Shown piece after piece: positions 1 through 57,705 of a DNA stretch of 57,705 nt; position 1 is the stretch's first letter, and every line of letters starts with the position of its first letter. The notes under the pieces were generated by a model. It did not search any database, was not told the origin of the DNA, and worked only from the letters and a program-made list of their open reading frames with translations. A program made the translations under genes and the position numbers. Origin of the DNA: Phycisphaera sp. (GTDB lineage: Bacteria; Planctomycetota; Phycisphaerae; Phycisphaerales; SM1A02); NCBI GenBank assembly GCA_016124975.1, contig WGMP01000051.1, positions 1-57,705 on the forward strand, read 5' to 3'.

Positions 1-2
1 AC

Positions 3-149
3 GTCGAATCGCGCGGCATCCCGGCTGGCGGCGTCGGCTTCAACTCGCTGTATCGCTGCGGATACAGCTTCGTTTCGCCTCCTTGCCATCCGGGCGCCGC
101 GCGCTTCTTTGGTCTTCGGGGATCCGTCAGACAGAACCTAGAGCCCTGA
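3..149 (+). CDS. possible C-terminal end of a gene entering from the left
   Basis: An open frame runs from the window edge to a TGA at 147-149 and would encode the last 48 residues of a protein. The piece contains GGVGFNSLYRCGYSF followed by a Cys-Pro-Gly stretch and FFGLR, which faintly recalls the end of formylglycine-generating-enzyme-like (SUMF1) domains. That resemblance is weak. G or C at third positions is frequent but not decisive, and no start is visible. The stretch could equally be non-coding DNA between convergent genes, since the next gene on the right is on the minus strand. Confidence 0.25.
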   Translation, partial: VESRGIPAGGVGFNSLYRCGYSFVSPPCHPGAARFFGLRGSVRQNLEP

Positions 150-230
150 CAGCGATCGCCTCGGGAACACTGGCGGGATGCGCTTGCGGAGCACAGAGGC
201 CAGACGCGGCGATGCGGTGGCCCGCGACGC

Positions 231-656
231 TCACGCCTGCGGCTTGCGATACACCATCCGCAGCCTGTTGCCCGGCGGGATGTATTCGGCCTCGGTCATG
301 TAGGCCTTGATGAGCATCACGCCGCGGCCCGAGGGCATCTCGATGTTGAACTGGTCGGTCGGATCGGGAATCGCCTTCGGGTCGAAGCCCGGGCCCTGGT
401 CCTCGATCTCGAACACGGCCTCGGTTCCGTCGACGCGCGCGCGGAAGAAGACGACCTTGGTCGGGTCGTTGCGGTTTCCGTGGCGGAAGGCGTTCACCAC
501 GGCCTCCTCGATCGCAAGGCGGATGGCGAACATGGCGCCCTCGTCGTAGCCGTGCGCCGCGAGCGCCGTGGTGGACGCCTCATGCACCTGCTCGAGCCCC
601 TCTCGGAGCTCGTGCAGGGTGAAGTCGCGCTGGAAGGCGGACGGTGGCTGGCTCAT
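231..656 (-). CDS. RsbW-type anti-sigma serine kinase (HATPase_c_2)
   Basis: A 141-residue single-domain GHKL ATPase of the RsbW/SpoIIAB type. The N box is visible as EEAVVNAFRHGNRND near residues 50-64. The G1 box is DQGPGFDP near 87-94 and the G2 region is PSGRGVMLIKAYMTE near 108-122. In this family such proteins bind a sigma factor or phosphorylate a STAS-domain antagonist. The gene lies 58 bp downstream of a STAS protein gene on the same strand, which is the classic partner-switch pairing. No sigma factor or PP2C phosphatase is visible nearby, so the output is unknown. The length is normal for the family and the ATG start gives a complete domain. Confidence 0.88.
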   Translation of the reverse strand: MSQPPSAFQRDFTLHELREGLEQVHEASTTALAAHGYDEGAMFAIRLAIEEAVVNAFRHGNRNDPTKVVFFRARVDGTEAVFEIEDQGPGFDPKAIPDPTDQFNIEMPSGRGVMLIKAYMTEAEYIPPGNRLRMVYRKPQA

Positions 657-714
657 GTCGGCTGCGTGATGCGCTCGGTGCCGTGCCGCACGCAGCGGCC
701 ACGGCGGGTCTCTG

Positions 715-1074
715 TCAGCTGAAGCTCTGCACCGCCGCGTCGTAGCTGTCGTGGATCGCGAACAGGCGGTCGAGCTTGGTGATGGTGAACGCCTCGCGGA
801 TGCGCGGCTGAATCTCGCACAGCCGCAGCTGTCCGTCGCGGCTCTCGACGCGGCCCTTCAGGCTGATCAGCGTGCCGAACGCGGCCGAGGACAGGTGCTC
901 CACGTTGCGGAACACGAGCACCACCTTCGGGCGGAACTCCGCCTCGACCGCCTTCATGAGCTCGATGCCGATCTGGTGGATGTTCAGCTCGTCGAGGATG
1001 TTGCGGTCGACGAAGTCGACGCGCATGACGCCGTCGATCTTGCGGACGCTGATGTGCGATGCGCTTGCTGCCAT
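715..1074 (-). CDS. STAS-domain anti-anti-sigma factor
   Basis: A 119-residue stand-alone STAS protein like SpoIIAA/RsbV. The core reads PKVVLVFRNVEHLSSAAFG near residues 49-67, and the Ser in 'LSS' is at the position phosphorylated by RsbW-type kinases in this family. The chosen ATG at 1074 is preceded by GGAGC about 5 bases upstream, and an in-frame extension further upstream has no domain. It would act in the cytoplasm as substrate and antagonist of the kinase encoded next (231-656). A strong hairpin at 1148-1178 separates it from the secretin-like gene upstream, so the two regulatory genes may have their own promoter in the short gap. Confidence 0.9.
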   Translation of the reverse strand: MAASASHISVRKIDGVMRVDFVDRNILDELNIHQIGIELMKAVEAEFRPKVVLVFRNVEHLSSAAFGTLISLKGRVESRDGQLRLCEIQPRIREAFTITKLDRLFAIHDSYDAAVQSFS

Positions 1075-1147
1075 GGAAGCTCCGAGGAATCTGTCTGCGG
1101 GCACGATAGCACAGTGGGAAGGCCGACTCCCGCCAGTGCCAAAGAGA

Positions 1148-1178
1148 ACGGCGGCGGCGGGAAGCCCGCCGCCGCCGT
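1148..1178 (-). terminator. perfect 14-bp GC hairpin downstream of the secretin-like gene
   Basis: Arm ACGGCGGCGGCGGG at 1148-1161, loop AAG at 1162-1164 and the complementary arm at 1165-1178 form a perfect 14-bp stem. Read on the minus strand it is followed by TCTCTTTGG, a weak U-rich tail. It lies just after the stop of the 1197-4229 gene and before the STAS gene, so it probably ends or attenuates the secretin transcript. Confidence 0.65.
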
Positions 1179-1196
1179 GAGAATCACTTGCTGCGA

Positions 1197-4100
1197 TCAG
1201 CCGCCGATGTTGCTCAACTGGTCGACGAGGCCCGGGAAGAGGAGGTCCTCGTTCTCGCTCTGGATCACGATCTCTGGCCGCATCAGCATGACGGTGGTGC
1301 CTTCCGTCTCGGAGTCGATGCGGTTCGTGAAGAAGCGGTTGACGATCGGGATCTTCGAGAGGACGGGGACGCCCGACTCGATCTCGACCTGGTTGAAGTT
1401 GCGCTGGCCGCCCATCAGGATCGTGCCCTTGTCGGGAACGCTGACGGTGGTGCGGATCGACTGGACGCGCACGTCGGGCAGCTGGATCGAGCCACCGAAC
1501 TCGCTGCCCCGGCCACCCGCGGTGCCCGTGCCGCCGACGGCGCCCGTGACGGGCACTTCGTCGAAGCCGAGGACCGCGCTCGTGTCGAACGCCACCGTCA
1601 TCGTGACATAGCGACGATCTGCCGAGATGACGCCCTCGACATCGAGGACGAAGCCGTCCTGGACGACGCCAGTCTGCGGAGCCGCGAAGCCCGCGGCGTC
1701 GCCGACCGAGGGCGTGAGGCCCGCGATGAAGGCGATGTTGCGCGAGATCGTGATGAACGACCGCTGGCCGTTCATCAGGGTCAGGCGCGGTGCGGTGAGC
1801 ACGACATTGCGCTGGTCGGCCTGGGTCGCCTTGATGAGGAGGTCGACCTGGATGTCGTCCATGTAGCTGAAGCCCGTGGTCGCAGCCGACAGGCCCTGGC
1901 TCAGGATGGTGCCGCCGATGCCCGTCACGACGCCCGCGCCGATGGTGTTCGTGATGCTCGACGAATCCTGCGTCACGCCGATCGGGGTCCATCCGCTCTG
2001 ACGGCGGACAGGCGAACCGACGGGACCGTAGACATAGGTGATGTCGGAGCCGTCCGCGGTGGGGATGCCGAAGGCGTTGCCCGTCGCGGGGGTGTTGGCG
2101 ACATCGCCTGCACCCTGACCTGCGCCGAGCGGGCCGAACACGACAGGATCCTTCAGCTGGCCCTTGCCGGGTCCGCCCTGGAAGAAGAAGTCGCTGATGT
2201 TGAAGTTCGGGTCCGCGCCGCGGGCCGCGTTCCACATGCTGTCGTTGGTGTTGAAGTAGAGGTCGAGGTCGACGCCGATCTGCTCGAACCACTCGCTCGT
2301 GACGCCGATGACGCGCGCCTCGTAGTTGATCTGGAGCGCGCGGATCGCGCGGAGCTGCGTGAGCAGGCCCTCGATGTCGCGGTGGTTGCGCGAGGTGTTC
2401 GTGATGATCAGGTTGCCGTTGAGCTCCTGGATCGCACCCGTGTCGCCGCCGTTGTCCTTCCAGCCTTCGGGGTCGATCTGCTCCTGGATGATCGTGGTGA
2501 TCTGCTCGATGAGCTCTTCGCGCGACCGACGGTCCGGATCCTCGTCGACATCGCCGATGATGCCGCCGCCGCCGCTGCCGCCGCCGCCGCCACCACCACC
2601 GAAGCCGCCGCCGCCGCCGCCGAAGCCGCCGCCGCCGCCACCGAAGCCGCCGCCGCCACCACCGCCCTGGCCACCCTGGTTGCCCTGCTCGAGGGCCGAG
2701 CTGAGGCTGAAGTCAGGCGCGTTGTCGAAGTACGGAACCTCGAAGAGGAGGTCGCGGATGTCGTAGACGATCGTGAGGGTCTTCTTGCGAAGCATCTCGG
2801 GCGAGCTGACGACGACCACGCCGTCCTCGACCGAGTAGTCGGGGCGCGAACCGTCGTCGCCGAGCTGCTCGATGACGCGCTTGAGCGCGACTTCCGCAGG
2901 CACGTTGTCAAGCGAGAGCGACACGGTGTCGTCGGCGCGGATGCCGACGGCGTCGAGCGCCTTCCAGTCGGGGTAGAAGTCGACCCCGCTGACCTCGTTC
3001 ATGAAGCTGAAGACCTGCTCGATGGTGTTGTTGTTGAAGTTCACCGAGACGGGCTTCTGCATCGCGACCATCGCGGCGCGGTTGACCGTGCTCTCGCGGT
3101 AGCCGCTCGCGCGGTCGCGGAGGCGCATGTCGCTGAGCGAAGGCCAGTCCTCGGGATACTCGACCACGCCCGTCACCGAGCGCGGGCCCGGGCCAGTCAT
3201 GTTGCGCATCGGCGGAACCGTGCGGTCGAGGATGTCGGCGGAGAACTCCGCGTAGGCCTCGTTGCGACGCCGCTCGGTGCGGCTGTAGTCGACATAGAGG
3301 CGGCTCGTCTTGAGCACGGCCTCGAGCGCCTGCGCGGCGGGATTGTTCGGCTCGAGGAAGAGGATCTCGCCGACGACCTGGAGCGCCTCGTCGTACTTCA
3401 TCTCCATCTGGAGCTGGCGCACGCGGAGGAGACGCTCGTCGATCGCCTTGGCGCGCGACTCCATCTCGGCCTTCTGGCGCGCGGCGCTGGCGGTGGTCGC
3501 CTCGCGGCGGGCCGCTTCCTCGCGGGCGAGCGCTGCGTTCGTCTTGCCGACCTCGATCTGCTCGAGGAGGGACTCGATCTCGCGCGAGAGGTCGCCGTAT
3601 TCGGCCGCAGGGAACACCATGCGGTCGCGGTCGAGGCGAAGCTTGGCCTGGAGCGCCTCGCGGTGCGCGCCCGCGAAGTCGCCAGCGGACATCAGCTGGG
3701 TCGAGTTCGCGACGAGCGAGGTCACCTCGACCTGCGCGCGCTGCTTGCGCAGCGCGAGGTCGGAGCCGACATCAGCGAGGAGCGACGCCTGGTCGAGCAT
3801 CGCCTGAGCGCGCTGCATGCCGCGCGCGGCCTCTGGGTCGCCGGGAGCGGCGACCTGGAGGGACGACCAGAGGTCGATGGCCTTGCGCCACTCGCTGCGA
3901 GACATGGCCTCGCGGGCGGCGGTGCGGGTCGCCTCGATGTCCGCAGCGGACGGTCCGCTCGGGGCGGCCTCGGCCGGGGGCTGCTCAGCGGGGGTCTCGG
4001 CGGCGGGCGCCTCCTCGGCCGGAGCCTCGGCGGGAGCCGGCTCCGCAGCGGGGGGCGTGGGCGCATCCTGCGCAAGCGTCATGTTCGACCACGCCGCCAT

Positions 4101-4229
4101 CCAGGGCGACGAACCGACGAGCGCGACCGCCACCAGGCCCGCAACGGTGCGCGAACCACGCATGCCGCCCTGAGCCGTGCCGACTTGCGTCGTGATGAAG
4201 GTCTGCTCGATCTTCGTGCTGCGCTGCAT
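1197..4229 (-). CDS. secretin-like outer-membrane protein with Gly-rich linker
   Basis: A 1010-residue exported protein. The start at 4229 has AGGAG 6-7 bases upstream; an in-frame extension of 8 residues lacks this. A hydrophobic signal segment (residues about 24-45) is followed by an Ala/Pro/Glu-rich stretch and a long helical, TPR-like region up to about 310. An STN/N0-like domain (VSVNFNNNTIEQVFSFM) comes next, then the YDIRDLLFEVPYFDN motif, a poly-Gly tract, and an N1-like domain (GNLIITNTSRNHRDI). The C-terminal secretin-type domain ends in KGTILMGGQRNFNQ and GVPVLSKIPIVNRFF. It resembles planctomycete proteins annotated as type II/III secretion system proteins. It is not adjacent to other secretion genes, so its partner machine is unknown. 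The poly-Gly tract is long enough to vary by slippage. Confidence 0.85.
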   Translation of the reverse strand: MQRSTKIEQTFITTQVGTAQGGMRGSRTVAGLVAVALVGSSPWMAAWSNMTLAQDAPTPPAAEPAPAEAPAEEAPAAETPAEQPPAEAAPSGPSAADIEATRTAAREAMSRSEWRKAIDLWSSLQVAAPGDPEAARGMQRAQAMLDQASLLADVGSDLALRKQRAQVEVTSLVANSTQLMSAGDFAGAHREALQAKLRLDRDRMVFPAAEYGDLSREIESLLEQIEVGKTNAALAREEAARREATTASAARQKAEMESRAKAIDERLLRVRQLQMEMKYDEALQVVGEILFLEPNNPAAQALEAVLKTSRLYVDYSRTERRRNEAYAEFSADILDRTVPPMRNMTGPGPRSVTGVVEYPEDWPSLSDMRLRDRASGYRESTVNRAAMVAMQKPVSVNFNNNTIEQVFSFMNEVSGVDFYPDWKALDAVGIRADDTVSLSLDNVPAEVALKRVIEQLGDDGSRPDYSVEDGVVVVSSPEMLRKKTLTIVYDIRDLLFEVPYFDNAPDFSLSSALEQGNQGGQGGGGGGGFGGGGGGFGGGGGGFGGGGGGGGSGGGGIIGDVDEDPDRRSREELIEQITTIIQEQIDPEGWKDNGGDTGAIQELNGNLIITNTSRNHRDIEGLLTQLRAIRALQINYEARVIGVTSEWFEQIGVDLDLYFNTNDSMWNAARGADPNFNISDFFFQGGPGKGQLKDPVVFGPLGAGQGAGDVANTPATGNAFGIPTADGSDITYVYGPVGSPVRRQSGWTPIGVTQDSSSITNTIGAGVVTGIGGTILSQGLSAATTGFSYMDDIQVDLLIKATQADQRNVVLTAPRLTLMNGQRSFITISRNIAFIAGLTPSVGDAAGFAAPQTGVVQDGFVLDVEGVISADRRYVTMTVAFDTSAVLGFDEVPVTGAVGGTGTAGGRGSEFGGSIQLPDVRVQSIRTTVSVPDKGTILMGGQRNFNQVEIESGVPVLSKIPIVNRFFTNRIDSETEGTTVMLMRPEIVIQSENEDLLFPGLVDQLSNIGG

Positions 4230-4736
4230 TCTGTACTCCTGAGGCACCCACAAGAGGTGTGCGGAACTCGAAACTCACGCTCTCGATACGCGCTGCCTAC
4301 ACTCGCCCGCGGCGTTGCGGCCCTGTGCGAGGCCCGAGGGCCCCGTCAGGTGCTGCTTCTACGCGCGGCGGTGCCTGCGTCCCCATCCGGCTTGCACGAT
4401 CCTGACAGATCGTGCCCACCGCTGCGGAGCCGCGCAAGGTACTCCCCGTCCCGAACTCCCGCAAGGAGCGGCGACGCACGGCTACAGGAATCGTTTCGGA
4501 ATCTGAATCCGCCTCGCGTGGGCGTCCGCGTTTCACGGGACAGGCCCTCGTGTCAACATCCGCCGCGGTAGACCGAACGGCCACCCGACGGGAACGGACG
4601 AGCGCCTCGCTGCGGCGTCGGTGGACGCGATGGGGCATGCGATGGGGCATGCGACGGGCATGCGACGGGGCCGATGGCAACCTCGGGCTGCCCTGGCCGC
4701 CACGAGGCACGGATGCGCCAGCCGCTGGCGACGGCG
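4230..4736. other. 507-bp intergenic stretch between carA and the secretin-like gene
   Basis: No convincing gene on either strand: frames here are short, overlap each other and have no recognisable domain. It should hold the promoter and leader of the minus-strand secretin-like gene and the 3' end of carA. Two structures stand out: a perfect 8-bp inverted repeat at 4394-4415, and three near copies of GCATGCGAYGGG between about 4630 and 4670. I see no good -35/-10 pair. Confidence 0.6.
4394..4415. promoter_or_regulatory. inverted repeat, possible operator or hairpin
   Basis: GCACGATC, spacer CTGACA, GATCGTGC: a perfect 8-bp inverted repeat with a 6-base spacer, about 165-185 bp upstream of the secretin-like start. 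The dimension fits a dimeric regulator site or a small RNA hairpin. There is no evidence for a particular regulator. Confidence 0.3.
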
Positions 4737-5978
4737 TCAGACGCGCACGACCGCGGCCAACGCCGCCTGCGCGCGCTCCATCTCCTGCGCTCCAATAGGC
4801 TTACGCGTCGACATCATCTCGACGAAGACATCGAAGAGGTACGCCGAGTCGTGCGGCCCGGGGCTTGCCTCGGGGTGGTACTGCACGCTGAAGATCGGCT
4901 TCTTCGTGTGGCGGAAGCCCGCGAGCGTGCCGTCGTTCAGATGGATGTGCGTCGGCTCGCCGCCCGCGGCGCGCAGGCTCGTCTCGTCGACGCAGAAGCC
5001 GTGGTTCTGGCTCGTGATCTCGACGCGGCCAGTCAACAGGTTGCGCACAGGCTGGTTGGCGCCGCGGTGGCCGAACTTCAGCTTCCAGGTGGTCGCGCCG
5101 AGGGCAAGCGCCAGCAGCTGGTGGCCGAGGCAGATCCCGAAGGTCGGGACCTCCCCCGCCACGGCGCGCAGCGTGTCGATGACCGTCTGGACGACCGCGG
5201 GGTCGCCGGGACCGTTCGAGATGAAGAGTCCGTCGGGCTTGCGGGCGCGGATCTCGTCGGCGGTCGCCGTGTGCGGCAGGAACTCGACGGCGCAGTTCCG
5301 CTCGACGAGGTGGCGGTAGATGTTGCGCTTGGCGCCGCAGTCGATGGCGACGACCTTGAAGAGCTCACCCGCGGCGCGGCCCGCGGGCGACGGCTTCGCG
5401 TCGACGAAGAGGCCGCCGCGCGGGGCCCACTCGCCGAGCGATTCCTCGAAGAAACCGCTGCACGCAGGGCTCACCTTGGCGGCGAGGTTGGCGCCCGCCA
5501 TCGATGGGATGGCGCGCGCACGCGCCACGAGCTCGAGGTCGCTTGCATCGGCGAGCGAGACCGACGAGATCACGCCGCGCATCGCGCCGCCGATCCGCAG
5601 GCGCCGCACGAGCGCGCGGGTGTCGATGCCGGAGATCGCGGGAATTCCCGCGTCGGCGAGCCAGTCGGAGAGCGTGTGCGCGGAGCGCTGGTTCGACGCG
5701 ATCCGCGAGAGTTCGCGCACCACGAAGCCCGCGACGCACGGCCGCGCGCTCTCGATGTCCTCGGGGGCGACGCCGTAGTTCCCGATCTCGGTGGCGGTCA
5801 TCGTGAGGATCTGCCCCGTGTAGGAGAGATCGGTGAGCGCCTCCTGGTAGCCGCACATGGCGGTGTTGAAGACGACTTCGCCCGAGCCCTCGAGATCGTG
5901 CAGCGATCCGCCGAAGGCCTGACCGTGGAAGACCGACCCGTCCTCAAGGGCGAGGCGCGCGAGTTTCGTGGCTTGCAT
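4737..5978 (-). CDS. carA: carbamoyl-phosphate synthase small subunit
   Basis: A 413-residue glutamine amidotransferase subunit that supplies ammonia to CarB for carbamoyl phosphate, the precursor of pyrimidines and arginine. The N-terminal half shows ALEDGSVFHGQAFG and the CarA-specific middle region. The class I GATase half has SNGPGDP (oxyanion region), the nucleophile Cys in FGICLGHQLLALALG, and the catalytic His-Glu region in QYHPEASPGP. The start at 5978 matches the family N-terminus; the 21-residue extension upstream does not. There is no Shine-Dalgarno sequence before it but a -10-like TACACT ends 8 bases upstream, so the message may be leaderless. carB is not in the window. Confidence 0.96.
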   Translation of the reverse strand: MQATKLARLALEDGSVFHGQAFGGSLHDLEGSGEVVFNTAMCGYQEALTDLSYTGQILTMTATEIGNYGVAPEDIESARPCVAGFVVRELSRIASNQRSAHTLSDWLADAGIPAISGIDTRALVRRLRIGGAMRGVISSVSLADASDLELVARARAIPSMAGANLAAKVSPACSGFFEESLGEWAPRGGLFVDAKPSPAGRAAGELFKVVAIDCGAKRNIYRHLVERNCAVEFLPHTATADEIRARKPDGLFISNGPGDPAVVQTVIDTLRAVAGEVPTFGICLGHQLLALALGATTWKLKFGHRGANQPVRNLLTGRVEITSQNHGFCVDETSLRAAGGEPTHIHLNDGTLAGFRHTKKPIFSVQYHPEASPGPHDSAYLFDVFVEMMSTRKPIGAQEMERAQAALAAVVRV

Positions 5979-5992
5979 GGTGGGCGAGTGTA
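5979..5992 (-). promoter_or_regulatory. -10 element close to the carA start
   Basis: On the minus strand TACACT (5992-5987) is followed by 8 bases and then the carA ATG. Transcription would begin at or next to the start codon, giving a leaderless or nearly leaderless message. No clear -35 hexamer is seen. Confidence 0.4.
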
Positions 5993-6050
5993 GCCGAGCG
6001 GCGCGCGGGGGTGCGCGACGCGCGAAACCCCCGCGCGGCACTTGGTTCGC

Positions 6051-8738
6051 TCACCCGCACGCACCCCACGCGCTCAACAGCGCGGCGAGGTCTGCGGAGT
6101 CGACGCTGCCGTCGCCCGTGAGGTCGGCGGGCGAACCCTTCGTGCCCCATGCGTTCAGGAGGACGCCGAGGTCGGCGGAGCCGACGAGGCCGTCGCCCGT
6201 GAGGTCCGCGAGGCACGGAGTCGTGATCGCCACCGCCGCCGCCACGCTCGTCGCGGCGCCACAGCTGTTCGTGAAGACCACGGTGTACTCGCCTGCGTCG
6301 GACGGACGCGCGTCGGTGATCGTGAGCGTGGTCGAGAGCACGGTCGCGGTCAGCGCGCCGCTCGCGCCCGAGACTTCACCGCCACCCTTCGACGCGCCGC
6401 TGTCGCCGTTCGCGATGTCCACGCCGTTGCGCTGCCACTGGAAGCTGACAGCGCCGTCGAAGTCGTAGCCCGAGGCGCACGCGGCAGCGAGCGTGAGCGT
6501 GGCGCCGGCGTCGATCGACTGCGCGGCAGGCTGCTGCGCGACCCACGGGATGCCGGTGTCGGTCCAGCGAGCGAAGTAGTTGGACGGGACGCCACCGGCG
6601 GTCGAGAATCGGCCACCCGCGACGAGCTCGCCGTTCGGAAGCACGGCGGCGGCTGATATGAAGCGATCGTTGGATGCCGCAGAGATCCCCGATCCGAGCG
6701 GAGACCACGACAAACCATTCCAGCGCGCAATGCAGTTCGCAGGCGCGCCGCCAGCAAGGGGGAAGACGCCGCCCGCGACAAGGTCGCCGTTCGGAAGCAC
6801 GCTGAGCGCGTACACGATGTCGCTGATCCCAGATCCAAGCGGAGACCACGACGAGCCGTTCCAACGCGCGATGTTGTTCGCCGCCACGCCGCCGACGGTC
6901 GTGAACTTGCCGCCCGCCACGAGATCGCCGTTCGGAAGCACGGTGAGGGCGCGCACGGTGCCGTTCATCCCAGATCCCAGCGGCGCCCACGATGAGCCGT
7001 CCCAACGCGCGATGCGGTTCGCCACCACGCCGCTGGCGGTGGTGAAGTTGCCGCCTGCGACGATGTCGCCGTTCGGCAGCACGGTGAGGGCGCGCACGGT
7101 GTCGTTCATCCCCGACCCAAGCTCATGCCAGGACGAGCCGTCCCATCGCGCGATGCGGTTCGCTGCCGCGCCGCCCGCGGTCGTGAAGAAGCCGCCCGCG
7201 ACGACGTCGCCGTTCGGCAGCTCGGCGAGAGCGAACACCGAGCTGTCCACCCCAGACCCGAGCGAAGCCCAGGATGAGCCGTCCCACCGAGCGATGTTGT
7301 TCGCCTTCGCACCGTCGGCGGCGGTGAAGTTGCCCCCCGCGACGAGGTCGCCGTTCGACAGTACGGAGAGCGCGCTCACGAAGGTGCCGGCCGTGCCCGC
7401 GGATACCCCCGACCCGAACGGAGACCACGACGAGCCGTTCAAGCGTGCGATTCGGTTGACCGTGACCCCGGCGGCGGCGGTGAAGTCGCCTCCCATGACG
7501 AGGTCGCCGCTCGGCAGCGCGGCGAAGGCATACACCGCACTGGACAACCCCGAGGCTGGGCTGAGCGGAGCCCAGGAAGAGCCGTTCCACCGCGCGATGT
7601 TGTTCGCTTCCGCACCGTCGGCGGCGGTGAAGTTGCCTCCCGCGACGAGGTCGCCGTTCGACAGTACGGAGAGCGCGTCCACGAAGGTGAGGGACGTGCC
7701 CGCGGATACCCCCGACCCGAGCGGAGACCACGACGAACCGTCCCATCGCGCGATGCGGTTCGCCACCACACCGCCGGCTCTGGTGAACGAGCCGCCTGCG
7801 ACAAGGTCGCCGTTCGGAAGCACGGCGAGAGACGACACCTGCCCTTTCATTCCAGACCCAAGCGGAGACCACGACGAGCCGTTCCACCGCGCGATGTTGT
7901 TCGCCGATACGACGCCGCCGCCCGCCACGAGCTCGCCGTTCGGAAGCACGGCGAGCGCGCGTACCGAACCGTCGAACCCAGACCCGATCGGAGACCACGA
8001 CGAGCCGTTCCACCGTGCGATACCGTTCGCCGACACGCCGCCCGCGGTCGTGAAGAAGCCGCCCGCGACCAGGTCGCCGTTCGGAAGCACGGCGAGGTCG
8101 AATACAAAGGCATTGTCGGGTCCTGCGGACAGCCCCGCCCCGAGCGTAGACCAGGACGAGCCGTCCCATCGCGCGATGCGGTTCGCCACCACGCCGTTGG
8201 CGGAGCTGAAGTCGCCGCCCGCGACGATGTCGCCGTTCGGCAGCACGGCGAGGGCGCGCACAGCGTAATTCATCCCCGACCCAAGCGGAACCCATGTCGC
8301 ACCGTTCCAACGCGCGATGTTGTTCGCCGACACGCCGCCGGCAGTGCTGAACCAGCCGCCCGCAACCAAGTCGCCGTTCGGTAGAACTGCGAGGGCGTAA
8401 ACGATTTCGTCTATGCCCGACCCAAGCCGATGCCAGGACGAGCCGTCCCAACGCGCGATGTTGTTCGCCGCCACGCCGCCTGCGGTCGTGAATTCGCCGC
8501 CCACGACGAGGTCGCCGTTCGGAAGCGTGGCGAAGGTGGTAACGAAGGAGTCCGGCCCGTTCAGGAGTTGCTCCGGGCCCGTCAGCCAACGCCCCTCGCA
8601 CTGCGCGTGCGCCGCGCCCGGCGCGAGGAGCGCGACCACTGCGGCGGCGAACGCCGACAGCACCGCAACGGGCCCGCGCGCCCGCGCGCGGCGGACTGCG
8701 AAAGAAACACGACCGAGGATGGAGGAGAGAGTGGCCAT
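6051..8738 (-). CDS. secreted repeat (beta-propeller-like) protein with Ig-like and dockerin-like C-terminus
   Basis: An 895-residue protein. The start at 8738 gives a signal peptide (residues about 20-45, ending ...GAAHAQ); upstream in-frame codons would add 82 non-signal residues. I count 14 tandem repeats of about 47 residues with consensus 'LPNGDLVAGGxFTTAGG..ANNIARWDGSSWxPLGSG', the right number for two seven-bladed propellers. Repeat 5 is shortened by several residues. Repeats 7 and 9 are nearly identical, suggesting a recent two-repeat duplication. After the repeats comes an Ig-like domain (FQWQRNGVDIA, DAGEYTVVFTNSCG). The end is a pair of Ca-binding dockerin-like motifs (DLTGDGLVGSADLG and DLTGDGSVDSADLA), common in Phycisphaerae. 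It is probably exported; ligand unknown. Confidence 0.85.
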   Translation of the reverse strand: MATLSSILGRVSFAVRRARARGPVAVLSAFAAAVVALLAPGAAHAQCEGRWLTGPEQLLNGPDSFVTTFATLPNGDLVVGGEFTTAGGVAANNIARWDGSSWHRLGSGIDEIVYALAVLPNGDLVAGGWFSTAGGVSANNIARWNGATWVPLGSGMNYAVRALAVLPNGDIVAGGDFSSANGVVANRIARWDGSSWSTLGAGLSAGPDNAFVFDLAVLPNGDLVAGGFFTTAGGVSANGIARWNGSSWSPIGSGFDGSVRALAVLPNGELVAGGGVVSANNIARWNGSSWSPLGSGMKGQVSSLAVLPNGDLVAGGSFTRAGGVVANRIARWDGSSWSPLGSGVSAGTSLTFVDALSVLSNGDLVAGGNFTAADGAEANNIARWNGSSWAPLSPASGLSSAVYAFAALPSGDLVMGGDFTAAAGVTVNRIARLNGSSWSPFGSGVSAGTAGTFVSALSVLSNGDLVAGGNFTAADGAKANNIARWDGSSWASLGSGVDSSVFALAELPNGDVVAGGFFTTAGGAAANRIARWDGSSWHELGSGMNDTVRALTVLPNGDIVAGGNFTTASGVVANRIARWDGSSWAPLGSGMNGTVRALTVLPNGDLVAGGKFTTVGGVAANNIARWNGSSWSPLGSGISDIVYALSVLPNGDLVAGGVFPLAGGAPANCIARWNGLSWSPLGSGISAASNDRFISAAAVLPNGELVAGGRFSTAGGVPSNYFARWTDTGIPWVAQQPAAQSIDAGATLTLAAACASGYDFDGAVSFQWQRNGVDIANGDSGASKGGGEVSGASGALTATVLSTTLTITDARPSDAGEYTVVFTNSCGAATSVAAAVAITTPCLADLTGDGLVGSADLGVLLNAWGTKGSPADLTGDGSVDSADLAALLSAWGACG
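6550..8560 (-). repeat. 14 tandem coding repeats of about 141 bp
   Basis: The DNA encoding the propeller repeats is itself strongly repetitive, with long near-identical blocks such as those centred near 7340 and 7640. Boundaries are approximate. This is a substrate for unequal recombination and for assembly error. Confidence 0.85.
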
Positions 8739-8955
8739 CTGATTTCTCGAGTTGAAGGAAGGCGGCCCAACGCGGGCGAGGCCTGCCGCGGGTGTACGCG
8801 GGAGTTCGACGCGCATTTGGTTCCGCCCCGCGCGATTCAGCGGATTTCGGTCGGTGATGTTGAACTGACCTGCCGGGCATGACCCGTCCGATCGCTGCGG
8901 AAACGCCCGATTCCCGTGCGCCGTGCGGCGGATAGGCTGTGGCCTTCGCCGCCCC

Positions 8956-11271
8956 GTGTCGCTCTTCGCAACCAACTCCAGCACCGAAACGCTCCCGCTC
9001 GTCGTCGTCGCGGTCGAGCGGGCTGTCGACCGGTCGCCCGACGGGTTGACCTACGCGCTGCCGCGCGAACTTGCGCAGCTGCCCGATGGCGCGCGCGTCG
9101 AGGTGCCGCTTGGGCGGGGCGAGACGCCGACCGCGGGGTGGATCGTGCGGCGCATCGCCGAGGGCGAGGACATTGGGATTCCGCGCGAGAAGATCAAGCC
9201 GATCCTCGGCGTCGATCCTTCGGGCGTCGTGCTTCCGGGCGAACTCATGCAGTTCGCGCGCTGGATCAGCGCGTACTACGCGTGTCCGATCGGGATGACG
9301 CTTGCGTCGATCTTGCCGGCCGCGGTGCGCAAGGCGATCGGGCGCGTCGAGCGCACGCTCGTCGATCTTGCGCCTGCGCCGGCGGCGGGAGCCAAGACCG
9401 TCATCGTGAAGATCACGAAGCGCCAGCAGCACGCGCTCGATGTGCTCGCGACCTTGCCGCGCCCGATCGAGATCGCGGATCTTGCCGAAGCCGCGGGCTA
9501 CTCGTCGGTCGAACCGCTCAAGCGGTTGATCGCGTCGGGCCATCTCGTCGCCACGAAGAAGACCTCGTTCGAGGCGAGCTTCATCGCGCGCGCAGGCAAC
9601 ATCGCGCCCGCACCCGAGCCGACGGCCGAGCAATCCGCAGCGATTGCCGCGATTTCCCGCGATTTCGGCCAGTTCGCGCAGCACCTCGTCTTCGGCGTCA
9701 CGGGCTCGGGCAAGACCGAGATCTACATCCGTCTCCTTGAAGAATGCGTGCGCCGCGGGAAGCGCGCGATCCTGCTCGTCCCCGAGATCTCGCTGACGCC
9801 GCAGACGGTCGGCCGCATCGCCGCGCGCCTCGCGACCGCGAAGGTCGCTGTGCTTCATTCAGGCCTCACCGACGCGCAGCGCAACCAGCAGTGGCAGCTT
9901 CTCGCCGAGGGCGGCGCCGATGTCGTCGTCGGGGCGCGCAGCGCGCTGTTCGCGCCGATTCCCGATGATTCACTCGGCCTCGTCATCGTCGACGAGGAAC
10001 ACGAGCCCGGCTACAAGCAGGACTCGGCCCCCCGCTACCACGGCCGCGACGCCGCGATCCGCCGCGCGCAGATCGCGAAGTGCCCCGTCGTCCTCGGAAG
10101 CGCGACCCCGAGCCTCGAGAGCTGGATGAACGCAATCGAGCGCAGGATCTCGACGCTCCATCGCCTGACGAAGCGTGCGCCCGGGCTCAATGTGCCGAAG
10201 GTGACGGTCGTCGATTTTGGCGCAGAACGCCGCGAAATCCGCGATCGGCGCGTGAACCTCGTCGGCCCGACCCTGCGCGAGTCGATGGAGAAGACGCTGC
10301 GCGAAGGCGGGCAGGTGCTGCTTCTTCTCAACCGCCGCGGCTACGCGAACTACATCGCCTGCAGCGACCAGCGCTGCGACTGGATGCTGACCTGCACCGA
10401 GTGCGACGCAGGAATGGTCTGCCATGTCGATGCGACGGGCGCCGCGCGCAAGAGCTTCGTGCGCTGCCACCATTGCCTCGCCGAACAACTGCTGCCGAAG
10501 CAATGCCCCGAGTGCGGCAAGCCCGTCACCGTGTTCGGCCTCGGAACGCAGCGCGTCGAGGAGGAGCTCACGCGGCTCTTCCCGAGCCTCGTCGAGGGCG
10601 AGACGATGCTGCGCGTCGACGGCGACACCATGCAGACCGCGAAGCACTTCCACGACGCGCTCGAGCGCTTCGGGAAGGGCGAGGTCAAGGTGCTGATGGG
10701 AACGCAGATGATCGCGAAGGGGCTTGATTTCCCCAATGTGCGGCTCGTCGGCGTCATCAGCGCCGACACAGCGCTCGCGCTTCCCGACTTCCGCGCCGCA
10801 GAGCGCACCTTCCAGCTCGTCTCGCAGGTGTCGGGCCGCGCGGGCCGCGGCGCAAACCCTGGCCGCGCGGTCATCCAGAGCTTCGAGCCCGAGACGCCCG
10901 CCATCCGCCTCGCCGCGAGCCACGACTTCGAGCGCTTCGCCGCGCAGGAACTGGCCGACCGCAAGGAGTTCGGACTCCCCCCCCACCGCCGACTCGCTCG
11001 GCTCATCCTGCGCCATCCCGGGGAGTCGGAGTGCGCCGAGCGCGCCGTGGCCCTGACCCATGCGCTCCGCTCGTTCGCGGGCGCGGTCGAGGTTCGCGGC
11101 CCCTCCGTCTGCCCGATCGCCCGCATCGCCGGGAAGTACCGCCGGCAGATCGAGCTCCTCTCGGACAGCGCGGCCGAGATCTCCCGCGTTCTCGCCGAGG
11201 CGCGGTCGCGCGGGCTCCTCAAGCTTGGCGAGGAACTGGCGGTCGATGTCGACGCGCTGAGCGTCGTCTGA
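8956..11271 (+). CDS. priA: primosomal protein N' (replication restart helicase)
   Basis: A 3'-5' superfamily 2 DNA helicase that reloads the replisome at stalled forks. The N-terminal 3'-end-binding domain starts with LVVVAVERAVDRSPDGLTY. Walker A is GVTGSGKTEIY, Walker B/DEAH is DEEH, and motif V is MIAKGLDFPNV. Between the helicase lobes sit the paired Zn-binding Cys clusters (CSDQRC, CTEC, CHHC, CPECG). The length of 771 residues is usual. The start is uncertain: GTG at 8956 is chosen because a TAGGCT -10-like hexamer ends at 8937, which would exclude the GTG at 8923. It is divergent from the propeller gene. No pathway link to its neighbours is obvious. Confidence 0.94.
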   Translation: MSLFATNSSTETLPLVVVAVERAVDRSPDGLTYALPRELAQLPDGARVEVPLGRGETPTAGWIVRRIAEGEDIGIPREKIKPILGVDPSGVVLPGELMQFARWISAYYACPIGMTLASILPAAVRKAIGRVERTLVDLAPAPAAGAKTVIVKITKRQQHALDVLATLPRPIEIADLAEAAGYSSVEPLKRLIASGHLVATKKTSFEASFIARAGNIAPAPEPTAEQSAAIAAISRDFGQFAQHLVFGVTGSGKTEIYIRLLEECVRRGKRAILLVPEISLTPQTVGRIAARLATAKVAVLHSGLTDAQRNQQWQLLAEGGADVVVGARSALFAPIPDDSLGLVIVDEEHEPGYKQDSAPRYHGRDAAIRRAQIAKCPVVLGSATPSLESWMNAIERRISTLHRLTKRAPGLNVPKVTVVDFGAERREIRDRRVNLVGPTLRESMEKTLREGGQVLLLLNRRGYANYIACSDQRCDWMLTCTECDAGMVCHVDATGAARKSFVRCHHCLAEQLLPKQCPECGKPVTVFGLGTQRVEEELTRLFPSLVEGETMLRVDGDTMQTAKHFHDALERFGKGEVKVLMGTQMIAKGLDFPNVRLVGVISADTALALPDFRAAERTFQLVSQVSGRAGRGANPGRAVIQSFEPETPAIRLAASHDFERFAAQELADRKEFGLPPHRRLARLILRHPGESECAERAVALTHALRSFAGAVEVRGPSVCPIARIAGKYRRQIELLSDSAAEISRVLAEARSRGLLKLGEELAVDVDALSVV

Positions 11272-11309
11272 CGCCCTGTTTCCGCAGAGAAAACCGCCGC
11301 ATTTTCCCC

Positions 11310-11315
11310 TACAAT
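11310..11315 (+). promoter_or_regulatory. -10 element for sucA
   Basis: TACAAT at 11310-11315 lies in the 118-bp gap after priA, in an AT-rich pocket (CATTTTCCCC just upstream). Transcription would start near 11322, leaving a leader of about 68 bases. There is no good -35 hexamer. Confidence 0.4.
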
Positions 11316-11389
11316 CGCCCCGCTTTGCCTCGCGCGCCGTACGCGCGCGCTGTCGCATCGCGTGTGTGTGCAAGATTGGAGCGCACGAG

Positions 11390-14290
11390 ATGGCCCACGA
11401 GATGGCCCGCATGGGTGCCAACAAGGACGGTTCTCACCCCCACGCCCCCCAGTCTGTGAACAGCTGGCAGCCCGACTATGTCGAGGCGCTGTTCGCGCAG
11501 TTCAAGGCGAACCCTGACTCCGTCGGACCCGAGTGGAAGAACTTCTTCCTCGGGTTCGAGCTGGGGTTGAAGCTCGAGGGGGCGGAGGGCGCCGTCGTGC
11601 CATCGATCGCACCGCGAGCACCTGAGGGAGCCGTCGTGCCACCGACCGCACCGCGAGCACCAGAGGGAGCCGCCGCAGCGGCGACCGCTCAAAGACGCGT
11701 CGACGACCTCATCCACCGCTACCGCACCTACGGCCACCTCGCGTCGCAGCTCGACCCGCTCGGCACCACGCGGCCGTTCCCCGAGGACCTCACGCTCGAG
11801 GCGGTCGGCCTCGACGACGAAGCCCTCGGCCAGTCGTTCGACCCGGGCACGCTCCCGCTCGACAACCCCTCGCCGCTCGCCGACATCATCGCGTGCCTCG
11901 AGGAGACCTACTGCGGCACGATGGGCGTCGAGTACATGCACATCCAGTCGTCCGAGCGCCGCGCGTGGCTCGCGAAGCGCCTCGAAGGAACGCGCAACCG
12001 CCCGCAGTTCGGCGCCGATACGAAGAAGCGCATCCTGTCGAAGCTCCTCGAGGCGGACAGCTTCGAGAACTTCCTCGCGAACCGCTATGTCGGCAAGAAG
12101 CGCTTCGGCCTCGAAGGCGGCGAGTCGCTGATTCCGCTGCTCGACGGCGTGCTCGAGTCGGGCCCCGCGCTCGGCGTCCGCGAGTTCACCTTCGGCATGG
12201 CGCACCGCGGCCGCCTGAATGTCCTCGCGAACATTGTCGGCAAGAACCTGCAGCAGATCTTCACCGAGTTCGACGAGGCGTGGACCGCGGCGTTCGCGTC
12301 GGGCGGCGGCGACGTGAAGTACCACATGGGCTACTCGAACGAGCACACGACCTCGACGGGACAGCCGCTCCGCGTGGTGCTCGCCGCGAATCCGTCGCAC
12401 CTTGAGTTCGTGAATGGCGTGGTGATGGGCCGCTGCCGCGGCAAGCAGCGCCTGATGGGCGACGCCGAGCGCAAGATGGTCGTGCCCGTCCTCATCCACG
12501 GCGACGCGGCGTTCCCGGGCCAGGGCATCGTGGCCGAGTGCTTCAACATGATGCACCTCGACGGCTACACCGTCGGCGGCACGATCCATGTCGTCGTCAA
12601 CAACCAGGTCGGCTTCACCACGAACCCGCGCGACACCTTCTGCGGCAACTACTGCACCGACAGCGCGAAGGGCTACGACTGCCCCGTCATCCATGTCAAC
12701 GGCGACGACGCCGAGGCGTGCGCGTGGGCCGCGAGGCTCGCGATCGACTGGCGCCAGGCGTTCGGCCACGACATCGTGGTCGAGATGTGGTGCTACCGGA
12801 AGAACGGCCACAACGAGACAGACGAGCCGATGTTCACGCAGCCGCTTCTCTACGGCCGCGTGAAGAAGGCGCGCACCGCGTTCAAGACCTACCGCGCGAA
12901 GCTCGTCGGCGAAGGCGTCGTGAGCGAGGCCGAGGTCGACGCGATGCTCGCCGCGCGCAACGGCGTGATGGACGAGGCGCAGACTGCCGCGAAGAAGCAG
13001 CCGATCGATCCGATCATCGATCCGTTCAAGAGCACCTGGGCGGGCCTCACGGGCCAGTACTCGCACGAGCCCGTCGAGACGGGCGTGCCGCAGGAGACCC
13101 TCGAGAAGCTCGCGAAGAAGCTTGGCGCCGCGCCCGACCACGCGCAGCTCCACAAGACGGTGTCGCGCCTCCTCGAGCAGCGCGCAGGCGCCGTCGCCGC
13201 GGGGCAGATCGACTGGGCGCTCGCCGAGATGCTCGCCTACGCGTCGCTCCTCACCGAAGGCCACCCCGTGCGCCTCTCGGGGCAGGATGTCGAGCGCGGC
13301 ACCTTCAGCCACCGCCACTGCGTGGTGAACTGCCAGAACACGGGCGAGGGCTTCTGCTCGCTGAACACGCTCGACGAGAAGCAGGCGCGCTTCTGCGTGC
13401 ACAACTCGCCGCTCACCGAGAACGCCGTGCTCGGCTACGAGTACGGCTATTCGCTCGGCGACCCGCGCATGCTCGTGATCTGGGAAGCGCAGTTCGGCGA
13501 CTTCGCGAACGGCGCGCAGGTCATCATCGACCAGTTCCTCGCCTCGGGCGAGGCGAAGTGGAAGCGCTCGACGGGCCTCGTGATGCTGCTCCCCCACGGC
13601 TACGAAGGCCAGGGGCCCGAGCACTCGAGCGCGCGCCTCGAGCGGTTCCTCCAGCTCTGCTCCGACGACAACATGCAGGTCGTCTACCCGACGACCTCGG
13701 CGCAGGTCTTCCACCTGATCCGCAAGCAGGTCAAGCAGTCGTTCCGCAAGCCGCTCGTCGTGATGACGCCGAAGTCGATGCTGCGCCTCCCCGCCGCCGT
13801 GAGCCGCACCGAGGCGTTCGTGTTCGGCCACTTCCGCCAGGTGCTGCCCGATGTGGGCGTCACCGACAACGCGGCCGTGAACAAGGTGCTTCTCTGCTCG
13901 GGCAAGATCTACCACGAGCTCGCCGCGCAGCGCGAGAAGAGCGGCCAGACCACGACCGCGATCGTGCGCCTTGAGCAGCTCTACCCCTTCCCCGACGGCG
14001 CGCTCACGAAGACGCTCGCGACCTACCCGAACGCGAAGAAGTTCGCCTGGGTGCAGGAAGAGCCGCGCAACATGGGCGCGTATCGCTTCGCGCAGGCGCA
14101 GCTCAAGGAACTGATGGGGATCGATGTCGACTACATCGGCCGCCCCGATTCGGCGAGCCCCGCGGTCGGCAGCCAGAAGCAGCACGCGATCGAGCAGGAC
14201 AAGATCCTCTCGCAGGCGATCGGCGCCGCGAAGGCGGGCGACGGACCCGCTGGCGGCCCGGGCACCAAGAAGGAAACCGCACAGAAGTAA
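11390..14290 (+). CDS. sucA: 2-oxoglutarate dehydrogenase E1 component
   Basis: The thiamine-diphosphate enzyme that decarboxylates 2-oxoglutarate in the TCA cycle and passes the succinyl group to SucB. At 966 residues it is slightly longer than usual. The family N-terminus is seen in DYVEALFAQFKANPDSVGPE. The E1o core includes EGGESLIPLLDGVL, FGMAHRGRLNVLANI, HGDAAFPGQGIVAECFN, NNQVGFTTNPRD and RKNGHNETDEP. The C-terminal transketolase region has LPHGYEGQGPEHSSARLERF. ATG 11390 has GGAG about 8 bases upstream; GTG 11366 and ATG 11402 are alternatives. Between the N-terminal helix and the core lies a low-complexity Ala/Pro insert (about residues 65-105) encoded by a near-perfect 39-bp tandem duplication. 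It forms an operon with sucB. Confidence 0.97.
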   Translation: MAHEMARMGANKDGSHPHAPQSVNSWQPDYVEALFAQFKANPDSVGPEWKNFFLGFELGLKLEGAEGAVVPSIAPRAPEGAVVPPTAPRAPEGAAAAATAQRRVDDLIHRYRTYGHLASQLDPLGTTRPFPEDLTLEAVGLDDEALGQSFDPGTLPLDNPSPLADIIACLEETYCGTMGVEYMHIQSSERRAWLAKRLEGTRNRPQFGADTKKRILSKLLEADSFENFLANRYVGKKRFGLEGGESLIPLLDGVLESGPALGVREFTFGMAHRGRLNVLANIVGKNLQQIFTEFDEAWTAAFASGGGDVKYHMGYSNEHTTSTGQPLRVVLAANPSHLEFVNGVVMGRCRGKQRLMGDAERKMVVPVLIHGDAAFPGQGIVAECFNMMHLDGYTVGGTIHVVVNNQVGFTTNPRDTFCGNYCTDSAKGYDCPVIHVNGDDAEACAWAARLAIDWRQAFGHDIVVEMWCYRKNGHNETDEPMFTQPLLYGRVKKARTAFKTYRAKLVGEGVVSEAEVDAMLAARNGVMDEAQTAAKKQPIDPIIDPFKSTWAGLTGQYSHEPVETGVPQETLEKLAKKLGAAPDHAQLHKTVSRLLEQRAGAVAAGQIDWALAEMLAYASLLTEGHPVRLSGQDVERGTFSHRHCVVNCQNTGEGFCSLNTLDEKQARFCVHNSPLTENAVLGYEYGYSLGDPRMLVIWEAQFGDFANGAQVIIDQFLASGEAKWKRSTGLVMLLPHGYEGQGPEHSSARLERFLQLCSDDNMQVVYPTTSAQVFHLIRKQVKQSFRKPLVVMTPKSMLRLPAAVSRTEAFVFGHFRQVLPDVGVTDNAAVNKVLLCSGKIYHELAAQREKSGQTTTAIVRLEQLYPFPDGALTKTLATYPNAKKFAWVQEEPRNMGAYRFAQAQLKELMGIDVDYIGRPDSASPAVGSQKQHAIEQDKILSQAIGAAKAGDGPAGGPGTKKETAQK

Positions 14291-14349
14291 GCCTGCGCGC
14301 CGAGAGGCGCGTGGATTGACCGAACTCCAGAGCACGGAAGGCAACTGAC

Positions 14350-15615
14350 ATGGCTGTCGACATCACGATCCCATCTCCCGGCGAGTCCATCACCGAAGTG
14401 AGCCTCAGCGGCTGGCTGAAGGAAGACGGCGCATATGTGGAGAAGGACGAACTGCTCGCCGAGATCGAGTCGGACAAGGCGACGCTCGAGCTGCGGGCGC
14501 CCGCGGCGGGCGCGCTGAAGATCGCGACCAAGAAGGGCGACGGCATCAAGGTCGGAGCGGTCGTGGCGGCCATCGATACGAGCGTGGCCGCGCCGGCAGG
14601 CGCGAAAGCGGTGGCGGCGGCGCCTGCGGCCGCTGCGGGCGCGAAGGCTGAGGAGCCCGCACGCGTGTCGGGCGTCGCGAAGAAGGTCGCGGCGGAGAAA
14701 GGCGTGAATGCGACGACTCTCGCCGGCACCGGCCCGTCGGGCCGTGTGATGAAGGATGATGTGCTCGCTGCCGCGTCGTCTTCGGCGGTCGCCGCGTCGT
14801 CTTCGGCGGTCGCCGCTGCGGCGGCTCCCTCTGGTGCTGGGAGCGCTGGCGGCGCTGAGGTGAAGATGCGCGTCGCCGTCGCTGCGACCCCTGGCTCGCG
14901 CGGCACGCGCCGCGAGAAGATGACGAAGCTCCGCCAGAAGATCGCAGAGCGACTCGTCCACGCGCAGCACAGCGCCGCGATGCTCACGACCTTCAACGAG
15001 TGCGACATGACCGAGGTCATGCGCCTGCGCGGCGAGCACAAGGAGGCGTTCGAGAAGCAGCACGGCATCGGCCTCGGCTTCATGAGCTTCTTCGTGAAGG
15101 CTGCGACCAGCGCGCTGCGCAAGTATCCGCGCGTCAACGCCTACATCGTCGGCCAGGGCGCCGAGATGGAGATCGAGCACCACGACTACTGCGATGTCGC
15201 CGTCGCGGTCGGCACCGAGAAGGGCCTCGTGGTCCCCGTCCTCCGCAACGCAGAGGCGATGACCTTCGCGCAGATCGAGTCGACGATCAAGGACTTCGCC
15301 ATCCGCGCGAAGGACGGCAAGCTCTCGGTCGACGAGATGACCGGCGGCACCTTCACGATCTCGAACGGCGGAGTCTACGGCTCGCTGATGTCGACGCCGA
15401 TCCTCAACCCGCCGCAGTCGGGCATCCTCGGCATGCACGCGATCAAGAAGCGCGCCGTCGAGGATCCGAAGAACCCCGGCCAGGTCGCCATCCGCCCGAT
15501 GATGTACCTCGCGCTCAGCTACGACCACCGCATCATCGACGGCGCCGAGGCCGTGGGCTTCCTCATCCACATCAAGGACATGATCGAGAAGCCCGAACGG
15601 CTGCTGTTTGCGTGA
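14350..15615 (+). CDS. sucB: dihydrolipoyllysine succinyltransferase (2-oxoglutarate dehydrogenase E2)
   Basis: A 421-residue core of the 2-oxoglutarate dehydrogenase complex. The lipoyl domain (residues 1-77) carries the modified Lys in ESDKATLEL. An Ala-rich linker leads to the peripheral-subunit-binding domain ([17 protein letters not shown]...[11 protein letters not shown]). A second low-complexity linker contains a perfect 21-bp tandem duplication encoding ASSSAV twice. The catalytic domain ends with the active-site motif [22 protein letters not shown] precedes the ATG. It lies 59 bp after sucA; no lpd gene is in the window. Its last 262 bp recur at 19526-19787 and its last 60 bp at 23071-23130, so the present 3' end may have been supplied by an inserted element. 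Confidence 0.97.
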
Positions 15616-15744
15616 GCGCGCAGCCGCCCGCATGCGTTGTGGCCGGCGGCGATGCGTCGCCTTCGACATCGAGCATGAGGGTGCCGCTTAGGCTCGCGAT
15701 GCTTGCACCCACCGACCTCACTCGCCTCGCAGAGGTTGCGGTGA

Positions 15745-16428
15745 CTATCTCCACCAGTCAGCCACGACCGTGTTCCAATCACCACAGCGGAGCCACAACG
15801 CCCCGCTCGAGTCGACGGATGAAACTCCGATAGACACGACGGCCTGCCACCGCCTTGACTCCTCGGTCTGGAAGACCAACTCCCACGGCTTCGCATCAAC
15901 GACCGCTGCGTTGGATCCGTGCGCCTGCGGCGGCGGTGGTGGATCATCGGCGCGGGTCCGCAGCGTCAGCAGGAAACGGTGACCCCCTCCGATGACTTCG
16001 CCGAGGTGGTGCGCATCGAGTCCCTCGGCTGCCACCACTCCGAGCGCCTTGACTTCGAGCGTCGTGAGCAACTCGCCATCGGCGACGACGCGGACGCTTT
16101 GCGCGACGACGCCTGGCCGCTGGGCAACAAAGGTGACGTCCACACGCAGTTCGCCGCCGGCCGGCACGATGGAGGCCTCAACGGTCGCTGATAGGCATCC
16201 GCATGTGGGAACCAGCCGATCGACCACGAACGGTGTCGCGGACGCATTCGTCAGCACGAACCGATGATGCCGCGTCGTCTGCACTGCCTCGACTTCGATG
16301 ACGCCGAAGTCATGCGTCGTTGCCCCGACGAGCCGAGGTCCGCCTGCGTCGGTCTCCTCGTTCTTCCCGCACGCCGAAACGGCAAGCGAAAGGAGCACTG
16401 CGAGGATCGTGCGTATCGATGTCGTCAC
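15745..16428 (-). CDS. DUF1573-family lipoprotein
   Basis: A 227-residue protein with a lipoprotein signal: hydrophobic stretch then VSAC, so Cys20 would be acylated. The DUF1573 signature follows: THDFGVIEVEAVQTTRHHRFVL, abbreviated here to its start THDFGVIEV and end HRFVL, then VDRLVPTCGC and IVPAGGELRVDVTF, an Ig-like fold of unknown function common in planctomycetes and Bacteroidetes. The second half has a Pro-rich patch (DDPPPPPQAHG) and no recognised domain. The GTG start overlaps the TGA of the upstream gene (GTGA), so translation is probably coupled. It is the last gene of a four-gene exported-protein operon in the island and lies convergent to sucB. Confidence 0.8.
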   Translation of the reverse strand: MTTSIRTILAVLLSLAVSACGKNEETDAGGPRLVGATTHDFGVIEVEAVQTTRHHRFVLTNASATPFVVDRLVPTCGCLSATVEASIVPAGGELRVDVTFVAQRPGVVAQSVRVVADGELLTTLEVKALGVVAAEGLDAHHLGEVIGGGHRFLLTLRTRADDPPPPPQAHGSNAAVVDAKPWELVFQTEESRRWQAVVSIGVSSVDSSGALWLRCGDWNTVVADWWR

Positions 16429-17567
16429 GGCAGTCGCCGTCCTTCGAGCAGCGCGGGAAGTTCCGTCGTGATGACGCGCTCGATTGGCTTCTCGAGCTTC
16501 GCTGTCCGGCCATCGATCCAGAGGGAAGTGCCGCCAATCGTGTACCGGATACGAAGCGCATCATCCCGCACCGTCGTGTGCCGAGGTACCTCGGGCACGC
16601 GTTGCATCTCATCGCACGATACGGCGGCATCCAGCGAGATTCGCTCGACCTCGATGTAGTTCAATCTCGGCTTGACCGTCACACCTGCGATCTCGTTGCT
16701 CGCGAACGAGCCGCTCCAGATGTACGCGCGGCGAGGCAGGCCAGAGAACTCGGGAGTCTCGTCCCATGCATCGACCGCCATCACGACCTTGCTCACGGGT
16801 GACCCGCCGGGTGAATCGGAGGATCGGTACTGCGTGTAGGAGACGCGGCGCAATCGACGGTCGAGGGCGCCCAGCTCCACCTCGATCTCCACTCGCCCGG
16901 AGGCGCGGGGCGATTCCCATCGAACGATCGTGCTGTCAGCCGTTCTGTCGGTCGTGCTGTCGGTCGAGGCCTGAGTCATGGTGCACTTGAGGGTGGCCAG
17001 ATGCTCCGCCAGCGACCGCGTGGAAAGGACCGACGGAAACGCAACGCAACCATTGAACACGCTGAGCAGCTTGACTTCCGCGAAGTCGCTGGAAAGCCCG
17101 CGCCGGATCTCAAGATCGGCGGGCTGGCCGGGCGCGCTCGTGAAGCAATGCCAGACTCCACCGATCGACTGCCATCGCATCTCTGGCGTCGATCCTTCGC
17201 TGCCCGACCTCAGACTGACCCTGCTCGCGCGATCACAGAATTCCCAATGCACGCGGCGCTTCCCGTACTCCTTGGCGGGCAGCCGGTCGTTCGGCGACTC
17301 CATGCGACCCGTGGGAAATGTCTTCGCATCCGCATCCCAGGAAAGCACCGCTGGTCCGAGCACCTCGATCTCGGAGTCTGCTGGACATGCGCGATCCGCG
17401 AGCGCACGCAGCGCCGACAGGGTCTCCTTCACCATCCGTTCTTCGACGGGCGCTGTCCCTACGGATTGATCTTGACACGCTGCTGTCGTCGACGCGGGCA
17501 GGGACGCCATGCCCAGAACCATCACCGCTGCCGCAAGTCGTGCCGTGTTCAGGCTTCGTCGCATCAT
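16425..17567 (-). CDS. exported protein of unknown function
   Basis: A 380-residue protein with an N-terminal signal segment (LAAAVMVLGMASLPASTTA) and no domain I recognise. It has several Cys residues (CPADSE, HCFTSAP, NGCVAF, LKCTMT, SCDEM) that may form disulfides after export. There are two adjacent ATGs at 17567 and 17564; GAGG upstream is better spaced for the second. The reading frame continues far upstream, but that part overlaps two other genes and is spurious. It follows the Cys-rich protein gene by only 5 bp and overlaps the DUF1573 gene start, so it belongs to the same transcript. GC content is visibly lower than in the flanking housekeeping genes. Confidence 0.72.
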   Translation of the reverse strand: MMRRSLNTARLAAAVMVLGMASLPASTTAACQDQSVGTAPVEERMVKETLSALRALADRACPADSEIEVLGPAVLSWDADAKTFPTGRMESPNDRLPAKEYGKRRVHWEFCDRASRVSLRSGSEGSTPEMRWQSIGGVWHCFTSAPGQPADLEIRRGLSSDFAEVKLLSVFNGCVAFPSVLSTRSLAEHLATLKCTMTQASTDSTTDRTADSTIVRWESPRASGRVEIEVELGALDRRLRRVSYTQYRSSDSPGGSPVSKVVMAVDAWDETPEFSGLPRRAYIWSGSFASNEIAGVTVKPRLNYIEVERISLDAAVSCDEMQRVPEVPRHTTVRDDALRIRYTIGGTSLWIDGRTAKLEKPIERVITTELPALLEGRRLP

Positions 17568-17572
17568 TGTCC

Positions 17573-17998
17573 TCACGGGCTTGTGGTCGATCCGTACGCG
17601 CACTGAACGAGCGGACACGGCAGATCCGTCTCCACGGAGTTGCAGTACAGCTGCATGTCCCTGAAATCCCACGAGCCCGACTTGATGAGGCCGCAACCGT
17701 TCGGCAGGCTGCCCTGATAGCAGATCGCTCCCGAAGGATTCACTGTGCCGCCGACGCAGAACGACCTCTTGTTCACGGCGGTGCATTGCGCACAGCCGAG
17801 GCCGCTGCCGACGCTGAACGCGTCGGTGCACTTCGAGTGACTGACGCACAGGGTCGCGCCGAACTCCCCCTCGGTCCCGACAATCTCCCCGTCTGGAAGG
17901 GGCGAGAGACCATCGAGCCGGGCCGCAGTGCCAGCCCGCGGCACTGCGGCGCCGAGGAGGAGAAGCGTCACCATCAGCCGCGAACTTGTACTCTTCAT
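17573..17998 (-). CDS. small secreted Cys-rich protein
   Basis: 141 residues with a signal peptide (MVTLLLLGAAVPRAGTAA) and a mature part of about 115 residues holding ten cysteines, some in close spacings (C-x5-C and C-x2-C), consistent with a disulfide-stabilised extracellular protein. No family recognised. The ATG at 17998 is preceded by AAGGAGA at good spacing. It is the second gene of the island operon, 33 bp after the 452-residue protein. Small Cys-rich exported proteins beside DUF1573 lipoproteins could be effector or surface components, but nothing in the sequence shows that. Confidence 0.72.
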   Translation of the reverse strand: MKSTSSRLMVTLLLLGAAVPRAGTAARLDGLSPLPDGEIVGTEGEFGATLCVSHSKCTDAFSVGSGLGCAQCTAVNKRSFCVGGTVNPSGAICYQGSLPNGCGLIKSGSWDFRDMQLYCNSVETDLPCPLVQCAYGSTTSP

Positions 17999-18031
17999 GA
18001 GCAGTCTCCTTCGTAGAACCCTTGAGTCGAC

Positions 18032-19390
18032 CTACCAGCCCCATGTCGAAGGCATCGACGGCCAGTCGAAGAGCGCTTCGCGCAAATCCGGGCGCAGGCG
18101 GCTTGGGTCGGGCAGCGGGCCGGCGATGCCGCGGCTGAGCCCAAGCCACTCCTGGCGCAGGCGTTCCTGCATTTCGGGCGTGAGGCCGCTTGCGAACCGA
18201 ATCATGGTCTCGCGGCCATGGAGATGAAGTCGCAGGAGTGCCTCGTTGCACCGTTCGTGAGCGATTGATTCCCGTGGCGCGAATGTCGCGGAGCCAGAAA
18301 CCTCGGCCGCAGCCACGACGCGTCGGAACGCGGCACCCCGAAGGCTCGCGTGTTCGTCGCGGTAGCGAGCCTCCAGTGCTTCGGCACGCTCGATCTCGTC
18401 CGCCGTGGCGTCTGGCTGCGCACGCATCCACGCACCGAGCTGGTGCGGCCAGAACGCGACGAAGATCGGAGGGCAGACCGCAGCGCGGTGCTCGTCCTCC
18501 CACCGAAGCGCGTGATCATCGCCGCCAGCGTCCGTCAGCAGCGCGGCAATCCTCGACACGGCATCCGCATTGCCTCGGAAGCGCTCCCGCCAGAGAGCGC
18601 CAGTCCGTGCGAAGACCTCATCCATGTTCACGGAGTCGGGGCGAGGAAAGCCGTTCGACGCCGACCGGGGAGCCAGATGCGTTCGCGTCAGCGCGACCTC
18701 CCCCTTCATGCACCAGTCGGTCAGGACGAGCGTGACCTGCGCCCGCAGTCGCGCTGCCTCTTCGGGTGGCAGCATCGCGCCGCAGGCGCCGAGCGCTCCA
18801 CGCTCCCACGAAGCGCGTGCGAGCGCGACGATGTCGACGAGCTTCGGGTTGAGTGGGTTGTCCGAAGCCGGAAGCTCGAGGCTCGACAGGACCGTCCACC
18901 GAGGGCGCGGGAACGTGACGGCGCACTCGCTCGCGACCCGTTCCATCGACTCGATCAACTCTCGCATGGCCCTGCGGTGTCCGTTGATCGCGGGAATCGT
19001 GGAGACCGCGATCCGGTGAGAGACCTCCTGCCTCTGCCGTCTCTGCTCGGGGTCGTTGCCAAGCCCACCTTCACCAGTGATGGGATTGAACGCACGACCG
19101 CCGTGGTGCTCGCGAAACAGCGCCTGCAGTTCATCGAAGCCTGCGTCACGGACGGCGATGCGCGCCTCGGCGATGCGTTCGTCGGCTTGCCGCCGGTACT
19201 CCTCGTACGCCTGAAGGGCCGTCTCCGCCGACGCCGCTGGAATGGCCACGGCCGCGAGGTATTCCTCAACAACCGAACGCGGAATCGGATGGATCGGCAC
19301 CATCCGATCGATCGACTGCCCCGCGGCCGACGAGGACAGCACTGCAACCGCTGTCAGCGCGCCGATCGAACGATGCCAGAAATCACACAT
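18032..19390 (-). CDS. exported helical protein of unknown function
   Basis: A 452-residue protein with a signal peptide (residues 8-24, ending SSAAGQ) and a largely alpha-helical, Glu/Arg/Ala-rich mature part (for example ALQAYEEYRRQADERIAEAR). No recognised domain. It is first in the four-gene minus-strand operon of the island. A near-consensus promoter lies directly upstream with the -10 box ending 6 bases before the ATG, so the message should be leaderless; indeed no Shine-Dalgarno sequence is present. The ORF ends 33 bp before the Cys-rich protein gene. Confidence 0.75.
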   Translation of the reverse strand: MCDFWHRSIGALTAVAVLSSSAAGQSIDRMVPIHPIPRSVVEEYLAAVAIPAASAETALQAYEEYRRQADERIAEARIAVRDAGFDELQALFREHHGGRAFNPITGEGGLGNDPEQRRQRQEVSHRIAVSTIPAINGHRRAMRELIESMERVASECAVTFPRPRWTVLSSLELPASDNPLNPKLVDIVALARASWERGALGACGAMLPPEEAARLRAQVTLVLTDWCMKGEVALTRTHLAPRSASNGFPRPDSVNMDEVFARTGALWRERFRGNADAVSRIAALLTDAGGDDHALRWEDEHRAAVCPPIFVAFWPHQLGAWMRAQPDATADEIERAEALEARYRDEHASLRGAAFRRVVAAAEVSGSATFAPRESIAHERCNEALLRLHLHGRETMIRFASGLTPEMQERLRQEWLGLSRGIAGPLPDPSRLRPDLREALFDWPSMPSTWGW

Positions 19391-19396
19391 AGGGTG

Positions 19397-19425
19397 AGCA
19401 TATCGCGCTCAATATTCTTTGTCAA
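19397..19425 (-). promoter_or_regulatory. near-consensus sigma-70-type promoter of the island operon
   Basis: On the minus strand TTGACA (19425-19420), a 17-base AT-rich spacer, and TATGCT (19402-19397), followed by CACCCT and the ATG at 19390. The -35 is a perfect match and the spacing ideal. The predicted start point falls on or beside the initiation codon. The AT-rich pocket contrasts with its GC-rich surroundings. Confidence 0.75.
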
Positions 19426-19525
19426 TACAACTGCTGCTTGGTTTTGCCTTCAAGTCTCAGTACTGAGTCTCTGGCGGGCACAAGCGGGTACCCAGCGGTG
19501 ACCAAGTGTCACGGGGATGAAGTGG

Positions 19526-19787
19526 CACGATCTCGAACGGCGGCGTGTACGGCTCGCTCATGTCGACGCCGATCCTGAACCCGCCGCAGTCGGGCATCCT
19601 CGGCATGCACGCGATCAAGAAGCGCGCCGTCGAGGACCCGAAGAACCCCGGCCAGGTCGCCATCCGCCCGATGATGTACCTCGCGCTCAGCTACGACCAC
19701 CGCATCATCGACGGCGCCGAGGCCGTGGGCTTCCTCATCCACATCAAGGACATGATCGAGAAGCCCGAGCGGCTGCTGTTTGCGTGA
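19526..19787 (+). pseudogene. duplicate of the sucB 3' end (262 bp)
   Basis: Matches 15354-15615 without gaps over 262 bp, including the stop codon, with six differences. All six are third-position synonymous changes, so the encoded 86 or so C-terminal residues, including [16 protein letters not shown], are unchanged. There is no lipoyl domain or plausible start, so it cannot make an E2 protein. It marks one boundary inside the island: to its left lies the four-gene exported-protein operon, to its right the IS element. Confidence 0.93.
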
Positions 19788-19844
19788 GGGCTGCGCAGCC
19801 GAGGGCGCAGCCCGAGCAACCGACGCCCGCCGTCGACAGCCAAA

Positions 19845-19866
19845 ATGGGTGCCACCCAACGCCGTT
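19845..19866 (+). repeat. left terminal inverted repeat of the IS
   Basis: Begins ATGGGTGCCAC; pairs with 21218-21239 over 22 bp with two mismatches. Confidence 0.8.
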
Positions 19867-19972
19867 GACTATCGCGCCGCCCCGCATCGAGCCGAACTGA
19901 TTTCAGGCGAGGAAAAACCTCCGTTGCCGATGGTCCGTTGTCACGCGTGACGACACCAGCAAGGAGGCTTCT

Positions 19973-21205
19973 ATGAGTCTGCGGAAGAAGCGCGGCAGGA
20001 CGCCGCATGAAGGCTATCGTCTCGCCGGCGCGCGCGCCATCAGCGAAATCCTCGGGCTCCCGCGCGAGCCGCCGCCCGCCGACAGGCGCGCCAAGTGGAC
20101 CCGCGGCGCGCTCGTCGCCGTCCTCGTCCTCGCGTCGCTCGACCTCTCGCGCGCGATCGTCGTCTCGGCGGTCCGCGCCGCGCGCGGCGTCGGCGTCGGC
20201 GGCTCGTACCAGGGCTTCATGGCCGCGGCCCTGCGCGCCGGGCTCGCCTCCGCGCACTCCTGCCGCGCCGCGGTCGAGCGCCGCTGCCTCGAGGCGACCA
20301 CGCGCGCGACGCGCATCCGCGGCTTCGTGCCCTTCGCCGTCGACGGCACGCGCGTGTCGCTGCCGCGCACGCGCGCGAACCTCCGCGCGCACGGCGGCGT
20401 CTCGCGCGAGACGAGCGAGCCGCAGGCGCTGCTGGTCGCGCTCGTGCACGCGACGCTGCGCGCGCCCTTCCGCTGGCGGCTCGGGAGCGCGCGGCTCGGC
20501 GAGCGGGCGCTGCTCCTCGGGATGCTCGATGGGCTCCCCGCGGACGCGCTCCTCGTGATGGACGCCGGATTCGGGGGGCTCGGCTTCCTGTCGGAGCTCG
20601 ACCGCCGCGGCATCCGCTTCGTGGTGCGCGGGTCGCGCCTGACGCCCGTCGCGGGCGCGCGCGGGCGGTCGTACCTGTGGCCGCGGGGGCTCGCCGCGGG
20701 CGGGCGGCCGCTCGAGGTGCGGCTCGTGAGGCTCGGCGGGATGGACGTGCTTACGAACGTCCTCGACCCGCGGCGGCTGACGGACCGCGACGTGGCGCTC
20801 GCGTACCGGAGGAGGTGGAGCGCGGAGGTGTGCTGGCGCGAGCTGAAGCAGACGATGCGCGCGGGCCGGATGCGGACGCGGCTTCCCGGGCACGCGGAGG
20901 TCGAGGCGGAGGGCGCGATGCTCGCGCACGCGGTGGTGGCGCTGCTCGGTGCGCGCGGGCGGATGCGCGCGGGCGGCCGCGCGGACGAGCGCTCGGCGGC
21001 GCGGGTGGTCGAGGCGCTGCAGGACCCGACGCTGCGGCTCCCGGAGCTCCTCGCGGCGTGCGCGGTGCCGCGCGACCTGCGGAAGCGCCGCGGAAGGCGC
21101 CACGACCCGACGTGGCCGAGGAAGAAGGCGCACGAGTCGCCGGGCCGCGTGTCGGCGCGCCGCGCGACGCAGGAGGAGATCGCGAGATGCCTGTGCGTGG
21201 CGTAG
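19973..21205 (+). CDS. IS4-family DDE transposase
   Basis: A 410-residue transposase. The DDE residues fit VDGTRVSLP (first Asp), LLVMDAGFG (second Asp) and the Glu of the diagnostic Y-x2-R-x3-E-x6-K motif, seen exactly in YRRRWSAEVCWRELK near residue 279. AAGGAGG stands 6 bases before the ATG. The frame is intact, so the element may be active. G+C is very high even for this genome, unlike the adjacent island genes, so the IS probably arrived separately. The C-terminus is basic. Confidence 0.88.
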   Translation: MSLRKKRGRTPHEGYRLAGARAISEILGLPREPPPADRRAKWTRGALVAVLVLASLDLSRAIVVSAVRAARGVGVGGSYQGFMAAALRAGLASAHSCRAAVERRCLEATTRATRIRGFVPFAVDGTRVSLPRTRANLRAHGGVSRETSEPQALLVALVHATLRAPFRWRLGSARLGERALLLGMLDGLPADALLVMDAGFGGLGFLSELDRRGIRFVVRGSRLTPVAGARGRSYLWPRGLAAGGRPLEVRLVRLGGMDVLTNVLDPRRLTDRDVALAYRRRWSAEVCWRELKQTMRAGRMRTRLPGHAEVEAEGAMLAHAVVALLGARGRMRAGGRADERSAARVVEALQDPTLRLPELLAACAVPRDLRKRRGRRHDPTWPRKKAHESPGRVSARRATQEEIARCLCVA

Positions 21206-21217
21206 GCGGAGATGCTT

Positions 21218-21239
21218 AACGGGGTTGAGTGGCACCCAT
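21218..21239 (-). repeat. right terminal inverted repeat of the IS
   Basis: Ends GTGGCACCCAT; complement of 19845-19866 with two mismatches. Confidence 0.8.
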
Positions 21240-21292
21240 GAAGGCTGTCGACCCGCACGGTTCTGCGCTCGCGCTGCGCGCTCGGCAATGCG

Positions 21293-21730
21293 TCACCCGC
21301 GCAGCACACGGCCCCACACGGCGCGCCCACACTCGGGGCAAGCGCACTGGTTCGCCTCGATGCGGTGCTTGCAAACGGAGCACGCGCGCGGTGCGCCGCA
21401 TTCCGGGCAGTGCTGATCTTCGGGCTGGAGTGCACGAGTCGACCAACATGCGGTGCACACATCGAACCCCTGCGTCCGAGCTACCCGACGAACGCGAGCA
21501 CGTTCCTTGGCTACAAACCACCACGAGAACATGGCTGTACCTGCCCAGCCAAAGATCACGATGGCAAGCGGAACGGGCACGGGCGCCCATCGCGAGAAAG
21601 CCAAGGTGATCACAAAGACCGCGACTCCTCCGCGCGTGAACACCAACCACGCCCATCGCGGGATACGGCGTCGGCGGTCGATCCGCATGGGAGACTTGTA
21701 AGTCCGTTGGTTCAGGCGATACTCATTCAC
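21293..21730 (-). CDS. small membrane protein with C-terminal double zinc ribbon
   Basis: 145 residues. Two hydrophobic segments (residues about 28-44 and 50-68) are followed by four Cys pairs: CTAC, CPEC, CSVC and CPEC-like spacings ending CACPECG. This arrangement is typical of double zinc-ribbon (DZR-like) modules on the cytoplasmic side of a membrane anchor. The GTG at 21730 lies 6 bp after the stop of the upstream gene, so coupling is likely; an ATG at 21688 is an alternative that keeps both membrane segments. Function unknown. It is the last gene of the second island interval and ends 40 bp from the outer IS repeat. Confidence 0.68.
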   Translation of the reverse strand: MNEYRLNQRTYKSPMRIDRRRRIPRWAWLVFTRGGVAVFVITLAFSRWAPVPVPLAIVIFGWAGTAMFSWWFVAKERARVRRVARTQGFDVCTACWSTRALQPEDQHCPECGAPRACSVCKHRIEANQCACPECGRAVWGRVLRG

Positions 21731-21736
21731 GCTCGA

Positions 21737-22918
21737 TCACCCACCACATCGAACGGTACGACACGCATCGTACGCGGCGGCAGAGTCCAGGATTCCCTGC
21801 GCGTAGCTGTCCCAAGCCGCATCTCGGCAGACATCCTCAGACCAAAACCAGCCCCAACAACGGCCAAGAAGTCCGCCGCAGGCGGCACCCGCTGCGAGCC
21901 CCCATCCCGCACCAGCAGAGCCTCCAACCCCAAAACCAACACAGAATCCGCCCACCGTACCAACTGGTCCGGCCACGCTACACGGAAGGGCCGCTGCGGC
22001 TCCCGCTGGCACTCCGACAACACAGTATCCAATCGCAGCTCCACCTATGCCACCGCCGACAGCCATATCCTCCATGCAATCACGCATGTACTGTTGAGCA
22101 GCTGGGTCCGAAAGCGGATCACTGTCACACATTGCCAGATGATCTTGCAAAACACCCCAAAGCCGCGCCCCTTCCTCGAGTTGTTCAAGTCTGCATTGCG
22201 CGATGCAGGCATCGACGGTCGCAGAGTCTGACGCGAGCTGCAACGTACCCCCCGACGCCAGCAGCACGGCCTCATCTGATTCATTCAGTTGCTGCAGCGT
22301 GGGTTGACTCGCCTCGTCAAGCGCCCATGACACGAGCTCCGTCACCTCGCCGTTCTCATCCGCCACACCAACGACGAAATGGGTCGCGCGGGGCGGCGTG
22401 ATGTCGACGACCGCCAACGCATGCAGGCTGCGAATGATGAAGGTGCCCATCGGCGATGTGTAGGCGCGGATCAACTCCTCGCCGGCGACCTGCTGAACGC
22501 TTCCGTCGCCAAGCTCCACGGTGTACATCGACGCGGTGACGCCCACCGTGCAGAGCACCGGCGTGTCCCCGACCTGCTCCGTGAACTGAAGGCACGAACC
22601 AAGCAGTTGGCTGCGCTCCTGGGTTGCGAAGCCGACTGCGGTCAAGCTCGTGTCGCCGGCGTGCGAGCCGGCTGGCGCGGGCGACAGGCCGCAGAGCATC
22701 TCTCGACCAGACTCTTCACACAGGATGAAGGTGTAGGCCTGGCCGACCGCCGCACCCAAGGCCGTGGTCGGCTGTCCTGAGACGACAGCCAGGGCTGGGC
22801 TGATCTTGTACGCGGCGACGGGCGTCGACTGCCCCATCGCAGTCGAACCAATCGATCCGAGCGCCGACACGGCGGCGAGGCATGACAGCGTCCATCTGGC
22901 GAATCTCGGTTCACCCAC
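21737..22918 (-). CDS. exported protein with Gly-zipper hydrophobic tail
   Basis: 393 residues from GTG 22918, which has AAGGAGA 6 bases upstream; the longer frame from 22951 lacks a site. A signal peptide (LSCLAAVSALGSIGSTAMGQ) precedes a middle region without recognised domain. After about residue 290 come long Gly/Ala-rich hydrophobic stretches (GGGIGGAAIGYCVVGVPAG and following) resembling glycine zippers of membrane-inserting proteins. Cys residues are common (about 17). The composition of the tail suggests membrane insertion or self-association, but that is inference. It starts the two-gene unit of the second island interval and is preceded by nested inverted repeats and a poly-G tract. 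Confidence 0.72.
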   Translation of the reverse strand: MGEPRFARWTLSCLAAVSALGSIGSTAMGQSTPVAAYKISPALAVVSGQPTTALGAAVGQAYTFILCEESGREMLCGLSPAPAGSHAGDTSLTAVGFATQERSQLLGSCLQFTEQVGDTPVLCTVGVTASMYTVELGDGSVQQVAGEELIRAYTSPMGTFIIRSLHALAVVDITPPRATHFVVGVADENGEVTELVSWALDEASQPTLQQLNESDEAVLLASGGTLQLASDSATVDACIAQCRLEQLEEGARLWGVLQDHLAMCDSDPLSDPAAQQYMRDCMEDMAVGGGIGGAAIGYCVVGVPAGAAAALPCSVAGPVGTVGGFCVGFGVGGSAGAGWGLAAGAACGGLLGRCWGWFWSEDVCRDAAWDSYAQGILDSAAAYDACRTVRCGG

Positions 22919-22932
22919 GGCAGTTCTCCTTG

Positions 22933-22977
22933 TTGTGAAGAGGCCAGACACGGCCTCTCGGGACTATTGCTTCACAA
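22933..22977. promoter_or_regulatory. nested inverted repeats in the leader of 21737-22918
   Basis: Outer arms TTGTGAAG (22933-22940) and CTTCACAA (22970-22977) enclose an inner hairpin, AGAGGCC (22939-22945) with GGCCTCT (22952-22958). It lies directly upstream of the Shine-Dalgarno sequence, so it may fold in the mRNA leader or bind a regulator. Confidence 0.45.
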
Positions 22978-23001
22978 CCTACCCCCCCCCATGACAGTCA
23001 A
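22975..23001 (-). promoter_or_regulatory. possible promoter with a 9-G tract in its spacer
   Basis: On the minus strand TTGACT (23001-22996) is followed by GTCAT, nine G (22990-22982) and TAGGTT. The spacing from TTGACT to TAGGTT is 14 bases, shorter than the usual 16-18. Slippage of the homopolymer would alter it. This is only a candidate, as the -10 match is modest. Confidence 0.35.
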
Positions 23002-23070
23002 GCGATTGTCCTTTGATTTCTCGACTTTCTTTGGGACATCGGCAGTACGGAGGCGTCGTCTGCCTCCTGC

Positions 23071-23130
23071 GGCTTCCTCATCCACATCAAGGACATGATC
23101 GAGAAGCCCGAGCGGCTGCTGTTTGCGTGA
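23071..23130 (+). pseudogene. second duplicate of the sucB 3' end (60 bp)
   Basis: Matches the last 60 bp of sucB through the stop codon. It shares the GAG codon and the following GGG with the 262-bp copy rather than the GAA and GCG of the intact gene. It marks the right edge of the island. Confidence 0.9.
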
Positions 23131-23195
23131 GGGCGGTGTCGAAGGCGGAGCGCAGCGAAGCCTGAGCCCTCGATGCGGGAGTCGCGAGTCGTGTC

Positions 23196-23320
23196 GTGTG
23201 GCACTATCCCCCTGCGAAGCAGGGGGTAGTGGCGGCTTCGTACGCGCAGCGTGCCTTCAGACTGCAGCCTGGACGCGCACCGCGCGTTCGTGGCCGCCAT
23301 CACCAGAGGTGATGCCACAC
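23196..23320. repeat. paired-hairpin palindromic element
   Basis: Two inverted copies of GTGTGGCA-[hairpin]-TGGCGGC. The first hairpin is CCCCCTGC-GAA-GCAGGGGG (23208-23226) and the second ATCACC-AGA-GGTGAT (23299-23313). Outer arms GTGTGGCA (23196-23203) and TGCCACAC (23313-23320) are complementary. The plan matches the 29.1-kb and 57.4-kb elements, though the sequences differ. It lies between the last sucB fragment and trpC; nothing else is seen in that gap. Confidence 0.65.
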
Positions 23321-23385
23321 GGCACACATCGAGCCCCTTTCGCCGACTTGCTCGCGCTTCGCTTCGCTCCGCGCTCGTCTTGGCC

Positions 23386-24192
23386 TCACGCCAGCAGCTC
23401 CCGCAGCGCCGCGCCCGGATCGGGCTGCTTCATCAGGTGCTCGCCGACGAGGGCGATGTGGATGCCGTGCGCGCGCAGGCGCGCGAGGTCGTCGGGCGTG
23501 CGGATGCCGCTTTCGCTCACCAGGACGCTCGTGTCCTCGAGCATCTCCGCGAGGCGCATCGAGTGCTCGATCGAGGTCTTCATCGTGCGCAGGTCGCGGT
23601 TGTTGATCCCGAGAAGCGAATAGCTCGCATGCGGGAACCCGACGACATTCACGATGCGCAGCAGGTTGTCGACGTCATGCACCTCGATGAGCGTCGTCAT
23701 GCCGAGCTCGGTCGCGAGGATCTGGAAGTCGATGATGTCGCGCTCGGGCAGCGCCTCCGCGATCAGGAGGATGGCGTCGGCGCCCGCCGCGCGCGATTCC
23801 CACACCTGGTAGAGGTCGACGATGAAGTCCTTGCGCAGCACGGGAATCTTCACTGCGTCGCGAATCGCGTGGATGAATTCGAGGCTGCCGCCGAAGAAGC
23901 GCGCGTCGGTGAGGCAGGATATGGCGCTTGCGCCGTTCTCGGCATAGGCCTTCGCGATCGCGACGGGGTCGAAGTCCGCGCGGATCACGCCCGCCGACGG
24001 GCTCATGCGCTTCACCTCTGCGATGACATGGGTCGCGTTCGGGTGCCTGCGGTCGACGACGGCCTGGAAGAAGTTGCGCGGACGGCCGAGCTCGGAGATG
24101 CGCTCCTTGAGCGCCTCGACGGGCACGCGCGCCTTGGCCTCCGCGACTTCGGCGGCCTTGTGCGCGAGGATGTCCTGAAGGCCGTGCATCAT
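23386..24192 (-). CDS. trpC: indole-3-glycerol phosphate synthase
   Basis: A 268-residue (beta/alpha)8 enzyme of tryptophan synthesis that closes the indole ring of CdRP. Family motifs: VIAEVKRMSPSAG, SCLTDARFFGGS, VLRKDFIVDLYQVWESRAAG, LGINNRDLRTMK and VSESGIRTPDD. There are two adjacent ATGs (24192, 24189), and the longer frame upstream is low-complexity and overlaps the divergent gene. There is no Shine-Dalgarno sequence. A TACGAT hexamer at 24243-24238 is a possible -10 in the region shared with the divergent protease gene. No other trp biosynthetic genes are present, but trpS is two genes away. Confidence 0.96.
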   Translation of the reverse strand: MMHGLQDILAHKAAEVAEAKARVPVEALKERISELGRPRNFFQAVVDRRHPNATHVIAEVKRMSPSAGVIRADFDPVAIAKAYAENGASAISCLTDARFFGGSLEFIHAIRDAVKIPVLRKDFIVDLYQVWESRAAGADAILLIAEALPERDIIDFQILATELGMTTLIEVHDVDNLLRIVNVVGFPHASYSLLGINNRDLRTMKTSIEHSMRLAEMLEDTSVLVSESGIRTPDDLARLRAHGIHIALVGEHLMKQPDPGAALRELLA

Positions 24193-24254
24193 GGCGGTCG
24201 GGCGCGCGCGCGATGGCTCCGCCACGCGGGGCCGCACATCGTACGCTGTGCGCA

Positions 24255-25145
24255 ATGATCGACGGTTTGGCGCTCCTCCTTCAATCTCCCGACCAATCCC
24301 CCGCCGCCGCGGGCGGAGGTGACGGCGGCTGGCCGCTCGGAGAGATGATCGCGCTCGGGTCGCTCGCGCTTCTCGTCGCCGCCCTGCTCTTTCCGCCGAC
24401 CGCGCGGCGGCTGCGCGCGCTTCTCCCCGCGCGCGAGGCGTCGGGGCGGCTCCCCGTCGACGCGATGGTCGGCGTGGTGGGAATGGCCGCGTTCCTCCTT
24501 GCAGGAACGATCGGCGCGACCGCGGCGCATCTCCTCGGCGCGACCGACGACGAATACGGAAGGCTCCTGCGCGGCGTCTGCGGAAATCTCCTCCAGTGTC
24601 TCGTCGTGGTCCTGCTCGTCTCCTCGCGGCTCTTCCGCGACGGGCCTCGGAAAGGCTCATCGGCGAAGCTGGCCATCGCAGCGGGCGCCCTTTCGTTCGT
24701 GGCCGTGCTGCCGCTCGTCGGCGCCGTGGGAATCATCGCGGGCGCCGTGGCCGAGCAGTTCGGCCTTCCGCGTCCGCCCGAGGTGTCGCACGAGACGCTG
24801 CGCATCCTGCTCGAGAAGGGCGACACCCTCTTCACGCTCGCCACGCTCGCCCATGTGGCGGTGCTCGTCCCTGTCGCCGAGGAACTCGGCTGGCGCGGCG
24901 TGATGCAGCCGACGATCCGCGCCGCGGGCGCGGGACCGCTCGTCGCGTCGGCGCTGACCGCGGCGATCTTCGCGGCGATCCACTGGGACGCGATTCCCGC
25001 GGGGGGCCGAGCCGTGGCCATGCCCATGCTCGTCGCGCTCGGTCTTGCGCTCGGCTTGCTGCGCGAGAAGACGGGCGGCGTGCTCGCGCCCATCGCGCTG
25101 CACGCCCTCTTCAATGCGTGGAATGTGGCCGTGACGCTTGCCTGA
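24255..25145 (+). CDS. CPBP-family (CAAX-like) intramembrane metalloprotease
   Basis: A 296-residue polytopic membrane protein with about seven hydrophobic segments. The three CPBP/Abi motifs are present: EELGWRG (EExxxR type), FAAIHWD (FxxxH type) and HALFNAWN (HxxxN/B type), which provide the Glu and His residues of the active site. Substrates in bacteria of this family are mostly unknown. The ATG at 24255 follows a TACGCT hexamer by 7 bases with no Shine-Dalgarno sequence, suggesting a leaderless message; the 14-residue upstream extension is not family-like. Divergent from trpC. Confidence 0.88.
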   Translation: MIDGLALLLQSPDQSPAAAGGGDGGWPLGEMIALGSLALLVAALLFPPTARRLRALLPAREASGRLPVDAMVGVVGMAAFLLAGTIGATAAHLLGATDDEYGRLLRGVCGNLLQCLVVVLLVSSRLFRDGPRKGSSAKLAIAAGALSFVAVLPLVGAVGIIAGAVAEQFGLPRPPEVSHETLRILLEKGDTLFTLATLAHVAVLVPVAEELGWRGVMQPTIRAAGAGPLVASALTAAIFAAIHWDAIPAGGRAVAMPMLVALGLALGLLREKTGGVLAPIALHALFNAWNVAVTLA

Positions 25146-25247
25146 GGCGCGCGTTTGCCGATACAAGGTGTCTCGCGGCGCGCCGCGGCGCGCCGTGCTT
25201 CTCAACGGCATCCGCGCCGCAGCCGCCACCGCAGGAAAGCAGCCCCC

Positions 25248-26327
25248 ATGAGCACACTCGACGCGATCGAAGGCAAGCCCCGCATCCTGACAGGCGACAC
25301 GCCCACGGGACAGCTCCACCTCGGGCACTGGGTGGGAAGCGTGAAGCGCCGCGTGTCGCTCCAGGACTCCCACGACTGCTACTTCATCATCGCGAACATG
25401 CACGCGTACACCACGCGGCTTGCGAAGAGCGACGAGATCAAGCGGGACTCGATCGCCATCGTGCGCGACTACCTCGCGATGGGCATCGACCCCGAGAAGG
25501 CGACGATCTTCCTGCAGAGCGAGATCCCCGCGATCGCGGAGCTCACCTTCCTCTTCGCGATGCTCCTGCCGTTCAACCGCGTGATGCGCAACCCGACGCT
25601 CAAGACCGAGATCGAGCTGAAGGGCCTCGGCGAGACCTACTCGTTCGGCTTCCCGCTCTACGCCGTCGGACAGACCGCCGACATCCTCGCGTTCCGTCCC
25701 GTGGGCGTGCCCGTCGGAGAGGACCAGGTTCCGCACCTCGAGATGACGCGCGAGGTTGCGCGGCGCTTCAACCAGGTCTTCTGCGCGGTCGACGAGCACT
25801 GCGAGGACGAGGACCATGTGCGGCTCGGAGGCGTCTTCCCCGTTCCGCGCGCCGAGATCGGCGAAGTCGGCCGCCTCATGGGGATCGACGGCGTCAACAA
25901 GATGTCGAAGTCGCTCAACAACGCGATCTTCATCGCGGACGACCCGAAGGAGGTCGAGAAGAAGGTCAAGAAGATCTTCACGGGCCGACAGAGCCCGACG
26001 GAGCCCGGCGACACGAACAATGTGCTCTTCCAGTATGTGCGCACCTTCATCACCGACAAGGCGCGCGTGGCCGAGCTCGAGGAGAAGTACGCGAAGGGCG
26101 ACAACATCGGCGACGGCCATGTGAAGCTCGAGGTCGCGGCCGCGGTCAACGAGCTGCTCGCGCCGATGCGCGAGCGCCGCGCGAAGTACGAGGGCCGCGA
26201 CGACCTCGTGCTCGAGATCCTCAAGGCCGGCTGCGAGCGCGCGAACAAGGTGGCCGAGGCGACGCTCGAGCGTGTGAAGCACCACGCGAACCTCGTGTCT
26301 TGGCCGCGCAGGCTCTCCTACATGTGA
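25248..26327 (+). CDS. trpS: tryptophanyl-tRNA synthetase
   Basis: A 359-residue class I aminoacyl-tRNA synthetase that charges tRNA-Trp. The HIGH-type motif is HLGHWVG near residue 25, within TGDTPTGQLHLGHWVG. The KMSKS motif is intact as NKMSKSLNN near residue 217. GVPVGEDQVPHLEMTRE is the family's characteristic central region. The ATG at 25248 is preceded by AGGAAAG; the extended frame adds an Arg-rich sequence unlike the family. It lies about 100 bp after the protease gene on the same strand. Confidence 0.97.
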   Translation: MSTLDAIEGKPRILTGDTPTGQLHLGHWVGSVKRRVSLQDSHDCYFIIANMHAYTTRLAKSDEIKRDSIAIVRDYLAMGIDPEKATIFLQSEIPAIAELTFLFAMLLPFNRVMRNPTLKTEIELKGLGETYSFGFPLYAVGQTADILAFRPVGVPVGEDQVPHLEMTREVARRFNQVFCAVDEHCEDEDHVRLGGVFPVPRAEIGEVGRLMGIDGVNKMSKSLNNAIFIADDPKEVEKKVKKIFTGRQSPTEPGDTNNVLFQYVRTFITDKARVAELEEKYAKGDNIGDGHVKLEVAAAVNELLAPMRERRAKYEGRDDLVLEILKAGCERANKVAEATLERVKHHANLVSWPRRLSYM

Positions 26328-26459
26328 GCCTCGGGACAGTTCCTGCGGGGACAGATGCGGGAAGACGCGTGATTCGGCGGCGGCGCCTCGCCGCGACGGG
26401 CGTCGAGCCCTAGCCTCTCGCTCCTGCGCCTCGCGGCGCCTACTTGGAGGAGAGAAGAG

Positions 26460-27104
26460 ATGAGACACACGCGTTCGACCGCCGTTCTCGCAGCCGTCCT
26501 TTCGGCCATGGGTTTGACGGCCACCGGCCTTTCCGACGTCATCGTCGACCAGCCCGACGCCCTCGAGGGAGGCATCGCCTCGCAGGTGTTCGGCTCGCCG
26601 TACGAGGGCTACTCCTGCAGTGCGTTCGACGACTTCACGATCACCGATGCCTACAACCTGACCGCACTCACCGTCTACGGCGAGAACGGCACAGGGAGCG
26701 GCGACGACGACATCGCCATCACCGTGCGGTTCCTCGCCGCGCCCGATCTTGGGTCCACGACGATCGCGAGCGCGACGGGGCTCCAGTCCGGCGGCGTGCT
26801 CACCTTCGACCTCACGGGCATCACGCTCGCGGCGGGCACCTACTGGATCGCGGCGCAGGTCGAGCGCGAGTTCGATCTCGGTGGCCAGTGGTTCTGGCGG
26901 CTCTCGACCACGACCAACGGGGCGCAGGCGATGTGGCAGAACCCGGGCGGCGCGTTCGGATACGGGTCGAATCCTGTGACGGTCGACGTGCTTGGCCAAA
27001 GCAGGTGGGACATGGCGTTCACGCTCGAGGGAACGATCGTGCCGACGCCGGGCGCGCTTGCGCTGCTCGCGGCCGCGGGACTTTGCGCGCGGCGGCGGCG
27101 CTGA
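26460..27104 (+). CDS. exported protein with PEP-CTERM-like sorting tail
   Basis: 214 residues: a signal peptide (VLAAVLSAMGLTATGLSD), a beta-rich single domain (for example FDDFTITDAYNLTALTVYG), and a C-terminal tripartite tail VPTPGALALLAAAGLCARRRR cut here to its parts: VPTPG, a short hydrophobic helix, and RRRR. That tail is the planctomycete form of the PEP-CTERM sorting signal, recognised by an exosortase and removed at the membrane. GGAGGAGA lies 8 bases before the ATG. No exosortase is in the window. The molecular role of the domain is unknown. Confidence 0.82.
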   Translation: MRHTRSTAVLAAVLSAMGLTATGLSDVIVDQPDALEGGIASQVFGSPYEGYSCSAFDDFTITDAYNLTALTVYGENGTGSGDDDIAITVRFLAAPDLGSTTIASATGLQSGGVLTFDLTGITLAAGTYWIAAQVEREFDLGGQWFWRLSTTTNGAQAMWQNPGGAFGYGSNPVTVDVLGQSRWDMAFTLEGTIVPTPGALALLAAAGLCARRRR

Positions 27105-27163
27105 GCGCAGTCGCGCACCACGGCCTCCCCGAAGGCGGGGCCCGAGGAAGTCGACGGATATCG

Positions 27164-27196
27164 CCGGGCGCCATGGCCTCGGGCTGTGGCGCCCGG
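27164..27196. terminator. hairpin between convergent genes
   Basis: CCGGGCGCC (27164-27172), 15-base loop, GGCGCCCGG (27188-27196), then TTCTCC. It sits between the converging PEP-CTERM gene and apaG and could serve either strand. Confidence 0.5.
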
Positions 27197-27255
27197 TTCT
27201 CCAAGCCTTCCAGGTCGATCGACGCGGCGCCCGCGCGCTGCGGCCGCTCGTCGCT

Positions 27256-27660
27256 TCACGACACGAGATAGAAGCGCCCCACCGCGACCTCGAACGGCTT
27301 GCCGTCGCGCTCGAAGGTGAAGTGGCCTTCCATCGTGCCCCAAGCGGTGAGCATGGGGCAGAAGCTCGCGTACTCGAAGCTGTCGCCGGGACCGAGCTCG
27401 GGGTGCTGGCCCACGACGCCGGGGCCTTCCACGACGCGCTCCTCGCCGTCGGCGTCGACGATCTTCCATGAGCGCGTCGCGAGGCGCACGCGCGCGGAGC
27501 CCTCGTTGCGGATCGTCACGCTGTAGCTGAAGAGGAAGCGTCGGTCCGCGGGCGAGGACTGCGACGGCATGAACTCGGGCCGCACGACGACCCTGATTCC
27601 TTCGGTGACCGTGTCGGATCCATGCCTCGAGACGGTGCGCGTGCCCACGGCTGTCGTCAT
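27256..27660 (-). CDS. apaG: ApaG domain protein
   Basis: 134 residues covering a complete ApaG (DUF525) Ig-like domain: VTEGIRVVVRPEFMPSQSS, RFLFSYSVTIRNEGSARVRL, SWKIVDADGEERVVEGPGVVG (each a known strand region, shortened here), PGDSFEYASFCPM and MEGHFTFE. The family is linked to cation resistance phenotypes in enterobacteria, but its biochemical role is unclear. The ATG at 27660 is preceded by TATCCT (27674-27669) with 8 bases between and no Shine-Dalgarno sequence, so the message may be leaderless. Divergent from asd with a 51-bp gap. Confidence 0.92.
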   Translation of the reverse strand: MTTAVGTRTVSRHGSDTVTEGIRVVVRPEFMPSQSSPADRRFLFSYSVTIRNEGSARVRLATRSWKIVDADGEERVVEGPGVVGQHPELGPGDSFEYASFCPMLTAWGTMEGHFTFERDGKPFEVAVGRFYLVS

Positions 27661-27711
27661 AGGGCGAGAGGATAGGCGCTTCGGCGCGGCGCGCGATACG
27701 ATCCGCCCTCC

Positions 27712-28803
<1,092 letters not shown>

Positions 28804-28842
28804 TCGCGCGCGCGACCGAGCCCGCCGCTCGCCCGCACCGAC

Positions 28843-28870
28843 TTGATCTCGGCCGCGAGGCGGCTACTAT
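28843..28870 (+). promoter_or_regulatory. promoter of tRNA-Gln
   Basis: TTGATC (28843-28848), 16-base spacer, TACTAT (28865-28870). The -10 ends 15 bases before the mature tRNA 5' end. A good sigma-70-type match. Confidence 0.7.
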
Positions 28871-28885
28871 GCGCGCATCACCGAT

Positions 28886-28956
28886 TGGGGATTGGTGTAA
28901 CGGTAGCACAACTGATTCTGGTTCAGTTTGTCCTAGTTCGAATCTAGGATCCCCAG
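28886..28956 (+). tRNA. tRNA-Gln (anticodon CTG)
   Basis: A 71-base cloverleaf. Acceptor TGGGGAT (28886-28892) pairs with ATCCCCA (28949-28955), discriminator G at 28956. The anticodon stem ACTGA/TCAGT holds the loop TTCTGGT, giving anticodon CTG (reads CAG). The T arm is CCTAG-TTCGAAT-CTAGG. The U-A first pair and short D arm are typical of tRNA-Gln. The 3' CCA is not encoded. Confidence 0.95.
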
Positions 28957-28976
28957 TTCACACATGAACACTCGCC

Positions 28977-29012
28977 ACGGCGGCGTCCTCTCGGGCGCCG
29001 CCGTCGCGTTTT
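28977..29012 (+). terminator. terminator of the tRNA-Gln transcript
   Basis: ACGGCGGCG (28977-28985), loop of 10, CGCCGCCGT (28996-29004), then CGCG and TTTT (29009-29012). Standard intrinsic terminator form, 21 bases after the tRNA. Confidence 0.7.
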
Positions 29013-29135
29013 GGGGGTGTTCAGGATGTCGAGCGGGTCTTCACCGGGACGACCCCGAACGCGTGATTCGGGCTTCGGGCGACGGTCTGCTGCCGCGCGA
29101 TTCGAAGCGCGGGGGTCGAGGCGCTTGGTTCAATT

Positions 29136-29540
29136 CGTCGGAGTCGACGATCACGGGTGCCCGTGGACGAAGTCCACGGAACGACACGCGTCGGAGTCGA
29201 CGGCTGGCGTCGTCCGTTCCTTGGACTTTGTCCAAGGGCACCCGTGCGGGTCGTGTCGTGCGGTTCGGGTCGTCGGAGTCGACGATCACGGGTGCCCGGG
29301 GACGAAGTCCCCGGAACGACACGCGTCGGAGTCGACGGCTGGCGTCATCCGTTCCTTGGACTTTGTCCAAGGGCACCCATGCGGGTCGTGTCGTGCGGTT
29401 CGGGTCGTCGGAGTCGCCAACCACGGGTGCCCGTGGACGAAGTCCACGGAACGACACGCGTCGGAGTCGACGGCTGACATCATCCGTTCCTTGGACTTTG
29501 TCCAAGGGCACCCGTGCGTGTCGTGGCGCACGAGTGGAGG
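29136..29540. repeat. three tandem 135-bp paired-hairpin units
   Basis: Units begin at 29136, 29271 and 29406. In each, GGGTGCCC-[hairpin]-GGAACG is followed by a spacer containing GTCGGAGTCGACGGCTG, then the inverted copy CGTTCC-[hairpin]-GGGCACCC. First-hairpin stems are GTGGAC/GTCCAC in units 1 and 3 but GGGGAC/GTCCCC in unit 2; the second is TTGGAC/GTCCAA throughout. The 28957-29564 gap holds this array, the tRNA terminator and no credible gene. Confidence 0.92.
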
Positions 29541-29564
29541 CGTCGTGCGATGCGGAGCTCGATT

Positions 29565-30140
29565 TCAGCGGAGCGGACGCGGGAACTGCACGCTGCGTAC
29601 GCCGCGGAGCCCGACGAGGTCGCCGCCGTCGTCGGGCGCGAACCATGCGACAAGGTCCACGCTCTCGACGGGAAGCGCGTCGGTGCCGCGCGAGGCGAGC
29701 AGCGACAGCTGGAACTCGTGGCACGGCCCGACGAGCGCGCGCGAACGCGCCGCGCGCACGGCGTCGGCGTCGAACACCCAGGTGCGCAGCGGCGCGGCGC
29801 CCGGAGACTCGGGCGTGCCCGACTCGCCGAGGCGGTAGATCGCGAAGTGGAAGCTGCCCTCCGCGAAGAGCGGCGCAGGATGTGGGCGCGCGAAGAGATA
29901 GGCCGTCACCTGTAGCGTGTCGGGCAGCAGGTTCCCGTCTGTGTCGGCGGGTTTCGGCCCGAAGGTGACGGCGATCGCGTTGGGGCGGGCGCTCTCGGGC
30001 GTGGTCGGGCCTGCGGTCGGCTTCGGCGCAGGCGGCGTGCCGTCGGAGGTGGTGACGGTGGTCTGGCAGCCTGCGCACAGCAGCGCCGCTGCGAACATCG
30101 CGCACGCCGCGCGGACCCGCGCGTCACTGCGGCGGTGCAT
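29565..30140 (-). CDS. lipoprotein overlapping the giant secretin gene; candidate pilotin
   Basis: 191 residues from ATG 30140, chosen because GGAGG lies 6 bases upstream; ATG 30155 would add five residues. A lipoprotein signal (AAALLCAGC) gives an acylated Cys, then a Thr/Pro-rich linker and a compact beta-rich domain with no family I recognise (VTAYLFARPHPAPLFAEG, EFQLSLLASRG). The start lies inside the last codons of the secretin gene, so the two are translationally linked. Outer-membrane lipoproteins encoded with secretins are often pilotins that carry the secretin to the outer membrane; here that is an inference from position and signal only. Confidence 0.78.
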   Translation of the reverse strand: MHRRSDARVRAACAMFAAALLCAGCQTTVTTSDGTPPAPKPTAGPTTPESARPNAIAVTFGPKPADTDGNLLPDTLQVTAYLFARPHPAPLFAEGSFHFAIYRLGESGTPESPGAAPLRTWVFDADAVRAARSRALVGPCHEFQLSLLASRGTDALPVESVDLVAWFAPDDGGDLVGLRGVRSVQFPRPLR

Positions 30141-33100
30141 CGGTGCCTCCGGCATCGGGCGTCGGCGCGGCGTCGGAGCCCGCGTCGGAGTTCGCGTCAG
30201 GCTTCGTGCGCGGCCTCGCGTCGTTCGAGGTCTTCACGCGCATCCCCTCGAGCTCGCCGCGGCGGATCTGTTCGAGAAGCTCGGGCGGAAGCGTGAGCTT
30301 GTCGAGCATCTGGTCGCTGAGCTCGCGCGCGCGGTCGCCGCCGCCCTGCGACGGCGAGCGCACCACATGCGGCGTGAGCACGATGAGGAGCTCGGTCTTC
30401 GACGAGTTCTCCTTGAACTGACGGAAGAGCGACCCGACGATCGGGATGTCGCCGAGGAGCGGGATCTTGCGGTCGACGCGCTCGAAGCGGTCGCTGATGA
30501 GGCCGCCGATCACGACGGTCTGCCCGTCCTTCACGGTGACGGTCGTGGTGGCGCGGCGCCGCGTGACCACGGGGCTGTTGAAGTTCTCAGAGATCTGCGT
30601 GGTCTGGAGCGAGAGGCGCGAGATCTCGGGCTCGATCTCCATGCGGACGAAGCCCTCGGGATTGATCGACGGCGTGACCTTGAGCAGGATGCCGATGTCC
30701 TCGGGCGTGACGCTCGACTGCTGCCCCGCGCTCGAGAAGCTGACCGAGTCGGGAAGGCGGATCGTCTCGCCGACCTGGATGAAGCCGTCGGAGTTGTTCT
30801 CGACCATGACCGACGGGTTCGAGAGGACCTGCACGCGGCTCTGCGAGGCGAGCGCGTTGATGAGGAGCTCGAAGTCCTCGGCGCCGATCGCCACATTGGG
30901 CGTGCCCGAGTTCGAGAAGAGCGAGCCGAGCAGCTGGTTGCCCGTGCGGCCGCCGATCCCGGGGATGTTGCCCATGCCCGCGGTCACGTCGACCGTGCCG
31001 ATGCGGCCGCGCCCGAACTCGGGGCCGAGCGCCTCGCTCGAGTCGAGCGACACCTCCGCGAGGAGCACCTGGATGAGCACCTGCGGAGGATCGACATCGA
31101 GCTCGTCGATGATCGAGCGCACCTTCTCGAGGTAGCGCGGGCTCGCGTTGACGAGCACCGTGTTCGACTTCTGGTCGCCGACGATCGTGACCTCGCGCTC
31201 GAGGAGCTTCGCCGCGCTCGGAAGCTCGTCGGTCGAGAGCGTCTGCAGCAGCTTGCGCTGGTCTTCGCTGACGAACTCGTTCACCACGCGCGCGACCTCG
31301 GTCGCGGTCGCGTTCTTCAGCTTGTAGACATAGGTCTCGCGCTCGTTCGCCTCCTGCGCGTCGAGCTCCTTCACCACCTTGTCGACGAGGTCGAGGTAGG
31401 TCGGCGTGCCCGAGACGAGCAGCGAGTTCGTGCGGTCGTCGACCGTGATCGAGAGCTGCTGACGGTCGTCGGGGACGAGCGTGAGGTCGGAGCCGAGCGT
31501 TCCCGCGCCTGCGGCCGCCGCCTCGGGCGCGGTCGCGCCGTCCACGGGCGCGGCGCCGTCCTCGCGCGGCTTGAGCACATAGAGGTTGCCCGACTGGCGC
31601 AGGTTGAAGAGCTCCTTGAGGATGCGCGCCATCGAGTCCGCGTCCGCATTCGCGAGGCGGAAGATGCGGATGTTCTGGCTTCCGCTCGTCGAGCTGTCGA
31701 GGTCGCGGATCATGCGCTCGATGAGCTGCATCGACTCGCGCGGCGCGCGCACGATCACCGTGTTCGTGCGCACATCGGGAACGAGCGAGATCGACTGGCG
31801 CGTCGCGGTCGAGATCTCCATCTCGACCTCCGTGACGCCCGGGTCGCCGCTGTTCTGGACCTCGATCTCCTTGAGGTACTTGAGGATCGTGGCCTGCTGC
31901 CCGCCGCGGCCCGCGAGGGAGTTGCCCGAGAGGACCGACTGGATCAGCCCGACCGTCTCCTGCACATTCGCGCCCTGGAGCGGGATGTACTTGATCTCGA
32001 CGACCGTCTGCGGCCGCGCGCCGTCGAGCTCGTCGACGAGGCGGCGGATGGCGGCGATGTCGGCCTCGGGGCCGCTCGCGACGACGGCGTTGAGGCGCGC
32101 GTCGGCCGACACGCGCACGGTGTTCTCGCCGCGGCGGCGGTTCTCCTCGCGCACATACATGTCGTCGAGCATGCGCACCATCTCGGGCGCGGAGTTCTTC
32201 GACAGCATGATGACCTCGAACGGCCTGCCCGCGAGCTGGTCCTCCGCCGCGCGGGCGAGCAGCTCGACGAGGCCCTTCACGACCTCGAGGTTCTCCTCGC
32301 TCGCGGCGACGATGAGCGAGTTCGACGCCACATCAGGCGCGATCGAGACCGCGTCGGACGGCGTCTGCGACGCGCCGAGCGACGCGGTGCGGTCGCGCAT
32401 CAGCTGCTGGATGCGCGGCGCGATCGACTCCGCGCGCGCGGCGGCGAGCGGAAGGACATGCACGCCCACCGCAGGATTCGACGGGATCTCCTCGAGGCGC
32501 GCCACGATCTGGCGCACCAGCGCCGCGTCCTCGGGGCCGCCCGCGACGAGCAGGCTCGAGGTGCGCGGATCGGCGATGACGAGCGGCTTCACGCGGCGCG
32601 CGACCTCGGGCGTGAGCTCGGCATAGCGGCGGTCGAGGATCTGCCCGATCGCGGACGCGAGCCTGTCGAGGTTCGCCTTGACCACGGGGACGACCTCGAC
32701 GCCCGACTCCTCGAGGAGCTCGGGCGTGTCGAGCTCGGCGACGAGCGAGCGCACGACATCGAACGAGTCGGCGCCAGCCGCGACGAGGAGTCGGTTCGTG
32801 CGGTCGTCCGCGGCGATGGTGGCGCGCTCGAGGTCTGCGGTCTGCGGGTTGGCGCGCGCGAGGCGGTCGACGCGCGCGTCCATCATGCGCTGGAGGATCG
32901 CGGCGAGGCGCGGCGCGCTCGCGTGCTCGAGCTCGAGCGTGCGGATCTCGCGGATGTCGGGGGCGACCGTGCGGTCGAGCTGGCGCAGGAGCTCCTCGAC
33001 CACCGCGAACGACCGCGCGCTGGTCGAGACGACGATCGAGTTGAGCCGCTCGTCGGGAATGACGCGGACGCGGTCCTCCTCGCGGATCGTCTTCGCGGCG

Positions 33101-36100
33101 AACTGCTGGTCGAAGAGCTGGACGAGGAGCGGCCCGAGGCGCGAGGCGCTTGCGTTCTCGAGCGGATAGACGCGCACGACGGAGCCGGGCGCCGACGCCT
33201 CGGTGTCGAGCTGCGTGAGAAGCTCCTCGACGATCGCGAGGTTCTGCACGCTGCCGACGAGGATGAGCGAGTTCGTGGTCGCGTCGGGACGGATCACGAG
33301 CTGCGTGAAGGGCACGAAGACATCGCTCTCGATCGCCTGCCTCGCATCGCCGCCCTCCGCGGCGCGCGCCATGCGGATGCGGCCGACCTGCTTCTGGAGC
33401 GGCGCGCTCTCGGGAAGCTGCGTCGACCCTTCGACGAGCACTGCACGGAGCGTGTCGGCGACCGTGCGCGCGTCGGCGAAGCGGAGGCGCACGATGCGCG
33501 GCTCCATCCAGCCGACCGCGACCTGCGAGTCGAGGCGCTCGCGGAGCACCTCGACCATGGCGACCGCCTCCTCCTTTCCTGCGACGACGACGGTGTTGGT
33601 GCGGTCGTCGACCGAGATCGCGATGTCCTGCGCGAGCGCGGTGCCCGTGGCGCCCGCGGCCTGCGCGCGCACCTGCGTGCCCTGCAGGACGCCGATCTGC
33701 TTCCCCTGCGTGAAGAGGTCGCGCACGATGCGCGCGAACTGCGTGGCCTGGATGTTGTCGAGCGGGAAGACGCGCACGACCGCTGCGTCGGTGACGGGCA
33801 GCGTGTCGAAGAGCCGCGCGGCTTCCTCGAGGGCGCGCACATTCTCCGCGGTCGAGGCGAGGATGAGCGTGTTGCTCGTCGCGTCGGCGAGCACCTTGAC
33901 GGGCTTCTGGAGGTCGAGCGCGATCGACTCGCCCGCGCCGTCGGGCTCGATGCGCAGGCGCCGCACCTGCTCCTGGAGCGCGCGCGCGAGCTCGCCCTGC
34001 CGCGCGCCCTGCGCCGCGGGCGCGGAGGCCTGCGCCACCATCGCGTTCAGCGTCGCGGCCACGCTTGCGGCCGCCGCGTTGCGGAGCCGCACCACGCGCA
34101 CGCTCGCGTCGGCGCCAGGGGGATCCATGTCGATCGACTTGAGGAGCGAGACGATCGTCTCGCGGTCGGCGGGGTTCGCCACGATGACGAGCGCCGCGCG
34201 TCCGCTCGCGACCGACACGCGCAGCGGCTCGGACACGAGGCGCGACACGCCGTCGAGCGGCTGCGGGCGGTCGAGGCCGATGTCCTCGATCACCTTCTTC
34301 GCCGCCTCGGGCGCGATGTTGACGAGATCGATGATGAAGATCCCCTTCGACTGGTCGGGCGCGAGCGCGTCGAGCTGTTCGACGAGCGCGCGGATCTCCT
34401 CGAAGAGCGGGCCCGTCGACGCGACGACGAGGCCGTTCGAGACGGTGTCGATCTGGATCGAGAGCGGAAGCCCCGCCTGGCGCGCGCGCTGCGTGAACGC
34501 CTCGCGGATCGCGCCCGCGACGCGCGAGGCGGGCGCCTTCTCGAGCTTGAGGAGCTGGACGCGCAGCCCCTGCTCCGCGGCCTGCTGCTGCAGCGCCTCT
34601 GCGATCGCCGCGATCTGCGCGAAGTCCTCCTCGCTTGCGCGCACGATGAGCGCGTTGCTCGTCTGGTCGCCCACGATGCGCAGGCCCGTGTCGCGGCCGC
34701 TGCGGCGGATCGGGCTATAGACGCGCTCGATCGCGCGCGCGAGCTGCTCGGGGTTCCCCGTCCGCACCTCGATGAGACGCGGCGGCGGAAGCTGCGCGAA
34801 GTCGGGCTGGTCGAGCTGCGCGATGATCGCCTCGATCTTGCGCATGTTCGTCAGGCTCGCGGCCACGACGATGTTGTTCGAGAACTCGTCGGCGCTCGCG
34901 GTGACCGCGTCCTCGGGGTTCTGCTGGACGACCACCTGCTGCGGCTGCTCGCCCTGCTTCTGCGGCGGAAGCTGCTGCGGCTGCGGGCGGAACGCCTCGT
35001 TGATGGCGGCGGCGACGCTGCGCGCGTCGGCGTGCCTGAGCGCGACCACGCGAAGCTGCCGCGAACCGTCGTACTGCTCGCTGTCGAGGCGCGCCACCAG
35101 CTCGCGGATCGCGGGCCACTCGGACTCCTCGGCGGAGATCACGAGCGAGTTCGTGCCTTCGTCGGCGACGATGCGCACCGACTTCTTCGCGGGGCTGTCG
35201 GCGTCGAGGGCGAACTGGCCGTAGAAGTAGCTGAGCGCCTCCTGCACGCCGCGCGCCTTCGCGTTCGCGAGCGGAACGAAGTCGGTGGTGCGGCGCACCG
35301 AGGGCGCGACATCGACCGCCTTGATGATCTCGGTGATCGTGGCGAACTGCTCGGCGGTCGCGGCGACGATGAGCCTGTTCTCCGCGGTGTCGGCCTCGAC
35401 GCGCGCGGGCTCGGTGGTGGCGCCGTCGGTGGCCTGCGCCGCGAGGAGCCGCGCGAGCGTCAGCGACACCTCGCTCGCGCTTGCGTTCGCGAGCGCGATC
35501 ACGCGGAACTCGATCGGCGAGCGGGTCGGCGTCTCCTCGAGCTCCGCGAGCAGCTTCTCGATGACGGGGAAGCTCTCCGCGGTCGCCGTGACGACGAGCG
35601 AGTTCGAGCGTCGGTCTGCCACGATGCGCGCGTTGACCTGCACGGCGGGCCCGTTCTCGTCGACGCGCACCGCGACGCCCTGCGTGCGGCCCTTCTGGTC
35701 GAGCTGCAGCGACTGCGTGAGGACGCGCACCGCCTCCTCGGCGCGCGCGGCCGTGAGCGAGAAGGTGCGGATCACCGTTTCCTCGGCGCTCGCGGGCGCG
35801 TCGAGGCGCTCGATGAGCGCGCGCACCTGCTCGAACTGCGCGCTCGGCGCGCTCACGAGGACGCTGTTGGTGCGGACATCGGGCGTGACGGCCACGCCTG
35901 CGTTCGCTGCGCCGCGGCCGCGGAACTGCTCGGCGACCATGCGCGCGATGTCGGTGGCCTGGCCCTTCTTCAGGACGACGATGTCGCTGCGCCGCTCGCC
36001 GCCTGCGTGCGGCTGATCGAGCCGCGACACCAGGTCGCGCACGGTGCGCACATCGTCGGCGCTTCCCGCGACGAGGAGCGCGCCGCCCGACGCGCTCGGG

Positions 36101-39100
36101 ACGATCGTGGCGCGGCCCGCGCCGCCCTCGCCCTGCGCCCGGTCCTCGAGGAACTGCTTGAGCGTCGCCGCGAGCTCCGCTGGCTGCGCGAACTCGACGG
36201 GGACGACCGCTGTCTCGCGGTTCTCGACGACGAGCGTCGCCGCGAGCGAATCGAGCAGCGTGCGGACCTCGCCGTGCTGCGCGTCGGTGGCGCGCACGAG
36301 GATGCGACCCGCGCGAGGCACGGAGACCACGCGCGAGCCCGTCGACGCAGCGCCCGTCTCCCACGGCCGCTGCGGCCGCTCGCCGAGCGTGTCGCGCACG
36401 AGCGCGGCCACCTGCTCGAGGTCTCCGAAGCGCACCTCGTAGGCGCGGACCGCGCGCTGCGCGCCCTCGTCGGGCGCCACATCGAGCGTGGCCACGATCT
36501 CGCCGACAAGCGCGAACCGGTCGCCGCGACCGATCGCGATGAGCGCGTTGCGGCGCTCGTCGGCGCGCACGGTGGCCGAGTCCTCGGGCGAGCCGCCGCC
36601 CATGTCGGAGAGCATCTGCTCGACCGTGCGCGCGAGGTCGCCCGCGCGCGCATGACGCAGCGCGTGCACCTTGAACTCGTAGGCGGGAACCACCTCGGGC
36701 GCGTCGAAGGCGCGCGTGAGCTCCTCGATCTCGGCGAAGTCGGCGTCGGAAGCGGCCACGAAGAGCATGGCGCTGCGCGCGTCGCCGAGGATCGACACGG
36801 AGCGCTGCGCGCGGCCACGACCGCCGCCGGCGAGCTGCGCACGGTCGTCGAAGAGCTTCTGCAGCGCAGTCGCCACGCGCTGCGCGTCGGCGCGCTCGAG
36901 CCGCAGCTGGCGGATCGCGAACTGCTGGGTTGCGCTGCGGTCGACCTCGCGCACGATCTCGCGGATCTCGGCGAGGATCGCGTCCTCGGCGCGCACGAGA
37001 AGCACGCCCGCCGCGTCATCTGCGACGACGCGCGCGCGCTCGCGGCGGCCCGGGTCGGCCGCGATCACGATGCGCTCGATGGTGCTCGCAACATCGCTTG
37101 CGCGCGCGCTTGCGAGAGGAATCGTCTCGAGTGGCGCGAGATCCTTCGCGGAGGGCTCGTCGAGCCGCGCGACGAGTCGCTCGACCTCGGGGAGGAGCCC
37201 CGCTCCGCCCGCGACGACGAGCGTGTTCGTGCGCTCGTCCGCGGCGAACTCGGGCACGCTGACCACCATGCCCTGCCCCGTGAGCGCGCGGCCGCGCGCG
37301 GCGAAGATCGACTGGAGGCTGCGCGCAAGCTCGCCCGCGCGCGCCGAACGCAGCGGCATGAGCCGCACCTCGGGGTCGACCGCGCGCTCGACGCGGTCTG
37401 CGAAGGCGATGAAGCGGTCTGCGAAGGCGATCGCCTCGGGCGAGCCGACAACGGTGACGGCGTTCGCCTCGCGCTCGACGACGACGCGGAGGCGCGACGG
37501 GTCGAACGGCGCCGCGGCGGGCTCGCCGGCCTCACGGCCTCCATCGGGGCCCGCATCGAGGATCGTCACCGCAAGCGAGCGCAGTCGCGCACCAGCGCCA
37601 TCGCTCGCAACCGCGCGGAGCGACTCGGCGACGCGCTGCGCGCCCGCGTTGCGGAGCACATAGCTCTTCACGACGACCTGCTCGGTCTGCTGCCCGCGCG
37701 CGAGCGTGGCCACGAGCTGGCCGACGGTCTCGAAGTCGCGGTCGCTCGCCACGACGAGGAGCGCGCGTCGCTCGGGGTCGGCGACGACGGCGACGCGCTT
37801 GGCGAGATCGCCGACCGCGCCGCCCGGCGGCGTGATGCGCGCGATCGCGCCGACGACGACCGACGCGAGGCTGGTCGGGTCGGCCGACGGCGGAAGCTGG
37901 ATCGCGCGGATGCGCGACCCTTCCGCGGGCAGCGACTTCGACGCCTGCTCGACGAGACGCATGGCGCGCTCGATCTCGCGCGGCGAACCGAGGAGAAGCA
38001 GAGAGTTCGTCTCCTTGTCGACCGCGACGGTGACGCCTGACTGGTCCTTGGCTTCGGCTTCCTGCGATGCCACCGCATCGGACGGCGCCTGGAGCGGCGT
38101 TGCGAACGCAAGCGTCACGAACGCCATCCGCGCGGGAAGCGGCGGCGGCCACAGCGCGCCCTGCGCGCCCGCAGGGGGAGCGGATGCGGGCGCGGGCTGC
38201 GCGGGCTTCGGGTCGTAGCGCTTGAGAAGCTCCTCGACGGTGATGACCTCGACCTCGCCGTCGCCGGTCTCCATGAGACGGCGCAGCAGGCGCGCCATCT
38301 CCTCGGCGTCGCCCTTGGCGGGGTCGAGCGGCACCGCTCGCATCGCGCGCGCGCCCGTCACGGTCGCGTTGTCAAGACGCGCCACCACGCTCTCGATCGT
38401 GGTGAACTGCCTGTCGGTCGCGCGCACGAGCAGGCTGTTGCTCGCGGCGTTTACGCGGATGACGGGCGGCGTCTCGGTGCCATCGTCGGTCTCGAAGAGG
38501 TCGACGAGGCTGCTCGCGATCTCGGTTGCCTCCGCGTTGCGCAGCGTGAGGACGCGCACCGAGCGGCCCGTGTCCTGCCCAGGGGCGACATCGAGCTGCT
38601 GCAGCATCTCCTCGGCAGCGTCGAGCGCGGCGGGAGTCGCGGAGATGACGACGGCGTTGAGGCGCTCGTCGGCGATCACGCGCAGCGACGGCTCGACGGC
38701 GAGCGCGGCGCCCGCGGCCGCGCGTCCGCGCTCGGCGCGGCGCGCCTCGCCCGCGAGGAGCTGCTCGACGAGCGGCGCCATCTGCCCTGCGCGCGCGTTC
38801 TTGAGGAACACCGTGCGCACGCGCGCTGCGTCGCGCGGCCCGCGCACGTCGATGGTGCGGACGACGGCGTCGACCTCGGCAAGCTCCGCGGGTTCCGCGG
38901 CGACCACGATCGAGTTGCTCGAGGTCTCCGCGCTCACGACCGCGCGCCGCGCATTCGGCCGCGCGGCCGCGCGCGCCGCGAGCGCCTGCTCCACGGCCTT
39001 CGCGACATCGGCCGCGCTCGCCTGCGAGAGCGGATAGACGCGGATCTCGGTGGGCGCATCGCCCTGCCTCGGGCGGTCGAGCTGCGCGACGACCTCGGAC

Positions 39101-42100
39101 GCGACGGCCATCAGCTCGCTCGGCGCCGTGACGAGCACGCGGTTGTTGCGCTCGTCGGCCGCGACCTTCGGCTCGACGACGGGCGCGCCCGCGCGCGCCG
39201 CGGAGACGAGCGACGCTGGCCAGCGCGAGCGGTCGCCGAGGATGGCCTCGAGCGCCGATGCGACGACCGACGGCGCAGCGTGCGCGAGGTCGATGACGCG
39301 GAAGTCGGCTGCGGGCGTGGCGAAGGCGCGCGCGTCAAGTTCGCCGAGCAGCGTCTTCGCGCGCTCGGTTCCCTCCGCGGGGCCGACGATGACGATCGCG
39401 CCCGACTGTGCGAGCGCGGAGAGCTCGACGCGGTTGACGCCCGACGAGCCCGTCGCGTCGAGGACGCGTCGCGCCTCGTCTGCGAGCGCGGTCGCGGCGG
39501 CCTTCGCGGGCGTGAAGACGGCCCAGCTCCGCTGCGTGGCGTCGCCTGCGCGGTCGAGCTCGCGGATCAGCCCTTCGGCCACCGTCATGATGCGCGCGGC
39601 GCCCGAGACGATGAGCGAGTTCGTGCGCGGGTCGGCCTCGACGCGCACGGGCGGCGTGGCGTCGGCCTGGCCGCGGTTGCGGCGCATGCGCTCGAGGACG
39701 ATGCGCGGATCGGTCGCCTGCTGGTCGGCGAGCAGCCGCTGCACGAGCGGCGCGAGGAGCCCCGCGTCCGCGTTCGAGAGCGTGAAGGTGCGCGCGTCGA
39801 CCGCGTCGAGCGCGGGCCGCTCGTCGAGGGGCGCGAGCAGCTTCTCGGCTTCATCGAGGTCGCCCGCGGGTCCGACGAGAAGAAGCGCGTTCGCGCCCGC
39901 CGCGGGAATGATCTTCACCTCGAACGGTTCGCGCGTGACGGGGCGCACAGCGCCCGCGAGCGCCTGCGAGAGGCCGTCGGCCACGAGCGCTGCGTCGGCG
40001 TACATGAGCGGCCGCACGCGGACGACGGGGTCGAGCGCAGACGCGCTGCCGTCGTCGAGCTGGCGCACGAGCTCCTCGACCACGGGAATGAGCGCATCGG
40101 GCGCGCTCACGATGAGCGCGTTCGAGCGGCGGTCGGCCGCCACATCGAGGACGCGCTCGGAGCGGCCCGCGAGCGACGGCTCGATCTGCGCGAGGCGACC
40201 TTCGAGCGCGTCGCGCACGAGCGGCGCGAGCGACTCCGCGCGCGCGACCTTCAGCTTGAAGACGCGCAGCGTGGTCGTCGTCTGCGCCGCGCCCTCGACG
40301 CCGCGCACCACCTGCTCGACCTTCGTGAACACATCGGGCGCGCCGCTGACGACGAGCGTCTTCGACACGGGCTCGACGCTCACGATCGTGGCCGATCCGT
40401 CGGCGCCGAGCTGCCCTGCGGCGGCGAGGTCGCGAATCGTCTTCGCCACGGTCTCGAGGTTCGCGTCGGAGAGCCGCCAGGTGCGGATCTCGCTCTCGGG
40501 CATCGCCTGCGCCCGGTCGAGCTGCTCGACGAGCCGCTCGAACCCCGCCATGCGCGCGATCGGCGCATCGACGATGAGCGAGTTGGTCTGCGCGTCGGCG
40601 CGCACCACGACCTCGCGCGGCGGCTGCAGCTCGGGGCGCGCGCGGCCGCGCGGGTCGACGGGCACGGGCGGCGCGGGATACATCTCGTCGATCGTGCGCG
40701 CAAGCTCGGCCGCGCGCGCGACCTTCAGCGAGAAGATGCGGATCTCGCGGTCGGAGCCTGACTGGAGCGCCGAGCCGTTGAGGTCCTCGACGATGCCCTG
40801 GATCTCGGGAAGGAGATCGGGATGCGCGGCCACGATGAGCGCGTTCGTCTGCGCCTCGGCCGTGATCTGCACGGGGCGTGCGCTCTTCTCCTCGGGCGCG
40901 CGCTGCGCATACTGCGCGTTGAGCGCCGCCGCGAGCGTGGCGGCGTCGGCGCTGCGGAGCTGGAGGACGCGCAGGGGCGGCGTCGCGCCCGACGCCACAT
41001 CGATGTTGCGGAGGATCGCCGAGAGAAGCTCGTGCTGCCGCGGCTCCGCGGCGATGAGAAGCGAATTCGTCTGCTCGAGCGCCTCGATCGCAGGCGCGCG
41101 CAGGAACCCAGCGGCCTGACCGAGCCGGCCCGCCGCGAGCCCTTCGAGCGCCGACTTCGCGTCGGCCGCGCGCGCATGGACGAGCGGCACCACGCGCACA
41201 TCGGCGCCTGGAAGCGCCACGCCGAGGAACTGCCTGCATGCGTCGGCGAAGCGCGTGAGCGGCTCTTCCTCGCCGCTTGCGACGATCGTGCCGTTCGCAG
41301 CGTCGACCTCGACCTCGACGAGCGGAAGCTGGCCTTCCGCGGGCTCGAGGCCCGCGAGCTTGAGCGCGCGCGCGGAGAGCTGCGCAAGGTCCGCGCCGCC
41401 CGCGTCGATCACGCGCACCGCGCGACGGACGGGCACGGCCTGGAGCTGGCGCAGCAGCTGCTCTGTCTTCTCGAAGGTCGTCGCGTCGCCCGCAACGATG
41501 AGCGTGCGGCTTGCGGGCTCGGTCTGGACGATCACCTCGACGGGCTTCGCGCCATCGACCGCGGGCTTCGCCAGCATGCCGCGCGCGGCGAGGTCGCGCA
41601 GGCTCGCGGCGATGCGCTCGATGTCGCCCCGGTCGACGCGATAGGTGCGCAGCTCGGCCTGCGGCGGAAGCGGCGTGCGGTCGAGCGTCTCGACGAGCTG
41701 CTCGAAGCTGGCGCGGCGCTCGCGCGGCGCCTCGACGATGAGCGTGTTCGTAACGGCGTCCGCTGTGACGAACACCTCCTTCGGCTTCTGGAGGTGCGGC
41801 AGCGGGCGTCCGCGCGCATCGAGCGGAACGGGCGGCGGCGGATAGAGCTTGTCGAGCGCCGACGCGAGGTCGGTCGCCTTCGCGGCCTTCAGCGCCACGA
41901 CGAAGGTCTCGCGCTCGGGCTGCCCGCCCGCCTCGCCCGCGCGGTTCATCTCGTCGACGAATCCGCGGATCTCCTCGAAGACCTCCGTGTGCGCGGTGAC
42001 GATGAGCGTGTTGGTGACCGCGTCGCTTGCGATGCGCACGGGGCGCGCGCGGCGCTCGTCCGCAGGGCGCGCGTCGAAGCGCGCGCTGAGCATGGCGCCG

Positions 42101-44523
42101 AGCTGCGCCGCGTCGCCGCCGCGCACCTGGAGGAGCCGCATCGGCGGCATCGCCTCGGGCGACGCCACGTCGAGGTCGGCGATGAACGACGCGACGAGCT
42201 CGAGCTGCGGTGCCTCGCCGATCACGAAGAGCGAGTTGGTCGGCTCGATCACCCGGATCTCGACCGCGGGAACGCTGCGCGACGGGTCGACGGGCGCCGC
42301 CGACTGGAGGAGCGGCGCGAGCTTCGCGGCGACCTCCGCCGCGCTGCCCGCGCGGAGCGCGATGATGCGGCCCGTGCGCGGCGGCGGCATCAGCTGCCGC
42401 GCCTGCGCGATGGCGTCCTCGTAGAGCCGCACGGCGTCGCGCGCGCCCGACACGAGGAGCGCGCCGCTCGTTCCGTCGATCTCGACCGTGGGGCGCGCAA
42501 GCGCCGCGTCGCCGCCCTGCGAGATGCGCGCATAGACGCCGTCGGCGCGCTCGACGAGCTTCGCCGCGTCGGTTCCGGGCACGGGAATCGCGCGGAACGC
42601 GAACGCGTCGCGCGACGGGCGGTCGAGGCCCGAGAGAAGCGACCGCACCTCGGCCACCGCCGTCGGCGCGCCCGACACGAGCACCGACTTCGTCGCGTCG
42701 AGCGGCTCGATCACGGGCGGCTCGAAGGGCGTGCCGTCGCGCGGGTCAAGCACCTGCCGCGCGAGCTCGCGCAGCTTGGGCGCAAGCTCCGACGGCACGG
42801 CGTTCGCCACGGGGACCTGCAGCGTCTCGCGGTCGATCGCGCGCGTGCCGTCCACCTGGTTCAGGAGCTCCGTGAAGCGCGAGATCGACTGCGCGCTTCC
42901 GATGAGGACGAGCTCGCGACTGCGCGCGTCGAGCTCGATGCGCAGGCTGCGCGCGGCGTCGGCCGCGGGCGACTGCGCCTCGTAGAGCTCTCTCGCGCGC
43001 GACACGCTCTGCTCGGGGTCCGAGCTCGTGACGCGCATCAAGCGCACCTGCCGCTCGATGTTCGCGGGTCGGTCGAGCGTCTCGACGATGGCGCGGATGC
43101 CCGCGATGTCCGCGGAGTCGCCCGACACGAGGAGCGTGCGTCCGTCGGGGCCGGGCACGAGCGCCGTCTCGTCCTGCTGCCGCTTCGAGAGAAGCGAGCG
43201 CACCGCAGCGAGGATCGCCTCGGGCGACGCGCTCTCGAGCTCGAGCGCCACGATCGCGCGGTCGCCGCGCGCACGCTCGCGCACCACGGGCGTCTGCCGC
43301 ACGCGCGAGGCGTCGAAGCCCTCCATCTCCGCGACGAGCCGCTCGGCGTCGTCGATCGACGCGAGGTCGCCGACGACCGTCACGCGCTCTGCCTCGGGCA
43401 GCGCGACGATGGTCGGCTTCTTGTCGGCGGGATACGACGCGAAGAGCTGGTCGAGCCGCTGCTTCGCGACATCGGCCTTCAGCTTGGTCACGGGGAATGT
43501 CTTCATCCCGCGGCCGCCCGCCGCGGTCGGCGCCGCGCCGCCCTCGACGGGCACATCGAGGAGTTCGATCGTCTGCTTGAGCTGGTCGATCTTCGCGCGC
43601 GCGCCGCGCGCCACGATCGAGTTCGTGCGGTCGTCGGCCGCGACGACGAGGCCCGCCACGCGGTTCTCCTCGATCTTGACGCGCTTTCCGTCGGCGGGGT
43701 TCACCACGAACTCGACCACGCGCTCGCCCATAAGCGCCTGCAGGCTCTTGATGAGCTCCGAGGCGCGCGCGTGGCGGATCGGGATGAACTCGATGATGTT
43801 CTCGACATCCTGGCGGTCGAGCTCGTCGATGATGCGCTGGAGCCTGCGCACCTGCGCGGCCGTCTCGACGACGAGCACGGCGTTCTGCTGCTCGAGCGCG
43901 GTGACCGACCCGTAGGTCGCGACGAGGTTGCGCAGCTGCTCGGCGACGGGCTTCGCCTGCGCGTTGAGAAGCGGCAGGACGACGGTGACGATCGTGTCGT
44001 CGGTGACCTGCGCGGGCACGGTGCCGACGAAGGTCGGAACGTTCTCGCGCTTCATGTCGTCGAGCTTCTGCAGGAACATCCGCCCGCCCTCGACGCGCAG
44101 CATGCAGCCCTGCGTCTGGAGGAGAATGTTGAGCGTCTCGATCGCCTCGGGAAGCGTGTAGTCCTTCGGATAGATGTAGTCGACGGTGCCCGTTGGGACG
44201 GGCGTCTCGCGCACGACGGGATAGCCCGTCATGCGGCTGAAGTAGTCGAGGATCTGGTCGTAGGTCTGGCCCTTGAAGTTGAAGCGGAGGCGGACCGAGC
44301 CGACATCCCCGCTCGCATTCTGCGGTGCGGGCTGCGCCACGCCCGCGGGCGGCGTCTGCGCGGCGTCCTGCGGGGCGTCGTCGGCGAGGGCGGAGGGCGA
44401 CGCGATCGCGGCCGCGAGAAGCGGTGCCAGTCCAAGCGCGTGGCGCACGCGGGCGTCGCGGGACGCGCCGTCCCTACCCGCCTTCGTCGCCTTCTTGGTT
44501 TCCTTCGACCGGGACTTCTTCAT
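30124..44523 (-). CDS. gspD: giant secretin (GspD-type) with about 52 tandem N domains
   Basis: About 4799 residues, roughly seven times an ordinary GspD. ATG 44523 has AGGAG 6-7 bases upstream. A basic N-terminus leads to a signal segment (LAPLLAAAIASPSALA) and an N0/STN-like domain (VRLRFNFKGQTYDQILDYF). Then come tandem secretin N-type domains averaging 83 residues, marked by a strand motif such as ADERTNTLVVAG or PDVRTNSVLVSAP; I count 52. The C-terminal 240 residues before the tail (about 4482-4721) are a standard secretin: AEVSLDSSEALG, SRVQVLSNPSVMVENN, GQTVVIGGLISDR, KIPLLGDIPIVGSLF and LLIVLTPHVV. A 78-residue Asp/Pro tail follows. Near residues 2105-2160 a Pro-rich segment and a signal-like hydrophobic stretch interrupt the array. 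The frame is unbroken over 14.4 kb. It is the ninth gene of a type II secretion-like operon. Confidence 0.93.
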   Translation of the reverse strand: MKKSRSKETKKATKAGRDGASRDARVRHALGLAPLLAAAIASPSALADDAPQDAAQTPPAGVAQPAPQNASGDVGSVRLRFNFKGQTYDQILDYFSRMTGYPVVRETPVPTGTVDYIYPKDYTLPEAIETLNILLQTQGCMLRVEGGRMFLQKLDDMKRENVPTFVGTVPAQVTDDTIVTVVLPLLNAQAKPVAEQLRNLVATYGSVTALEQQNAVLVVETAAQVRRLQRIIDELDRQDVENIIEFIPIRHARASELIKSLQALMGERVVEFVVNPADGKRVKIEENRVAGLVVAADDRTNSIVARGARAKIDQLKQTIELLDVPVEGGAAPTAAGGRGMKTFPVTKLKADVAKQRLDQLFASYPADKKPTIVALPEAERVTVVGDLASIDDAERLVAEMEGFDASRVRQTPVVRERARGDRAIVALELESASPEAILAAVRSLLSKRQQDETALVPGPDGRTLLVSGDSADIAGIRAIVETLDRPANIERQVRLMRVTSSDPEQSVSRARELYEAQSPAADAARSLRIELDARSRELVLIGSAQSISRFTELLNQVDGTRAIDRETLQVPVANAVPSELAPKLRELARQVLDPRDGTPFEPPVIEPLDATKSVLVSGAPTAVAEVRSLLSGLDRPSRDAFAFRAIPVPGTDAAKLVERADGVYARISQGGDAALARPTVEIDGTSGALLVSGARDAVRLYEDAIAQARQLMPPPRTGRIIALRAGSAAEVAAKLAPLLQSAAPVDPSRSVPAVEIRVIEPTNSLFVIGEAPQLELVASFIADLDVASPEAMPPMRLLQVRGGDAAQLGAMLSARFDARPADERRARPVRIASDAVTNTLIVTAHTEVFEEIRGFVDEMNRAGEAGGQPERETFVVALKAAKATDLASALDKLYPPPPVPLDARGRPLPHLQKPKEVFVTADAVTNTLIVEAPRERRASFEQLVETLDRTPLPPQAELRTYRVDRGDIERIAASLRDLAARGMLAKPAVDGAKPVEVIVQTEPASRTLIVAGDATTFEKTEQLLRQLQAVPVRRAVRVIDAGGADLAQLSARALKLAGLEPAEGQLPLVEVEVDAANGTIVASGEEEPLTRFADACRQFLGVALPGADVRVVPLVHARAADAKSALEGLAAGRLGQAAGFLRAPAIEALEQTNSLLIAAEPRQHELLSAILRNIDVASGATPPLRVLQLRSADAATLAAALNAQYAQRAPEEKSARPVQITAEAQTNALIVAAHPDLLPEIQGIVEDLNGSALQSGSDREIRIFSLKVARAAELARTIDEMYPAPPVPVDPRGRARPELQPPREVVVRADAQTNSLIVDAPIARMAGFERLVEQLDRAQAMPESEIRTWRLSDANLETVAKTIRDLAAAGQLGADGSATIVSVEPVSKTLVVSGAPDVFTKVEQVVRGVEGAAQTTTTLRVFKLKVARAESLAPLVRDALEGRLAQIEPSLAGRSERVLDVAADRRSNALIVSAPDALIPVVEELVRQLDDGSASALDPVVRVRPLMYADAALVADGLSQALAGAVRPVTREPFEVKIIPAAGANALLLVGPAGDLDEAEKLLAPLDERPALDAVDARTFTLSNADAGLLAPLVQRLLADQQATDPRIVLERMRRNRGQADATPPVRVEADPRTNSLIVSGAARIMTVAEGLIRELDRAGDATQRSWAVFTPAKAAATALADEARRVLDATGSSGVNRVELSALAQSGAIVIVGPAEGTERAKTLLGELDARAFATPAADFRVIDLAHAAPSVVASALEAILGDRSRWPASLVSAARAGAPVVEPKVAADERNNRVLVTAPSELMAVASEVVAQLDRPRQGDAPTEIRVYPLSQASAADVAKAVEQALAARAAARPNARRAVVSAETSSNSIVVAAEPAELAEVDAVVRTIDVRGPRDAARVRTVFLKNARAGQMAPLVEQLLAGEARRAERGRAAAGAALAVEPSLRVIADERLNAVVISATPAALDAAEEMLQQLDVAPGQDTGRSVRVLTLRNAEATEIASSLVDLFETDDGTETPPVIRVNAASNSLLVRATDRQFTTIESVVARLDNATVTGARAMRAVPLDPAKGDAEEMARLLRRLMETGDGEVEVITVEELLKRYDPKPAQPAPASAPPAGAQGALWPPPLPARMAFVTLAFATPLQAPSDAVASQEAEAKDQSGVTVAVDKETNSLLLLGSPREIERAMRLVEQASKSLPAEGSRIRAIQLPPSADPTSLASVVVGAIARITPPGGAVGDLAKRVAVVADPERRALLVVASDRDFETVGQLVATLARGQQTEQVVVKSYVLRNAGAQRVAESLRAVASDGAGARLRSLAVTILDAGPDGGREAGEPAAAPFDPSRLRVVVEREANAVTVVGSPEAIAFADRFIAFADRVERAVDPEVRLMPLRSARAGELARSLQSIFAARGRALTGQGMVVSVPEFAADERTNTLVVAGGAGLLPEVERLVARLDEPSAKDLAPLETIPLASARASDVASTIERIVIAADPGRRERARVVADDAAGVLLVRAEDAILAEIREIVREVDRSATQQFAIRQLRLERADAQRVATALQKLFDDRAQLAGGGRGRAQRSVSILGDARSAMLFVAASDADFAEIEELTRAFDAPEVVPAYEFKVHALRHARAGDLARTVEQMLSDMGGGSPEDSATVRADERRNALIAIGRGDRFALVGEIVATLDVAPDEGAQRAVRAYEVRFGDLEQVAALVRDTLGERPQRPWETGAASTGSRVVSVPRAGRILVRATDAQHGEVRTLLDSLAATLVVENRETAVVPVEFAQPAELAATLKQFLEDRAQGEGGAGRATIVPSASGGALLVAGSADDVRTVRDLVSRLDQPHAGGERRSDIVVLKKGQATDIARMVAEQFRGRGAANAGVAVTPDVRTNSVLVSAPSAQFEQVRALIERLDAPASAEETVIRTFSLTAARAEEAVRVLTQSLQLDQKGRTQGVAVRVDENGPAVQVNARIVADRRSNSLVVTATAESFPVIEKLLAELEETPTRSPIEFRVIALANASASEVSLTLARLLAAQATDGATTEPARVEADTAENRLIVAATAEQFATITEIIKAVDVAPSVRRTTDFVPLANAKARGVQEALSYFYGQFALDADSPAKKSVRIVADEGTNSLVISAEESEWPAIRELVARLDSEQYDGSRQLRVVALRHADARSVAAAINEAFRPQPQQLPPQKQGEQPQQVVVQQNPEDAVTASADEFSNNIVVAASLTNMRKIEAIIAQLDQPDFAQLPPPRLIEVRTGNPEQLARAIERVYSPIRRSGRDTGLRIVGDQTSNALIVRASEEDFAQIAAIAEALQQQAAEQGLRVQLLKLEKAPASRVAGAIREAFTQRARQAGLPLSIQIDTVSNGLVVASTGPLFEEIRALVEQLDALAPDQSKGIFIIDLVNIAPEAAKKVIEDIGLDRPQPLDGVSRLVSEPLRVSVASGRAALVIVANPADRETIVSLLKSIDMDPPGADASVRVVRLRNAAAASVAATLNAMVAQASAPAAQGARQGELARALQEQVRRLRIEPDGAGESIALDLQKPVKVLADATSNTLILASTAENVRALEEAARLFDTLPVTDAAVVRVFPLDNIQATQFARIVRDLFTQGKQIGVLQGTQVRAQAAGATGTALAQDIAISVDDRTNTVVVAGKEEAVAMVEVLRERLDSQVAVGWMEPRIVRLRFADARTVADTLRAVLVEGSTQLPESAPLQKQVGRIRMARAAEGGDARQAIESDVFVPFTQLVIRPDATTNSLILVGSVQNLAIVEELLTQLDTEASAPGSVVRVYPLENASASRLGPLLVQLFDQQFAAKTIREEDRVRVIPDERLNSIVVSTSARSFAVVEELLRQLDRTVAPDIREIRTLELEHASAPRLAAILQRMMDARVDRLARANPQTADLERATIAADDRTNRLLVAAGADSFDVVRSLVAELDTPELLEESGVEVVPVVKANLDRLASAIGQILDRRYAELTPEVARRVKPLVIADPRTSSLLVAGGPEDAALVRQIVARLEEIPSNPAVGVHVLPLAAARAESIAPRIQQLMRDRTASLGASQTPSDAVSIAPDVASNSLIVAASEENLEVVKGLVELLARAAEDQLAGRPFEVIMLSKNSAPEMVRMLDDMYVREENRRRGENTVRVSADARLNAVVASGPEADIAAIRRLVDELDGARPQTVVEIKYIPLQGANVQETVGLIQSVLSGNSLAGRGGQQATILKYLKEIEVQNSGDPGVTEVEMEISTATRQSISLVPDVRTNTVIVRAPRESMQLIERMIRDLDSSTSGSQNIRIFRLANADADSMARILKELFNLRQSGNLYVLKPREDGAAPVDGATAPEAAAAGAGTLGSDLTLVPDDRQQLSITVDDRTNSLLVSGTPTYLDLVDKVVKELDAQEANERETYVYKLKNATATEVARVVNEFVSEDQRKLLQTLSTDELPSAAKLLEREVTIVGDQKSNTVLVNASPRYLEKVRSIIDELDVDPPQVLIQVLLAEVSLDSSEALGPEFGRGRIGTVDVTAGMGNIPGIGGRTGNQLLGSLFSNSGTPNVAIGAEDFELLINALASQSRVQVLSNPSVMVENNSDGFIQVGETIRLPDSVSFSSAGQQSSVTPEDIGILLKVTPSINPEGFVRMEIEPEISRLSLQTTQISENFNSPVVTRRRATTTVTVKDGQTVVIGGLISDRFERVDRKIPLLGDIPIVGSLFRQFKENSSKTELLIVLTPHVVRSPSQGGGDRARELSDQMLDKLTLPPELLEQIRRGELEGMRVKTSNDARPRTKPDANSDAGSDAAPTPDAGGTDAPPQ

Positions 44524-44628
44524 TCGAGACTCCTCTCGCTGACGCGCCCGCACAGCGGCGCATCCGACCACACTGAACCACGCGCGAAACATCGCCGCCC
44601 TGCGGCGAGATGCCACCGCCGCCCTGCT

Positions 44629-45711
44629 TCACTTGCCGAGGGACGACCGTTGCATCAGGTTGCTCCCGACCTGGATTCGGAACGACGCTCCGAAGCCGTC
44701 GAACAGCGCGGCATCGTACTCGACGCCGCGCAAAACAAGCTCTCCGATGGCCGCACCGGGCGTCAGCGTAAGTGGCGTTCCATTCTGGAGATGCCGCAAC
44801 CAGACCTCGGGCCCTGTTGGCCCGTCCACGATGCCCGTGATCTGCCATTCCGCATACGGGAACGGGCTGTTCGGCGCGGCGAGTGCGGCGGGGTCGGTGA
44901 CGCCCACCGCAGTCGGCGGCTCTGCTCCTCCTCGCCCGCCCTTCCTGGCCGCGGCGCGCTCGGGAAGCGTCTTCAACTGGAAGGGGTTCGAGGAGAACAG
45001 TGCCGCGTATCGGGACGCGGACGCAAGTGCCTCTGGCTGCAGGACAAGCGGCTCCTTCGGCGACCTCCCAGGCAGGAAGAGATTCACCATCTTGAGAGTC
45101 AACCTGACCTTTTCTGCGTCCGCGCTTGGGTCGAGTCGGAAAGACTCGACGCGCTTGAGCCAAGGCTCCGCTTCCATGCGGAACATCAGGGCAAAGATCT
45201 TGTCGATCCGCCCAGAGGCCGTCAGGGTCGATTGAACTTCGACGAAATCAGGCTCCTCGCGCAGACGGCGCTGCTCCGGAGAGCGGAACTCGCCCTTGGC
45301 TGGGGTCGAGCGAGTCGTGGCAGTGCCCGTTGAGACCGAGAACTCGGTCAAACCGACTTCTTCGCACGCCCGATTGAGGCGGCGGCGGATCTCGCTGTCG
45401 ACCGTCTCGAGGGAGCCGCCGAGCGTGCGGTCTGCGAACGCTTGGATGCGCGCATCGAGCTGCGGGCGCGACTCGCGCCCCGCACGCGCGCTCGTGAGGA
45501 CACCGCGGAAGTTCGCGATGTCTGCAAGAAGCTTCTCGCGCTCGCTGGTCAGGCGCTTCTCACCCATGAGGAAGCCGACGACGATGGCCAGAACCGCGCC
45601 GCCCCCTGCGGCCCAGATCGGCCAACGCCGCGCGAGCTTGCGGAAACTGGCAGCGCGTGCAGCGGAGGCGACGCGCGCGTCGACAGCGGGAGGCGTGCGC
45701 GGGTCGCTCAT
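44629..45711 (-). CDS. PilO/GspM-like inner-membrane assembly protein
   Basis: 360 residues. A short cytoplasmic N-terminus, one transmembrane helix (WPIWAAGGGAVLAIVVGF, about 30-50), a coiled-coil-like stretch (TSEREKLLADIANF) and a periplasmic alpha/beta domain (DFVEVQSTLTASGRIDKIFAL) match PilO/GspM organisation. In type II secretion and type IV pilus systems this protein pairs with the PilN/GspL protein to form the inner-membrane platform under the secretin. The ATG overlaps the stop of the preceding gene (ATGA). Sequence identity to classical GspM is low; the call rests on topology and position. The longer frame upstream belongs to another reading frame of the neighbour and is spurious. 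Confidence 0.7.
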   Translation of the reverse strand: MSDPRTPPAVDARVASAARAASFRKLARRWPIWAAGGGAVLAIVVGFLMGEKRLTSEREKLLADIANFRGVLTSARAGRESRPQLDARIQAFADRTLGGSLETVDSEIRRRLNRACEEVGLTEFSVSTGTATTRSTPAKGEFRSPEQRRLREEPDFVEVQSTLTASGRIDKIFALMFRMEAEPWLKRVESFRLDPSADAEKVRLTLKMVNLFLPGRSPKEPLVLQPEALASASRYAALFSSNPFQLKTLPERAAARKGGRGGAEPPTAVGVTDPAALAAPNSPFPYAEWQITGIVDGPTGPEVWLRHLQNGTPLTLTPGAAIGELVLRGVEYDAALFDGFGASFRIQVGSNLMQRSSLGK

Positions 45712-47408
45712 GGCGTACGCTCCTTCGACGCCGCGGGCGCTGCGCCCTCCGCCGACGCTGCGGGAGACGCGGCGGCTTCGCCCGACTCGCCAAGCTTCGG
45801 CGCGAGTTCCGCCGTGCGAAGCGTGTAGGCGAACGGCGCGGGCAGGCGCTGCCCGCCGCGGCCGTCCGCGCCGGTCGAACTGAGCGTCACGCCGCGCGCT
45901 CGCACGAAGGCGTCGCGGAGAGCGTCGGCGGTGGCGCGGTCGCGCGCCTCGCCGGCGAGATCGAAGCGGAGCGTCGGCCGCGAGACGAAGGCGCCCTCGC
46001 GCGTGTACTCGACCTCGGAGTCGGAGAGCTGCGCGGAGATGCCCTCGAAGACGATCGCGTCCTGGTCTGGCGCGAAGCGATGGATGGCGTCGAGATAGGC
46101 GAGCCACTGCGGCTCGACCTTCGTCGCGACCTCGAGGTGGCGCACGAGGAACTCGTCGCGCTTCGAGCGGCGCAGCTCGGGGAGCGCGTTGCGCGCCTTC
46201 GCCTCGAGGTCTGCGCGCTGTTCCTCGAGGTCGCGCCACGAGCGCGCGCCGAAGGTCCAGCCCGCAAGCGCGGCGACCACCATCACGCCCGCGACGGCGA
46301 GGATCCGCTGGCGCGTGCGCGCGGCGACATCGATCTCGGGGGTCGGGTGCAGGAGGTCGATCGAGCGGCCATCGCCGCCATCCTCGAGGAGAAGCCCCGC
46401 GAGCGGGAAACACGCGCTGCGGAAGACCTCGCGCGCCGCGGGCGCAAGCCGATCGAGCGAGACGGCGGGGTGCGACTCGAGCCGCGCGCCGCGCACACCC
46501 GCCACGGGCTCGAGGCCCGCGAGCACGGCGGTCGCCGTCGCCGCGTCGCCAAGCACGAGGACGCGCGCGAGCCGCAGCGTCGGGTCGGCCGCGCGCATCG
46601 CCGCGAGCATGCGGCGAAGCTCCGAGAGGATTGCGGTCGCGCGAGACTGCGCCTCGCCCGCGATCGAGAAGCCGCGCGACTGGAGAAGCCTGCCGTCGCG
46701 CGCGACGGTGCATTCGCACTGCGCGGCCGTCGCGTCGATCGCAAGCACCGTTCCTGCGCCGAGCTCGGGCGCGCGTCGAAGGAGCGACACGACGCCAAGC
46801 GCGCGGATCGCCACGCGTGCCGCCGTGACCGCGCCCACGCGTGCAAGCGTCTCCGCGATGCGGGGCCGCGGCGCCGCGGCCAAGAGCACCGTGCTCCGCC
46901 CGTCCGAGCGGTCGACATGCATGAAGTCGCCCGCGGAGTCGACGCCTTCGATCGCGTAGTCGCGGCCGAGCGCCAGACGCGCCATGCTGCGGACCTCCGC
47001 CTCGTCGTCCGAGGGAAGCTCCGCCTCGCCGAGGAGCGTCTGCTCCCGCGAGAGCGCGACGAGCGGCGGGTCGTCGCCGAGGCCGAGCGCCGCGCGGACC
47101 TCCTTCGCGAGCCCGGCGCGCGCCGCAGGAACGGCGCCTTCAGCCGACGCCTCGCGCGGATCGACTTCCGCTCCGATCGCCCCCTCGACGCCAGTGGCGG
47201 CTTCGGTCTGAGCCTCGACCTCGACCTCGGCCTCAACCTCGGCCTCAACCTCGACCGCGGCCATCACCGACAGGGTGCCGCCCGCGCCGCGTTCCGCGCG
47301 CACGCCGCGCACCGTGCGCGCGTCGGCGTCAAGCGCTGTGGCGGGCGCCGTGCGGGTCGTCGCTGGGCGCTGGAGCCGCTGCAGGATCTGTGCGGGGAAC
47401 GAGGTCAT
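45708..47408 (-). CDS. PilM-PilN/GspL-like fusion protein
   Basis: 566 residues. The N-terminal part (to about 360) has PilM/GspL-like actin-fold features: TVLAIDATAAQCECTVARDG and RVLVLGDAATATAVLAGLEP. One transmembrane helix (about 368-387, ILAVAGVMVVAALAGWTFG) is followed by a coiled coil (SWRDLEEQRADLEAKARN) and a PilN-like periplasmic domain (IVFEGISAQLSDSEVEYT). This is the GspL layout, cytoplasmic domain plus periplasmic domain in one chain, which couples the assembly ATPase to the platform. An acidic low-complexity stretch of alternating Val/Glu/Ala (VEVEAEVEAEVEVEA) near residue 53 is unusual. No clear Shine-Dalgarno sequence. It overlaps the PilO-like gene by 4 bp. Confidence 0.72.
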   Translation of the reverse strand: MTSFPAQILQRLQRPATTRTAPATALDADARTVRGVRAERGAGGTLSVMAAVEVEAEVEAEVEVEAQTEAATGVEGAIGAEVDPREASAEGAVPAARAGLAKEVRAALGLGDDPPLVALSREQTLLGEAELPSDDEAEVRSMARLALGRDYAIEGVDSAGDFMHVDRSDGRSTVLLAAAPRPRIAETLARVGAVTAARVAIRALGVVSLLRRAPELGAGTVLAIDATAAQCECTVARDGRLLQSRGFSIAGEAQSRATAILSELRRMLAAMRAADPTLRLARVLVLGDAATATAVLAGLEPVAGVRGARLESHPAVSLDRLAPAAREVFRSACFPLAGLLLEDGGDGRSIDLLHPTPEIDVAARTRQRILAVAGVMVVAALAGWTFGARSWRDLEEQRADLEAKARNALPELRRSKRDEFLVRHLEVATKVEPQWLAYLDAIHRFAPDQDAIVFEGISAQLSDSEVEYTREGAFVSRPTLRFDLAGEARDRATADALRDAFVRARGVTLSSTGADGRGGQRLPAPFAYTLRTAELAPKLGESGEAAASPAASAEGAAPAASKERTP

Positions 47409-47471
47409 GAGGTCGTGCGTCTTCGGTCTCTTCTGTTGCCGCCCATCTTCGGGCGGGCGGGAGCGTGCGCG

Positions 47472-49082
47472 TCACGAGTCGTTGTCGACTCGTACATCGC
47501 GCCCCGTGGGCGTCGTGCGCGCGCGGCGCGCGGGCGGAGGTTCCATTGTCGCAGCCTGCTGCGGCTCGGCAACCCGACTCTGGCGGGATTGGGGTGAATT
47601 CATCGGGGCGGCTGCTCGCGCGGGCTCGCGCGGCTCTGCGAGAGTCGCCGCGAGCGGCTCCTCTCGCGAGTCCTCTCGCGGATCATCGCGCATTGCGTCC
47701 CGCGCGCCGGACTCGTTCGACTGGGATACGCCCGACGCCTGCGACTCGGCGCGCGCGAGAATGCGCGCGGTCTCGAGGAGCGACACATCGCGCAGGAAGA
47801 CGATGCGCGGCTCCTCGGCGCCCACATCGACGATGCAGTCGAACGCCGCGACGCGCCTGCCGACGCCAGGCACCGCAGAGGCGACGGAAGCCTGCGCGCC
47901 GTCCTCTGCGTCGCCGTCCGCGCCAAGCGGCATGTTCGAGGCCTCGACCCTGAAGCGCCACGCCGTCGACCGCGGGCTCACCTGCGCCACGATCTCCGCA
48001 TAGCGCTCGGGCGAAAGGACGCGCCGGTCGACGAGCCACGCGGTCGTGGCGCGTTCGTCCTCGTCGAGCGATTCACGCACATCGTCGATGCGCGCGGCGG
48101 CCTCTGCGCCGAGCCCGGGGAACGCCGTCAGCACCTCGCGCGGGGCGCGCGCCACATCGAGCCGCGCTGGCGCGAGCGCGCCCTCGTGCGTGGTGACGCG
48201 ATCGAGGATCGCGGCGATGCGCTCAGGCGGAACGCCGCGCCCCGCGAGCGCACTGGCGAGGCGCGCGTCGTCGGCCGCTCCGCGCGACTGCCGCACCACG
48301 GAGCGGAAGACCTCGCGCTCCGCGTCGCTGAACTCCTCAAGTGCGGCGGGAGTGGTGCCGCTCGACGCGAGAGCCGCATCGCCCGACGGGCCTTCGCCGA
48401 GAAGCGACACGAGGTCGACGCGCGGCGAGCCGTCTGCCGAGACGAGCGACTCGTGCGCGTGCACCGTGACAAGCGCGATCAGCGGACGCCCCGCCTCTGG
48501 CTCCATCGGCGCCTCTTCGCTGAACGCTGTACCCACGACGCGCAGGCCTCCGAGGAGCTCGCGCAGGGCGCGCAGCCGCTCCGCAGGCGCCACGATCGAG
48601 GCGGCTCCATCGATCGACGCCAGCGGGCGCACGGAACGCGCGGCCTCCATGAGCGCGCGGCGTTCAGGCGACGCGTCCTCGAGAAGCGCGGCCACCGCAT
48701 CGTCGCCCGCGCGCGCGAGGTCGAGCTTGGCGCCCTCGCTCTCGATGTAGCCACCGCCGGGCATCGGCGCCAGGCGCACCTCGACCATCTCGGCGCCTTC
48801 ACCCGTCGAGAAGACAAGCGAGTCGGCGAGGCCGAGCGACTCCGCGTCGGGCGTCGCCCCCGCCAGAATCGCGGCGCGCGACTGCGCCAGCCGATCCGCC
48901 ATGAGCGCGACGCCGTCGAGCGCGGCGTGGCGAAGCCGCGCCTCGCTCGCCGACGCCGCCGCGTGCACCGTGGCCGCGCGCGAGGCGAAGAGCGCGCCCG
49001 TCGTCACAAGCACGGCGGCCGCGACCACGACGACGACCGCCAGGAGCGCGAATCCGGCGCGGGTGCGGCGGCGGGTCTTCAC
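47472..49082 (-). CDS. GspK-like minor pseudopilin
   Basis: 536 residues. The N-terminus (RRRTRAGFALLAVVVVVAAA) is a pilin-type helix without the usual Glu5, as in GspK. The large globular part contains the helix-hairpin-helix-like GspK region (RVLSPERYAEIV, REVLTAFPGLGAEAAARI). GspK normally has about 330 residues; the extra length is an alpha-rich insert and a C-terminal Arg/Pro/Ser tail. In characterised systems GspK caps the pseudopilus with GspI and GspJ, encoded just upstream here. The GTG start overlaps the GspJ stop (GTGA). Confidence 0.8.
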   Translation of the reverse strand: MKTRRRTRAGFALLAVVVVVAAAVLVTTGALFASRAATVHAAASASEARLRHAALDGVALMADRLAQSRAAILAGATPDAESLGLADSLVFSTGEGAEMVEVRLAPMPGGGYIESEGAKLDLARAGDDAVAALLEDASPERRALMEAARSVRPLASIDGAASIVAPAERLRALRELLGGLRVVGTAFSEEAPMEPEAGRPLIALVTVHAHESLVSADGSPRVDLVSLLGEGPSGDAALASSGTTPAALEEFSDAEREVFRSVVRQSRGAADDARLASALAGRGVPPERIAAILDRVTTHEGALAPARLDVARAPREVLTAFPGLGAEAAARIDDVRESLDEDERATTAWLVDRRVLSPERYAEIVAQVSPRSTAWRFRVEASNMPLGADGDAEDGAQASVASAVPGVGRRVAAFDCIVDVGAEEPRIVFLRDVSLLETARILARAESQASGVSQSNESGARDAMRDDPREDSREEPLAATLAEPREPARAAAPMNSPQSRQSRVAEPQQAATMEPPPARRARTTPTGRDVRVDNDS

Positions 49083-49816
49083 GGCGAGCCCTCCCCGTCG
49101 CGGATCGAGCGCAACGCAAGTGCATCGACCCGCGGCGAACCCGCGATGCGGAAGAAGCGGCGTCGATCGGGAGGTGCGTCGAGCGTGGAAAGCGAGGAGG
49201 CCGATGAGGGTGCGCCTGCGACGCCGTCGCGGGCGTCGGTGCGGGCATCGGAGCCCGTGGATGCATCGCTCCGCGTGGAAGCACCGCCCCCCGCGAGCTC
49301 CGCCTCCTCGTCGCCGCCGAACCAGATGGAGACCTCGATTCCTGCGGGAAACACGCCTGATTCGCCGCTGTCGAAGGCGTCCGACCATCCACGCTCGCCG
49401 AGATAGCGGATGCGCATCGCGCGCACGGGCGCGGGCAGTGCAGCGGCGCGACCGTCGCGAACGATCTCAAGCCGCGCAGCGCCTCGCGAGAGCCGCACCT
49501 CGACGACGCCAGTCTCCGCGAAGAGCGCCTCGCGCTCGCCGCCGAGCCCGACCGCCGAGCGCACCACGCGCAGCGCGGACTCGTTGCCCGAGACGCCCGC
49601 GCCGAGCGACGCGTCCTCGACGACGGCCGTCGCCAGCGCGCGGTCGAGCGCGGAGAAGACGACCTCGGCGCTGTCGACGCGCGCCGTCATCTCGGCGAGG
49701 CGCGCGCGCGTGTCGGTGAGGTTGAGCGTGAAGACGCCGAGCGCACCGAGGAGCGCCCCGCCGATGGCGATGCCGACGAGCACCTCGATCAGCGTGAATC
49801 CGCGGCGCGCGCTCAT
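49079..49816 (-). CDS. GspJ-like minor pseudopilin
   Basis: 245 residues with a prepilin signal: MSARRG then FTLIEVLVGIAIGGALLGAL, with cleavage expected after Gly6 and Glu5 of the mature protein present. The GspJ-type domain follows (RVVRSAVGLGGEREALF, MRIRYLGERGWSDAF). The region after residue 170 is rich in Ser, Asp and Thr and looks disordered. The ATG overlaps the upstream stop (ATGA). It would form the pseudopilus tip with GspI and GspK. A prepilin peptidase gene is not in the window. Confidence 0.82.
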   Translation of the reverse strand: MSARRGFTLIEVLVGIAIGGALLGALGVFTLNLTDTRARLAEMTARVDSAEVVFSALDRALATAVVEDASLGAGVSGNESALRVVRSAVGLGGEREALFAETGVVEVRLSRGAARLEIVRDGRAAALPAPVRAMRIRYLGERGWSDAFDSGESGVFPAGIEVSIWFGGDEEAELAGGGASTRSDASTGSDARTDARDGVAGAPSSASSLSTLDAPPDRRRFFRIAGSPRVDALALRSIRDGEGSP

Positions 49817-50271
49817 CGTGCGCCCTCCGAGGTGCGCACGACGCGCTCGGCCACGGCAAGCACGGCGCCATCGGCGCCCGCGGCCGCGTCGGCGCGCATG
49901 CGCACGGTCGCCCGCGCAAGCGAAAGCGCGCTTCCGCGTGCGGCGCCCGGCGCAGGCAGGATCTCGATCGTCACGGCGAGCGCGTCGGCGTCGCCATCAT
50001 CCTGCGAATGGTCTCCGTCATCGGAGTCACCGAGGTCGCCAATGCTCACGAGGCCTGCGTCGAGTTCCGCAAGGCGCGACGCCGCGAGATCCTCCGCGCG
50101 CGCGCGAAGCTCCGCACGACGCACGCCGTCGAGCGCGCTCTGCAGCGCGGAGAGCGTGAGCGCGGCACCTGCCGCGAAGATCGCGATGGCAACGAGAAGC
50201 TCGAGAAGAATGCCGCCGCGCACCTTCCGCGCCGCGCTGTGCCGCAACGCGCCGCGCCGCGACGAGTTCAA
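49813..50271 (-). CDS. GspI-like minor pseudopilin
   Basis: 152 residues. The prepilin-type helix is GGILLELLVAIAIFAAGAAL with the conserved Glu5 context, followed by a short globular domain of GspI size. An acidic insert (SDDGDHSQDDGDAD) sits in the middle. The start is TTG at 50271, overlapping the TGA of the upstream gene (TTGA). This is unusual, and an internal start would lose the basic leader. It is between GspH and GspJ, the canonical order. Confidence 0.8.
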   Translation of the reverse strand: MNSSRRGALRHSAARKVRGGILLELLVAIAIFAAGAALTLSALQSALDGVRRAELRARAEDLAASRLAELDAGLVSIGDLGDSDDGDHSQDDGDADALAVTIEILPAPGAARGSALSLARATVRMRADAAAGADGAVLAVAERVVRTSEGAR

Positions 50272-51101
50272 CGGCCGCGCTCCCCGCGCACGCCGTCGAC
50301 AGGAGGCTCGAACTCGGGACGCTCAAACTCAGGCCGCTCGAACTCGGGACGCTCGAGCGCATCGTCGCCGCTGGTTCCATCGGACCCGTTGCCTCGCGCG
50401 GCGATGGCCTTCGTCTTGCCAGTCACGCTGTCGACCTGCAGCGCACGGATCGCGCCCGCGTCGGTCGACAGCAGGAAAATCGGCGCAAACACGGCTGTTC
50501 CGTCTGGCAGGAAGATCGCGAGGGTCTGCGAGCCCATGCTCTTCGCGCCATCGGACGCGGCTGCCTTCGCGACCGAATCGCCGCGCGCGCGCATGTCGCC
50601 GACTCCACCTGCCGCTTCTTCGGCGTCTCGACCATCGGCGTCTTCCGCCTCGAGCGCCACGCTCACGCCGCGCGGGAGGTCGAATCGCGCCCAGCTCGCC
50701 TTGATCGCGGACGGAATGTCGTCTTCGCCCGCGAACCCGAGGAAGCCGTCCTCCAGCGCGTCGTCGTCGCCGGGAACCACCGCCGGCGACATCCAGCGCG
50801 CCTCGACGCTGCCTGCGCCGCGCGTGAGTGAATCGACCTCGCCACCGACCTCGACCACGACCTCGACGGGCCGCCCCTGCTCGCGCGCCGCGGCGCGCGC
50901 CATCAGGAACTGCATCGCGAGCTGGTCCTCGGCCTGGTCGAGCTCTCGGTCTCCGAGCCAGCCCGCCGTCCACGGAAGAACGAGCGCAGCCGTCGCGATC
51001 ACGATCGCGAGGGCGATCATCACCTCGAGAAGCGACACGCCGCGCCGGCGCGATGGAGCCGCGCGGCGCTTCGCTTCGTGGTTGTCACGGGTCGCGTTCA
51101 T
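50268..51101 (-). CDS. GspH-like minor pseudopilin
   Basis: 277 residues, longer than usual GspH (about 170-200). A basic leader ends RRRG, then VSLLEVMIALAIVIATAAL with Glu5. The beta-rich domain shows QFLMARAAAREQGRPVEVVV and TLAIFLPDGTAVFAPIF, fitting GspH/FimT. The extra length is an acidic middle segment and a C-terminal tail with RPEFE repeated three times, encoded by 15-bp tandem repeats near 50310-50365. ATG 51101 lies 24 bp after the GspG stop. Confidence 0.8.
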   Translation of the reverse strand: MNATRDNHEAKRRAAPSRRRGVSLLEVMIALAIVIATAALVLPWTAGWLGDRELDQAEDQLAMQFLMARAAAREQGRPVEVVVEVGGEVDSLTRGAGSVEARWMSPAVVPGDDDALEDGFLGFAGEDDIPSAIKASWARFDLPRGVSVALEAEDADGRDAEEAAGGVGDMRARGDSVAKAAASDGAKSMGSQTLAIFLPDGTAVFAPIFLLSTDAGAIRALQVDSVTGKTKAIAARGNGSDGTSGDDALERPEFERPEFERPEFEPPVDGVRGERGR

Positions 51102-51125
51102 GGAAGTCGCTTGCCCACCGCTGCG

Positions 51126-51638
51126 TCAGCCGCCCGAAGCGCCCGAACCGCCCGAGAATTCGCTGAAGTCGTCGCCCGCCGCGTCCTGGCGCGCGGTGTG
51201 ATTCGTGATGTCGTCCTCGGTGCCTTCCTCGCCATCGGGGCCAAGGGAGACGACATCGAAGTCGGCGCCCTCGACGATCGTGCTCGGCTGGCGGTAGATC
51301 CACTCGCGTCCCCAGCGGTCGCGCGGCGCGGGCTCGGCGAGGTACGGCCGCGTGTACTTGGCGCGGTCCTCCTCGTTGGCGAGCGCGTCCTTCGACCAGA
51401 GGACGGCGAGGCCCTCCTCCTCGGTCGGCCAGCGCTTCATCTCGACGCGGAACTTCATCAGCTCGTTCTTGAAGGTGTTGATCTGCACCTGCGTCAGCCC
51501 GATGTCGGACTTGTCGCTGGCGCCGAGGAGATTCACGAGCACGAGCCCGCCGATCGCGAGCAGGATGCCGATCACGATGAGGAGTTCGAGGATGGTGAAG
51601 CCGTTGCGTCGGATGCGCGTCTTCATACGCTTCTGCAT
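51126..51638 (-). CDS. gspG: GspG-like major pseudopilin
   Basis: 170 residues from ATG 51638, with GGAG 6 bases upstream. The leader MQKRMKTRIRRNG precedes FTILELLIVIGILLAIGGL, a classic type IV pilin helix with Glu5. The GspG body is clear: WPTEEEGLAVL, RDRWGREWIYRQP and the Ca-binding loop SLGPDGEEGTEDDI. It would polymerise into the pseudopilus. A Gly/Ser-rich extension ends the protein. It follows gspF with a 133-bp gap in which a second promoter or processing site could lie. Confidence 0.92.
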   Translation of the reverse strand: MQKRMKTRIRRNGFTILELLIVIGILLAIGGLVLVNLLGASDKSDIGLTQVQINTFKNELMKFRVEMKRWPTEEEGLAVLWSKDALANEEDRAKYTRPYLAEPAPRDRWGREWIYRQPSTIVEGADFDVVSLGPDGEEGTEDDITNHTARQDAAGDDFSEFSGGSGASGG

Positions 51639-51771
51639 GGTGGTCTCCGCGTGTCCATGCGGGCGTCGCCCGCGGGGACGGCGAGTGTAGCCGCGGCACG
51701 CGGCGCGGCCCCGCGCCAAGGGCGAAACGCGCACGCAAGGTGCAGATTGCCCTGCAGCCTTTATCGGTCAC

Positions 51772-52965
51772 TCACAGCTGCGACGAGAGCTGCATCATCG
51801 GCACCACGAGCGCGAGGAAGATGAAGAGCACGACCGCCGCGATGAGGAGAAGCATCGCGGGCTCCATGAGGCGCAGCAGCGTGGCGAGCATGCGGTCGAT
51901 GCGCGACTCGAGCGTGTCGGCGAGGCGGACGAGCACCGAAGGAAGGTTGTTCGCGCTCTCGCCGACCGAGATCATCTCCACGACTTCCTCGGGGAAAAGT
52001 CCGCTTTCAGCGAGGGGCCGCGACAGCGGCTCGCCGTGACGGACGGCCTCCGCGGCCGCGTCGACCGCGGTGGCGAGCACGGGGTTTCCCGCGGAATCGC
52101 GCGCGATTCCCAGCGCCTGCAGCATGGGGATCCCGTTCTCGAGAAGCGTGCCGAGCATGCGCGCGAACCGCGCGACGGCGATCGACGAGAAGAGCGGGCC
52201 GAGGACGGGCACGCGCATGAGACGCCGCACCACGGCGACGCGCACGCGCGGGCTGCGCGCGGCCGCGACCACGCCGACGAGCGCCGCGACCGCGAGCCCG
52301 CCCATGAGCCACGCGTGCTCTGTGACGAGCGCGCTCGTCCCGAGCAGAATCCGCGTCGCGAAGGGGAGCTCGGGCATCTTCATGAAGTACTCCTCGAACT
52401 TCGGCACGAAGAAGACGAGCGCGGCCACGACGATGCCGAACCCGACGAGGAGGAGAAGCACGGGGTAGAGCAGGTTTCCGAGCACCTTGCCGCGGAGGTC
52501 CGCCTGCTGCTCGAGGAGCGACGCGAGGCGCGCGAGGACGGGCTCGAGGAACGCGCCGCGCTCGCCCGCGCGCACCATGGCGATGTGGACGGGCGCGAAG
52601 ACGCCGTTGCGGCCCTCCATCGCGTCGGCGAGCCGCTCGCCCGCGGCGAGGCGGTCGGCTACCTCGCCCCACGCGGCCGCGAGCGCGGGGTGCGATCGGG
52701 CCCGCGCGAGAAGCCGCAGCGCGCGCAGGAGCGGCACGCCCGCGCGCAGAAGTTCACTGAGCTGCCTGTAGCTTCCCGCGAGGGCGCGCGTGCCGATGCG
52801 CCCGCCGCGACGCGCCGCGTTCGCGGGCCGCACGCGGATCGGCGCGAGGCCCCGCGCTGCGAGTTCGGCAAGAACCGCAGCCTCGCTCGCGGCTTCCGTG
52901 CGGCCCGACACGCGTCGGCCACCTCCGTCGCGGGCGATGTAGGCGAAGTCGGGCACGGCGACCAT
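51772..52965 (-). CDS. gspF: GspF/PilC-type inner-membrane platform protein
   Basis: 397 residues, full length for the family. Two GspF domains, each with the typical helical bundle: LSELLRAGVPLLRALRLLA with MVRAGERGAFLEPVLARLA, and LGTLLENGIPMLQALGIA with MISVGESANNLPSVLVRLA. Three transmembrane helices lie near 165-188, 217-234 and 367-390. The N-terminus PDFAYIARDGGGRRVSGR is also family-like. It is the first gene of the operon and diverges from the cobalamin-binding-type gene. The GspE ATPase that normally precedes GspF is absent from the window. Confidence 0.93.
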   Translation of the reverse strand: MVAVPDFAYIARDGGGRRVSGRTEAASEAAVLAELAARGLAPIRVRPANAARRGGRIGTRALAGSYRQLSELLRAGVPLLRALRLLARARSHPALAAAWGEVADRLAAGERLADAMEGRNGVFAPVHIAMVRAGERGAFLEPVLARLASLLEQQADLRGKVLGNLLYPVLLLLVGFGIVVAALVFFVPKFEEYFMKMPELPFATRILLGTSALVTEHAWLMGGLAVAALVGVVAAARSPRVRVAVVRRLMRVPVLGPLFSSIAVARFARMLGTLLENGIPMLQALGIARDSAGNPVLATAVDAAAEAVRHGEPLSRPLAESGLFPEEVVEMISVGESANNLPSVLVRLADTLESRIDRMLATLLRLMEPAMLLLIAAVVLFIFLALVVPMMQLSSQL

Positions 52966-53017
52966 CCTACGCCATCGCGTGCGCAGGCCCGACGCCCGAG
53001 GACGCTACCTTGGGCGG

Positions 53018-53929
53018 ATGCGCGTCGTCAGCCTCCTCCCGTCCGCCACCGAACTCCTCGTCGCGATCGGCGGCGCACCGCTCCTCGTCGGCCGAAGCCA
53101 CGAGTGCGACTTTCCGCCGACGCTCGCGCATCTCCCTGTGCTGACGAAGGCGCGCACGCACGGCGGCGCGTCGGCCGCGATCGACGCCGAGGTCTCCGCA
53201 AGCCTCGCTGCGGGGCAGAGCCTCTATGAACTCGACGAACGCCTGCTCGCCGAGCTCGCGCCCGATGTGATCCTGACGCAGGATCTCTGCGAGGTCTGCT
53301 CGATCGACCTCCGCGGCGTCGAACGGATCGCCGCCGCGCTCCCGTCGAAGCCGCGCATCCTGAGCCTCGACCCGAAGACCGTGTTCGATGTCTTCGACGA
53401 CCTCCTCAAGGTCGGCGAGGCGGTCGGCCGCGCGGACGCCGCCGAACGCGCCATGGTCGAGCTGCGCGCGCGCTACTGGAGCGCGGTCGATTTCGTGAAT
53501 CCGTATGTCCCTGGCCCCGAGGTCCTGTTCCTCGAATGGTGCGACCCGCCGTTCGTGGGCGGGCACTGGACGCCCGGCCTCATCGAGGCGGCGGGCGGCA
53601 GGCACTCGCTCAACAAGCTCGGCGCGAAGAGCCGCCGCGTGTCGCCCGAGGAGATCCTCGAGGCCGCGCCCGAGCGCGTCATCGTCTGCCCGTGCGGCTT
53701 CGACCTCGCGCGCGCCCGCGTCGACTTCGAGGACCTCGCGAAGACGCGCTGGTGGCCGCTTCTTCCTGCGGTCATAGACTCGCCCCGCCGATCGATCGCG
53801 ATCGTCGACGGGAACCAGATGTTCAACCGCCCTGGCCCGCGCCTCGTCGACGCCTTCGAGTGGCTCGTCGGCTGGCTCAACCTTCGCGACGAGCTCGTCC
53901 CGCCCGGGTTCCCCGTCGAGTATCGCTGA
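53018..53929 (+). CDS. cobalamin-binding (BtuF-like) periplasmic-binding-fold protein without signal peptide
   Basis: 303 residues of the TroA/BtuF fold: MRVVSLLPSATELLVAIG, LVGRSHECDFP, LAELAPDVILTQDLCEVC, LFLEWCDPPFVGGHW and IVDGNQMFNRPGPRLVDAFE. These match the group usually annotated as cobalamin-binding or ABC-type Fe3+/cobalamin binding protein, many of which lack a signal peptide and are presumed cytoplasmic. The ATG at 53018 begins directly with the fold, so no secretion signal exists. A TACCTT hexamer ends 6 bases before the ATG and there is no Shine-Dalgarno sequence. No transporter partner genes nearby. Ligand not shown by the sequence. Confidence 0.8.
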   Translation: MRVVSLLPSATELLVAIGGAPLLVGRSHECDFPPTLAHLPVLTKARTHGGASAAIDAEVSASLAAGQSLYELDERLLAELAPDVILTQDLCEVCSIDLRGVERIAAALPSKPRILSLDPKTVFDVFDDLLKVGEAVGRADAAERAMVELRARYWSAVDFVNPYVPGPEVLFLEWCDPPFVGGHWTPGLIEAAGGRHSLNKLGAKSRRVSPEEILEAAPERVIVCPCGFDLARARVDFEDLAKTRWWPLLPAVIDSPRRSIAIVDGNQMFNRPGPRLVDAFEWLVGWLNLRDELVPPGFPVEYR

Positions 53930-53968
53930 CGCGACTCGACGCGAAGCGGGCGCGCGTGCGGCCTGCGA

Positions 53969-54475
53969 TCAGCCCCAGGTCGGCGCCGAGGGCGCGGAGC
54001 CCATCGACTGCCAGAGGGCCTTCAGCTGCCGCAGCTTGACGATCAGGAGAACTAGGCAGACGAGGGCGCCGATGGCGAAGACGAAGCCGAGGAAGGGCAG
54101 GAACGAGCCCAACATGCCTGCGGCGAAGCAGATGCCGAAGACGAGCCCGCAGTCGCCTACATCGGTTCGCCCGCGCGCCGCGAAGGCGTCCTTGAAGGAG
54201 AGCGGCACGAGGATCGCCATCACGAGCTGCATGATGATGCCGATGCAGGGAACCAGTCCGATCCACAGCAGGTTTGCGGGAAGCTTCTGCGCCGAAGCGG
54301 GAAGCACGCGGAAGGCATCCCACACGAGCCAGATGATGATGCCGCTGATGATGAGGCCCACCAGCAGGCTGGCCACGATGATCGCGACTCCCAGGCCGAG
54401 GATGCCTGCTGCGATGGCGGCATCCTGATCCGACTGCGCGAGGACGGCGGTTCCGAGTTCGAAAGCCTGCATCAT
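53969..54475 (-). CDS. small polytopic membrane protein (DUF5684-like)
   Basis: 168 residues with four predicted membrane segments: IIVASLLVGLIISGIIIWLVW, written here as the region 27-48, then LLWIGLVPCIGIIMQLVMAI, GLVFGICFAAGMLGSFLPFLG and IGALVCLVLLIVKL. The pattern resembles small integral membrane proteins of the DUF5684 type, often found near signal peptidases; that similarity is from memory and weak. AAGGGG precedes the paired ATGs (54475 and 54472). Divergent from clpB with a 222-bp gap. Confidence 0.7.
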   Translation of the reverse strand: MMQAFELGTAVLAQSDQDAAIAAGILGLGVAIIVASLLVGLIISGIIIWLVWDAFRVLPASAQKLPANLLWIGLVPCIGIIMQLVMAILVPLSFKDAFAARGRTDVGDCGLVFGICFAAGMLGSFLPFLGFVFAIGALVCLVLLIVKLRQLKALWQSMGSAPSAPTWG

Positions 54476-54697
54476 GTGGGGCCCCTTCTGGCGCGTGGCG
54501 CCATGATGGCGAGAACGATAACAGCATCTTCCGGGCACCGCGGCGGTGGACTGCCCAAACGGCAGCGGCATGGCGCGTTCAGCCGCCTTCGGCAACCGAG
54601 ACGCGCCCCCGCGGCCGAAGGGAACTGGCGCGGCGTTTGCGTGTCGGTCAGCTCCCCGCGGCGCCGCGCCGCGCGCGGAAGGAAGGGACCACACGCC

Positions 54698-57313
<2,616 letters not shown>

Positions 57314-57447
57314 CAGGAGCGGGTCGGATGATGTCAGCCGTCGACTCCGACGAACCGAGTCGTCCGACACGAACGCCGTTCGACACGAAGGCACCCGACA
57401 CGAAGGTCAAGGACTCCGACGATCTGAATCGTGCGACACGACAATCA

Positions 57448-57540
57448 GGGGTGCCCGTGGACTTCAGTCCGCGGAACGGGTGATGTCAGCCGTCGACTCC
57501 GACGGTTGGCGTTCCGCATGCTGAAGCATGCGGGCACCCC
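57448..57540. repeat. paired-hairpin element of the 29.1-kb family, opposite orientation
   Basis: GGGGTGCCC, hairpin GTGGACTTCAGTCCGC, GGAACG, spacer containing GTCAGCCGTCGACTCCGACG, CGTTCC, hairpin GCATGCTGAAGCATGC, GGGCACCCC. The outer parts and spacer match the 29.1-kb units read in reverse, while the hairpin stems differ. The 57314-57447 stretch before it contains further fragments of the same spacer and no gene. Confidence 0.88.
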
Positions 57541-57628
57541 TTGCTTGGGGACTCCGACGGTGTGCATCGTCCGACACGACAATCATGTTTGGGGACTCCG
57601 ACGATCTGAATCATGAGACACGACAGTC

Positions 57629-57705
57629 AGGGGCGGCCGTGGGCCGCAGTGCGCGGAACGGATGATGTCGGCCGTCGACTCCGACGGTTGGCGTTCCGCA
57701 TGCTG
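57629..57705. repeat. second copy of the paired-hairpin element, cut by the window end
   Basis: AGGGGCGGCCGTGGGCC and GGAACG are followed by the same spacer (with GTCGGCCGTCGACTCCGACG) and CGTTCCGCATGCTG, after which the window stops. Confidence 0.85.

What the first reader, a model, noticed from the sequence alone, without database searches (positions are those of the whole stretch)
30124..44523. A 4799-residue secretin with about 52 tandem N domains
Seen: one unbroken 14.4-kb frame, a signal sequence, an N0-like domain, about 52 repeats of the secretin N-domain motif, and a complete C-terminal secretin pore domain. Known: GspD has N0-N3 and about 650 residues, and N domains stack as rings in the periplasm. 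Inference: stacked rings would make a tube of order 100 nm, far beyond a normal periplasm, possibly suited to the expanded and invaginated planctomycete periplasm, or the array may fold otherwise. This looks like a distinct secretion device rather than a variant GspD.
Basis: partly seen in the sequence, partly recalled or inferred. Interest (0 to 1): 0.93.

Follow-up and report, generated by a model that had tools for sequence, protein, structure and literature searches.

The report
Giant 52-ring type II secretion secretin
An order of planctomycete bacteria, many of them from lakes, makes an outer-membrane secretion pore whose inner stalk is built from about 50 repeated ring-forming domains instead of the usual three or four, which if stacked would form a tube over 100 nanometres long, far longer than the pores of this kind described so far.

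Summary
Confirmed and enlarged. On the minus strand, 30124-44523 is one 4799-residue gene: signal sequence, N0, 52 secretin N domains (50 by Pfam alone) and a complete secretin pore. It is not an assembly artefact: relatives with 23-56 N domains occur in five families of one planctomycete order (some deposited relatives are titled Phycisphaerales or Phycisphaerae), including single-contig genomes. The array is old: domain order is conserved between families, pN/pS is below 1 in all 52 domains in four of five usable comparisons (51 of 52 in the fifth), and linkers average 4 residues.

It is not a separate device but the GspD of a type II secretion system: it follows gspF-G-H-I-J-K-L-M (K, L, M by position), its nearest solved structures are GspD, and the same genome has another T2SS with a 948-residue, 4-N-domain GspD.

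Further findings: length varies by whole domains in two spacer segments while both ends and rings 24-26 are fixed; ring 25 carries a signal-peptide-like insert, and one genus splits the gene there into two exported proteins; a lipoprotein gene follows the giant gene (84 of 87 strong hits adjacent). Best reading: a length-tunable stacked-ring conduit for a deep or invaginated periplasm. Stacking and length (about 130-210 nm) are inferred.

The parts
30124..44523 (-). giant gspD, 4799 aa, 511.5 kDa: signal sequence, N0, 52 N domains, secretin pore
44059..44304 (-). N0 domain (residues about 74-155)
   Evidence: PulD N0-N1, E 1.8e-10; 4jtm Z 11.1
31093..43980 (-). array of 52 secretin N domains (residues 182-4477), mean pitch 82.6 aa, 49 of 51 linkers 2-7 aa
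37945..38349 (-). N domain 25 (residues 2059-2193), retained in 59 of 59 arrays counted and carrying a long insert; the place where genus g29 splits the gene
38086..38130 (-). hydrophobic, signal-peptide-like stretch inside domain 25 (residues 2132-2146)
   Evidence: for this window alone not beyond composition shuffles, p 0.11
30358..30855 (-). secretin pore domain PF00263 (residues 4557-4722)
29565..30140 (-). lipoprotein gene, 191 aa, overlapping the 3' end of the giant gene (start chosen by me); candidate pilotin or tube-associated lipoprotein of an unnamed family
44629..45711 (-). gspM-like (by position; no HMM match)
45708..47408 (-). gspL-like (by position; no HMM match)
47472..49082 (-). 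gspK-like (by position and N-terminus; no significant HMM match)
49079..49816 (-). gspJ-like minor pseudopilin (N_methyl above cut-off; GspJ model below)
49813..50271 (-). gspI-like minor pseudopilin (best model GspI, below cut-off)
50268..51101 (-). gspH-like minor pseudopilin (best model GspH, below cut-off)
51126..51638 (-). gspG major pseudopilin (TIGR01710 and PF08334 above cut-off)
51772..52965 (-). gspF inner-membrane platform protein (PF00482 above cut-off; TIGR02120 best but below cut-off)

Best explanation
It is the outer-membrane secretin (GspD) of a specialised type II secretion system. The C-terminal domain makes the outer-membrane pore; N0 docks on the inner-membrane platform encoded by the same operon; between them 52 N domains per subunit stack as 52 rings and extend the usual GspD vestibule into a periplasmic tube. 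Shown: identity, domain count, operon, conservation. Inferred: about 15 subunits (as in solved GspD), about 7.7 MDa, and at 2.5-4 nm per ring some 130-210 nm in length. The tube has two arms joined at ring 25. The base (rings 1-4), the joint (24-26) and the pore-proximal rings (41-52, apart from 46-47) are fixed, while rings 5-23 and to a lesser extent 27-40 are gained or lost as whole domains, which tunes the length. I propose that it reaches from a retracted or invaginated inner membrane to the outer membrane, while the ordinary T2SS of the same cell works where the membranes lie close. The lipoprotein encoded directly downstream probably pilots the secretin or holds the tube.
For: Domain count and pore; N0 and GspD-like ends; beta-alpha-beta-beta-alpha pattern repeating along two AlphaFold models of 1180 and 1200 residues. 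Operon in the window; GspL and GspM found upstream in 29 of 33 same-family giant loci fetched. Uniform linkers. Domain order: 52 of 52 reciprocal-best domains in the two complete same-genus proteins; 50 of 50 family-f2 domains alignable with 32-36 reciprocal best (six loci); z 21.5-28.9 against shuffled order for the f2 and f5 loci tested. pN/pS below 1 in 52 of 52 domains for L055, L056, L079 and L083. Fixed and variable segments in 59 arrays. Natural two-chain form in 3 of 3 genomes fetched of one genus, easier to understand if rings hold each other by stacking than if the array were only a tether. Lipoprotein next to the giant secretin in 84 of 87 strong hits. Precedent: Thermus PilQ, six N rings, 350 A long, said to span most of a wide periplasm (PMC5745081, passages, section 7).
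Against: No structure shows rings or stacking here; the models have pTM 0.32-0.35, so domain placement is undetermined. The same genome has a 4-N-domain T2SS secretin, so a 130-210 nm tube needs a place where the periplasm is that deep. No gspE lies in the window; 11 PF00437 hits elsewhere include an orphan GspE on C50 that might serve it, but without synteny support. GspK, L and M rest on position; in 4 of 33 giant loci no GspL/M was found upstream. Many small-genome genera of the same family lack the giant. A pseudopilus of ordinary kind would have to act along an unusually long tube.
Confidence: 0.6

Rival explanations
1. The array does not stack into a straight tube. Only the last few N domains and N0 form rings; the rest is a folded, flexible or elastic periplasmic tether or scaffold, for example for peptidoglycan or cargo, that lets the pore and the inner-membrane platform separate and approach.
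For: Low pTM of both models; an ordinary-length T2SS secretin in the same genome makes a long rigid tube awkward; length varies between genera.
Against: Linkers of 2-7 residues in 49 of 51 junctions leave little flexibility; individually conserved, non-interchangeable domains kept in order and under purifying selection one by one suggest specific neighbours; the split genus keeps both halves as separate exported chains, which a covalent tether would not tolerate.
Confidence: 0.25
2. The system is a type IV pilus, DNA- or polymer-uptake machine or other distinct device that borrowed a secretin.
For: TIGR02515 (PilQ) and TIGR02516 (type III) also exceed their cut-offs, though whole-protein scores are inflated by the repeats; no gspE in the locus; GspF scores below the TIGR02120 cut-off.
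Against: GspG above the T2SS major pseudopilin cut-off, H and I best matching T2SS models, T2SS gene order; pore region nearest to GspD (3e-70) rather than PilQ (1.4e-39); no PF00437 hit of the genome lies on the window's contig, so no PilT either; the genome has other pilus-type loci on C15 and C34 by gene content.
Confidence: 0.08
3. Internal processing: the signal-peptide-like stretch in ring 25 is cut in all members, so that the working complex is two stacked polymers as in the split genus. This is compatible with the tube model.
For: Hydrophobic stretch in the ring-25 insert (maximum 13-residue hydropathy 1.3 or more in 57 of 64 distinct inserts, in 0 of 251 other long inserts); A-x-A-like endings in several members by eye, and a signal-peptide-like start at the same place in genus g29.
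Against: Only 31 of 64 inserts exceed composition shuffles at 0.05, and the window's own does not (0.11); it may be only a trace of an ancient gene fusion, or the raw material for the derived fission. No signal-peptide predictor was available.
Confidence: 0.2
4. Assembly error, chimera or a decayed gene.
For: The window is from a draft genome of 59 contigs.
Against: Genomes of five families of the order, single-contig ones included, carry it; almost no DNA-level repeats; purifying selection.
Confidence: 0.01

Closest known systems
GspD, secretin of type II secretion (PulD 6hcg, XcpQ 5wln, ETEC GspD 5zdh, ExeD 6i1x)
   Same: N0, N-type domains, secretin pore; nearest solved structures by sequence and predicted fold; T2SS operon
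   Different: 52 instead of 3 N domains beyond N0; 4799 instead of about 650 residues; special ring 25; adjacent lipoprotein of an unnamed family; no gspE in the locus
PilQ of Thermus thermophilus (six rings N0-N5, 350 A)
   Same: extra N rings lengthen the secretin to span a wide periplasm (PMC5745081)
   Different: type IV pilus secretin with six rings; here 52 N domains and a T2SS locus
Medium-long secretins of other planctomycetes (seven loci, frames 1206-2331 aa; 5-11 N domains at E<0.01)
   Same: N array and pore; near GspF and/or GspG in four of the seven
   Different: own group in the tree (97/99) apart from the giants; domain order not clearly alignable with the giants (z 1.7-3.5 in the four tested)
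Ordinary T2SS GspD of the same genome (948 aa, 4 N domains, contig C7)
   Same: best model TIGR02517 (335.7 bits, just under the cut-off of 351.35), in one gene cluster with a GspE (best model TIGR02533, also below its cut-off)
   Different: deeply separate branch in the secretin tree; ordinary length

Membership tests
Type II secretion system secretin GspD | C-terminal secretin pore domain PF00263 | tested here: met
   159.5 bits, cut-off 27.5; fold 5zdh E 5.9e-27
Type II secretion system secretin GspD | N-terminal N0 domain | tested here: met
Type II secretion system secretin GspD | N1-N3 type domains PF03958 | tested here: met
   50 stretches by Pfam, 52 by own profile
Type II secretion system secretin GspD | closest to GspD among secretins | tested here: met
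   TIGR02517 1272 bits against cut-off 351 (score inflated by repeats; PilQ and type III models also pass), PDB profile order GspD, then PilQ, then T3SS
Type II secretion system secretin GspD | about 650 residues with three N domains beyond N0 (usual size; recalled, not a defining rule) | tested here: not met
   4799 residues, 52 N domains; this makes it a variant
Type II secretion system | GspF and GspG in the locus | tested here: met
   PF00482 189.8 bits; TIGR01710 96.5 against 88.85; PF08334 82.9 against 21. GspF is below the TIGR02120 equivalog cut-off (319.9 against 424)
Type II secretion system | minor pseudopilins GspH, I, J | tested here: inconclusive
   prepilin motifs; best T2SS hits to GspH, GspI and GspJ models, all below cut-offs
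Type II secretion system | GspK, GspL, GspM | tested here: inconclusive
   no significant HMM match; assigned by order, N-termini and conservation upstream of the giants
Type II secretion system | ATPase GspE and prepilin peptidase | tested here: inconclusive
   not on the window's contig; 11 PF00437 hits and one PF01478 hit in the genome; which serves this system is unknown
Type II secretion system | GspC | not tested
   no GspC match among the 8 neighbours scanned, but no dedicated GspC search was made; the C-terminus of the GspM-like protein looks GspC/PilP-like by eye only
Type II secretion system | ring-shaped oligomer exporting folded proteins | not testable with these tools
   needs microscopy and secretion assays
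Type IV pilus secretin PilQ | PilQ as nearest relative and pilus gene neighbours | tested here: not met
   pore nearer to GspD; T2SS-type neighbours

The most novel reading that the evidence does not exclude
An order of planctomycetes has turned the T2SS secretin into a modular, length-tunable tube well over 100 nm long and about 8 MDa, made of two stacked arms joined at a special ring 25 and held by its own lipoprotein, so that secretion works across a deep or invaginated periplasm; in one genus the two arms are separate proteins.
Probability: 0.45. Interest if true: 0.93.

Novelty: new variant of a known kind. Interest (0 to 1): 0.86.

Why it matters
The longest N-ring stack that I found described in the papers seen here has six rings (Thermus PilQ, called one of the largest systems characterised; PMC5745081). 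Here the number is 23-56, with a natural series of lengths, a natural split and related genomes without it. That makes the question of whether N-ring number sets the span of a secretin directly testable, and it makes a concrete prediction for the disputed planctomycete envelope: long tubes where the inner membrane is retracted or invaginated. If the subunits oligomerise as in GspD, the complex would be among the largest known in a bacterial envelope (my inference). It also brings a lipoprotein family of which no member scanned gave a credible Pfam match.

Tried and rejected
Assembly artefact: rejected (independent and single-contig genomes). Distinct machine or type IV pilus: disfavoured. Recent tandem duplication of the whole array: rejected at DNA level and by domain order; only a block around rings 8-11 versus 13-16 looks like a later duplication. 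A fixed domain number as an exact ruler: first suggested by six f2 genomes that all have 50 (four of them are one genus), rejected as a general rule when 15 more f2 loci gave 36-51. Cohesin/dockerin 'planctosome' cargo (PMC6461901, section 10): no cohesin match in this genome. Orphan GspE on C50 as the partner ATPase: no synteny seen in the sampled loci. The three-piece array of G484 (L155, 26+19+13 N domains) was not taken as a natural split, because its breaks look like plain frameshifts without signal peptides (by eye). Is the family-f4 giant (L106) of the same origin? Unresolved: long branch (giants with L106 as one group only 79/21), order z 10.5 against this protein but 3.9 against an f2 protein; f4 genomes G515 and G529 carry the adjacent lipoprotein at weaker scores. 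pN/pS is approximate because synonymous sites are near saturation and strongly GC-biased; L075 was set aside for a run of N (1 of 51 domains at 1 or above there), and L077 had 1 of 52. The Acidobacteria contig matched 140 residues at 28%; a survey of its phylum was not possible, so giants outside Planctomycetota are not excluded. Before the retention count only arrays of 30 or more domains were taken and twelve loci were dropped (L057, L075, L078, L082, L086, L087, L088, L106, L151-L154: truncated, interrupted, duplicate-like or of families f3/f4); some of the 59 kept arrays are close relatives of each other. In some searches the five f3/f4 loci and repeated inserts were left out. The placement of lost domains inside the variable segments is only as good as the domain alignment. 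VIA-align rows show single domains mostly; families not listed there are not excluded. The strict pattern search for the downstream lipoprotein succeeded in 47 of 75 frames examined, array fragments included, and failed in the window itself; the profile search supersedes it.

Not in print: searches of the held PMC library listed no paper on secretins with tens of N domains; preprints and most subscription papers are not held. Papers seen: PMC5745081 (passages, section 7), PMC6461901 (passages, section 10), PMC10329019 (passages), PMC5394234 (passages); all others only as search listings.

Full report
1. The observation. The gene lies on the minus strand: ATG 44523 to TGA 30124, 4799 codons, no internal stop; the plus strand of the same interval has stops. 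Pfam finds Secretin_N with 50 independent stretches and one Secretin domain. A profile grown from the giants themselves (seeded with six typed segments of this protein) finds 52 N domains from residue 182 to 4477, all with independent E below 0.01. The segment before them is N0 by sequence and by predicted fold. The predicted mass of the unprocessed chain is 511.5 kDa. Two AlphaFold models of 1180 and 1200 residues show the beta-alpha-beta-beta-alpha pattern again and again, and the beta-rich pore at the end, at mean pLDDT 76.7 and 72.4; pTM is only 0.32 and 0.35, so relative domain placement is not determined. Foldseek ranks GspD/PulD/XcpQ structures first at both ends, and VIA-align agrees.

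2. Not an artefact. A search for PF00263 in 101 genomes of the same family found frames up to 5088 aa, including single-contig genomes G009 (4856) and G032 (4808). In 392 genomes of the phylum, 17 of the listed genomes had best-match frames over 2000 aa: 15 in four families of this order (f1, f2, f4, f5) and 2 in one family outside the class. In 301 genomes of the order (completeness 80% or more), 124 had best-match frames of 2200 aa or more and 76 of 4000 or more, now also in f3. Frames cut by contig ends and the second chain of the split genus are included at the length listed, and both lists were capped, so these counts are lower bounds. Fourteen close named relatives come from planctomycete metagenome-assembled genomes, titled Planctomycetota, Planctomycetaceae, Planctomycetia, Phycisphaerales, Phycisphaerae or uncultured bacterium, several from lakes and ponds by their isolate names. 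Many small-genome genera of the same family lack the giant.

3. Operon. Upstream on the same strand are GspF (PF00482), GspG (above the TIGR01710 and PF08334 cut-offs), three prepilin-like proteins matching the GspH, GspI and GspJ models below cut-off, and three proteins placed as GspK, GspL and GspM by order. Window GspL and GspM have tblastn matches upstream of the giant in 29 of 33 same-family loci. Of the other four, L057 runs off its contig, L040 has only 1.5 kb upstream, and L037 and L053 have 4.8 and 3.1 kb upstream without a match. In L053's genome, GspL/M-like N-termini appear about 16 kb away (by eye). Both f5 loci, five of six f2 loci and the f4 locus L106 show at least one of these neighbours at lower identity. 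No gspE is on the window's contig; the genome has 11 PF00437 hits. On contig C7 the genome has another T2SS-like cluster with GspE, GspF- and pseudopilin-like proteins and a 948-residue GspD with 4 N domains; its GspD and GspE best match TIGR02517 and TIGR02533, both below the equivalog cut-offs.

4. The array is old, ordered and selected. Domains within the protein share 23% identity on average, while position-matched domains of the 11 proteins with 52 domains in that call share 31-78% on average by position. Dynamic alignment of whole domains matches 52 of 52 domains reciprocally in the two complete same-genus proteins (L055, L056), and 50 of 50 domains of six f2 proteins with one clean gap at rings 46-47 and 32-36 reciprocal best matches. 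Against 60 shuffles of domain order the scores are z 24.5-32.9 for two f1 and two f2 proteins, 21.5 for f5, 16.6 for a 32-domain f1 member, 10.5 for f4, and only 1.7-3.5 for four medium-length secretins outside the class. pN/pS is below 1 in all 52 domains against L055, L056, L079 and L083, and in 51 of 52 against L077. Linkers, extrapolated to profile ends, average 4.3 residues; 49 of 51 lie between 2 and 7.

5. Modular length. Among 59 arrays of f1, f2 and f5 taken for having 30 or more domains, counts run from 32 to 56 with modes at 52 (13) and 50 (9). A gene of G003 with its own N0 has 23 N domains. Positions 1-3 are kept in 59 and position 4 in 58 of 59 arrays, positions 25, 26, 41-43, 45 and 48-52 in 59, and 24 and 44 in 58. 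Positions 5-24 are kept at 0.78 on average and 25-40 at 0.95; 46-47 mark the f1/f2 difference. So the ends and a central joint are fixed, and two spacers between them vary by whole domains.

6. Ring 25 and the natural split. In the giants of f1, f2 and f5, domain 25 has a long insert (median 68.5 residues, 64 distinct inserts) with a hydrophobic stretch. Maximum 13-residue hydropathy reaches 1.3 in 57 of 64, against 0 of 251 other long inserts; against shuffles of their own composition 31 of 64 reach p 0.05 or less, and the window's own has 0.11. Several look like signal peptides by eye. In the three genomes of genus g29 that I fetched (G028, G060, G082) the gene is split exactly there: a first frame of 1741, 1573 and 1746 aa with 20, 17 and 20 N domains, and a second of 2431, 2474 and 2506 aa with 24 N domains each and the pore, whose start is signal-peptide-like; in G060 the stop and start overlap as ATGA. 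The split genus is one clade nested among unsplit ones in a quick, midpoint-rooted tree, so the split is probably derived. Domain 25 is then divided between two chains. That both halves are exported separately and conserved is best explained if rings hold each other without a covalent link.

7. A partner. A lipoprotein gene of about 160-220 codons starts within 200 bases of the end of the giant gene, in 20 of the 47 cases found by a strict pattern with a 4-base overlap; in the window it is 29565-30140, minus strand. Of 40 aligned members, Pfam gave two marginal single-member matches (0.024 and 0.064) and no others; the profile has no significant match in the PDB; the window's own has no NCBIfam match. 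In 201 genomes of the order the profile matches 94 at E 0.001 or less; of 87 strong hits (E up to 1.1e-9), 84 lie within 1 kb of a match to the giant secretin (for G489, to an 855-aa fragment). Two of the other three are in genomes whose giant match sits at a contig end (G084, G603), and G511 is a weak f4 hit. In the family sample 64 of 101 genomes match, three of them weakly; of the 20 listed genomes without a match, 19 showed no giant and one (G044) has its giant fragment at a contig edge. I take it as a candidate pilotin or tube-associated lipoprotein; this function is inferred.

8. Evolution. In a midpoint-rooted secretin tree of 60 rows, 41 giants of f1, f2 and f5 form one group (99/99); medium-length secretins form another (97/99); the 4-N-domain secretins of f1 form a third, distant one; the f4 giant is on a long branch of uncertain place. 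The lipoprotein next to the giants of f4 genomes G515 and G529 argues for a shared origin of the system.

9. Mechanism. Solved full-length GspD entries hold 15 chains, and Thermus PilQ with six N rings is 350 A long (PMC5745081, section 7; passages). Taking 2.5-4 nm per ring (the lower bound is recalled), 52 rings would be 130-210 nm and 15 subunits about 7.7 MDa. Planctomycetes can have a strongly enlarged, invaginated periplasm beside sites where the membranes lie close (Planctopirus limnophila and Gemmata obscuriglobus, PMC5394234, passages; their kinship to this order was not examined). An ordinary-length T2SS secretin in the same genome fits a cell with both kinds of site, and speaks against a uniformly wide periplasm. 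Alternatives are a folded or elastic array rather than a tube, and processing into two chains; see the rival explanations.

10. Verdict. It is a T2SS secretin by the protein features that could be tested and by GspF and GspG beside it, with the rest of the machinery partly assigned by position, and it is an extreme variant; the tube is the likeliest but unproven reading.

Noticed in passing
window 29565-30140 (-) and homologues: Lipoprotein family with a P-x-DTDGNGYPD...YLF-type motif tightly linked to giant secretins and without a credible Pfam match; deserves its own study.
   Followed up: yes
L156, L157, L158 (genus g29): Natural two-gene version of the giant secretin, second chain with its own signal-peptide-like start.
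   Followed up: yes
window 1197-4253 (-): A second secretin in the window (1018 aa, PF00263, no Secretin_N by Pfam; best NCBIfam model MshL, far below cut-off).
   Followed up: partly
L128 (own genome, contig C7): Complete-looking ordinary T2SS-like cluster with a 948-aa GspD in the same genome.
   Followed up: partly
L131:8096-10078 (own genome, contig C50): Stand-alone GspE-like ATPase, possible motor of the giant system.
   Followed up: partly
L155 (G484): Giant array broken into three frames (26+19+13 N domains) that look like frameshifts in a two-contig assembly.
   Followed up: no
L053 and L135 (G019), L037 and L134 (G023): Giant gspD separated from its operon (about 16 kb insert with an RND-pump-like gene in G019, by eye; no T2SS genes seen nearby in G023).
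   Followed up: partly
window 29135-29525: 135-bp tandem repeat (2.9 copies, 94% matches) just downstream of the lipoprotein gene.
   Followed up: no
window 6051-8984 (-): DUF5122/Rax2 beta-propeller protein with 141/282-bp DNA tandem repeats, Ig-like and dockerin domains, although no cohesin match was found in the genome.
   Followed up: partly
window 29917-38040 (+), 40822-45333 (+); L057: Very long open frames antisense to the giant gene (2707 and 1503 aa; in L057 the antisense frame, 4361, is longer than the sense one, 4336, which runs off the contig), a by-product of extreme GC3; a trap for length-based gene calling.
   Followed up: no
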